From a virus: a stretch of DNA of 30,402 nucleotides. The DNA is taken from positions 1 through 30,402 of the IMG/VR virus record IMGVR_UViG_3300044634_001939. One strand, given 5' to 3'. Below the pieces are notes generated by a model. That model saw only the letters and a list, made by a program, of their open reading frames with translations, searched no databases and was not told where the DNA came from. Shown piece by piece: positions 1 through 30,402 of the stretch. The position numbers and the translations under genes were made by a program. Each line of letters starts with the position of its first letter. Positions within the stretch are counted from its first letter, which is position 1.

Positions 1-2832
1 GTTGAATGCTTGAGAAGCATACTCAAGGTTTCTAAGTTTAACTCTATTCTTTAATATTCCCTTTACATTAAAATCTAAATGAGTTACTATTGCAAGGTCA
101 AGTGCTCTTGCATTTGATGGTGGATAAATAATCATATTATTAACTACTTCATACTTTGTGTTAATCCAGTTTTCTCCTGGAACAACAAAAGAATCATTTG
201 ATGGTTTTTCGCTGTTAATAAAATTTGATTCTGGCAGGTTTGTACCATTTTTAATATATTGAAAAGTAATATACGATTTTACTAAAGCATTTGACGTGTC
301 ATACTTATAGTTTTTGTACGCTCTATTTTTTAAATCATCATAGTTTAAATAACCAGTAAACAACTGATTATCTAGTGATGAATATGTTCTTTGTGTTGGA
401 ATGTTATACTCATCATATAGTTCTTTGTAAGTCCAAGAGCCAGTTTGTTCTTCTTCAACAAATACAGATGGCGCTGGGTAATTAATGTTAAATTGAATTA
501 AATCTAAGTCATATAACTCTTTGCCTTTTTCGTCTTTGATATATTGAGCAAAATATGTAAGAGGAATGTAGTCTTCCCAATAGCCCTGAACGTCAATATC
601 TAATGTGTAATTTTCAAAATATGAAGATGGAGATAGAGTATAACTTGCTGTGTGCTCTTGAAATCCTTCTATTGAGTAAGAGTTTACTCCTCCTGAATCA
701 ATAATTTCATCCCATTCTGCAGGATTAGTTCCAAAATAGTTATCTGTTGAATTGTATTCTACGTCAACTGTATCTGCATACAGATAAAAAACGTTTTCAC
801 CACTTATAGGAATTCCTCTTTCATTAAACAAGTGCTCAATTTTTTTATGATTTCTTGCTGTACAAAAACCAACTTTATAAATTTTTCCAGAAAAAGTTTC
901 TGTGAGGTCTGACTTTCCGCCTATATAAAACTTAAGGGTGTTTGCGTTACCAAAGAATGATGCAACATTTCCTCCAAAGTATTTAGAAACTTTTTCTATG
1001 TCTAGCCCTGCAGAAAATATCTCATTTACAGTAATCCCAGCAAGTGCATTTTCGTCATACCATGAAAATGTTGCAAGCGTTGTTGGCTCAACTGAGCCAT
1101 ACTTTAAACTATATACAACATCGCTATTGACTGTAGATATCTCAAAGTAGTCTGAAGAATTTTGAGACTCTATCCTAAAAAGTATTTGCTTTGTTGTTGG
1201 CTCTTGCAAAAATTTAAACGATCCGTAGAACGAACTAATCTTTTGATTTAAAAAGTTTAAGTTATCAAAATACATATATCCATTTTGCACTGGGCTAAAA
1301 GAAAAGAATTTCTCACTTTCATTTTGCATTGTTTGTAGTTGAGAATATAAACCGTCAATATTAGATGACCCTAAAACTATTTCTGGCAATGAATATTCTG
1401 GTGTGCAAAGCATATTGTTTTCTACAGAAAGGTTATCAACTACTGCCTGACTCCACTTTCCAATGTTTGGATAAGAGTAGTTGTTTGTATAATCTGCAAA
1501 GGGATAGTCTATGTAAACTGATGATCCACTATATGCCTGATTAATTCCCTCTGGAAATTCAACACCTTGTCCGTATATAAATCTTTTCTTTGCTAATACT
1601 AGAGGTACTTGATACGTATAAATTGCAACGCAATCAAGTTCTACTGGGGATACATCTTCGTATGCATAAAACCCAATCCAGTCTTGATCTTTTTCAAAAG
1701 AATTAAGTTTTGAAGGTAGTTGTAGTTCTGAAGTTATATAGTTAAGAGATATAACTTCTTCGCCATTTATGAGCATAGATGCATAGTTTTCTGAAATGCG
1801 AACATGCATCAACATTGGTCTTGTCCATTCGCCAACATAATAAGAGCCAGAACTACTTCCAATCTTTAAAGTAAGAAATGGCCCGTCAACATAAACACCA
1901 TCATCAGAACTAATTGGACCAATAATTCTTTTAATGGTCGATGAGTCAGAGTTGATTCTAAGCCAAGCCTCCAATGTATACTCTTTGTATTGGCCTACCT
2001 CAGATAAAAATCCTAAGCCTGGAATAATTAAAGAAGGATCTCCATTGTTTGGTAAAAGTTTTGTAAGGTTTGATGCTCCATATACAAGTGGAATACCAGT
2101 GTTCTTTGCCATAAGACTATTGTCTTTAACTAAATAATATCCTTTATTGTTTTGTAATCCATAGGCGTTTGCTTCAATTCCAAAATATGGACTTAATGCT
2201 ATATCTGATGGTATTGATATTTTTTGAACACCCAAAGATGATGAGTTAAACTCTTCACACCATTGGCCAGCGGTAATGCCATTAACAAGAAATTCGTAAT
2301 CGTCTACGCTTGATGCACCACCAATATAATTGATCTTTAATACAATTCTAAACTCTGTATTATCTTCTGGAATATCAAATGTTTCAGAGATAAAAAACCA
2401 CTTGTCTTTAACCGATGTTGTATAAGACTTAAGTCTTTGAATCGTGCTTCCTGAAGTTGTGTCATAGTATTCATAACCAATTTCAAAACTAGAGGCATAG
2501 GCACTTATTGAGTTAAAAAATGCACCTACTGAGAATGTAGACAAAGTATCGTTTAAAGATGAAAAGTTAACTATATTATTGCTTATACAAGTAATTTGTC
2601 CAAAGTCATTCTCTGTAAGAATTCCTGTAATTTTTGTTGTTTGACTGTCTATAAATGGCTCGTCAGTAGTAGCATGATTGACCGCAGTTCCATTGGTTAT
2701 TGTCCAAGAGGTTACATCTCTATCAGACTCATCAATTAAACTAATATAATCTGCAACGTCATCCAATGCCCAAAGAGCAATGGGATGTTCTGCATATATT
2801 TTTTCTGCATATAGGTTTGATGAACTAGACAT
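1..2832 (-). CDS. Large LamG-like structural protein, partial (3' end beyond the left edge)
   Basis: Reading down the minus strand from an ATG at 2832 (MSSSSNLYAEKIYAEHPIAL), the frame stays open for 944 codons to base 1, so the C-terminus is missing. The product is Ser/Thr/Asn/Tyr-rich and beta-rich, with no signal peptide or membrane segment. About residues 280-400 look like a LamG/concanavalin-A-type jelly roll: a YTLEAWLRI strand, then GPISSDDGVYVDGPFLTLKI, then GEWTRPMLMHVRI and a LINGEEV strand. Jelly rolls of this kind occur in phage tail and adhesion proteins. A TGGTAAAAT box (2842-2850) lies nine bases before the ATG and I see no Shine-Dalgarno site. It follows the reductase gene after 25 bases. 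Tail or host-binding function is inferred from fold and context. Confidence 0.85.
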   Translation of the reverse strand, partial: MSSSSNLYAEKIYAEHPIALWALDDVADYISLIDESDRDVTSWTITNGTAVNHATTDEPFIDSQTTKITGILTENDFGQITCISNNIVNFSSLNDTLSTFSVGAFFNSISAYASSFEIGYEYYDTTSGSTIQRLKSYTTSVKDKWFFISETFDIPEDNTEFRIVLKINYIGGASSVDDYEFLVNGITAGQWCEEFNSSSLGVQKISIPSDIALSPYFGIEANAYGLQNNKGYYLVKDNSLMAKNTGIPLVYGASNLTKLLPNNGDPSLIIPGLGFLSEVGQYKEYTLEAWLRINSDSSTIKRIIGPISSDDGVYVDGPFLTLKIGSSSGSYYVGEWTRPMLMHVRISENYASMLINGEEVISLNYITSELQLPSKLNSFEKDQDWIGFYAYEDVSPVELDCVAIYTYQVPLVLAKKRFIYGQGVEFPEGINQAYSGSSVYIDYPFADYTNNYSYPNIGKWSQAVVDNLSVENNMLCTPEYSLPEIVLGSSNIDGLYSQLQTMQNESEKFFSFSPVQNGYMYFDNLNFLNQKISSFYGSFKFLQEPTTKQILFRIESQNSSDYFEISTVNSDVVYSLKYGSVEPTTLATFSWYDENALAGITVNEIFSAGLDIEKVSKYFGGNVASFFGNANTLKFYIGGKSDLTETFSGKIYKVGFCTARNHKKIEHLFNERGIPISGENVFYLYADTVDVEYNSTDNYFGTNPAEWDEIIDSGGVNSYSIEGFQEHTASYTLSPSSYFENYTLDIDVQGYWEDYIPLTYFAQYIKDEKGKELYDLDLIQFNINYPAPSVFVEEEQTGSWTYKELYDEYNIPTQRTYSSLDNQLFTGYLNYDDLKNRAYKNYKYDTSNALVKSYITFQYIKNGTNLPESNFINSEKPSNDSFVVPGENWINTKYEVVNNMIIYPPSNARALDLAIVTHLDFNVKGILKNRVKLRNLEYASQAFN

Positions 2833-2841
2833 TATAAGTCT

Positions 2842-2850
2842 ATTTTACCA
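2842..2850 (-). promoter_or_regulatory. Extended -10 promoter box for the LamG-like gene
   Basis: TGG-TAAAAT on the minus strand, nine bases before the ATG at 2832. It matches the TGN-TATAAT pattern repeated through the window, with one hexamer mismatch. The expected transcript would carry a leader of only 2-3 bases. Confidence 0.5.
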
Positions 2851-2857
2851 CAGAAGG

Positions 2858-4891
2858 CTACTTATTTATTTTAATTTCACAGTAGTCAGTGGTGCAGTAC
2901 ATTTCTCCTTGAGCCTCAAGATTTTCTGCTCCGTCATAGATAGCAGAAAAATCAATGTGCTTTAACTTGCCAATATATGACTCATACTGCTCTTCAGTAA
3001 TCTGAGTATATGGCTGTTGCGGATATGTGTGATTTCCCATTGGTAGGAACGAAACTGCCTTTAATTGTCCCTCGTACATATGCAGCGCTGGAACAACATG
3101 CTTTGACTCTGTTTCCTTGTCAAATGAAAGAGTTACAGAAACACCATTATCAGACCAGTACTTTTGAGCAGTTGCAGCAAGGGCAATCTTTTCAAATAGT
3201 GTTACATCCTTTTCAGATCTTGGATGACCTGACTTAATTGGGAAGTAAACTACTGATGTATTTGCTGACACTACGTCATCTTCAATTGTGTACCCCGCTG
3301 CTTTGAACAAATGCATCATTGGATCTGTATTTCCAAATCGAACTGCACGAAGGAAGAAGTTTCCTCCAGGTCCCCAGTGAACTCCAGGAGTTGCCCCAGA
3401 AAGAATTGAAACTGATCCTGATGGCTTAACTGTTGTTACACGAATTGATTCACGAACACATAGCCATTCTGAATACTGGTGGTCATAGTGACGAATCTTG
3501 TTGTATCCTTCATCCATCCACTCACGAACAATTGGCAAACCCTTTTGATCTGCAAATGATGCAATACCTGTTAGTGATGTACCAATACGACGATTGCGTT
3601 GCATGATACCGTTTGTTTGTGGCCAGTGTGTTGGAACAAGTGTAACAGTCTTTCCATAAAGGTATGCGAACTTCAGGGTACGCAGGAAGTCTTCCTTAGA
3701 TTCATGACGATTCAAGTGCACTTCTACAAGTGTACATAATTCGTATGATTCCAATGGCTGCTCCGCACATGGGTTAAATCCCATCACACGATAATCCTTA
3801 CCGTCTGGCGCATCCTTTAGTCGTCCATAATTACGAGCAACATCAAGCCAGATAAAACCTGGTTCTCCGTTTTCAGTAATTAAATCTACATAGTCTTCGT
3901 ACTTTGTTCCTACTTCTGCTGAAATAGAATTATTAGACATCCAAGCCCAACCTGGATTTTCTGGGTCAAATGAGTTACGCTCTGGGAACATCTCTGAGTT
4001 CTTTAGGTTCATAAATGTTTCATCCCCTGCAGTACCCAAAGCGAGTGTTGCTGATCTACGGACATTGCCTGATACCACGCAGGTACCAATTAGGTTAACC
4101 AAGTCTACGATGGCACGAGAGTCTAGCGTTTCTCCGCCTCTGGAGCCTATTACACGGTCTATCTGGTCGTGTAACTTGATAAGAGGTGCAGGTCCTGATG
4201 CAACGCCTCCAAAGCCTTTAATGGGTGCTCCAAGAGGCCTAATCAAATCATAGTTAAACTTTTGGATGCTCTGGTTTGCTCTAAGGTATGAATTGATAAG
4301 AAGTCTGACTGACTCTACCCAGCCTTCACGAGTGTCTGGAATTTCGAACACCTGTTCTGGTTCTGTTGGGGTATAGATTGAGAAATTCTTATCCTGTCCC
4401 ACTGTATCAAACCCTACACCAATACCAAGCATCAGTGCATCCATCACCCAAGCAAATAGTGCTCCTGGATCATTCTTGTCAAGATCCTTTGTTGAAACCA
4501 TTGCACAGTTTTGTAGTGCTGCAGAGTTCTTTTTCTCCATGGTCATAGGAGTTCCAAATGCCCACATGCCTCGTCCTGGTGGTGTCCACTTCAATTCAAA
4601 CATTCTTTGAAATGCTTCTTGTGCAGACTTCTGAGCCTTGTAGTCATTCCATGGTAGACGATTTTCTTTAGCATGATTCTTTTGTACTGAATACATACCC
4701 TCGATTACACGACGACAAACTTCGTGCCATCTTTCTTTAGTTCCATCTTCCTTCATTCGAGAATATGTACGAATAAAAGTAATTTCTCCAAGTGAGTTTT
4801 CTGCTGCATCTTTAAAACCAAACGGGCTCTCTTGTGCTTTATACTTTTCTACAAAGTCCTCTGGAAGTTTAAAACTAAAAAAATCTGACAT
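2858..4891 (-). CDS. nrdJ: Adenosylcobalamin-dependent class II ribonucleoside-triphosphate reductase (monomeric RTPR type)
   Basis: 677 aa. It should reduce ribonucleoside triphosphates to deoxynucleotides using coenzyme B12 as radical source, feeding phage DNA synthesis. Visible features: NCAMVST with C129; FNPCAEQPLE with the predicted thiyl-radical C375 and E377; C386, eleven residues on, as partner of C129; a TVKPSGSVSILSG loop; and a C-terminal CTTDYC pair (C666/C671). The 11- and 5-residue Cys spacings match Lactobacillus leichmannii RTPR (C408/C419 and C731/C736). The length is slightly below the roughly 740 aa of that enzyme but all catalytic cysteines are present. Start: AAAGGA lies ten bases before the ATG, with a TGC-TATACT box further upstream. 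No small subunit or thioredoxin gene is visible, as expected for a monomeric class II enzyme. Confidence 0.95.
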   Translation of the reverse strand: MSDFFSFKLPEDFVEKYKAQESPFGFKDAAENSLGEITFIRTYSRMKEDGTKERWHEVCRRVIEGMYSVQKNHAKENRLPWNDYKAQKSAQEAFQRMFELKWTPPGRGMWAFGTPMTMEKKNSAALQNCAMVSTKDLDKNDPGALFAWVMDALMLGIGVGFDTVGQDKNFSIYTPTEPEQVFEIPDTREGWVESVRLLINSYLRANQSIQKFNYDLIRPLGAPIKGFGGVASGPAPLIKLHDQIDRVIGSRGGETLDSRAIVDLVNLIGTCVVSGNVRRSATLALGTAGDETFMNLKNSEMFPERNSFDPENPGWAWMSNNSISAEVGTKYEDYVDLITENGEPGFIWLDVARNYGRLKDAPDGKDYRVMGFNPCAEQPLESYELCTLVEVHLNRHESKEDFLRTLKFAYLYGKTVTLVPTHWPQTNGIMQRNRRIGTSLTGIASFADQKGLPIVREWMDEGYNKIRHYDHQYSEWLCVRESIRVTTVKPSGSVSILSGATPGVHWGPGGNFFLRAVRFGNTDPMMHLFKAAGYTIEDDVVSANTSVVYFPIKSGHPRSEKDVTLFEKIALAATAQKYWSDNGVSVTLSFDKETESKHVVPALHMYEGQLKAVSFLPMGNHTYPQQPYTQITEEQYESYIGKLKHIDFSAIYDGAENLEAQGEMYCTTDYCEIKINK

Positions 4892-4927
4892 AATGCGTAT
4901 CGTCCTTTCAAAAACGGAATAGTGTTA

Positions 4928-4936
4928 AGTATAGCA
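4928..4936 (-). promoter_or_regulatory. Extended -10 promoter for nrdJ
   Basis: TGC-TATACT on the minus strand, followed by about 36 bases of leader holding the AAAGGA ribosome site of nrdJ. A weak TTTACT lies 16 bases upstream inside the hairpin at 4936-4960. It would let the reductase be expressed apart from the oxygenase genes upstream. Confidence 0.55.
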
Positions 4937-4981
4937 GAGTTTTCAAAAAAGTAAAACTCTACCTAAATATGTTGTTTAGGT
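4936..4981 (-). terminator. Two adjacent hairpins between oxygenase and nrdJ
   Basis: Two perfect inverted repeats lie back to back in the 97-base gap: 4961-4967 with 4975-4981 (ACCTAAA/TTTAGGT, 7-base loop) and 4936-4943 with 4953-4960 (AGAGTTTT/AAAACTCT, 9-base loop). On the minus strand they follow the stop of the 205-aa oxygenase. Neither is followed by a clean U-tract, so they may weaken read-through or protect a 3' end rather than be a full terminator. Confidence 0.4.
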
Positions 4982-4988
4982 TTATTGT

Positions 4989-5606
4989 TTAGTGGATCCA
5001 GTGCTGAGGAACCATTATCTTTTCACCACTTTTTACTAAGTGAGCAGTGTGATGATATGGTGGTGATGGAGGGAAAACAATAATACTTCCTGCTTTTGGC
5101 TTTACTGCAAATGTATAATTTGTGTCTTTTTCTGCAAGATCAAAATCTGACGGAGGTCTTGCTCCTGTTAATATTCCTCCTGGAGAAGCAATTGTAAAAG
5201 ATATCTCTCCACCTTCGTAGTCATCGTTAAGATACATTACAAAAGAAACCTTAAGTCTTTCATCACCCTCTTGCTGATCAAAGTGTGCGCCCATAAATGT
5301 TCCTGGCTGATACTTCTTAATTGGATACTGAGGAAATAACTTTGGCTCATCTGTAATCCCTTGAGCCTTTGCATAATCTCTTGCAACATCGTCAAATGCT
5401 TTTTCTAAAGTCTTATAGATATAGTCATTTCCCTCTGAAGGAGCAATTGTCTTGTCGGTTCCATACACGTAGTGCTGACCACTACAAGCCATCCACTCTC
5501 CCCACTCATCTTTATTATCATTTTCAATTGCGTCAACAAGTTTCTTTGGGTCTTCAATTACGTTTGTGTAATAATAAACCTTCTCTTCAAGTATTTCTCT
5601 ATCCAT
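4989..5606 (-). CDS. 2OG-Fe(II) oxygenase, prolyl 4-hydroxylase-like (1)
   Basis: 205 aa with the double-stranded beta-helix core of 2-oxoglutarate/Fe(II) dioxygenases of the prolyl 4-hydroxylase type. Iron ligands are H108-F-D110 and H186. The 2OG-binding basic position, ten residues after the last His, is K196 where Arg is usual. Between them lies the signature strand YLNDDYEGGEISF (125-137), then PKAGSIIVFPP. The frame uses an ATG preceded by AAGGAG directly after the stop of the previous oxygenase (11-base gap). It is last in a run of five oxygenases starting at 8559. Expected chemistry is hydroxylation coupled to succinate and CO2 release; the substrate is unknown. Confidence 0.9.
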   Translation of the reverse strand: MDREILEEKVYYYTNVIEDPKKLVDAIENDNKDEWGEWMACSGQHYVYGTDKTIAPSEGNDYIYKTLEKAFDDVARDYAKAQGITDEPKLFPQYPIKKYQPGTFMGAHFDQQEGDERLKVSFVMYLNDDYEGGEISFTIASPGGILTGARPPSDFDLAEKDTNYTFAVKPKAGSIIVFPPSPPYHHTAHLVKSGEKIMVPQHWIH

Positions 5607-5617
5607 AGTATTTCTCC

Positions 5618-6283
5618 TTAGTATTTATTATTTTCATACCAACCTCTAACTTTTATAAATCCAACAGTTACATATCTTATTGGACTATTTTTTCCTACAG
5701 GTCTTACACCATGCTCATATTCTTCTGTTCCTGGAAAAATAAGCAATGTCTTTGGTGCTGGTCTCAAATCAGATTCTGATTTGTTTTCAAAGAATAATGT
5801 TCCATCTTTATAGTCATCATTAATGTACAAGATAGCAGCATATCTTATTGATGGGTCAGTGTGCTGGTCTGTATGAGACTTTAGTTCAACTCCTTCTTGC
5901 ATTCTTTGCAATGTTCCAAACCCAGCAAGTTCTAGAGATGGATCTGAAAGAGCAATTAAATTACCAAGTCTTCTTTGTAGAGTAACAGTGATTGGCTCAT
6001 GAACAATGTTCAGGTTCTTGTCTTGCCATCCTTGAGTAATCTCAAACTTGCCTTCAGCAACCAGATTGTCAACGTCGTCTCTTCCAAATTTTTCCATGCA
6101 GAATCTAGCAAGATTTTTTGTATATTCTATGCCCCAGTCTGCTTCTGTAGCGTTATTGATTATTTGCCAAATTGTTTCTAACTCTTCATCCGATATAAAG
6201 TTTTTAATAGCAAGAACTTGGTCGTGCCAAACCTCTATCTCATAATTAGCATCCACAAATTCTTTCTCTAAGAAAATTTCCAT
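5618..6283 (-). CDS. 2OG-Fe(II) oxygenase, prolyl 4-hydroxylase-like (2)
   Basis: 221 aa from the ATG at 6283. A longer frame begins at 6313 but overlaps the previous gene, whereas the ATG at 6283 sits 7 bases after GGAGA and just past the upstream TAA. Ligands: H137-T-D139, H191 and R203. The core contains YINDDYKDGTLFF and TLLIFPGTEEYEHGV. This copy has a longer loop after the distal His (PVGKNSPIRY). The N-terminal half (residues 20-100) is not shared closely with its neighbours, which suggests a different substrate within the same fold. Soluble, no signal peptide. Confidence 0.88.
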   Translation of the reverse strand: MEIFLEKEFVDANYEIEVWHDQVLAIKNFISDEELETIWQIINNATEADWGIEYTKNLARFCMEKFGRDDVDNLVAEGKFEITQGWQDKNLNIVHEPITVTLQRRLGNLIALSDPSLELAGFGTLQRMQEGVELKSHTDQHTDPSIRYAAILYINDDYKDGTLFFENKSESDLRPAPKTLLIFPGTEEYEHGVRPVGKNSPIRYVTVGFIKVRGWYENNKY

Positions 6284-6284
6284 T

Positions 6285-7028
6285 TTAGTCTCCAACCTTA
6301 TACTTGTTGCCATTTTTATCTAATTTGTATCCTTGTTTTAATAACTCTTGCCATTCTGCTCTTTCAATTTCTTGCTTTGCCCTTGTCTCTTTCATCTCTG
6401 CTGCCCAAGCGTCTCGTACTTCTTGTGGGTAATCAGATTCTTCCCTATCGTCCCAGAAAGATCCTATGGTATATCTTACTCCGCTTTCTATTAAGGAGAC
6501 TTCGTGCATATTATTAAATCCCCCGTCAAAAACAGCAAGCATTCCTACCTGTGGTTTAATCTCTATGCTTTGATCTGGAAACCTAAGAAGCCCACCTTCA
6601 AAATCATCATTAAGATATAAGAATCCAGCGTAGCGACTTCTTGTAAATGCTCCAGAGTTTCCGTGCTCATCCGTGTTATCTGAGTGAATTCTTGCATAGG
6701 CTCCTGGCTCCCACTTTTGTGTGTGATACCCAATCTTAGATATAATCTTTGGATCAAGATCGTGAACTGATGCTATTGCCTCTGGCATCATTTTTTCAAT
6801 GTCTGAAAAGATTGTTGGGATAAGGCCAGCATCTAACACTTCTTGATCGTTGTCTTGTGGAAGGACAGAAGAGTATGACTCATAAAAAGATATTGGCATC
6901 CATGAAATCTTTCCATTGTCTGCTTGTGCATCAAGGGCCTGTATCATTTTTTGACAATCTTCTTTACTTATAAAGTTTTCATAAACAACAATATCTTTTG
7001 TTATTCTTTTTTTATTATTTAAATTCAT
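6285..7028 (-). CDS. 2OG-Fe(II) oxygenase, prolyl 4-hydroxylase-like (3)
   Basis: 247 aa from the ATG at 7028, chosen because it forms an ATGA overlap with the upstream stop and follows AGGAGAGG; the longer frame from 7115 would overlap the previous gene by 91 bases. Ligands: H115-S-D117, H175 and R185, the classical HxD...H...R set. The core includes GFLYLNDDFEGGLLRF and VGMLAVFDGG. A C-terminal extension (about 195-247), rich in Glu, Lys and Arg and probably helical, is absent from the other copies. Function: hydroxylase by family; substrate unknown. Confidence 0.9.
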   Translation of the reverse strand: MNLNNKKRITKDIVVYENFISKEDCQKMIQALDAQADNGKISWMPISFYESYSSVLPQDNDQEVLDAGLIPTIFSDIEKMMPEAIASVHDLDPKIISKIGYHTQKWEPGAYARIHSDNTDEHGNSGAFTRSRYAGFLYLNDDFEGGLLRFPDQSIEIKPQVGMLAVFDGGFNNMHEVSLIESGVRYTIGSFWDDREESDYPQEVRDAWAAEMKETRAKQEIERAEWQELLKQGYKLDKNGNKYKVGD

Positions 7029-7888
7029 TTTATTCTGTTTACCTCTCCTGCACTTTTTCTTGGCGGAATGCCAGCCCAAAAGTTTTTTATAATTTCTGTT
7101 TGCATTTCTTGCCACACTTCTTTTCCAAAATCATTTTCTTTGTCAATCCATTCTTGAGAAGCATCTTCGTACTTCATCCAGTACATTCTGGCAATATACT
7201 TATTTTCTTTTCTTGGAACCATAACCCCGTGTAGGTAAACTTTGCCATCCTTAGTTAGTATGTCTGGGTGACCTGAAGGAAAAACTAAAACGTCTCCAGC
7301 CTCTGGCTTATACATATAAGCATCTTTGCCAACAACAAAATCAATTTCTCCTCCCTCATAATCATCATTAAAGTATGTTAATGCCGTTATTACAAACTTG
7401 TTTCCTGGGCTTTTAATTGGCTCTCTTACATAATCAGAGTGGTAGACCAATCCTATGGAGTCTTCAATGTCTGTTCTATATCTTGCAATTGAAGGCCCAT
7501 TACTAGTCCAAAGTTTACGAGTTGCACCATCGTGATCTTTTACTAATGCTTCCTCATCAAACTCAACATTATGTTTGGCTATATAATCTTTTGTTGCTAA
7601 ATGAAAATTTTTAAAAACTTCTAAAATTGCAAGTTTTTGTTCTTCTTGTTTTGGGCTTGCAGTTTCTACTTCTTTTTCTATGTAATCCATAGTCATCGTG
7701 TGTGGATGATCTTTAAATAAAGGATTAATGTATTGACCAAAAGAAGCCCACTGGGTCCATGGACTAAACAAGCCTTCTTCGTCTTCTTCTTTTAACAAAG
7801 ATGTTGTTTTAGATATATCTTTAAAAAGATTTTTATATACAAATATATTTGGATATATCTCAATATGCTCTACAGGCTGTGTTGTCAT
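7025..7888 (-). CDS. 2OG-Fe(II) oxygenase, prolyl 4-hydroxylase-like (4)
   Basis: 287 aa from the ATG at 7888, which overlaps the upstream stop as ATGA and has AGGAGA nine bases before it; the longer frame from 7924 lacks such support. Ligands: H150-S-D152 and H220, with K230 (or R234) at the 2OG-binding position. Core strands: ALTYFNDDYEGGEIDF and AGDVLVFPSGHPD. It is the longest oxygenase here, with a helical segment at about 65-115 and a 50-residue C-terminal tail after the core. It is second in the five-gene oxygenase operon. Confidence 0.88.
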   Translation of the reverse strand: MTTQPVEHIEIYPNIFVYKNLFKDISKTTSLLKEEDEEGLFSPWTQWASFGQYINPLFKDHPHTMTMDYIEKEVETASPKQEEQKLAILEVFKNFHLATKDYIAKHNVEFDEEALVKDHDGATRKLWTSNGPSIARYRTDIEDSIGLVYHSDYVREPIKSPGNKFVITALTYFNDDYEGGEIDFVVGKDAYMYKPEAGDVLVFPSGHPDILTKDGKVYLHGVMVPRKENKYIARMYWMKYEDASQEWIDKENDFGKEVWQEMQTEIIKNFWAGIPPRKSAGEVNRIK

Positions 7889-8559
7889 GGTTGTCTTTCT
7901 CCTGTGTGCTTTGTTATCTCCCAAAAGAAAGGACAGGTGTATCTAATACCACTTTTAATTTCTGTTACTCCGTGAATATAATTTTTATCCCCTGGGAAAA
8001 AATATGCTGCACCCTTTTTAGGCTTAAACTGAATTCCTTGTAATGGGAAATATAGTTCTCCACCTTCATAGTCTTCATTTAAATAAAACAGACTTGAAAG
8101 ATCGTAGTTTGGAAAATCATTTGGAAGACCTGCATCTGGTCCTTCATGAAGTTCTTTATCTGCATGCGGATTTTGCAACTGTCCTGGTAGCCATCTAACA
8201 ATTGTAGGTCCTGTAGGTATAACTTCTACCTTGTAAAAATCTTCAACAATCGGCTTTAGTCTTTCAAATAGTCCTGCAACAACTGGGGCTATTTCTGGAT
8301 TGTTTTTATTTAAAGTAGGATATGTTGCTACTCTGTCTTTCCAATAATTAGAATCATAAACAACAGTTCCATTTTCATTAACGTGGCTTTCTGTTACATC
8401 CCAAATTGTTAAAGACTTTGCAGCCTTTTCTAAAAAGTCCATCTCTTCTTGAGTCATAAAATTTTCTAACTCAACAATCATATCTTTGCTATTGCCAAAC
8501 CACCCAGAAGGTGTCATAGAAGGCTTTCTAACAACAACAGATGCTTCTGATTTATCCAT
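7885..8559 (-). CDS. 2OG-Fe(II) oxygenase, prolyl 4-hydroxylase-like (5)
   Basis: 224 aa. Ligands: H132-A-D134, H196 and R206, a complete HxD...H...R set. Core: LFYLNEDYEGGELYF, PKKGAAYFFPGD and YIHGVTEIKSGIRY. There is no Shine-Dalgarno sequence before the ATG at 8559; instead TGA-TATAAT ends exactly six bases upstream, so the message should be leaderless. A 7-bp palindrome adjoins that promoter. It heads an operon of five oxygenases running to 4989, with ATGA overlaps or gaps of at most 11 bases. Confidence 0.9.
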   Translation of the reverse strand: MDKSEASVVVRKPSMTPSGWFGNSKDMIVELENFMTQEEMDFLEKAAKSLTIWDVTESHVNENGTVVYDSNYWKDRVATYPTLNKNNPEIAPVVAGLFERLKPIVEDFYKVEVIPTGPTIVRWLPGQLQNPHADKELHEGPDAGLPNDFPNYDLSSLFYLNEDYEGGELYFPLQGIQFKPKKGAAYFFPGDKNYIHGVTEIKSGIRYTCPFFWEITKHTGERQP

Positions 8560-8565
8560 AATTTG

Positions 8566-8574
8566 ATTATATCA
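8566..8574 (-). promoter_or_regulatory. Leaderless promoter of the five-oxygenase operon
   Basis: TGA-TATAAT on the minus strand, six bases from the ATG at 8559. With normal -10 spacing, transcription starts on the A of the start codon. Confidence 0.7.
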
Positions 8575-8591
8575 TAGGGTTTATACCCTAT
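8574..8591. promoter_or_regulatory. Palindrome abutting the oxygenase-operon promoter
   Basis: ATAGGGT-TTAT-ACCCTAT, a perfect 7-bp inverted repeat with a 4-base centre. It ends three bases from the -10 hexamer and covers the stop codon of the upstream gene. This is the spacer/-35 position, as expected for a repressor or activator site; it could also form an RNA hairpin at the 3' end of the upstream message. Confidence 0.4.
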
Positions 8592-9043
8592 AATTCCCTC
8601 TCAATCTCTAGTTGTTTTAAAAACCTTTCTGGATTGAATCTCCAGTTATCTTTTGCAAAAGAAGTGACAATTTTAATGCAGACATTCTCATAGTCTTCCT
8701 TGTCTAACTTATCCTTCAAAGAGTGCAATGCTTCAACTGTATCTATATAGTTTTGCCTTACAAATGATGGATCTCCTGCGTGGTTTCTTTTTAAAACCTT
8801 TGTATTTATTTTTCCAGATGGCTCATACATAGATACAGTTAAATAGTCTTTTGCAAAGCCAGCATCTTGATACATTTCATATCCTTCGTTAGCCTGCTTT
8901 TCATTATCAAAAGATATTATTGATCTAACTGGAGACTCTCCATCTCTTGAGACTGTAATTATATAATGACTAATTTTTCCATCTTTTGCATTTTGAATAT
9001 AGTTATTTACCATATCATCATGGTTTGGCCTTGTGTCGTTCAT
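8588..9043 (-). CDS. Unknown protein, 151 aa
   Basis: Not recognised. The start ATG overlaps the upstream stop (ATGA), so it is probably translationally coupled. The N-terminal half has a small alpha/beta look with a HYIITVSRDGESPVRSIISF hairpin; the C-terminal half is charged and helical (about 95-151, many Lys/Glu/Asp). No cysteines or signal peptide were seen. It is last in the operon that begins at 11919 and lies between two oxygenase blocks, so a role in the same process is possible but unsupported by motif. Confidence 0.75.
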   Translation of the reverse strand: MNDTRPNHDDMVNNYIQNAKDGKISHYIITVSRDGESPVRSIISFDNEKQANEGYEMYQDAGFAKDYLTVSMYEPSGKINTKVLKRNHAGDPSFVRQNYIDTVEALHSLKDKLDKEDYENVCIKIVTSFAKDNWRFNPERFLKQLEIEREL

Positions 9044-9753
9044 TGTGCACCAGTATTATCATTAACGTAAAGTTTTAATGTTTTTGTTTCATGCTGTCCT
9101 CGTGTTTTTCCATTTTCATCAACAGCATCTCTATACCAATCAGTCCATTGCCCAGAAGAGTTTAGCACTTGTGCTGCTTCTCCATAGGCAATATTGGACT
9201 CTGTTCTAGACCTGTCTTCATCTTTATAATTAACAATTTCTATAGCACTATTATTTAAATTAGTCAAAGATATTGGAATGATTGTTGCTAATGGCGTTCC
9301 AGCCTTTATTGTTACTTCTTTATTTGCTGATTTTGCCTTAATCGCTAAAGGAAGCGGATTATCAAAAAAGGAAGTGCTAATTAGATTTGACATTGTCTCA
9401 AAATCTTCATTAAAATAGTTTACTGGATTTATGCTAAGTATGCTTACTTCTTGTTCAGTTTTAAAAACTAACCCAGTGTTAAGGCTAAGAGAAGATTGCC
9501 CTCTTCCAGTATAAGACCCTTCTGGTGCAGAAACAATCTTAATGTGGTCTTGTGTTTGGTCATTTATCCCATCCCAGATAAAAGAAATATCCTCTAAGCA
9601 TGAAAGACTCCATCCAATAACATTTGCTTGTGTTACAGGAAAACATCTATATGCATGATTTTCTGATGTAGCATCCATCCAATCTCTTTTGATAGACATG
9701 GGAGAAATTACAAAAGAGTTGCCAGGCATCTTCTCAACTGAGATGTTGATCAC
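9040..9753 (-). CDS. Beta-rich phage protein, distant relative of the 255-aa neighbour (DUF6065-like)
   Basis: 237 aa, starting with GTG inside a TAGTG stop/start overlap with the upstream oxygenase. Visible blocks are YRCFPVTQANVIGWSLSC (N-terminal third), a TGLVFKTEQEVSIL strand, a NPVNYFNEDF segment and VTIKAGTPLATIIPI. The last two line up with TPMNRFDLPF and GTIPAGTPYLQVLPF in the protein at 10445-11212, so the two are probably divergent paralogues. The pattern recalls the cupin-like DUF6065 family; I hold that name loosely. Each paralogue directly follows a closely related oxygenase, which suggests a functional pair. Biochemical role unknown. Confidence 0.7.
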   Translation of the reverse strand: MINISVEKMPGNSFVISPMSIKRDWMDATSENHAYRCFPVTQANVIGWSLSCLEDISFIWDGINDQTQDHIKIVSAPEGSYTGRGQSSLSLNTGLVFKTEQEVSILSINPVNYFNEDFETMSNLISTSFFDNPLPLAIKAKSANKEVTIKAGTPLATIIPISLTNLNNSAIEIVNYKDEDRSRTESNIAYGEAAQVLNSSGQWTDWYRDAVDENGKTRGQHETKTLKLYVNDNTGAQ

Positions 9754-10436
9754 TATTCTTTATCCCACTTTGGGTCATACATATCTGGTGTATGGTACTT
9801 CTTGCTGTAGTCAAGCATAGTAACAATTGAATACTTTGTTCCAGAGTGTACTGGCATTGCTTGATGAGGATACATGAAGTTTGATGGGAAAATGTAAAGA
9901 TCTCCAGCCTTTGGCTTGATATTCAGACCTTGCAGTCTAAAATACAACTCTCCACCCTCATAGTCATCATTAACATATGCAACAAGTGAGACCGTGCAAT
10001 TGTATGAGTATCCGTGATCGTGGTGTTCTTTAAAGTGTTGACCTGGACCATACTTAATAAAATTAAAGGCTTCCCAATATTTTAATGGCATAATATTGTA
10101 ATCTCTTCTGTAATCTTCTACAGCAGCAGCCTGTGCGTCATATATATCTTGCCATAAAGATTGTAGTTTTAGCGACTCTTCGCTTTTGTCTAATTCTATG
10201 TCACTTTTCTTAAATTTAAAATCTACGCAGTCTCTATAGTCTGGCATCAATTGTTGATATCCTACGTATGCTGGCATCCAATGGTATCTTTTGCCTTCTG
10301 CTGATAATTCTCCATACCCAGCAACAGAGCCAAGAGCATTTTCAAGTCTGTTTATTACATCAAACTCGTTTTTTATAACGTTTCTGTAACACACAATTCC
10401 ATTTCCAAGAATTTCTTTTTCTGTCCAAGTTTGCAT
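9753..10436 (-). CDS. 2OG-Fe(II) oxygenase, prolyl 4-hydroxylase-like (6)
   Basis: 227 aa. Ligands: H138-H-D140, H191 and K201 (Lys replaces the usual Arg). Core: SLVAYVNDDYEGGELYF, KPKAGDLYIFPSNFMYPH. It closely resembles the oxygenase at 11212-11919, sharing YxEAFNFxKY before the HxD motif, YNCTVS after it and PSNxxYxH at the distal His. AGGAAA seven bases before the ATG fixes the start, 8 bases after the upstream stop. It is followed directly by the GTG-started beta-rich protein. Confidence 0.9.
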   Translation of the reverse strand: MQTWTEKEILGNGIVCYRNVIKNEFDVINRLENALGSVAGYGELSAEGKRYHWMPAYVGYQQLMPDYRDCVDFKFKKSDIELDKSEESLKLQSLWQDIYDAQAAAVEDYRRDYNIMPLKYWEAFNFIKYGPGQHFKEHHDHGYSYNCTVSLVAYVNDDYEGGELYFRLQGLNIKPKAGDLYIFPSNFMYPHQAMPVHSGTKYSIVTMLDYSKKYHTPDMYDPKWDKE

Positions 10437-10444
10437 TTTGTTTC

Positions 10445-11212
10445 CTATCTATACTCTCGTCTTGACCATACTTTATTTTTATATACCCCGCCATCTGGTT
10501 GACGGTAAAAGTTTGCGTTATCTACCATTTTACCATACATATCAGATTGACTTAAAATTTCTATTTCGTGTTCCCAGTTTTCTCTTTTAAATGGCAGCAC
10601 CTGAAGATATGGAGTTCCTGCTGGGATTGTTCCTTCCCATCCATCTGCAATAAAAAATGGAAAACTTCCAAGAAGATGCACCTTGTCGCTGTCAACAATT
10701 CCAGTAGTGTTCATAAATGGAAGATCAAATCTGTTCATTGGTGTCATAAACAGAGCACTATAACCTTCTGGCAACTCTAGCCCCCAGTCAGAACTCCAAG
10801 CAAAATGATGTGTATAAAATCCTTTTGGATGTTCAAACTGTGGCATTGGTGGTCTCTGGGTGCAAAAGTCTTTATACTTAGGATCAGCGACTGTTACATT
10901 AATTACTCCGTAAGAATTTTTGGCAAATGTTAGATCGCATGGGGTTTTAAACACATACCCTGTTGAAAAAGCATCCATGATTGCTGGGCAGGCTTTCCAG
11001 GTTGGAATCTTTCCGTAATCATCTGTTGTTCCTTCTTTAGGAAATGGACAAACCTCTTTTGGGGCCTTGTAGTATTCTCCATTTGGCATTTTTGCAAATC
11101 TGTCTGCATCCTTATACCAATCTGGAATTTCTTTTTGTGTTGGAACAGGAACAGAAACGCTATCTTTATTTAGCCATGGTCTGAATGATCGGAAAATAGC
11201 AACAAGAGACAC
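10445..11212 (-). CDS. Beta-rich phage protein (DUF6065-like), paralogue of the 237-aa protein
   Basis: 255 aa, starting with GTG in a TAGTG overlap with the upstream oxygenase. The N-terminus is IFRSFRPWLNKDSV, then a Pro/Lys-rich stretch with IPDWYKDADRF and a PTWKACPAIMDAF block. The rest is beta-rich: TGYVFKTPCDLTF, WGLELPEGYSALFMTPMNRF, and GWEGTIPAGTPYLQVLPF. The strand order suggests a cupin/jelly-roll-like fold. It is similar in order, not in detail, to the protein at 9040-9753. I cannot assign a reaction; a role beside the oxygenases is inferred only from repeated adjacency. Confidence 0.72.
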   Translation of the reverse strand: MSLVAIFRSFRPWLNKDSVSVPVPTQKEIPDWYKDADRFAKMPNGEYYKAPKEVCPFPKEGTTDDYGKIPTWKACPAIMDAFSTGYVFKTPCDLTFAKNSYGVINVTVADPKYKDFCTQRPPMPQFEHPKGFYTHHFAWSSDWGLELPEGYSALFMTPMNRFDLPFMNTTGIVDSDKVHLLGSFPFFIADGWEGTIPAGTPYLQVLPFKRENWEHEIEILSQSDMYGKMVDNANFYRQPDGGVYKNKVWSRREYR

Positions 11213-11919
11213 TACTTGTGTCCCAGTTCATTAATGTCTGTCATTACGACAACACAATATTTTGCTCCCTCTTTCATTGGTAAGGATGCATGCTCATAGA
11301 TATAGTTAGATGGGCAAATTAATATATCTCCTACCTTTGGAGTATGAGTATATCCGTCAAGTCGTGGGAACCTAATTTCTCCACCTTCATAGTCTTCATT
11401 TATATATATTACTGCGGATACAGTGCAGTTGTACATTGGACCGTGATCTGCATGAATATTAAAGTGAGTTCCTTCTCCTTCGTATTTTACAAAGTTAAAT
11501 GCTTCATAGTATACAACATTTATTCCCCAGTACCTGGCATAGTCATCAACACAAAACTTTAACTTTTGATAGATCTCTTCATGCAAGTCAATAAGTTCGG
11601 CATTATGCTCATCTCTTGGTCCCAAGTTTTCTTGCTTAAATCTAAAGTCTACAGCGTCTCTAGCCTTCTTAATTGGCACATCTGAATTAGTTACTTTTGC
11701 CTCTGACCATTTGTATTTGCCATTTCCACCCAAATTAGACTCTAATGTTTTTATATATCTTTCGGAATCTTCTTTTGAAAACACATTTCTGTACAGATTA
11801 ATTCCTAATGCTGGATTTTCAACCAGTATGTTATTCCCAATAGTTTTTGATGGATACCTATTTAAGGCTGTTTCAGACCTATCTTTTGTAAACCACACAT
11901 TGTTATTTTCATCATACAT
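11212..11919 (-). CDS. 2OG-Fe(II) oxygenase, prolyl 4-hydroxylase-like (7)
   Basis: 235 aa. Ligands: H156-A-D158, H210 and K220. Core: SAVIYINEDYEGGEIRF, KVGDILICPSNYIYEH. It has an extra N-terminal stretch (about 1-40) compared with its close relative at 9753-10436. Start: AAGGG seven bases before the ATG. It heads the tightly overlapping block oxygenase/beta-protein/oxygenase/beta-protein/unknown that runs to 8588. Hydroxylase by family; substrate unknown. Confidence 0.9.
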   Translation of the reverse strand: MYDENNNVWFTKDRSETALNRYPSKTIGNNILVENPALGINLYRNVFSKEDSERYIKTLESNLGGNGKYKWSEAKVTNSDVPIKKARDAVDFRFKQENLGPRDEHNAELIDLHEEIYQKLKFCVDDYARYWGINVVYYEAFNFVKYEGEGTHFNIHADHGPMYNCTVSAVIYINEDYEGGEIRFPRLDGYTHTPKVGDILICPSNYIYEHASLPMKEGAKYCVVVMTDINELGHK

Positions 11920-11938
11920 TTTAAAACCCTTTTCTATT

Positions 11939-11968
11939 TGTATAGTTTAAAAATTAAACTTCTGTAAA
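11939..11968 (-). promoter_or_regulatory. Possible promoter before the oxygenase at 11212-11919
   Basis: TTTACA (11963-11968) and TATACA (11939-11944) with an 18-base spacer on the minus strand, overlapping the end of the preceding gene. It lacks the TGN extension seen elsewhere, so it is a weaker call. Confidence 0.3.
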
Positions 11969-12391
11969 TCTTGAGCCATCCCAGCCATGAGTTTCACCTG
12001 CAGCAACTGCTTGGTCTGCTGGAACCTTAACCAAAATAACTTCTCCTTGAAATCTTTCAGACATAAAATCTGACAGAACAGAAGAATTGCTTAAAACAAA
12101 ATTTGCAATTATTACATTGTCAGAAAGTAAAGAAAATCTTTTATTCTCATCCCAGATATCAAGTACTACAGAATCTTCAGGTCGATTAACTCCTCCAGAA
12201 AATGAAACTCCATCCCAAGTAGATCCAAGTCTTGCGCTATCTCTAAAAGATGTAGTCTCCATTCCAAATGGAGGCGGAGTTTTTGCTACAGCACTTTCAA
12301 CAATAGCGTTCCTGTCTAAATTTTCATACGGAGCGATAGTTCTAAGAACATCCCAAGATGTCTCATTTTTCTTTGATAAAACTGCGTACAT
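11954..12391 (-). CDS. Small WDG-motif phage protein, paralogue of the 21102-21560 product
   Basis: 145 aa. Not in a family I can name, but related to the 152-aa protein at 21102-21560: both begin MYAxxxKxxxxWDVxxT, have a middle S(F)xxSAxxGxxWDGxxFSGG segment, and end near an acidic, beta-rich region with a second WDG motif (HGWDGSRF here). Start: AAGGAG five bases before the ATG, with a TGA-TATACT promoter box upstream. It follows the FFP-tailed fibre gene and precedes an oxygenase block, as its paralogue also precedes an oxygenase. Small tail-associated or fibre-assembly roles are possible. Confidence 0.75.
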   Translation of the reverse strand: MYAVLSKKNETSWDVLRTIAPYENLDRNAIVESAVAKTPPPFGMETTSFRDSARLGSTWDGVSFSGGVNRPEDSVVLDIWDENKRFSLLSDNVIIANFVLSNSSVLSDFMSERFQGEVILVKVPADQAVAAGETHGWDGSRFTEV

Positions 12392-12415
12392 AATATCTCC
12401 TTTTTCTTAATTATT

Positions 12416-12424
12416 AGTATATCA
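12416..12424 (-). promoter_or_regulatory. Extended -10 promoter for the 145-aa WDG gene
   Basis: TGA-TATACT on the minus strand, with about a 24-base remainder to the ATG that contains AAGGAG. This is a normally led promoter, in contrast to the leaderless ones. Confidence 0.55.
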
Positions 12425-12436
12425 TATTCTTTAGTT

Positions 12437-12465
12437 AGGGGTGCATATTTGGTATACACACCCCT
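12437..12465 (-). terminator. Strong hairpin after the FFP fibre gene
   Basis: AGGGGTG/CACCCCT plus five inner pairs (two G-U) give a 12-bp stem with a 5-base loop, placed between the fibre stop codon and the next promoter. The U-rich side (TTCTAATTTTT) lies on the plus-strand reading, so for the minus-strand transcript this would be an unconventional or weak terminator, or a 3'-end stabiliser. Confidence 0.45.
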
Positions 12466-12474
12466 TTCTAATTT

Positions 12475-13437
12475 TTAACAAGTACAATTTGAGCAAGAGC
12501 ATAGCCAGCAATAGTTAGCGAAGCATCCTCCAACTCCAACTCCAACTCCAACACCTACTCCAACACCTACTCCAACGAAGAATGGTGGGAAGAATGGGAA
12601 GAATGGAAAGAACGGGAAGTAAGGTGGGAAGAATGGGAAGAATGGGAAGAATGGGAAGAATGGTGGGAAGAATGGAAAGAATGGAAAGAACGGGAAGAAC
12701 GGTGGGAAGAATGGGAAGAACGGGAAGTAAGGGAAAAATGGTGGGAAGAATGGGAAGAATGGGAAGAATGGGAAGAATGGGAAAAACGGCGGGAAGAATG
12801 GAGGAGTGGTAACGCTATTAGATGGATTAGAATAGTCTCCAAACCCATTACCATTTTCTGCCCGTACCTGATAGGTCTGTGCAGTTGTTGCTTCTTGTGC
12901 TACTGAAGAAGATAAAGATGCTGATGTTCCAGTTTTAGCATCAGATGAAGTATATCTGTAAAGAGTAATTGGCTTTCCACCAGTTGCTGGTGCTGACCAA
13001 GTAATTGTATCGTTTTGTGACCCTGCTGTAACTGATGCAGTTACTGTTCCAACCTTGTTTGGTACTGATGTAACAGTAAGCGCATCAGTAGCAGTTGATG
13101 CTGCTGATGTTCCAGAAGCATTTGTTGCAGTTACAGTAAATGTATAAGATGCTGCAGACTTAAGTCCACCTATAACAATTGGGGATGATGCTCCTGCCTG
13201 AGTTACAGTAGTTCCAGTTGAACCATCTCCTCCTGCACCTGTTGCAACAAATGTTGCAGATACTGTGTAAGAAGTTGCTGGTGGAGAACCTGCTGGCAAT
13301 TCAAAAGTAACTGATGCTGCTGCACTATTAAATGGTCTATTTGTACCAACGTCAGTTCTGCCAACATTGATTGGTGGCTTTGGCTCCAAGAAGTCATTTG
13401 CTGCTTGGGACTTTTTTCCTACTTTTTTATTTGCCAT
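12475..13437 (-). CDS. Fibronectin-III protein with Phe-Phe-Pro repeats, Val-Gly run and Cys-rich tail
   Basis: 320 aa. After a Lys-rich start (MANKKVGKKSQAANDF), residues about 37-210 form two fibronectin type III-like domains (SYTFTVTATNASGTSAAS; TYQVRAENGNGFGDYSNPS). Residues 210-287 are built almost wholly of [11 protein letters not shown] units with a few Tyr. Residues 288-303 are alternating Val-Gly, and the last 16 residues, from CFANYCWLCSCSNCTC, hold six cysteines. No signal peptide. AAAGGGG nine bases before the ATG supports the start. It follows the 824-aa fibre gene. A tail-tip or adhesive role is inferred; the repeat tract is extreme and unlike common fibre repeats. A similar FFP block ends the 669-aa fibre. 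Confidence 0.85.
   Translation of the reverse strand: MANKKVGKKSQAANDFLEPKPPINVGRTDVGTNRPFNSAAASVTFELPAGSPPATSYTVSATFVATGAGGDGSTGTTVTQAGASSPIVIGGLKSAASYTFTVTATNASGTSAASTATDALTVTSVPNKVGTVTASVTAGSQNDTITWSAPATGGKPITLYRYTSSDAKTGTSASLSSSVAQEATTAQTYQVRAENGNGFGDYSNPSNSVTTPPFFPPFFPFFPFFPFFPFFPPFFPYFPFFPFFPPFFPFFPFFPFFPPFFPFFPFFPFFPPYFPFFPFFPFFPPFFVGVGVGVGVGVGVGVGGCFANYCWLCSCSNCTC
12531..12576 (-). repeat. CCAACT/CCTACT repeat encoding Val-Gly
   Basis: Tandem six-base units (CAACTC/CACCTA variants on the plus strand) encode an alternating Val-Gly run. The period keeps the frame, so unit gain or loss would change length without frameshift. Confidence 0.8.
12577..12809 (-). repeat. GGGAAGAATG-type repeat encoding Phe-Phe-Pro units
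   Basis: About 230 bases of near-repeats of GGGAAGAAT and GGTGGGAAGAA on the plus strand encode PFF and PPFF units on the minus strand. Small substitutions give occasional Tyr. All units are multiples of three. Confidence 0.85.
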
Positions 13438-13466
13438 CTTTTAATTCCCCTTTTCTTATTACAATA

Positions 13467-15941
13467 TTACTTTAGGTCTCCGAAGAGAACCCATGTGTTT
13501 GCTGCTCTCTTAAAGAGAGTTGCAGATGACCAAGTTGTACGAAGTGTTGATCCTGGAGTAGAGTTTAATGTTACTCCTGCGGATGCTGCAATTGCAACTG
13601 GTCCTGTACTTGTTTGAAGAACATCAATAGAAGTTCCGATTGGGAAGTTTAGTGTTGAATCTGCAGGAATTGTAACATTTACTGCTGAAGTACCACTATG
13701 TGCAACTTCGATTAAAGAGTCTCTTTCTGTAAGTGATGAAAGTGTGTACGCTGCTGTTTTTTGGATAATAGGAGTTCTCGAAGGAGTTCCTTCTTTTGTC
13801 TGTGTACCATCTGTAAACGCTACTCCTGCTGCTGCAACTGTTACTGTTCCAGTAAATGTTGGAGAAGCAATTGGGGCTTTTAGGTCAAGTGCTGTCTGTG
13901 TGGCAGTTGAAATTGGCTTGTTAGTATCTGTTGTATTATCAACATTACCAAGACCAACCATAGTTTTTGTTATACCAGATACTGTTCCAGTAAATGTTGG
14001 AGAATTAAGTCCTGCAATTGCAGAATAGGTTGTTCCATCATTTGTGAACTCCCAAGAATCAGTAGACTCATTCCAACGAAGTTGAACATCAGATGAGTCT
14101 CCACGCTTAATCTTTATTCCTGCATTCTCTGTTGGAGTACCAGTAGTAAAGTTGCTGTTTAGGTCGATAATGTTATCAGCCAATGAGATTGTTTCGCTGT
14201 TTACAGTTGTAGTTGTTCCGCTTACTGTTAGGTTTCCACCAACAACAAGGTTTCCATTTACTTCTGCATTATCATTAAGATAAACTTTTCCTGTACCGTT
14301 TCCAGATAGAGATAGGTCTGTATTTAGAGTATTGCTTGATACAGAATCAGCCTTTATTCCATTGCTAAATGCAATTCCGTTTCCATCATTGCTTGAGAAG
14401 TTGGCTCCTGCTTCAACAACTAAAGGTCCCTTTATGTTAACAGAACCAGCACCTGTTGGATCTAGTTCAATGTTACCACTTCCGCTTGTTCTTAATGCCA
14501 AGTTTTCATTAGCATCTGCAGTGATAACAACGTCACCTGCGTCAGTTTGAAGAACCTTTTGTCCGTTAACGTACAAGGATCCTGGACCAACATAAATATC
14601 TCTCCACATCTTTGTAGGAGAGCCCAAGTCAAATGTAATATCTGTTGCTGGTAGTACATGTCCTGTGGTGACAGTACCTGTAAATGTTGGTGAAGCAAGT
14701 GGTGACTTTAGGTCAAGCGCTGTTTGTGTAGCAGTTGAAACTGGCTTATTAGCGTCTGAAGTATTGTCAACATTTCCAAGACCTACTGAAGACTTTGTAA
14801 GTGCTGCTACTGCAGTTGAAATCTTTGTGTCTGCTGCTGTTCCTGCTGCTGTAATTGCGTCTGCTTCTGCTTGATCAGCATATGCTGTAGTTGCAATTGT
14901 TGCATCAATATCAAATCTTAACTCTGCTGCATTCCAATCAATTCCTGTTCCTGCAAGTGCTGATTGATCTACTGACGCTTCATCAAGTGCGTCTTCAAGA
15001 TCTGAGACTGTCACAAGAAGTGAAGTATCTGCAATTCCGTGTACGCTTGTTGTTGCATCAGCGTGTAGTCCAAGTGCTGTAGAAGCCGCTGAATTTGCTG
15101 CTACAATATCTGCTGCTGTAGCAAGTTCTGCAGTATCTGCAATTCCATGTACGTTTGTTGTAAGATCATTGTGTGCTTCAATTGCGTCTGTTAGTGCTTC
15201 TGCAAGACCAGCATCTGTTACAAGAAGAGAAGTGTCTGCAATTCCGTGTACATTTTCTGTAGAACTGTTGTGATCACTTAGATTTGTTAGTGATGCTTTT
15301 AGTGCAAGAGTGTTTGTTAATTCTGAAGCAAAGTTTTCATTATTTCCTAGTGCTGCTGCTAACTCGTCTAATGTATCTAGCAGTCCTGGTGCGCCATTTA
15401 CTAAATTGTTTACCTTTGTCTGAACAAATTCTGTTGTTGCAATTTGTGTTGTATTTGTTAGTGAAGATGCTGTTGGTGCTGTTGGAACACCAGTTAATGA
15501 TGGTGATGCTAATGGTGCCTTAAGATCAAGGGCTTCTTGTGCTGCTGTTGATACTGGCTTATTAGCATCTGTTGTATTATCAACATTGCCAAGACCGACC
15601 ATTGACTTTGTAACTCCGCCAACTGTTCCTGTAAATGTAGGATTGTTGATTGGAGCCTTTAGTGCAAGATTGTTTGCTGTTGTTGTAAAGAACGCTGGAT
15701 CATCTCCAAGGGCTGCTGCTAACTCGTTTAATGTGTCCATAGTTCCTGGAGCACTATCAATAATTGCTGCTAGTTCTGCTGCGTTAGCAAAGTACTGTAG
15801 GGCAGACCATGTTGATGATCCGTTACCCATCTTAAACTTACTTGTATCAGTTTCAAAACCGATTTCACCTGCTGCTAGAATTGGGTTTGCAGCCGTCCAT
15901 TGTGCTGCAGTACCTCTGCGCTGTTGCATTCTTGTTGCCAT
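13467..15941 (-). CDS. Long tail fibre, 824 aa
   Basis: The N-terminus (RRGTAAQWTAANPILAAGE) is the attachment-type module found at the start of many phage fibres (Mtd N-terminal-like). Then come repeats: MVGLGNVDNTTDANKPVST-type units recur four times, VHGIADTSLLVT-type units at least three times, and LLDTLDELAAALG units twice. A central segment (FDLGSPTKMWRDIYVG, then GNLTVSGTTTTVNSETISL) is common in phage structural proteins. The last 100 residues form a beta-sandwich ending NTWVLFGDLK, also found in the 669-aa fibre. AAGGAG lies ten bases before the ATG. It most likely binds the host surface or connects to a tip protein; the small fibronectin/FFP protein downstream is a candidate partner. 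Confidence 0.92.
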   Translation of the reverse strand: MATRMQQRRGTAAQWTAANPILAAGEIGFETDTSKFKMGNGSSTWSALQYFANAAELAAIIDSAPGTMDTLNELAAALGDDPAFFTTTANNLALKAPINNPTFTGTVGGVTKSMVGLGNVDNTTDANKPVSTAAQEALDLKAPLASPSLTGVPTAPTASSLTNTTQIATTEFVQTKVNNLVNGAPGLLDTLDELAAALGNNENFASELTNTLALKASLTNLSDHNSSTENVHGIADTSLLVTDAGLAEALTDAIEAHNDLTTNVHGIADTAELATAADIVAANSAASTALGLHADATTSVHGIADTSLLVTVSDLEDALDEASVDQSALAGTGIDWNAAELRFDIDATIATTAYADQAEADAITAAGTAADTKISTAVAALTKSSVGLGNVDNTSDANKPVSTATQTALDLKSPLASPTFTGTVTTGHVLPATDITFDLGSPTKMWRDIYVGPGSLYVNGQKVLQTDAGDVVITADANENLALRTSGSGNIELDPTGAGSVNIKGPLVVEAGANFSSNDGNGIAFSNGIKADSVSSNTLNTDLSLSGNGTGKVYLNDNAEVNGNLVVGGNLTVSGTTTTVNSETISLADNIIDLNSNFTTGTPTENAGIKIKRGDSSDVQLRWNESTDSWEFTNDGTTYSAIAGLNSPTFTGTVSGITKTMVGLGNVDNTTDTNKPISTATQTALDLKAPIASPTFTGTVTVAAAGVAFTDGTQTKEGTPSRTPIIQKTAAYTLSSLTERDSLIEVAHSGTSAVNVTIPADSTLNFPIGTSIDVLQTSTGPVAIAASAGVTLNSTPGSTLRTTWSSATLFKRAANTWVLFGDLK

Positions 15942-15983
15942 ATTTTTATTTCTCCTTATGGGGGCTGCCCATTAACTTATCTT

Positions 15984-15989
15984 ATTATA
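15984..15989 (-). promoter_or_regulatory. Possible -10 box before the 824-aa fibre
   Basis: A perfect TATAAT on the minus strand about 42 bases before the ATG, without the TGN extension. The leader would contain a short ATGGG/CCCAT hairpin and the AAGGAG ribosome site. Confidence 0.35.
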
Positions 15990-15998
15990 ACCCCTGTT

Positions 15999-16448
15999 TT
16001 AATTGAAGTTATCTACTACACTACCGCCATCGAATACAACTGTCCACTCTGTTGTAGAGGGTCCACCTGCATCCAAACCTACACCCAATGGGCTGTTGAA
16101 TGATCCACCTTCATAGAACTGAGATACTATGAAACCAGTTCCATCAATTGCGGTATCGTGAATGTGCTGTGGTAAGTTATTTGTATCATCGATAGTTGCT
16201 TGGGTATACCAAGTTCCATCGTAATAAAAATTAACTCTGTTTGTTAGAGTGTCTAACCACTGTGTTCCGTTAGTTGGTGAAGAAGGAGCAGTTGTGCCTA
16301 CGGCCATTGAACGACTATCGACATACTCCTTAGTTGCTGCATGTGCATTAAGAGTTGGTGCTCCTACTGTTACTGCATCTCCGAATGTACCGCCGTTTGT
16401 AACGACTAATCCATTCTTGACTTTGAAGTCTTTTTCGACTGTTGCCAT
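15999..16448 (-). CDS. Short tail-fibre-like protein
   Basis: 149 aa. The N-terminus MATVEKDFKVKNGLVV matches that of the upstream 692-aa fibre (MATVNKDFKIKSGLVV), so both probably share an attachment point. It continues with APTLNAHAATKEYVDSR, a repeat unit typical of phage fibres, then a Trp/Tyr-rich tip-like segment (NGTQWLDTLTNRVNFYYDG). GAAGGAG before the ATG supports the start. A fibre or baseplate-associated role is inferred from these repeats. Confidence 0.85.
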   Translation of the reverse strand: MATVEKDFKVKNGLVVTNGGTFGDAVTVGAPTLNAHAATKEYVDSRSMAVGTTAPSSPTNGTQWLDTLTNRVNFYYDGTWYTQATIDDTNNLPQHIHDTAIDGTGFIVSQFYEGGSFNSPLGVGLDAGGPSTTEWTVVFDGGSVVDNFN

Positions 16449-16488
16449 TTACTACTCCTTCTTCCAACTATTTTTTATTTTTTAGAAC

Positions 16489-18567
16489 TTAGTCAAGTGT
16501 TGCCATCAATGTTGCTGCAACCATAACCTCTGAAGAGTTATTTGCTGTAGTTACATTTAGGTCATACTTTGATGTTGAAGCATTCCACTCAACTGTTACA
16601 GTTGCTAGTGGTTCTGCTGATGTGTAGATTGTGCCGTATTCGACAACTGCTACTCCATTTGCACCATCGACCGTTGCAAGAACTTCTGTAACATGTGAGT
16701 GACGAGTTCCTCCAACTGATGCTGTTACACGAACAAGGTACTTCATGCTTCCCTCGCTTGTGCTTGCTGAGTGACAGGTAGCCTTTGAAGCAGTTGCGAC
16801 ATCTGTCCAAGTTGCTTCTTCACGACGAACCCATGTGATGTCAATTGACTGTGGTTGAATATTTTCGCCACTGATTGCACTAAGGGCTCTTTCATCTGTA
16901 AAGTAAAGGTTTGTACCTTCTGCAAGATCAGTTGTTGTAGAATCTGCTACACCGTTTTCGGCGGTAATAACAAGACCTGTTGGATTGCTCCAAGTAATCT
17001 CAATATTATTCTTTGTAGCATTAGTCAAAAGATCAACTGCTGAAGTCTTTGCTGCGTAATCTGTAAAGTAAAGGTTTGAGCCTTCTGGAATATCAGATGT
17101 TGTAAGGTCATCAATACGATCATTAGTTGTATTGTTAAGACCAGTAGCAAAACCTTCTGCTGCTGTCTGTGCTGCTGAAGCAGAACCTGATGCATCATAG
17201 TTTACTGCTAAACCATCTGCATAAGTCTTTGCATCTGCTTCTGCTGTATCTGCATATAATTCATAAGCAGTTGTTATTGCAATCTCACGAAGATCTGTGT
17301 ATGCCTTAGCATCGTCTTCTGCTGTGTTAGCATAACCCTGTGCTGCTGTATCAAGATTTGAAATCTCTGTATCAACATAGTTCTTGTTTGCTGCATCGCC
17401 TGAGTTTGTTGGTGCTGCAAGGCTTGTTACCTTACTTGTTCCACCAAAGTCAAGGTTGCCAGACATACTGTCGCCAGCCTTTGCTACCTTTTCACCAATT
17501 GATGCTGTAACTGTTCCAATAAAGTCTTCGTCATCACCAATTGCTTGTGCCAACTCGTTAAGAGTGTCAAGAAGTTCAGGTGCTGCACCAATTAGGTTTG
17601 ATACTGCTGTATCAACATATGACTTTGTTGCTGCATCCTGGTTTGCTGAAGGATTCAAAAGACCTGAAACCTTATATCCACCAGCAGCAAGGTCGCTACC
17701 AAGTGTCTTATTAGAAAGTGTCTGTGTGTCTGTTGTTCCAACGATATTTCCAGTTACGCCATGAACACCAGTTGTTGCTTGTTCGTGTGTTGACAAATCT
17801 GATGCAACATCTCCTGCTACACCATCTGCGTATCCCTTAGTTGCAATTTCATTTTCTGCTGCAACTGTTCCAATGTATGAACCACCATCTGCTGTAAGAA
17901 CAATGTCTGCATCTTCTGAGATTACATAAACACTAGCATTTGTTGCTACTGCCTTAAGATTAAGGTCTCCGTAGTTGGCCTGAACATTAAATACGTGGCT
18001 TCCAGCCTGTACTTCAATTTCTGCTTCATTATTAACTGTTACACCATCTGTAAAGTAAAGTGTATCAATTATTCTCTTATTTGAAATATCTTGTGTGTCA
18101 GTTGTTCCAACTACTGAACCAGTTACTCCGTGTACTCCTGAAGTTAGGTTCTCGTGATCTGTAAGATCTTGTGCTACATTTCCTGCTTCTGTTGCTGCAG
18201 TTCCTGCTGCATCGTATGCAGCGTTAGTTGCATCAAGTGCTCTTTGGTTTGTGAAATATAGTCTTGAACCTTCAGCAAGATCGTCTGTATCGTGGTTTGA
18301 AATATCTGATACTTGACCAGTTACATCACCTGTTACATTACCAGTAATATTTGCCGTAATTATGCCTGCAGCAAAGTTACCGTTAGCATCACGCTTTACA
18401 ACTGTGTTTGGTGTGTTAGCAGATGTTGCTGTACCACCAATAAGACCAACGATGTAATCTTGGTCTGCTTGCTTCTTTGTAAGAATGTCTAAACCATTGA
18501 TTGTACCTGTTGTACCTTCAACGACGAGACCACTCTTAATCTTAAAATCTTTATTTACTGTTGCCAT
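16489..18567 (-). CDS. Long tail fibre, 692 aa
   Basis: Starts MATVNKDFKIKSGLVV, then LTKKQADQDYIVG. Repeats include TKSYVDTAVSNL/NKNYVDTEISNL units, YFTNQRAL/YFTDERAL units (DLAEGxxLYFTD, four copies) and VHGVTGxxVGTTDTQ units. These are usual in fibres of marine and freshwater phages. The C-terminal about 110 residues (from MKYLVRVTASVGG to the end) resemble the C-terminal domain of the 148-aa gene upstream, including an EYGTI strand. AAGGAG lies 11 bases before the ATG. Receptor binding or fibre shaft is the likely role. Confidence 0.9.
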   Translation of the reverse strand: MATVNKDFKIKSGLVVEGTTGTINGLDILTKKQADQDYIVGLIGGTATSANTPNTVVKRDANGNFAAGIITANITGNVTGDVTGQVSDISNHDTDDLAEGSRLYFTNQRALDATNAAYDAAGTAATEAGNVAQDLTDHENLTSGVHGVTGSVVGTTDTQDISNKRIIDTLYFTDGVTVNNEAEIEVQAGSHVFNVQANYGDLNLKAVATNASVYVISEDADIVLTADGGSYIGTVAAENEIATKGYADGVAGDVASDLSTHEQATTGVHGVTGNIVGTTDTQTLSNKTLGSDLAAGGYKVSGLLNPSANQDAATKSYVDTAVSNLIGAAPELLDTLNELAQAIGDDEDFIGTVTASIGEKVAKAGDSMSGNLDFGGTSKVTSLAAPTNSGDAANKNYVDTEISNLDTAAQGYANTAEDDAKAYTDLREIAITTAYELYADTAEADAKTYADGLAVNYDASGSASAAQTAAEGFATGLNNTTNDRIDDLTTSDIPEGSNLYFTDYAAKTSAVDLLTNATKNNIEITWSNPTGLVITAENGVADSTTTDLAEGTNLYFTDERALSAISGENIQPQSIDITWVRREEATWTDVATASKATCHSASTSEGSMKYLVRVTASVGGTRHSHVTEVLATVDGANGVAVVEYGTIYTSAEPLATVTVEWNASTSKYDLNVTTANNSSEVMVAATLMATLD

Positions 18568-18584
18568 TTTTTATATCTCCTTAG

Positions 18585-19031
18585 TTATGCCTTAAGTCCA
18601 ATTCGTGCGTAACGAACTGTGACTGGCTTGATCGCATTATCTGGAGTGACTGTTAGGGCCACGGTATTTCCAGTGCGAGAGACATTAATGGTGCCAATAT
18701 TCCCATCATTGTCGATTGTTCCGTATTCGCTGACACTTACATTTGTACCGTCAACGAGAATTGTTAGTTCGGTTGCATAGAACTTGTTGTCCCCTGCTGT
18801 GGTCTTTGATATTGAAACAATATACTTAACCATACGCCAAACTGTAGCATCAAAGTTATCAATAACAGTTACGTTCTCAATACCGTTGATTGTGTTTTCA
18901 TTGTTACCTGCTGAGCCAAGGTCTGTTGCCTGTGCTGCGACGGTATCAATTAAATCTTCATAATTTTCTTGAGTAGGTCTATCACCTGTTTGAAATAGAC
19001 TTTTAACTGATGGAATTGATATTTTAGCCAT
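18585..19031 (-). CDS. Small fibre-associated beta protein
   Basis: 148 aa. The N-terminal SLFQTGDRPTQENYEDLID resembles the start of many phage tail or fibre proteins. The C-terminal half (MVKYIVSISKTTAGDNKFYA, then SEYGTIDNDGNIGTINVSR) is a beta-sandwich shared with the end of the 692-aa fibre. The ATG at 19031 is six bases downstream of TGA-TATAAT and has no ribosome site, so the message should be leaderless. It heads the group of fibre genes down to 12475. Confidence 0.82.
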   Translation of the reverse strand: MAKISIPSVKSLFQTGDRPTQENYEDLIDTVAAQATDLGSAGNNENTINGIENVTVIDNFDATVWRMVKYIVSISKTTAGDNKFYATELTILVDGTNVSVSEYGTIDNDGNIGTINVSRTGNTVALTVTPDNAIKPVTVRYARIGLKA

Positions 19032-19037
19032 GTAGAG

Positions 19038-19046
19038 ATTATATCA
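19038..19046 (-). promoter_or_regulatory. Leaderless promoter of the fibre operon
   Basis: TGA-TATAAT on the minus strand, six bases before the ATG at 19031. Confidence 0.7.
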
Positions 19047-19064
19047 TCCCTTTTAATAATACTA

Positions 19065-19289
19065 TTAGAGAATATAGTTGCTATAGCCAATAACTTGCAG
19101 AGGAATTGCTGGGGTATTTCCCAAACCAATAGCCACAATTTGAATGGCTGTAAACTTAACTCTAAAAGGCAAAACCTCAGTTATAACTGTTTTTCTTGTA
19201 AAGTCTTCTATCTTAACTTCTGAATAATCTATTGGAAAGATTCGCTCTGTCTTATTTTGTAGGTCATCAAGAATTACTGATGTTGCCAT
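19065..19289 (-). CDS. Small unknown structural-region protein, 74 aa
   Basis: Not recognised. The ATG overlaps the upstream stop as TAATG, so translation is likely coupled to the 136-aa gene. The chain is beta-like and hydrophobic in its second half (VKFTAIQIVAIGLGN). No Cys and no clear signal peptide. By position it is a minor tail or baseplate component. Confidence 0.65.
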   Translation of the reverse strand: MATSVILDDLQNKTERIFPIDYSEVKIEDFTRKTVITEVLPFRVKFTAIQIVAIGLGNTPAIPLQVIGYSNYIL

Positions 19290-19699
19290 TAATCTGTTAC
19301 ATCTTCAAGAATTCTCATGCTACCCTGAGCAACTGTCCAAACTCTTGTTGGGTCTGAGACTTGAATATCAAAGATGTCTCCTGTTTGTAAGACATTAGAT
19401 TCTTCTGCTGTAAGCCAAACTGTAAACTCTCCAACAAGGTCGTCTTCATCTGCAACTGGATGTAAAGCCATTATTGTTGTAGCATCATCTGTAATTACTC
19501 CAGGAGTTGAAGTGGGTCTTTTAATCTTCATTGCAATATCCCATTCAGATTCAGGACCTTTTAAGATCAAAGGCTCTTTGGCATCGTCTGTTACATAAAC
19601 CTTGAATCCAGATGTATCTCCACGAACTACAGTCCAAATAACTGTTGGTGGTGGATTACCTATATTATATAATGATTGAGATCCTCTTAAAGTTGCCAT
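19289..19699 (-). CDS. Baseplate-upper-protein-like domain protein
   Basis: 136 aa with the TVVRGDTSGFKVYV motif near its start, then a beta-rich body (DDLVGEFTVWLTAEESN; FDIQVSDPTRVWTVAQG). The RGDT entry and strand order recall the N-terminal domain of BppU-type baseplate proteins. Related proteins lie at 29904-30284 and 28431-29060. The ATG is six bases from TGA-TATAAT, so the message should be leaderless. The TGA of that promoter is also the stop codon of the upstream gene. Confidence 0.75.
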   Translation of the reverse strand: MATLRGSQSLYNIGNPPPTVIWTVVRGDTSGFKVYVTDDAKEPLILKGPESEWDIAMKIKRPTSTPGVITDDATTIMALHPVADEDDLVGEFTVWLTAEESNVLQTGDIFDIQVSDPTRVWTVAQGSMRILEDVTD

Positions 19700-19705
19700 T
19701 TGTTT

Positions 19706-19714
19706 ATTATATCA
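19706..19714 (-). promoter_or_regulatory. Leaderless promoter with an embedded stop codon
   Basis: TGA-TATAAT on the minus strand, six bases before the ATG at 19699. The TGA is the termination codon of the 174-aa gene. Confidence 0.7.
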
Positions 19715-20236
19715 CGACAAACCGTCTCTGAGTGCTCCCCAGGTACCGTTTCCTTTTGCCTCTACAATCACTATCCCATTAACATTGTCTGCAACAGCAC
19801 AAATTCCAACTGCTGCTGATCCGCCTGACGGTCTAACATTTGTTAGTCCTCCAGATGTTCCTACATAAAGTGTTTGTCCTGCAGCAAAGCCTGAAGTGTT
19901 TAAGCCTTCCATAACCCCAGCAACTACAACTATTCCGTCTGAGTTGTTTGCTGTATTATTTTTTAGTAATCCCAATATTGGGGCAGTTGTTGATGGAAGG
20001 GCTTTTGCAATTGTAACCTTGCCATTTATTTTCCCGTTTGTTGCGTAAACTGGGACTCCTGCATTAATTGTTGCTCCGCTATTATTATTTATATCAATCT
20101 GAAAATATGACACACCATATGCTGGAAGAATTGCATCAAGGGATTCTGCTAATTTCTTAAAATCTCCATGCACATTTACAGGAGAGTTTTCAAGGGGATA
20201 TTTAACTCCAGTGGCAGAAAAATCATATGTAGTCAT
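19712..20236 (-). CDS. Tail-fibre-like or decoration protein, 174 aa
   Basis: Start taken at the ATG at 20236 (MTTYDFSATGVKYPLE); a GTG-started frame from 20254 would run through the promoter box. The body is a series of glycine-rich beta strands (NNSGATINAGVPVYATNGK; GIVVVAGVMEGLNTSGFAAG; LYVGTSGGLTN), a layout often seen in phage virion surface proteins. No signal peptide or catalytic motif. It follows an oxygenase gene and begins the structural run. Confidence 0.75.
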   Translation of the reverse strand: MTTYDFSATGVKYPLENSPVNVHGDFKKLAESLDAILPAYGVSYFQIDINNNSGATINAGVPVYATNGKINGKVTIAKALPSTTAPILGLLKNNTANNSDGIVVVAGVMEGLNTSGFAAGQTLYVGTSGGLTNVRPSGGSAAVGICAVADNVNGIVIVEAKGNGTWGALRDGLS

Positions 20237-20245
20237 AGTAAAATT

Positions 20246-20253
20246 ATTATACA
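20246..20253 (-). promoter_or_regulatory. Near-leaderless promoter of the 174-aa gene
   Basis: TG-TATAAT on the minus strand, nine bases before the ATG at 20236, implying a leader of about three bases. Confidence 0.55.
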
Positions 20254-20272
20254 CCCAGATTTGATGGCTTTG

Positions 20273-20869
20273 TCATCGTAGCCAACTGACTACAGAGTAT
20301 CTTATTCCCTCTGTTACTGGAATGACTGAGTGGTTATATACATAGTTTGATGGAAATATTAAAAACTCGTTTGCTACTGGCTTGTAGGTTATGTCAAATC
20401 TTGGAAATGTAATTTCTCCACCAGAGTAGTTATCGTTTAAATAATAGACAGTAGAGATTCTTCTATGGTACTTATGGTTATCATCTATATGGTTAACTAC
20501 CTTTTGTCCTGGACCATACTTTAAAATACCATAAGAATCGTGCCATTCTGTGCCTATATTATATTCTTTTTTGTAGTCTAACTCTAAATCTTTAAATCCC
20601 AACAAAAAAGTGTTTGATAGTTTTGCTTTAAATTCATAGTACTCATGCATGGTATTGTTAACAATATGATCTTGATACTCAATATACAAAGAATCGGTAT
20701 CTCTTATAGTCTTTTCTGGAACATCTTGTCCGTTTATTATTGCCGTTGCTGGATACCAGGCATCAAAGTTTTTAGATACGCCCTTTTCAATTTCATCTAT
20801 AAGAGACTCATGATCATCTATTACGTCTGAATATATTACAATTCCTGGTGCTAGTGTTCTTTTTTTCAT
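20273..20869 (-). CDS. 2OG-Fe(II) oxygenase, prolyl 4-hydroxylase-like (8)
   Basis: 198 aa from the ATG at 20869, which sits in a TAATG overlap with the zinc-ribbon gene and follows AGGAAA; the longer frame from 20944 would run through the upstream gene. Ligands: H127-I-D129, H180 and R190. Core: STVYYLNDNYSGGEITF, FLIFPSNYVYNHSVIPV. Its approach to the HxD motif (GILKYGPGQ) is close to the 227- and 235-aa oxygenases. It is last in the operon WDG protein, zinc ribbon, oxygenase. Confidence 0.9.
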   Translation of the reverse strand: MKKRTLAPGIVIYSDVIDDHESLIDEIEKGVSKNFDAWYPATAIINGQDVPEKTIRDTDSLYIEYQDHIVNNTMHEYYEFKAKLSNTFLLGFKDLELDYKKEYNIGTEWHDSYGILKYGPGQKVVNHIDDNHKYHRRISTVYYLNDNYSGGEITFPRFDITYKPVANEFLIFPSNYVYNHSVIPVTEGIRYSVVSWLR

Positions 20870-21096
20870 TACCATTTTCCTAACGGGCAAGTTGCCTTTT
20901 CTAGTTTTGACTTTAAACTCATTATACACCCACATTTTTTGCACTGATTTGTTGTTTTAATAAATTCTGGACATACATGACAAATAGAAAGCCTTTGAAT
21001 AGATATGCTCTCGTCTTGTACATATTGGTTTGGATCCAGTAAATGCCATGGCCTTGTTTCTCCTAAAGACGACTTCCACTCTTCCCACTTTGACAT
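20869..21096 (-). CDS. Six-cysteine zinc-ribbon-like small protein (1)
   Basis: 75 aa. Cysteines at 39, 42, 52, 55, 57 and 70 form CHVC...QCKKCGC...TCPLGKW, a zinc-ribbon-like knuckle pair ending in GKW at the C-terminus. The N-terminal 35 residues are polar with WHLLDPNQY. The same Cys pattern and end occur in the 81-aa protein at 25543-25788 (DUF6171-like by appearance, name not certain). In both places the next gene is a 2OG-Fe(II) oxygenase, here joined by TAATG. A metal-binding partner or specificity factor is a reasonable inference. Confidence 0.8.
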   Translation of the reverse strand: MSKWEEWKSSLGETRPWHLLDPNQYVQDESISIQRLSICHVCPEFIKTTNQCKKCGCIMSLKSKLEKATCPLGKW

Positions 21097-21101
21097 TAGT
21101 T

Positions 21102-21560
21102 TTAGGACCTACCTGTTTTAATTATGTTTGTTCCGTCCCAAACATCTCCAGGATTTGCTGTCTGTCCTTCTGGTATATTAATCACAGTTGTTTCACTTTC
21201 AAAAATTGCCTGAAGTAGGCTATCAAACTCTGTTCCTGTGTCTCCAAACTGCAAAAGTACAATAACGTCATTACATAGGTATGCATAGATACTTAATGGT
21301 GTGTCTTCTGTTATTTTTTCAAAAACCTCTCCAGCACCTGATTTTATTTTTCCAATTTCGCCACCTGAAAAATTTTTACCATCCCAAACAGCACCACTTT
21401 TGGCAAAGGATTTATATTCTGTTACATTTTTTCCAATTATTGGCATCCCGCTTTTAATTGCAGCCTGAAGTCTTTCTTCTCTTTCAATAAACGGAATAGT
21501 AGGAAGTGTCTTCCAAACATCCCAAGTATTTTGACTATTTTTTACTACAAGTGCATACAT
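21102..21560 (-). CDS. WDG-motif phage protein, paralogue of the 11954-12391 product
   Basis: 152 aa from the ATG at 21560, which follows AAGGGG by six bases; a longer GTG frame from 21590 runs through the promoter. MYALVVKNSQNTWDVWKTL and KSGAVWDGKNFSGG match the paralogue near 12 kb, and a final DVWDGTNIIK repeats the WDG motif. Not a family I can name. It heads the operon with the zinc-ribbon protein and an oxygenase, divergent from the lysozyme-like gene. Confidence 0.78.
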   Translation of the reverse strand: MYALVVKNSQNTWDVWKTLPTIPFIEREERLQAAIKSGMPIIGKNVTEYKSFAKSGAVWDGKNFSGGEIGKIKSGAGEVFEKITEDTPLSIYAYLCNDVIVLLQFGDTGTEFDSLLQAIFESETTVINIPEGQTANPGDVWDGTNIIKTGRS

Positions 21561-21580
21561 AGATTTCCCCTTATATTCTA

Positions 21581-21589
21581 ATTTTATCA
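21581..21589 (-). promoter_or_regulatory. Extended -10 promoter of the WDG/zinc-ribbon/oxygenase operon
   Basis: TGA-TAAAAT on the minus strand, with the ribosome site AAGGGG and ATG 14-21 bases further on. Confidence 0.5.
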
Positions 21590-21614
21590 CATCTAAGTCA
21601 GATTATGCTCAAAT

Positions 21615-21644
21615 TTGACTTTTGGCTTAAAATTATGTTATACT
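21615..21644 (+). promoter_or_regulatory. Sigma70-type promoter of the lysozyme-like gene
   Basis: TTGACT (21615-21620), an 18-base spacer and TGT-TATACT (hexamer 21639-21644). The start point should fall near 21651. This is the only plus-strand promoter seen. Confidence 0.65.
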
Positions 21645-21670
21645 TGGTAGTAACACCTACCAAGGTGTTA
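21643..21670 (+). promoter_or_regulatory. Two overlapping, mutually exclusive palindromes before the lysozyme-like gene
   Basis: CTTGGTAG-TAACAC-CTACCAAG (21643-21664) and TAACACCT-ACCA-AGGTGTTA (21651-21670) are both perfect 8-bp inverted repeats sharing bases. The first overlaps the -10 end and start point, fitting an operator; the second would lie at the 5' end of the RNA and is followed by TTGTTTT, fitting a leader hairpin or attenuator. Confidence 0.55.
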
Positions 21671-21691
21671 TTGTTTTCTAAGGAGGAAACT

Positions 21692-22255
21692 ATGATTAAA
21701 TTTATCGAAAGAAACAAAGAGATCATTAGCACACTCAGTATCGTAGCACTAGTAACGGTTTTGTCAAACTCTGCTAATGCTATTTCAGATCTTGATACAA
21801 AGAACAATCTTAGCCTTGAACAGGCTCAGACATCAGACACAACCTCGAAAGAGGTTTTTTTGGTTTCTAAGGAAAAAATGTTGGAGAGTTTTGCAAACAA
21901 GACATCTCTTACTGACTTAGAACTAAAGAAAATGCTATCCCTGGTTGGATTTAAGGGCCAGAACCTTGTTGAGGCTTGGGCTGTAGCAAAGAAAGAGTCT
22001 AATGGTCGCCCATTGGCTTTTAACGGAAACGAAAGCACTGGAGACTCCTCATACGGAATATTCCAAATCAATATGATTGACTCTCTTGGTCCTGATCGTA
22101 GAGACAAGTTTGAGTTATCTGCAAATGCTGAACTTTTTAACCCAGTTTTAAATGCACAAATTGCACACCATATGACTGATGGTGGAGAAAACTGGACTGC
22201 CTGGAAAGGCATTACTCCAAGAACTAAGTTCTGGATGTCTAAATTCCCTAAGTAG
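21692..22255 (+). CDS. Secreted lysozyme/transglycosylase-like protein
   Basis: 187 aa from the ATG at 21692, five bases after AAGGAGG; the frame upstream to 21605 has no such site and crosses the promoter. Residues 1-30 are a signal peptide (Lys/Arg-containing start, IISTLSIVALVTVL core, likely cut after SANA). About residues 90-185 resemble a lysozyme-type fold: AWAVAKKESNGRPLAFN with candidate catalytic E102, STGDSSYGIFQINM, then AQIAHHM and NWTAWKG. It should cut peptidoglycan outside the membrane. A lysis role is likely, but infection entry or a host-derived protein are alternatives. It is the only plus-strand gene, convergent with the epimerase gene with one base between their stops. 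Confidence 0.85.
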   Translation: MIKFIERNKEIISTLSIVALVTVLSNSANAISDLDTKNNLSLEQAQTSDTTSKEVFLVSKEKMLESFANKTSLTDLELKKMLSLVGFKGQNLVEAWAVAKKESNGRPLAFNGNESTGDSSYGIFQINMIDSLGPDRRDKFELSANAELFNPVLNAQIAHHMTDGGENWTAWKGITPRTKFWMSKFPK

Positions 22256-22256
22256 A

Positions 22257-23288
22257 TTAGTGCTGGGGCTTTTCTGTTTGACCCTTAATCCATAGATAGG
22301 TTTTTTCAATTCCTTCTTTTAAGGTCATAGAATAGTCCCAGCCTAATTCTTTTCTTACTAAATCATTCTGAGAGTTTCTTCCTCTAACCCCTAAAGGTCC
22401 TGGGATGTGCATCTTACTTAAAGTCTTTCCTTCAACGCTACAGGCAATATCAACTAACTGATTTATAGTAACCATTTCTTCAGACCCAATATTAACTGGT
22501 CCAGTAAAGTCTGACTTCATAAGCCTTCTTGTTGCCTCTATGCATTCGTCTATATATAGGAATGAACGGGTTTGTTCTCCATCCCCCCAAATTTCTATAA
22601 AGCCATCTGACTGTATAACTTTTCGACACATTGCTGCAGGAGCCTTTTCTTTTCCACCATCCCAAGTTCCTTCTGGTCCATAGATGTTGTGATATCTTGC
22701 AATTGCTACTGGGATCTTATTATTTCTATTAAATGCTAAAAACATTCTCTCACTAAATAGTTTTTCCCACCCATACTCGCTGTCAGGGTCTGCAGGGTAT
22801 GCGTCAGACTCCTTAAGTCCAGGGTTATTTACATCTAACTGCTTATGGTCAGGATACATACAGGCAGAACTTGAATAAAAAATCTTTGTCTTGTTAATAT
22901 CATATTTAGCATTTAATCTTGATTGTGCCCTAAGAAGATTAAGATTTATCAAAGCAGAGTTTTCCATAATTTGAGAATCATTATCTCCAGTAAAGATATA
23001 TCCAGCACCACCCATGTCTGCTGCAAATTGATATATCTCATCAAAAGAAGTTATAACACGATATGGAACTTCATGATAAAAGTTTCCCTGATATCCTTTA
23101 AATTGAATTACTTTTTCAACATTTTCATATACAGATAAATCTCTTTCTATAAATTCATCTGCTTGTGTTTCAGAAAAGTCTGGATGTTTTAAATCAACAC
23201 CACGAACCCAATATCCTTCTGACTTTAAACGCTTTACCATATGACTTCCAATAAAACCGCCTGCCCCTAATACAAGTGCTGTTTTCAT
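22257..23288 (-). CDS. GDP-mannose 3,5-epimerase-like NAD-dependent epimerase
   Basis: 343 aa from the ATG at 23288 (TGATG overlap, AGGAGA eight bases before). Extended short-chain dehydrogenase fold: GAGGFIG (8-14) for NAD, AADMGG at 89-94, SSACMYP with C143, Y172-GWE-K176, FLYIDECI, and HIPGPLGVRGRN. C143, Y172, K176, K215 and R304 match the residues of plant GDP-mannose 3,5-epimerase with a constant offset of two, including the KGGREKAPAA-like and RGRN segments. That enzyme makes GDP-L-galactose and GDP-L-gulose. A roughly 25-residue insertion near 60-85 is unusual. It closes the operon that carries a glycosyltransferase and a methyltransferase. Confidence 0.88.
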   Translation of the reverse strand: MKTALVLGAGGFIGSHMVKRLKSEGYWVRGVDLKHPDFSETQADEFIERDLSVYENVEKVIQFKGYQGNFYHEVPYRVITSFDEIYQFAADMGGAGYIFTGDNDSQIMENSALINLNLLRAQSRLNAKYDINKTKIFYSSSACMYPDHKQLDVNNPGLKESDAYPADPDSEYGWEKLFSERMFLAFNRNNKIPVAIARYHNIYGPEGTWDGGKEKAPAAMCRKVIQSDGFIEIWGDGEQTRSFLYIDECIEATRRLMKSDFTGPVNIGSEEMVTINQLVDIACSVEGKTLSKMHIPGPLGVRGRNSQNDLVRKELGWDYSMTLKEGIEKTYLWIKGQTEKPQH

Positions 23289-23926
23289 CACAATTGTCTC
23301 CTTTTAATTAGTGTCTCTTTCTTTATAAAAAGAGCGTCCCCCCACATTGTACTTCCAATAATAACATACACTGGATAAAAGCCAAAAGGTGCTAAAAATT
23401 CTGACAGGTCGTTAATGCTGCAGTCATTCTTATAAAGACCACCTAGGGCAACCTCAAGCCATAAAGCATCTGCATCTTTGAAAGTCTCAATGCCACCAGA
23501 CAAGACTTTTAGTTCAGCACCCTGGACATCCATTACAACTAGATCAAACTTTCCTAGAGATAATGAGTCCAAAGTTTTTGTTTTTATTTTTATAGGCTGA
23601 GAATCAAATTTAACATCTGGATGCTCTGTCAAATGTAATCCTGGCTCCAATAGGCTAGAACTCATCTTATCATTGCTCGATACCCAAAAATCTACCTCAA
23701 CATCCTGAGTATCTGAAACTAAAGCCTCTATTGCTTTCCAGTTTGGTTCACAAACAAGATACTCTTCCAATCTTTTGTATACTGTTGGGTCTGCTTCAAT
23801 AAAAATTCCACTAGTTATTCCGATATCTTTGTACATTGACAGTTCCTGACCAATATGTGCTCCAACATGAATAACACTTTTTGGTTTTAGCCCATGTATT
23901 CCTAAAACTTGCGCTATATTGTACAT
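23288..23926 (-). CDS. FkbM-family SAM-dependent methyltransferase
   Basis: 212 aa from the ATG at 23926, preceded by GGGAGGAG; the longer frame from 23956 has less support. It overlaps the glycosyltransferase gene by 13 bases. Visible FkbM features: SVIHVGAHIGQE (SAM-binding loop, 17-28), FIEADP (42-47), SSSLLEP, KTLDSL and DLVVMDVQGAELKVLSGG (128-145). FkbM enzymes O-methylate small molecules and sugars. Next to an epimerase and a glycosyltransferase, O-methylation of a transferred sugar is the simplest inference. Confidence 0.9.
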   Translation of the reverse strand: MYNIAQVLGIHGLKPKSVIHVGAHIGQELSMYKDIGITSGIFIEADPTVYKRLEEYLVCEPNWKAIEALVSDTQDVEVDFWVSSNDKMSSSLLEPGLHLTEHPDVKFDSQPIKIKTKTLDSLSLGKFDLVVMDVQGAELKVLSGGIETFKDADALWLEVALGGLYKNDCSINDLSEFLAPFGFYPVYVIIGSTMWGDALFIKKETLIKRRQL

Positions 23927-24957
23927 AGCCTTGACTCCTCCCACTCTCTCCACCATTGTTTTGTAAAACTATCTTTATTACTGTATCCATTCCAAGAGTA
24001 TGGACCGCTCTGCAAATGCTCTTCTTCCCCGAATATTCTCCATTGTATATCTCTTTTTTGATTTAAACCTCTGTGAATATATCCAGTATATGTGCTTCCT
24101 GGGCTTCCGATAAACTCTTGGCTGTAGTGCATTACAAGGTTATTTAAGATTCCAAAAGAAACTTCTTCCTTAAACTTAAACTCTCTAAACTCTTTGTGAA
24201 AGTTGTTTAGTATGTATTCATCTAGCAATAGATAGTTGTAAGAAGAGTTTTTTATTAGTTCACTGTCTGGCTGGTCTGTGCACATTACAATTGGCAAACC
24301 ATTATCTATTTTGCTTATTCCAGAATCTAAAATATTGCTATCTGGATCAAACATTCCCTTGTGATCTGTTAATCTAAAATGTGAGCCATTAAAAACTCCA
24401 ATAGAGTTTGCTATTTTTTCTGCTAACTGATAATATTCTGGCTTAAATCGTACAGAGGATAGACTCTTATCTAAATCTTTATCACGATCAAAAAAGAATC
24501 TGCTGTAATATCCTAATGTTTTTTTTAAATGAATGTTTTCATAATTATCTAAAAATAGTCTTTTCCTACCTTCTGCAAAATCATGCTCTTCATCTTTATA
24601 TGTATCTGATGGTGCAGAATAGTGCAACATTAAATTTTCAATTCTTAAATCTTCATGCGTAAAAGTTTCTACTGTGTCGTTTATAAAAATATTACACTCT
24701 TTATTTTCCCAATCTATCAAATCTGTAATATTAGGGAAAATATTAGAATCAATCAAATGGCTTCTTTCGTTAAATTTATAATTTGCAGAATATATTGGAA
24801 CTCTAGCACCGTTATAGTCTCCATTTGGAGGGTTACTTATATTATGAAATACCAACTGTTTTTTATATCTACTAGATAAACCAACTGCAATCTCTATACT
24901 TGTTATCTGATTAAACAAACCGCATGGTTGATAAAGTTGATAAAATATACTTCCCAT
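23914..24957 (-). CDS. Fucosyltransferase-like glycosyltransferase
   Basis: 347 aa. PCGLFNQITSIEIAVGLSSR (11-30) is the entry typical of fucosyltransferase-type GT-B enzymes. HFRLTD (193-198) fits the conserved HxR motif that contacts the GDP-sugar phosphates, followed by IVMCTDQPDSELIK and EFIGSPGSTYTGYIHRG (281-297), the second donor-site motif. Starts two bases after the upstream stop. No membrane segment. The next two genes are a methyltransferase and a GDP-mannose 3,5-epimerase, so a GDP-L-galactose-type donor is likely, since L-galactose is 6-hydroxy-L-fucose. Family is fairly clear; donor and acceptor are inference. Confidence 0.75.
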   Translation of the reverse strand: MGSIFYQLYQPCGLFNQITSIEIAVGLSSRYKKQLVFHNISNPPNGDYNGARVPIYSANYKFNERSHLIDSNIFPNITDLIDWENKECNIFINDTVETFTHEDLRIENLMLHYSAPSDTYKDEEHDFAEGRKRLFLDNYENIHLKKTLGYYSRFFFDRDKDLDKSLSSVRFKPEYYQLAEKIANSIGVFNGSHFRLTDHKGMFDPDSNILDSGISKIDNGLPIVMCTDQPDSELIKNSSYNYLLLDEYILNNFHKEFREFKFKEEVSFGILNNLVMHYSQEFIGSPGSTYTGYIHRGLNQKRDIQWRIFGEEEHLQSGPYSWNGYSNKDSFTKQWWREWEESRLCTI

Positions 24958-24959
24958 TA

Positions 24960-25541
24960 TTACATACTCGCTGTTGGCTCATCTTTTTTGGCACGGATTC
25001 CAGTGTATAGATATTTAGGGCCTTCTGTAAAAAACCAATGGTCTGGTTCTGTATAAAAAAAGAATGCATTAGCAACCAAATTTGTTTCTGGGTTTGGAAA
25101 CTCTTCTCTCCAGTGTTCTTGATCATTACCATAAGACATTACTGCATCATTTTCTTCTGGTTGAAATTTTTCACCTTCAACATAAAAATCCCATGGAGTC
25201 TTGTGAAATATTGTATAGTTTATATGATATGTACAAGCATTATCATCTTTATGCTTCCACAGTCTTGCTTTATCTCCTTCATAAATGCTTATAAGACACC
25301 AAGACGGCAAAAGCGTTTCTGACTCAAACTCTTCTCTTGCTAATGGTAATAGCATTTCATGAAATCTTCTTAGTGGTTCTGTATTTTCTTTATGAGTTCC
25401 GTCCCAAATAGCCCATTGATGTCTTCCAAAACTTTCGTCAAAAGTAGTTTTATCGGTTGCCCACAAATTCATTGCTAAATTTTGCAATGCTTTATGTTCT
25501 TGTTCTGGCAAAACATTTTTTAATAAATATGGTTTTTTCAT
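24960..25541 (-). CDS. 2OG-Fe(II) oxygenase-like protein, divergent (9)
   Basis: 193 aa from the ATG at 25541, just after the zinc-ribbon TAA; the longer frame from 25556 overlaps it. It lacks the NDDYEGGE signature but keeps a plausible metal triad: H97-K-D99 (LWKHKDD) and H143 (QEHWREEF), with an ISIYEGD strand before, YHINYTIFHKTPWDFYV between and LVANAFFFYTEPDHWFF after. The basic 2OG residue is not obvious. It resembles the phytanoyl/procollagen-lysyl branch more than the P4H copies. It lies in an operon with glycosylation genes, unlike the other eight. Confidence 0.68.
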   Translation of the reverse strand: MKKPYLLKNVLPEQEHKALQNLAMNLWATDKTTFDESFGRHQWAIWDGTHKENTEPLRRFHEMLLPLAREEFESETLLPSWCLISIYEGDKARLWKHKDDNACTYHINYTIFHKTPWDFYVEGEKFQPEENDAVMSYGNDQEHWREEFPNPETNLVANAFFFYTEPDHWFFTEGPKYLYTGIRAKKDEPTASM

Positions 25542-25542
25542 T

Positions 25543-25788
25543 TTACCACTTACCAATTGGACATGCTGCTAATTCTAATTTTGTTTTTAATTGCATTTGA
25601 CAACCACATTTTTTACATTGTTTTGTTAATTTTATTAGTTCTGGACAAGATTTACAAATTTCATATCTTTGTAAAGCCTTTGCTTCATCAGCCCATTCTG
25701 TATTTGGATTAATTAAATCCATTGGGCTTACATTAGATGCTTTATTATTTTCAATTATTTCTTTTATTTTATCTATTCTGCTTGTCAT
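25543..25788 (-). CDS. Six-cysteine zinc-ribbon-like small protein (2)
   Basis: 81 aa. Cysteines at 45, 48, 58, 61, 63 and 76: CKSC...QCKKCGC...ACPIGKW, the same pattern, spacing and C-terminal GKW as the 75-aa protein at 20869-21096. The N-terminal 35 residues are helical (IDKIKEIIENNKA). TATAAT lies six bases before the ATG, so the message should be leaderless. It heads the oxygenase/glycosyltransferase/methyltransferase/epimerase operon. Confidence 0.82.
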   Translation of the reverse strand: MTSRIDKIKEIIENNKASNVSPMDLINPNTEWADEAKALQRYEICKSCPELIKLTKQCKKCGCQMQLKTKLELAACPIGKW

Positions 25789-25794
25789 GTTTTA

Positions 25795-25802
25795 ATTATA
25801 CA
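25795..25802 (-). promoter_or_regulatory. Leaderless promoter of the sugar-modification operon
   Basis: TG-TATAAT on the minus strand, hexamer 25795-25800, six bases before the ATG at 25788. Confidence 0.65.
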
Positions 25803-25820
25803 CTATATCAAAAACCTAAA

Positions 25821-27830
25821 CTACTGGCCACCCTCAATTGTAAAATATGGGAAATATGGAGCAAGTGGATCATATACTGGTGTTGGTGCAGTTGGCGCGG
25901 TTGGCGTAACAGGTGCTACTGGAGCAAAATATGGGAAGTATGGGAAGAACGGGAAGAACGGTGGGAAGAATGGAAAGAACGGGAAGTAAGGGAAGAATGG
26001 TGGGAAGAATGGGAAAAACGGTGGTGCTGTTGGAGCAACAGGTGCTACGGGAGTTGGTGTTGGAGAGTCAATGCACTGTCCTCCAGACCAAGTATAGTTA
26101 CATGCTGCACACTGTGTCTGGTTTAAAGAACCAGCATTAGAACAATCAAGTGCTACTGGGGCAACTGGTGCTACGGGAGTTGGCGTAGGTGCTACGGGGG
26201 TTGGTGTTGGAGCAACTGGAGTTGGAGTTGGTGCTACGGGAGTTGGAGTTGGTGCTACGGGAGTTGGCGTAGGTGCTACGGGGGTTGGTGTTGGAGCAAC
26301 TGGAGTTGGAGTTGGTGCAACAGGTGTTGGTGTTGGGGTGTCGCCTCCCCCTCCGCTAAAAGGGCTTGGCGAGTCTATGCATTGACCACCTGACCAGGTG
26401 TAGTTACATTCTGCACATTGTGTTTCGTTTAGTGAACCAGCATTAGAACAATCAAGTGCTACAGGGGCGACAGGGGCGACAGGTGTTGGAGCGGTAGGTG
26501 TAACGGGAGCAACAGGTGTTGTTGGTGTAACAGGTGCTACGGGAGTAGGTGTAGGTGTAGGTGCTACTGGTGCTGGAGAGTCAATACATTGGCCTCCAGA
26601 CCAGGTGTAGTTACATTCTGCACATTGTGTTTCGTTTAGTGAACCAGCATTAGAACAATCAAGTGCTACAGGTGCAACTGGTGCAACTGGTGCTACGGGA
26701 GTTGGAGTTGGTGCTACTGGTGAAGGATTATCGTAACACTGTCCTCCAGACCATGTGTAGTTACATGCTGCACATTGTGTCTGGTTTAAAGAACCAGCAT
26801 TAGAACAATCAAGTGCTACTGGGGCAACTGGTGCAACAGGTGTTGGTTCGGTAGGTGTAACGGGAGCAACAGGTGTTGGTTCGGTAGGTGTAACGGGAGC
26901 AACAGGTGTTGGTTCGGTAGGTGTAACGGGAGCAACAGGTGTTGGTGTGGTAGGTGTTGGTGTAGGTTCTACTGGTGTTGGTGTTGGCGCAGTTGGTGTT
27001 ACTGGAGCAGTTGGTGTAGGAATTGGTGCTACTGGAGTTGGAGCAACTGGAGTAGGTGTAGGAGCAACAGGTGTTGGTGCTACGGGAGTTGGAGTTGGAG
27101 CAATTGGTGTAGGAGTAGAGGCTCCTTCATATATATCGCCATAAGCAATCCAAGAATTTTCTGCAATTTTTATAAGTGTAACTTGTCCGTATTGTGTATC
27201 AATAAAAAGTTGTGCATTTTTGCTATTAATAGTTACACCTGATCCTGGAACAAACGTTGTTATTCCTGATCCTATTTCAATTAAATGATACTTATATCCA
27301 ACTGGAATTGCTACTGCAGAATTTGTGGGAATAGTCAAATTCATTGTAGACGAAGTATTAAGAAGAATGGTTTTGCTAACATCACCTAACTCCAAGGTAA
27401 AACCAGATGTTTTTGTTATAACAGTGTTAGTATTTGCAATTCTTGGCTCTACATCAAACCTTGTGTCTACAGAATTCCAACCAAGCCCTGTTCCAGCAAG
27501 ATCGGGATATCCTCCAGTTGATGTTTCTATTGCGTTTGTAACATATGCTGTTGTTGCTAAAAGTGATGTATCGTCTATCCCGTGAACATTTTGTGTTAGG
27601 GCAGCGTGTGTAGAATCTGCATTGGCTAAACTTTTAAGGTGTCCTGCTACTGATTTTGTATTTATACCGTTTGGTGTTCCAAGATTGTTGTCTGTTGGGA
27701 TTATTGTTGATCCATAGTGATAAAGTCTTAAGGCTTCCTGAATATCTGCTGCATCTTCATAACCAGGTATCTTGGTTGGGTATAACCCAGAGCCATTTTC
27801 TGTATCATCAATAAATTCAGCAGCCATCAC
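25821..27830 (-). CDS. Fibre with Pro/Thr repeats, four cysteine modules and Phe-Phe-Pro tip
   Basis: 669 aa starting at GTG (27830); the ATG at 27827 is an equal choice, with GGTGAT upstream. Residues 1-120 carry a [16 protein letters not shown] unit like the 824-aa fibre. About 120-235 is a beta-sandwich ([18 protein letters not shown] ... [12 protein letters not shown]) like the end of that fibre. From 239 on come long (A/V)PTPTPVAP repeats, interrupted by four about 30-residue modules, [20 protein letters not shown]-type, each with four Cys. Residues 602-635 are FFP/FFPP units, then [11 protein letters not shown] and a Tyr/Phe end. It is probably a virion adhesin or fibre; the proline-rich parts are candidate substrates for the oxygenases. 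Confidence 0.88.
25926..26027 (-). repeat. Second GGGAAGAATG-type repeat encoding Phe-Phe-Pro units
   Basis: The same near-repeat as at 12577-12809, shorter, with TATGGGAAGTAT variants giving Tyr. Two distant genes share this unusual tract. Confidence 0.8.
26066..26816 (-). repeat. Four cysteine-module DNA repeats
   Basis: Four about 90-base near-identical copies at about 26066-26153, 26371-26459, 26578-26666 and 26726-26816 encode [18 protein letters not shown] modules ending SGGQC. Copies 1 and 4 share NQTQCAAC; copies 2 and 3 share NETQCAEC. Linkers between them vary in length. Confidence 0.85.
26817..27116 (-). repeat. Tandem repeats encoding Ala/Val/Thr-Pro linkers
   Basis: About 300 bases of units such as GGTGTTGGTTCGGTAGGTG and GGAGCAACAGGTGTTGG (plus strand) encode the [11 protein letters not shown] and APTPTPVAP linkers. 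Further similar tracts lie between the cysteine modules. Some adjacent copies are identical, which suggests recent expansion or contraction. Confidence 0.8.
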
Positions 27831-27845
27831 ATATCACCATCTTAG

Positions 27846-27854
27846 ATTATACCA
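27846..27854 (-). promoter_or_regulatory. Extended -10 promoter of the Pro-rich fibre, with embedded stop codon
   Basis: TGG-TATAAT on the minus strand, whose TAA is the stop of the 195-aa gene. It is about 18 bases from the fibre start, leaving a leader of about 12 bases with GGTGAT. Confidence 0.6.
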
Positions 27855-28434
27855 CCGTAATTAGGAAATGAACATATGCTGTTTCGTTTAGTCCAGTCCA
27901 CTCCCCTCCAGAAAACTCAACGGCACGGATATTAATTGGAAGTATTACATCCCCAGTACCAGCCTGAATTGTTATTGGATTTATAGATATTGAGTGTGCT
28001 ATAGGATTTTCGGGGTGAGAGAAGGTGCATTGAATATTAAAATTTTGCTCTGTTAAACCACTAACAAGACTCATAGGAACAATATTAGAAACCTTAAAAT
28101 CTACAGTATCAGTAGCCTCTCCATTTGTAAAGGAAACCTGTCTAATTACACTAAACTTGTCTGTCATCAACTTAGAAGTTTGAACCCAAGTATTAACTCC
28201 ACCCTGGTTTACATATTGATACATAACAAGATAGTCTTCATCTGTTGCTTGTACGTTGATATATAGATCAAGTAGTTGTAATGTAACAGAATGTGATATT
28301 GTATTTGGATCTCCATATCCTACAAGAAAAAGATTTCCCCTATCTCCTTGTGGACCAAAATCTACATTTACTTGAACATCAGTTGTGCCACCAATTACCT
28401 TAACATCATCAGGTGATACAAATATGTTTGTCAT
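27847..28434 (-). CDS. Small phage structural protein, 195 aa
   Basis: Start at the ATG at 28434, an ATGA overlap with the upstream stop; the longer frame from 28446 is unlikely. A short GPQGDRG collagen-like piece near residue 30 is followed by beta-rich sequence (HSVTLQLLDLYINVQATDED; AHSISINPITIQAGTGDVIL) and a Trp-containing C-terminus. No catalytic motif. Virion component by context. Confidence 0.75.
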   Translation of the reverse strand: MTNIFVSPDDVKVIGGTTDVQVNVDFGPQGDRGNLFLVGYGDPNTISHSVTLQLLDLYINVQATDEDYLVMYQYVNQGGVNTWVQTSKLMTDKFSVIRQVSFTNGEATDTVDFKVSNIVPMSLVSGLTEQNFNIQCTFSHPENPIAHSISINPITIQAGTGDVILPINIRAVEFSGGEWTGLNETAYVHFLITVV

Positions 28435-29060
28435 ACTGCCGTCCACTTAGGATAAAGTTTTACGTCTGCACTAATATTTAGAATTGTAGATCCTACTGCG
28501 TAATTAACTCCAAGTCCATCTGCTGCTGTGTTCCAGCCAGAAAATGTAAAACCTTCTCTTACAAGAGTTCCATTATTTGCAACAACTGGATCTTGATTTG
28601 TAACGTACTTATTTTGATCGGTTGGAACTGCTCCTCCAGTTGCATTAGTATTATGATATATAACACGATATGTAGGAATTGCTCTACTTGGATTTCCAAT
28701 ATCTTGAGTTATGTCATCTGTTACTGAAATTGATCCAGTTAAAAGTGTAATAACTTTATCATATGTTCCTGATCCTTGAGAATAAATTTGAACATCATAA
28801 ACATATGTAGTGGACGAGTTCATTATCGCTCCATTATCAGGAGTAATGGCACAGGTAATATAAGTTCCGCTGCCATCAATTGAGGCATGGCCAAAAATCC
28901 TTGTTACTGGGTCTTCTCCACGCTCTGTGGCAATTGTGAATGTGGCATTGCTGTAATCGTTTAATTGAAAAATAGATCCATCAGTCTTTTGAGGGTAGAT
29001 TTTAAACTCATAGGTGTCACCCTTATAGTAATTTATATTAAGTTCTCCTGGAAATGCCAT
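28431..29060 (-). CDS. Baseplate-like protein fused to an InlB-type repeat
   Basis: 209 aa. Residues 1-125 begin INYYKGDTYEFKIYPQ and continue as a BppU-N-like beta domain ending TGSISVTDDITQDIG. Residues 130-209 look like one InlB B/Listeria-Bacteroides repeat: YRVIYHNTNATGG, EGFTFSGWNTAADG, then LYPKW near the end. Such repeats act as spacers or ligand-binding units in bacterial surface proteins. The ATG is six bases from TGG-TATAAT (leaderless). The upstream gene's stop TAA lies inside that TATAAT. Confidence 0.82.
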   Translation of the reverse strand: MAFPGELNINYYKGDTYEFKIYPQKTDGSIFQLNDYSNATFTIATERGEDPVTRIFGHASIDGSGTYITCAITPDNGAIMNSSTTYVYDVQIYSQGSGTYDKVITLLTGSISVTDDITQDIGNPSRAIPTYRVIYHNTNATGGAVPTDQNKYVTNQDPVVANNGTLVREGFTFSGWNTAADGLGVNYAVGSTILNISADVKLYPKWTAV

Positions 29061-29066
29061 GATTTT

Positions 29067-29075
29067 ATTATACCA
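29067..29075 (-). promoter_or_regulatory. Leaderless promoter with embedded stop codon
   Basis: TGG-TATAAT on the minus strand, six bases before the ATG at 29060. Its TAA is the stop codon of the collagen-like gene. Confidence 0.7.
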
Positions 29076-29799
29076 CGCTGACGTATATAGAATTAAGAAT
29101 TACAGATGCATCAAAGTCTGTTCTAATCTGCGGAACTGCCCCATTACCCCACATAGCCTTGTCCTCAATAAATATATTTTGTGTAACTGAAAGGTTGTAG
29201 ACATTCTGGTACTTTAACGAACCTACAAACTGGACAAACTCCTGATCCTTGCTTGCAAAGTATGTCCTTAGCCAAACCTCAGTGTTGGCTGTATAGGTAG
29301 TTAGTTCAAAGTTATATGTTACGAATATTTGAGATCCTTCTTTTATACCGTGGAAGTTTAGGGCTCTTTGATGACTATTCCAAAGACTGGTACATCCTTT
29401 AGGAAGGTATAACTCGTTTTGTGATTTGTCCTTTGTGTCTAACAAAAGTGTTACCCAGCCATCATTTCCTTGAGAAATACCAAGTTTTGTTGGTTTTGTA
29501 ATTGTGTTTATGTAAGATGCCCATCCTGCTTGTTGTCCTGAAGATGATAAAGAACTTAACCCGTCTTTTCCTGCTACTCCTTTATCACCTTTTGGACCTG
29601 GCTTTCCTTCTGGTCCTTGAGGTCCTTCTTTTCCATCTTTTCCATCTCTACCTGATGGTCCCTGTGGTCCGACTGGGCCAGGGACTGGAAGAAATGAAAG
29701 AGAATTGTCTATAGAAGGAGATGCTTGACTTTGCTCTACTTGTGCAGCATAAGAAGATTTTTTCGCACCTGGAAAGTCCATAGATTTAGAAGTAGCCAT
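29068..29799 (-). CDS. Collagen-like phage structural protein
   Basis: 243 aa. After a Ser/Lys-rich N-terminus, residues about 39-80 are Gly-X-Y repeats (GPVGPQGPSGRDGKDGKEG, then GPQGPEGKPGPKGDKG), which would form a trimeric collagen helix. The rest (90-243) is a beta-rich head containing GWVTLLLDT and NELYLPKGCTSLWN, ending SVILNSIYVSVV. Trimeric fibre or virion protein is likely. XPG sites (VPG, KPG) in the repeat are candidate prolyl hydroxylation sites. Start: GATAAT six bases before the ATG, leaderless type. Confidence 0.88.
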   Translation of the reverse strand: MATSKSMDFPGAKKSSYAAQVEQSQASPSIDNSLSFLPVPGPVGPQGPSGRDGKDGKEGPQGPEGKPGPKGDKGVAGKDGLSSLSSSGQQAGWASYINTITKPTKLGISQGNDGWVTLLLDTKDKSQNELYLPKGCTSLWNSHQRALNFHGIKEGSQIFVTYNFELTTYTANTEVWLRTYFASKDQEFVQFVGSLKYQNVYNLSVTQNIFIEDKAMWGNGAVPQIRTDFDASVILNSIYVSVV

Positions 29800-29805
29800 A
29801 CAAAT

Positions 29806-29814
29806 ATTATCTCA
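29806..29814 (-). promoter_or_regulatory. Leaderless promoter of the collagen-like gene
   Basis: TGA-GATAAT on the minus strand (one mismatch from TATAAT), six bases before the ATG at 29799. Confidence 0.55.
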
Positions 29815-29817
29815 TGA

Positions 29818-29904
29818 TTATTTGTTTACTTTAAATATTTTATTCTTAATTTTAATTACTGGCGGTAAATCAGGTCTTGGAGTTGTAACTTTTACTACTG
29901 CCAT
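29818..29904 (-). CDS. Very small ORF, 28 aa, TAATG-coupled
   Basis: MAVVKVTTPRPDLPPVIKIK followed by eight more residues and TAA. The ATG shares bases with the stop of the 126-aa gene (TAATG), like several real junctions in this window, and the frame fills most of an otherwise empty gap. Composition is basic and Pro-containing. Not recognised; it could be non-functional. Confidence 0.5.
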   Translation of the reverse strand: MAVVKVTTPRPDLPPVIKIKNKIFKVNK

Positions 29905-30284
29905 TATAGGCTACCCGTAATATCTCCTATTACAGAGATAGTTCCAATCAAAGGTGTCCAAACTGTGTCTTCATCAATAGTAACCTGAAGATCAAATGTT
30001 AACTCTGTTACAACTGATTTAAATCCAGTACCCCAGAATTGAGTCAGAGATGCTGGAGCCATAATATCTACATATCCTTCTCCTGCTGTAACTTCCAAGG
30101 CATCAAGAACATCAGACTGAGGATCATAAGAAGTGGCTTCAAATGTCCAATCAGAGGTATCAAAATATGTTGTTTCGTCGTCTTCTAAAAATTCAACTCT
30201 AAGCGGAGAGGTATCTCCTCTAACTATATTCCATTTGATTCGAGCAGGATCTGCTCCAAATATCTCAGGTGAACAAAGACTCAT
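29904..30284 (-). CDS. Baseplate-upper-protein-like domain protein
   Basis: 126 aa from the ATG at 30284 (MSLCSPEIFGADPARIKW). A longer frame from 30341 crosses the terminator-like hairpin and promoter and is rejected. The KWNIVRGDTSPLRVEF motif matches the VRGDTSGFKVYV protein at 19289-19699; both have a beta body ending in a GTISVIGDIT/GSMRILEDVT strand. BppU-N-like baseplate component by pattern. TGG-TATAAT six bases before the ATG gives a leaderless message. Confidence 0.8.
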   Translation of the reverse strand: MSLCSPEIFGADPARIKWNIVRGDTSPLRVEFLEDDETTYFDTSDWTFEATSYDPQSDVLDALEVTAGEGYVDIMAPASLTQFWGTGFKSVVTELTFDLQVTIDEDTVWTPLIGTISVIGDITGSL

Positions 30285-30290
30285 ATTGAG

Positions 30291-30299
30291 ATTATACCA
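30291..30299 (-). promoter_or_regulatory. Leaderless promoter of the 126-aa gene
   Basis: TGG-TATAAT on the minus strand, six bases before the ATG at 30284, immediately after the T-run of a terminator hairpin. Confidence 0.7.
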
Positions 30300-30300
30300 T

Positions 30301-30356
30301 AAAAAAAGACTAGTACTCAGGCTGGTGGGTATGAGAGACAAACCAGAGTACTAGTC
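30301..30356 (-). terminator. Rho-independent terminator
   Basis: A perfect 11-bp stem (GACTAGTACTC at 30346-30356 with GAGTACTAGTC at 30308-30318 on the minus strand) with an inner TGGT/ACCA pairing, followed by seven T on the minus strand (30301-30307). It would stop transcription coming from the right, just before a new promoter. Confidence 0.8.
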
Positions 30357-30363
30357 AGATTAA

Positions 30364-30372
30364 AGTATATCA
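30364..30372 (-). promoter_or_regulatory. Extended -10 box just upstream of the terminator hairpin
   Basis: TGA-TATACT on the minus strand. Transcription from here would begin about where the terminator hairpin starts and end at its T-run, giving an RNA of about 60 bases with no coding frame. Confidence 0.4.
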
Positions 30373-30402
30373 TATCAGTACAATTCGGACAGTGATATTT
30401 AA

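Follow-up and report, generated by a model that had tools for sequence, protein, structure and literature searches.

Seven 2OG-Fe(II) oxygenases and two DUF6065-type proteins encoded beside an aromatic-proline repeat gene in viral DNA

The protein hydroxylases of Chlorella viruses and mimivirus are examples of enzymes with which a virus hydroxylates its own repetitive proline-rich or collagen proteins. In bacteria, prolyl 4-hydroxylase is known as a single enzyme. 2-Oxoglutarate (2OG)-Fe(II) oxygenases are also common in aquatic phages, where they are unexplained: 14 of 16 marine cyanophages carry numerous copies (PMC3037559) and S-SCSM1 encodes 24, the viral functions of which were said, in the available excerpts of its description, not to have been specifically investigated (PMC9602691). 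Both these oxygenases (phrog_61) and phrog_2954 have been called auxiliary metabolic genes, and the explanations offered involve metabolism, the 2OG level and DNA repair, with protein modification appearing as one general function of the superfamily (PMC3037559, PMC11561400, PMC9602691). In the open-licence literature we found no link between phage 2OG oxygenases and proline-repeat proteins, no mention of DUF6065 and no relevant report on 'PFFPFF'. Here we describe a stretch of 30,402 nucleotides of viral DNA (IMG/VR record IMGVR_UViG_3300044634_001939, hereafter the window) that encodes seven 2OG oxygenases and two DUF6065-type proteins downstream of a gene whose FN3-containing product has a (Phe-Phe-Pro)n tail.

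Two gene pairs in a nine-gene cassette

A preliminary description of this DNA had recognized two successive pairs of genes, each composed of an oxygenase followed by a beta-rich protein. The four open reading frames are indeed present, all on the minus strand: ox7 (11212..11919, 235 aa), dufB (10445..11212, 255 aa), ox6 (9753..10436, 227 aa) and dufA (9040..9753, 237 aa). ox7, with an HxD...H...K pattern, and ox6 are 2OG-Fe(II) oxygenases (PF13640, E 3.5e-9 and 1.3e-15, respectively). They share the blocks EAFNF, YNCTVS and PSN..Y.H and are close relatives, as had been proposed, with 42% identity over 208 aa (E 5e-45), a profile-profile probability of 100 and a common clade supported at 100/98 in a tree of eight oxygenase families. 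The other two proteins, for which the expected blocks NPVNYF/TPMNRF and AGTPLATIIPI/AGTPYLQVLPF were both found, are remote homologues (BLASTP E 8e-5 over 104 aa; hhalign 92%, E 7e-7, 149 columns). dufA belongs to DUF6065 (PF19541, 92.9 bits for a cut-off of 26.6 bits, E 2.7e-26) and dufB had no match to this family in a profile search at E 0.1. Since the kinship of dufB is deduced from phrog_7084, matched by both proteins (E 1e-10 for dufA and 6.5e-33 for dufB), from hhalign and from the shared fold, we call it DUF6065-type and not a Pfam member.

Rather than having different folds, the 237-aa and 255-aa proteins are both predicted to be dUTPase-like in AF2 models (pLDDT 85.6 for dufA and 90.2 for dufB), so that DUF6065 gains a predicted fold. 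With the dufA model, the top 50 Foldseek matches were all dUTPases (E 1.6e-4), with a Z of 11.3 and an rmsd of 5.1 over 125 (1q5h) or 2.4 over 112 (8hrv). The dufB model gave a Foldseek E of 3.1e-3 and a VIA Z of 10.2 to Plasmodium falciparum dUTPase, with an rmsd of 2.5 over 119 (2y8c). In dufB, a DxD (D174, D176) and Q204 align to dUTPase motifs 3 and 4 and are kept in 38-40 of 40 B rows (these rows include three bacterial proteins twice). Motifs 1, 2 and 5 were not recognized in dufB by eye, and dufA has lost the DxD and Q positions.

The first observation, although confirmed, was incomplete because the pairs belong to a larger unit. Five further oxygenases follow downstream (4989-8559), also on the minus strand: ox5 (7885..8559, HxD...H...R, PF13640 E 3.7e-8), ox4 (7025..7924, E 2.5e-7, absent from some relatives), ox3 (6285..7115, E 2.9e-8), ox2 (5618..6313, E 7.3e-10) and ox1 (4989..5606, E 1.2e-11). 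A small minus-strand gene (8588..9043, 151 aa) separates dufA from ox5 and another (11954..12391, 145 aa) lies between ox7 and the repeat protein gene upstream. Neither product has a Pfam family, and homologues occur in 66 and 92, respectively, of 157 sequences scanned (the window, L001 and 155 relatives' loci). The order 7-B-6-A-5-(4)-3-2-1 recurs in the relatives' loci, which come partly from the same contigs, such that locus counts do not equal independent viruses.

Together with an eighth oxygenase encoded elsewhere in the window, ox8 (20273..20944, minus strand), which is the sister of ox6+ox7, all these enzymes score above the curated PF13640 cut-off (27 bits). A loose HxD...H...K/R pattern, found in 106 of the 109 representatives drawn from all eight families (absent from 1/12 ox6 and 2/22 ox4), shows that the predicted metal and co-substrate residues are kept in nearly all of them. 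The co-substrate position is occupied by Lys in 10/12 ox6 and 10/10 ox7, and by Arg in 13/13 ox8 representatives. For the three profiles searched against the PDB (ox6, ox7 and ox8), the best match was bacterial prolyl 4-hydroxylase (E 5e-7 for ox6; 3itq, E 1.3e-6, for ox7), followed mainly by lysyl, prolyl-3, PKHD-type and HIF-prolyl hydroxylases.

Linkage of oxygenases with proline-rich repeat genes

The repeat protein encoded upstream of ox7 (12475..13437, minus strand, 320 aa) contains two fn3 stretches (E 1.9e-8), a (F/Y)FP repeat and a Cys-rich C terminus. The repeat (12577..12804, minus strand; residues 212-287) consists of 44 F, 30 P and 2 Y, encoded by TTC (39), TTT (5), CCA (21), CCG (6), CCT (3) and TAC (2). 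FN3 domains often occur in phage virion proteins, and the gene immediately upstream of the FFP gene encodes a tail fibre (13467-15941).

Where a locus extends 2.6 kb or more beyond ox7 on the upstream side, an FFP gene precedes the cassette in 73 of 77 cases. The contigs of the remaining four match an FFP-type pattern elsewhere at the DNA level, and the reversed control pattern had no matches in the same comparison. The reverse search, based on the FFP DNA pattern, retrieved at least 118 loci, from which we dropped 11 because none of their ORFs reached the required four PFFP-type units and 26 because less than 3 kb followed downstream. Of the 81 FFP genes left among the matches listed, 79 are followed by a same-strand 2OG oxygenase at a distance of no more than 3 kb, and 73 also have DUF genes. 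As a control we used the tail-fibre motif VGLGNVDNT (at least 120 stretches, 80 of them dropped for having less than 3 kb downstream), for which a 2OG oxygenase was found downstream in only 4 of 40 among the matches listed (Fisher 8e-24, by row). FFP rows are related, one cluster holding 52 of the 81 at 60% linkage and 14 at 80%; counted by repeat-masked clusters among the matches listed, the proportions were 19/21 versus 1/6 at 60% linkage (p 1.4e-3) and 41/43 versus 2/33 at 80% (p 1e-16). In three of the four positive control loci, an aromatic-proline repeat gene, FN3-like by eye, precedes the cassette, either immediately (L535 and L549) or at a distance of two genes (L521), and two of the three have units other than FFPFFP (GPPSFF/APPGFF and PPGFF). 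The fourth, L474, has oxygenases and a gene resembling dufA, and we saw no repeat protein there. Six FFP loci had no oxygenase nearby: the contigs of L185 and L274 hold six and four elsewhere, and those of L195, L202, L211 and L235 (5.5-13.5 kb) hold none. Seven of the eight contigs with pattern loci devoid of an FFP ORF have no 2OG genes. The whole-contig base rate of 2OG genes was 4/30 in hand-picked control records. Across diverse viruses, the presence of the repeat gene predicts that of the cassette, and vice versa.

A second repeat protein in the window (25821..27830, minus strand) combines PTPVAP repeats with one FFP stretch. We had considered PTPVAP genes as a negative control and replaced them by the tail-fibre motif because they have oxygenase-like neighbours of their own: in other viruses the ox8 family lies near them, as does their partner phrog_2954, a 'ferrochelatase' in PHROGs with a 2OG-oxygenase-like HxDD...HWR (24960..25556, minus strand, in the window). 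From at least 119 PTPVAP loci, 25 had no FFP-free PTPVAP ORF and 32 were short, leaving 62, of which 54 have an oxygenase-like neighbour (ox8 type or phrog_2954), compared with 4/40 controls, among the matches listed. In clusters at 60% linkage, among the matches listed, PF13640-type neighbours alone were not significantly enriched (8/21 versus 1/6, p 0.63); counting phrog_2954 too, the figure was 16/21 (p 0.015).

The DUF6065-type genes are less exclusive. No oxygenase was detected within ~6-8 kb of them in HF2, HRTV-2, HSTV-2 and S-RIM4, nor near them in any of 46 mostly alphaproteobacterial loci (L284-L329) and in 8 of 9 other loci from metagenome-assembled genomes. Their occurrence without oxygenases in haloviruses, S-RIM4, bacteria and these genomes rules out an obligate partnership and implies that they are not specific to the role of the cassette. 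dufA had no match in the genome-contig scan, for which dufB then served as query, and tblastn with dufA matched nothing among the cultured phages.

Among cultured phages, S-SCSM1 has seven 2OG oxygenases around its tail-fibre genes, one of which carries a proline-containing RQPR/FRxP repeat. No adjoining proline-repeat gene was seen beside the near relatives of ox6/ox8 in the cyanophages ACG-2014d, ACG-2014f, S-B64 and P-SSM5 and in the Methylophilales phage Melnitz. With five of the seven cultured phages inspected showing no such gene near the matched oxygenase, we do not extend the association to all phage 2OG oxygenases.

Possible functions and origin of the cassette

Since the cassette usually adjoins a fibre-like gene with Phe-Pro repeats, it probably decorates that protein chemically, and we favour, with some reserve, the view that the pairs form the 5' portion of a phage operon for post-translational modification of the neighbouring structural protein, a repeat fibre. 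The FFP/FN3 protein would be a virion fibre or adhesin, and the oxygenases would hydroxylate its repeat, most likely on proline, the several enzymes perhaps corresponding to several sites or steps. A rod of Phe and Pro would be very hydrophobic, and hydroxylation might make it soluble, rigid or sticky. The DUF6065 pair would probably be an accessory subunit; because B keeps part of a dUTPase-like site that A has lost, the two may assemble into a mixed oligomer with a role in substrate presentation or ligand binding, which is the weakest step of this proposal. More tentatively, aquatic phages could possess dedicated 'finishing' operons that hydroxylate the aromatic-proline or other proline-rich repeats of their own fibres, resembling collagen or mussel adhesives, with oxygenase partners specific for each repeat. 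Such operons would comprise paralogous prolyl-hydroxylase-like oxygenases and the dUTPase-fold DUF6065 accessory pair; in the same speculative scheme, the cassette would serve FFP repeats, and ox8 together with the misnamed 'ferrochelatase' phrog_2954 would serve PTPVAP repeats. If true, virion maturation would be the role of many 2OG oxygenases now classed as auxiliary metabolic genes. The near-reciprocal link between oxygenase set and repeat protein offers a concrete, checkable substrate in place of 'metabolic reprogramming', and the cultured S-SCSM1 is a place to look.

Alternatively, although we regard this as unlikely, the oxygenases and DUF6065 proteins might target nucleotides, DNA or metabolites, with base hypermodification, 2OG drain or repair as possible roles, the repeat gene merely co-travelling in a host-recognition or hypervariable module. 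The predicted dUTPase-like folds, with DxD and Q kept in B, would fit this idea, as would the published cyanophage guesses of 2OG-level control and DNA repair (PMC3037559). A ribonucleotide reductase gene adjoins the cassette in the window and, in HF2 and S-RIM4, occurs close to B homologues that stand alone, and thymidylate synthase adjoins the lone B homologue in HRTV-2 and HSTV-2. Against it, ox6, ox7 and ox8 have protein prolyl/lysyl hydroxylases as their closest relatives of solved structure, and the aromatic-proline linkage holds across different repeat units and gene orders. Still less probable is that the cassette modifies host surfaces or sugars with the FFP protein as a secretion or targeting partner, or makes a released RiPP-like peptide from it. 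Many tailoring enzymes beside a repetitive polypeptide with a Cys-rich C terminus do recall peptide natural-product operons, ox3 weakly matches YhhC, a 2OG oxygenase of cyclophane peptides, at an E of 0.01 that falls well short of the cut-off, and the window encodes an epimerase and an FkbM-type methyltransferase elsewhere; yet the FN3 domains of the FFP protein and its position after the tail-fibre gene speak against this reading, and no RiPP-type family reached the cut-off among the proteins scanned with family profiles.

As for their origin, the preliminary description had derived the two pairs from duplication of one pair followed by divergence. Both gene types are paralogous, ox6 and ox7 being sisters, but duplication as one unit is not well supported. 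The four genes co-occur in 215 loci, not always as pairs: the order is 7-B-6-A in 203 (over-sampled, most loci having been retrieved with the window's own proteins), 7-6-A-B in 11 and 6-B-7-A in one. In a tree of 20 representatives, the two main orders lie on the two sides of one branch, so that the tree alone gives no direction; midpoint rooting places 7-6-A-B deeper. When the ox7 subtree (nine rows) is rooted with ox6, its first split (supports 80/77 and 99/97) leaves 7-6-A-B rows on either side; by parsimony this order is the older one, and the paired layout 7-B-6-A looks derived. Divergence is far greater between dufA and dufB than between ox6 and ox7, although the DUF orthologue identities (0.59 for B and 0.50 for A) are not much lower than those of the oxygenases (0.62 and 0.64). 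In a midpoint-rooted tree dufB groups with halovirus and alphaproteobacterial homologues, not with dufA. In an AU test run without S-RIM4, L532 (a divergent B row) and repeated alphaproteobacterial rows, a clade uniting A and B was not rejected (p 0.23, or 0.08 once two outlying B rows were also removed), and an ancient pair duplication is still compatible with this result. The TAGTG junction, shared by both pairs in the window as described, varies among relatives: in the window and their loci, ox7 ends in TAGTG 111 times and in TAATG 17 times, and ox6 in TAGTG 39 and TAATG 109 times, other forms being rarer. It is an ordinary one-base stop/start overlap, not a family trait. A single pair duplication without wider significance, even with paralogous members and the AU result in its favour, is disfavoured and seems to us very improbable in view of gene order, DUF divergence, junction variation and the five additional oxygenases in the same conserved operon.

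Comparison with known systems

The likeness of the DUF6065-type proteins to the dUTPase/dCTP deaminase superfamily lies in the predicted fold common to both and in the DxD and Q of B. We nevertheless rejected the idea of a real dUTPase, as the fold fits and the family profile does not: PF00692 has no match anywhere in the window at E 0.1, hhalign of dufB with 12 dUTPases gave P 0.016 and a probability of only 2.8%, and the DxD is absent from A, along with the Q in 46 of 47 rows. The cyanophage and pelagiphage 2OG oxygenases belong to the same PHROG families as those studied here; the difference is that the accounts consulted in excerpt draw no link to proline-repeat structural proteins (PMC3037559, PMC11561400, PMC9602691). 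Bacterial prolyl 4-hydroxylase (3itq, 5hv0, 5iax), the best solved match, shares its Lys with most ox6 and all ox7 representatives, whereas the present operon has seven paralogues, for which another substrate is proposed, and ox8 has Arg. The hydroxylases of Chlorella viruses and mimivirus belong to eukaryotic viruses and, to our knowledge, involve no DUF6065 pair, multi-oxygenase cassette or FFP repeat; what the phage cassette would have in common with them is a virus modifying its own repetitive, proline-rich protein.

The oxygenase cassette and its repeat-protein neighbours

The four genes of the two oxygenase and beta-protein pairs lie where the preliminary description had placed them: the oxygenase genes ox7 (11212-11919) and ox6 (9753-10436), and the beta-rich DUF6065-type genes dufB (10445-11212) and dufA (9040-9753). 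The main interest lies beyond these coordinates, in a cassette of several oxygenases that is linked to aromatic-proline repeat proteins. Both ox7 and ox6 are PF13640 2OG-Fe(II) oxygenases in a Pfam profile search, and five further oxygenase genes, ox5-ox1 (8559 down to 4989), follow 3' of the pairs on the same strand, with a B12-dependent (class II) ribonucleotide reductase (RNR) beyond them and an eighth oxygenase, ox8, at 20273-20944. On the 5' side of the cassette, the window encodes a 320-aa protein with FN3 stretches, a Cys-rich end and a Phe-Phe-Pro (FFP) repeat tract of 76 residues (44 F, 30 P and 2 Y).

Stretches encoding a relative numbered 429 in a first search and at least 592 in a second, 80 being kept each time, and the order 7-B-6-A-5-(4)-3-2-1 (numbers for oxygenase genes, letters for dufA and dufB) recurs in them. 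Where 2.6 kb or more of sequence precedes ox7, which holds for 77 cassette loci, 73 have an FFP-type gene upstream; in the remaining four (L137, L145, L146 and L153) the contig carries an FFPFFP-type pattern elsewhere, a match at the DNA level only, and the reversed FFP pattern had no matches in these contigs. In a reverse test, the FFP DNA pattern was scanned over viral contigs blind to the cassette, yielding at least 118 loci, of which 81 could be judged. Among the matches listed, 79 of these 81 were followed on their own strand, at a distance of up to 3 kb, by a PF13640-type oxygenase (L202 and L215 being the exceptions) and 73 had DUF genes as well, versus an oxygenase in 4 of 40 loci for a tail-fibre motif used as control (Fisher p 8e-24 by row); the whole-contig oxygenase rate was 4/30 control records. 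With repeats masked and rows merged at 60% linkage, the proportions among the matches listed were 19 of 21 FFP clusters versus 1 of 6 control clusters (p 1.4e-3), and at 80% linkage 41/43 versus 2/33 (p 1e-16). Of the four control loci that scored positive, three hold a DUF-plus-oxygenase cassette with an aromatic-proline repeat gene upstream, built of FFP units in L549, of PPGFF units in L535 and of GPPSFF/APPTFF/APPGFF units in L521, where two genes separate it from the cassette; in the fourth, L474, no repeat gene was seen. The cassette goes with a repeat chemistry rather than with the exact FFP unit.

Several variants accompany this arrangement. The repeat proteins L535:9541-10902 and L549:2791-4128 end in ILTHNK, a C terminus that we take to resemble a Hint/intein-type domain, so that they are possibly self-processing. 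A divergent second B-type gene occurs in L131, L102, L138, L180, L249 and L250, and a B-type gene lies 3' of ox1 in 9 of 155 loci from the two relative searches (orders ending in B). Locus L281, a contig binned in a Chitinophagaceae MAG, combines an FFP gene with the order 7-6-A-B-5-4 and is possibly a host hint or a misbinned phage.

The PTPVAP repeat class and phrog_2954

Genes with a second proline-rich repeat, PTPVAP, were originally intended as a control. Among the matches listed, the cassette is rare beside them (1 of 89 with 2 kb downstream), ox8-type oxygenases occur by 26 of 62 FFP-free genes with 3 kb available, and 76 of 119 loci include a phrog_2954 protein as a downstream neighbour, each time encoded on the same strand and at most 1.65 kb away, as compared with 4 FFP loci out of 118 and no control stretch out of 120. 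PHROGs labels this family ferrochelatase; it has a weak 2OG-FeII_Oxy_2 match below the cut-off (E 0.0068), and 66 of the 76 proteins show an HxD[D/N]...HWR pattern. From these motifs, phrog_2954 (24960-25556 in the window) looks like a cryptic 2OG oxygenase. Either oxygenase-like type lies near 54 of 62 FFP-free PTPVAP genes versus 4 of 40 controls (p 2e-15 by row); by cluster, the figures are 16/21 versus 1/6 (p 0.015) for either type and 8/21 versus 1/6 (p 0.63) for PF13640 alone, all among the matches listed. Both classes are represented in the window: the FFP protein beside ox7-ox1 and, at 25821-27830, a PTPVAP+FFP protein accompanied by phrog_2954, ox8 being further off. It also encodes an FkbM-type methyltransferase (23288-23956; PF05050) and, adjoining it, a 347-aa protein with no family assigned (23914-24957), homologues of which appear in 42 of 119 PTPVAP loci among the matches listed.

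Kinship, history and predicted fold of the paired genes

The close kinship proposed for ox7 and ox6 is borne out by 42% identity across 208 aa. Likewise, dufA and dufB are related, as had been suggested: they align profile to profile (hhalign 92%, E 7e-7), share a predicted fold and both match phrog_7084. dufA belongs to DUF6065 (PF19541; E 2.7e-26), and dufB has no Pfam match at E 0.1. In the oxygenase tree, ox6 and ox7 are sisters (support 100/98) and ox8 branches next to them (99/96); every oxygenase family is monophyletic, ox6 only weakly (59/24). The midpoint-rooted DUF tree gives A a long branch and joins cassette B to proteins from haloviruses and Alphaproteobacteria; a tree constrained to unite A and B is not rejected (p 0.23, or 0.08 minus two outlying B rows). 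Among 215 loci, in a sampling biased to the window's kin, the orders are 7-B-6-A (203), 7-6-A-B (11) and 6-B-7-A (1). A tree of 20 representatives (11, 8 and 1 rows of these orders, respectively) splits them across one branch and hence gives no direction, and in the ox7 subtree rooted with ox6, 7-6-A-B falls on either side of the first split (80/77, 99/97). The preliminary description had read the pairs as a duplicated unit that later diverged, joined by a common TAGTG junction. Paralogy stands; the single pair duplication is doubtful given 7-6-A-B on both sides of the first ox7 split, the long A branch and the junction, which is not conserved as a family trait. A parsimonious history would instead involve tandem oxygenases, then tandem DUFs, interleaved afterwards.

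AlphaFold models built from alignments of 47 (A) and 45 (B) viral sequences reached pLDDT 85.6 and 90.2. Searched with Foldseek against the PDB, the A model retrieves dUTPases in all best 50 rows (best E 1.6e-4) and the B model dUTPases or dCTP deaminases (best E 3.1e-3), a few of its rows being titled as dUTPase-repressor studies; the top VIA-align Z scores, to dUTPases among the best 50 rows, are 11.3 and 10.2. The sequence link is weak, both for the A profile against white spot syndrome virus dUTPase (E 0.03) and for B against twelve dUTPases (P 0.016, probability 2.8%), and nothing in the window matches PF00692 (dUTPase). Because of this combination, we describe dufA and dufB as predicted dUTPase-fold proteins rather than as dUTPases. 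The weak B alignment pairs motif 3 with G-I-V-D-S-D and motif 4 with the AGTP..Q stretch; across 40 B-type rows of phage, halovirus and bacterial origin, D176 and Q204 never vary and 38 rows keep D174. B may thus keep part of a dUTPase-like site; judging by the aligned columns, which hold mainly S and T and a Q in a single row of 47, A has lost these residues.

Known relatives and putative chemistry

Lone dufB homologues adjoin thymidylate synthase in HRTV-2 and HSTV-2 and lie close to RNR in HF2 and S-RIM4; profiles detected no oxygenase in any of these four regions. DUF6065-type genes also occur on bacterial chromosomes, mostly of Alphaproteobacteria (L284-L329), again without an oxygenase being detected in any of the 46 loci; in L284 and L321, a small protein that we labelled TPR-like by eye adjoins the gene. 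Among cultured phages, no proline-repeat neighbour of an oxygenase was seen in ACG-2014d, ACG-2014f, S-B64, P-SSM5 or Melnitz. S-CAM7 has an oxygenase three genes past a GPPGP collagen-like gene, and S-SCSM1 carries, in a row, four oxygenases, a pair of tail-fibre genes, a further two genes and then three more oxygenases, with one small gene interspersed among these three; its short-tail-fibre gene (L588:4081-5346), with an RQPR/FRxP low-complexity repeat, stands between the oxygenase groups.

We infer that the repeat protein would be the substrate of the oxygenases and located in the virion, and that the DUF proteins would have a role beside them. The seven enzymes may comprise several activities. 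In profile searches, the best solved-structure match of ox7 (E 1.3e-6), ox6 (5e-7) and ox8 (2.2e-9) is bacterial prolyl 4-hydroxylase, which, together with a loose triad-plus-K/R pattern kept in 106 of 109 oxygenase representatives, makes prolyl hydroxylation of the repeat our leading guess; the next matches are mainly lysyl hydroxylase LH3 and prolyl 3-hydroxylase, PKHD-type and HIF prolyl hydroxylases.

What the first reader, a model, noticed from the sequence alone, without database searches (positions are those of the whole stretch)
26066..26816. Four near-identical cysteine modules in a Pro/Thr-rich fibre
Each module (DCSN...[15 protein letters not shown]) has four Cys at fixed positions and is separated by PTPVAP linkers of different lengths, like stapled beads on a rigid string. 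Copies form two sequence types (NQT/AAC and NET/AEC) in the order A-B-B-A, hinting at recent conversion. The NxT sequences are also curious.
Basis: partly seen in the sequence, partly recalled or inferred. Interest (0 to 1): 0.65.

Follow-up and report, generated by a model that had tools for sequence, protein, structure and literature searches.

The report
Phage fibre with swappable disulfide beads
A virus of lake-type actinobacteria appears to carry a fibre built like a necklace, with small disulfide-stapled protein beads on proline/threonine strings, and related viruses carry the same virion-anchoring end with different, swappable beads, which suggests an undescribed way for viruses to vary how they hold on to bacteria.

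Summary
One gene, 25821-27827 (-), carries four modules with four Cys each, separated by Pro/Thr/Val/Ala linkers of 24, 43 and 76 aa; all 16 Cys lie in the modules. The order A-B-B-A is real, and flank mosaicism supports exchange between copies. It was not recent: same-type copies differ at about 26% of synonymous sites. The larger result lies outside the window. The Cys-free N-terminus (239 aa) defines a family with at least 413 relatives among viral contigs and none detected in bacterial genomes or annotated phages. In this family the N-terminus is constant, while the C-terminal string carries many classes of Cys bead, with linkers uniform within a fibre but different between fibres. Of 235 distinct bead segments, 234 hold an even number of Cys, strong sequence evidence for disulfide pairing inside beads. 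Beads are shared at 88-100% DNA identity between fibres with 51-75% identical N-termini, so they move as cassettes. WhiB genes point to actinobacterial hosts. Best reading: a tail-associated adhesion fibre with exchangeable disulfide-stapled, probably glycan-binding beads. Binding is inferred, not shown. The NxT sequences mark a helix N-cap, not a conserved glycosylation site.

The parts
25821..27827 (-). gene of the bead-string fibre (668 aa from ATG; 669 aa if the upstream GTG is used)
27114..27827 (-). constant N-terminal region (about 239 aa, no Cys): family-defining; residues about 121-233 match the C-terminal domain of Gordonia phage minor tail proteins and PHROG 8780 (minor tail protein)
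26811..27113 (-). first Pro/Thr/Val/Ala linker (about 100 aa)
26727..26810 (-). bead M1, type A ([28 protein letters not shown])
26661..26726 (-). linker M1-M2
26577..26660 (-). bead M2, type B (NET/AEC)
26454..26576 (-). linker M2-M3; its part next to M3 resembles the linker before M1
26370..26453 (-). bead M3, type B
26148..26369 (-). linker M3-M4 with 8 units TPTPVAP (9 in contig L005)
26064..26147 (-). bead M4, type A
25926..26021 (-). [13 protein letters not shown] tract, shared with gene 12475-13437 (92% over 91 nt)
25824..25925 (-). C-terminal tail ending [13 protein letters not shown]

Best explanation
The gene encodes a virion fibre, most likely tail-attached, of an actinophage. The Cys-free N-terminus anchors it to the virion. 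The rest is an extended polyproline-type string carrying small beads, each closed by internal disulfides; in the 4-Cys bead probably C1-C3 and C2-C4, around a short helix and a beta-hairpin with an exposed aromatic. The beads act as several weak, interchangeable binding sites for host-surface glycans or cell wall, so the fibre adheres by avidity. The lineage changes what it binds by exchanging bead cassettes and changing linker lengths, while the rest of the genome changes slowly. Shown by sequence: architecture, Cys pairing rule, cassette exchange, linker length change, conserved anchor. Inferred: tail location, extended string, disulfide topology, glycan or wall binding, avidity.
For: Constant N-terminus with different C-terminal strings in 413 viral relatives, none in 84,980 bacterial/archaeal species genomes at this sensitivity. 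Even Cys count in 234/235 distinct segments and 57/58 whole strings; N-terminus Cys-free in 61/63. Half-beads lose the first and third Cys together. Predicted helix plus hairpin, core pLDDT 86. dN/dS 0.02-0.06 between bead types. Bead DNA 88-100% identical between fibres with N-termini 51-75% identical, across different linker types; L082 and L094 have much the same bead series in different linkers. Fibre changes against a ribonucleotide reductase 98-100% identical in six of the long contigs. A PASTA domain, a cell-wall-binding type, takes a bead place in one relative (E 1.4e-10) and a weak TSP_1 match in another. The N-terminal part resembles minor tail proteins; neighbours are tail-fibre and collagen-like genes. 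WhiB in 6 of 8 long contigs. All new 4-Cys bead hits lie in this fibre type or in fragments with the same kind of string.
Against: No binding, disulfide or virion-location data. The bead model has modest confidence and no structural match. The N-terminal model failed (pLDDT 42). These proteins are presumably made in a reducing cytoplasm, and no dedicated oxidase was found (thioredoxin in 1 of 9 contigs; the Evr1 search had no positive control). Beads could be spacers or cross-linkers rather than binders. Other genes of these phages also vary, so variability is not unique to the fibre.
Confidence: 0.6

Rival explanations
1. The beads are structural: disulfides form between chains and lace a trimeric fibre together, as Cys-rich domains do in minicollagens, and binding is done by another part or protein.
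For: Phage Milano has extensive inter-chain disulfides in its tail (PMC10811340). Even Cys numbers per bead do not by themselves exclude pairing between chains. The bead has no match to a known binding domain over threshold.
Against: An even Cys count in nearly every single bead and coupled loss of two Cys in half-beads are what pairing within a bead predicts. Bead diversity and exchange are hard to explain for a pure lacing role.
Confidence: 0.15
2. The four Cys bind a metal (zinc-knuckle or rubredoxin-like, CxxCG) and the beads fold in the reducing cytoplasm without disulfides.
For: The CxxCG[YL]xW motif gives sub-threshold hits to rubredoxin-type models (best Pfam E 0.0088; PDB E 0.42).
Against: Only one CxxC per bead; half-beads keep just two Cys; other beads in the same strings have 2, 6 or 8 Cys in patterns unlike zinc sites, yet nearly all even.
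Confidence: 0.07
3. The string is the functional part: a mucin-like, hydroxylated and glycosylated coat made by phage oxygenases and sugar enzymes, with the beads as passive spacers or caps.
For: Linkers are 33% Thr and 30% Pro. The window has seven PF13640 2OG oxygenases, the one tested having bacterial prolyl 4-hydroxylases as its best solved relatives (E 0.002), plus a sugar epimerase/dehydratase and an FkbM methyltransferase nearby.
Against: Oxygenase number varies from 1 to 9 in relatives that all have strings. Beads are under purifying selection and are exchanged. No substrate is known.
Confidence: 0.12

Closest known systems
Modular tail-fibre and receptor-binding proteins of tailed phages
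   Same: Conserved N-terminal anchor, variable C-terminus exchanged between phages; residues 121-233 are similar to Gordonia phage minor tail proteins.
   Different: The variable part is a string of many small disulfide beads on Pro/Thr linkers, not one trimeric receptor-binding head; bead cassettes move singly and linker type changes independently.
Agrobacterium phage Milano disulfide network (PMC10811340)
   Same: Precedent for many disulfides in a phage tail, including the short tail fibre.
   Different: Milano cross-links sheath, baseplate and fibre subunits of a contractile tail; here Cys are confined to repeated beads and a Pro/Thr string is present.
Peritrophin-A/CBM14 and other small Cys-rich carbohydrate-binding modules on Pro/Thr linkers (from own knowledge)
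   Same: Small bead, hairpin CxxGxxWxxxxGxC with aromatics, Pro/Thr linkers; one of 19 beads hits CBM_14 at E 0.0085.
   Different: Below the Pfam cut-off, four Cys in 24-28 aa, no structural match to CBM14 in the PDB. Works-like only.
Actinophage DSL-LC01 (OQ999401, metagenome-assembled; PMC10611076) and Ca. Planktophila phages E7/F5 (PMC10202952)
   Same: Predicted or proven freshwater actinobacterial hosts, WhiB; DSL-LC01 shares RNR at 61% and a similar tail domain.
   Different: DSL-LC01 has no bead-string protein found here; E7/F5 are 39 kb phages of another group.

Membership tests
Tailed-phage tail fibre / minor tail protein | Sequence similarity to annotated tail proteins | tested here: met
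   Residues 133-233: PHROG 8780 minor tail protein E 2.6e-13; Gordonia minor tail proteins 36-40% identity over 121-233
Tailed-phage tail fibre / minor tail protein | Gene lies among tail-fibre genes | tested here: met
   Neighbours match tail-fibre and collagen-like tail PHROGs
Tailed-phage tail fibre / minor tail protein | Trimeric fold and presence in virions | not testable with these tools
   Single-chain prediction gave pLDDT 42; no virion proteomics
CBM14 / Peritrophin-A | Score over the Pfam gathering threshold | tested here: not met
   1 of 19 beads matches at E 0.0085; the window's own beads do not match
CBM14 / Peritrophin-A | Six Cys and the CBM14 fold | tested here: not met
   Four Cys; no PDB structural match
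Zinc ribbon / rubredoxin | Two CxxC knuckles | tested here: not met
   One CxxC per bead
Disulfide-stapled microdomain (a kind, not a family) | Cys in pairs within each module | tested here: met
   234 of 235 segments even; paired loss in half-beads
Disulfide-stapled microdomain (a kind, not a family) | Disulfides formed in the mature particle | not testable with these tools
   Needs mass spectrometry

The most novel reading that the evidence does not exclude
These actinophages run a combinatorial adhesin: a shared pool of many disulfide bead cassettes, moved one at a time between phages into strings whose linkers are kept uniform by a separate process, processed by phage prolyl hydroxylases and, in some members, by a C-terminal Hint (intein-like) domain, so that host binding evolves bead by bead.
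Probability: 0.3. Interest if true: 0.87.

Novelty: new variant of a known kind. Interest (0 to 1): 0.72.

Why it matters
Freshwater actinobacteria are among the most abundant lake bacteria and how their phages bind them is poorly known. A fibre family with one fixed anchor and a pool of small, foldable, exchangeable beads gives a direct handle: each bead is a 25-60 aa domain that can be expressed and tested for binding. It would also be a case of an animal-matrix-like layout (disulfide modules, mucin-like linkers, a PASTA domain, TSP1-like and Hint-like domains) in phage virions, and a natural system to study how repeat linkers homogenise while the domains between them are swapped.

Tried and rejected
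N-glycosylation reading of NxT: rejected as a conserved feature (15 of 36 beads). Recent gene conversion: rejected as recent (pS 0.26), kept as older exchange. Pfam, NCBIfam, PDB and Foldseek searches for the bead: nothing over threshold. INPHARED search with the beads: no significant match (E 0.9 at best for the window's bead; none at 0.01 for the others). Bacterial genomes scan with the anchor: none confirmed. N-terminal AlphaFold model: uninformative. T4-type portal search to place the phage: no hits, no positive control. First Cys parity count with a loose linker rule split beads at Ser/Gly loops (56 odd of 274); four stricter linker rules gave one odd segment each. Literature: 10 full-text searches in an open-access subset found no description of this architecture; subscription papers were not searchable.

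Full report
CHECK. The gene is on the minus strand, 25821-27827. Its four modules DCSNAGSLN[QE]TQCA[AE][10 protein letters not shown] lie at 26727-26810, 26577-26660, 26370-26453 and 26064-26147, order A-B-B-A in the protein, and they hold all 16 cysteines. Linkers of 24, 43 and 76 residues separate them. Same-type copies differ at 4 of 75 nt, different types at 8-12, nearly all synonymous: 6-10 synonymous changes over 15.7 sites against 2 nonsynonymous over 59.3 (dN/dS 0.02-0.06). The near identity is therefore held by selection.

CONVERSION. Upstream linkers add a second marker. M1 and M3 share theirs (37 of 42 nt; the 99th percentile of random in-frame linker pairs in this gene is 35), while M1 and M4 share the core type and the 18 nt just before it. 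Core and flank disagree, so sequence was exchanged between copies. It was not recent, since same-type copies differ at about a quarter of synonymous sites. Contig L005, 99.6% identical over 10.4 kb, has nine instead of eight TPTPVAP units between M3 and M4; this 21-nt gap is the only one reported in that alignment, and bead number is unchanged.

FAMILY. The N-terminal 239 residues find 413 viral contigs (80 kept) but no confirmed hit in genomes of 84,980 bacterial and archaeal species. In 63 distinct fibres the N-terminus stays alignable (mean column identity 63% in 15 representatives) while the rest is a string of beads on linkers of Thr, Pro, Ala and Val. Linker dialects ([21 protein letters not shown]) are largely uniform within a fibre and differ between fibres: mean Jensen-Shannon distance of tripeptides 0.31 within, 0.74 between. 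C-termini end in FFP tracts, Cys-rich caps or, in 12 of 58 complete fibres, a Hint-like domain. The 4-Cys bead recurs in about 24 of the 63 fibres as C-x(8-12)-C-x2-C-[GN]-x2-[WYF]-x(3-7)-[GN][EQ]C; an independent DNA-pattern scan found it only in this fibre family or in fragments with the same kind of string.

DISULFIDES. After removing Hint-like domains, 234 of 235 distinct inter-linker segments contain an even number of Cys, as do 57 of 58 whole strings, and 61 of 63 N-termini contain none. Beads are related to each other, so these are not 235 independent trials, but many classes (2, 4, 6, 8 Cys) obey the rule. Half-beads (SQCPPGYTWYPNFGEC and similar) lack C1 and C3 together, which suggests C1-C3 and C2-C4 bonds. 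AlphaFold gives the 38-residue bead a core pLDDT of 86 with a helix at 15-20 and a hairpin at 24-31. The Asn of the curious NxT is residue 14, just before the helix; across 36 beads the position is N, P, T, S or G, as expected for an N-cap and not for a glycosylation site.

EXCHANGE. Beads with 88-100% nucleotide identity occur in fibres whose N-termini are only 51-75% identical in protein: a 4-Cys bead of L006 is 98% identical over 101 nt to that of L081 and L092 (N-termini 69-70%), and another bead is 100% identical over 141 nt in L088 and L095. The same bead sits in different linker dialects. L082 and L094 share much the same bead series in PTPVA and PTPT strings. Of seven long contigs with a ribonucleotide reductase match, six are 98-100% identical to the window (one of them over a partial match) and one 86%, while the fibre gene of the six contigs compared aligns over only 14-36% of its length at 37-81%. 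Other tail and accessory genes vary as well, so the fibre is one of several variable loci.

HOST AND CONTEXT. Six of eight long contigs carry WhiB, found in actinobacteria and their phages (PMC10202952, PMC10611076). The nearest annotated RNR outside the family is that of actinophage DSL-LC01 (61%), in which no bead string was found. A freshwater habitat is inferred from these links, not from sample data. The window also holds seven 2OG oxygenases; the one tested has bacterial prolyl 4-hydroxylases as its closest solved relatives, weakly (E 0.002). Hydroxylation of the linkers is an attractive guess with no direct support.

FUNCTION. A tail-type domain in the N-terminal half, tail-fibre neighbours, bead exchange, a PASTA domain in one bead place (E 1.4e-10) and conserved aromatics favour adhesion to the host surface. 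Whether the beads bind anything is unproven; the alternatives are lacing, metal binding or spacing in a mucin-like coat.

NOVELTY. Exchangeable fibre tips are a known kind of thing, and disulfide-rich tails have a precedent in phage Milano (PMC10811340). A string of exchangeable disulfide microdomains on dialect-uniform linkers was not found in Pfam, NCBIfam, PDB, INPHARED or the searched open-access literature.

Noticed in passing
L043:5455-5940, L023:2574-3071 and 10 other relatives: C-terminal Hint (intein-like) domains on some fibres, in part with a Cys nucleophile and terminal HN; weak Pfam Hint_2 (8e-4) and bacterial intein-like (PDB 2lwy, E 0.057) matches; an Erwinia phage tail fibre has a 28% identical domain. 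Possible self-cleavage of fibres.
   Followed up: partly
window 12475-13437 (-): Second protein with FN3 domains, a PFF tract 92% identical at DNA level over 91 nt to that of the finding gene, a VGVGVG linker and a 6-Cys cap GCFANYCWLCSCSNCTC like the caps of fibre relatives.
   Followed up: partly
window 4989-11919 and 20273-20944 (-): Seven PF13640 2OG-Fe(II) oxygenase genes in 30 kb, one to nine in relatives; the one searched has bacterial prolyl 4-hydroxylases as nearest solved relatives.
   Followed up: partly
window 23914-24957 (-): 347-aa protein without any significant Pfam, PHROG, NCBIfam or PDB match, next to an FkbM methyltransferase and a sugar epimerase; present in G003 at 84%.
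   Followed up: partly
L082 and L094: Much the same bead series in different linker dialects: linkers change wholesale while beads stay; no mechanism known.
   Followed up: partly
L023, L088, L090: Beads resembling thrombospondin type 1 repeats (GSWSAWSACSGG...), Pfam TSP_1 E 0.036 in L023.
   Followed up: no
window 13467-15941 (-): Tail protein with an Mtd_N domain (major tropism determinant N-terminus, E 1e-13); no reverse transcriptase looked for.
   Followed up: no
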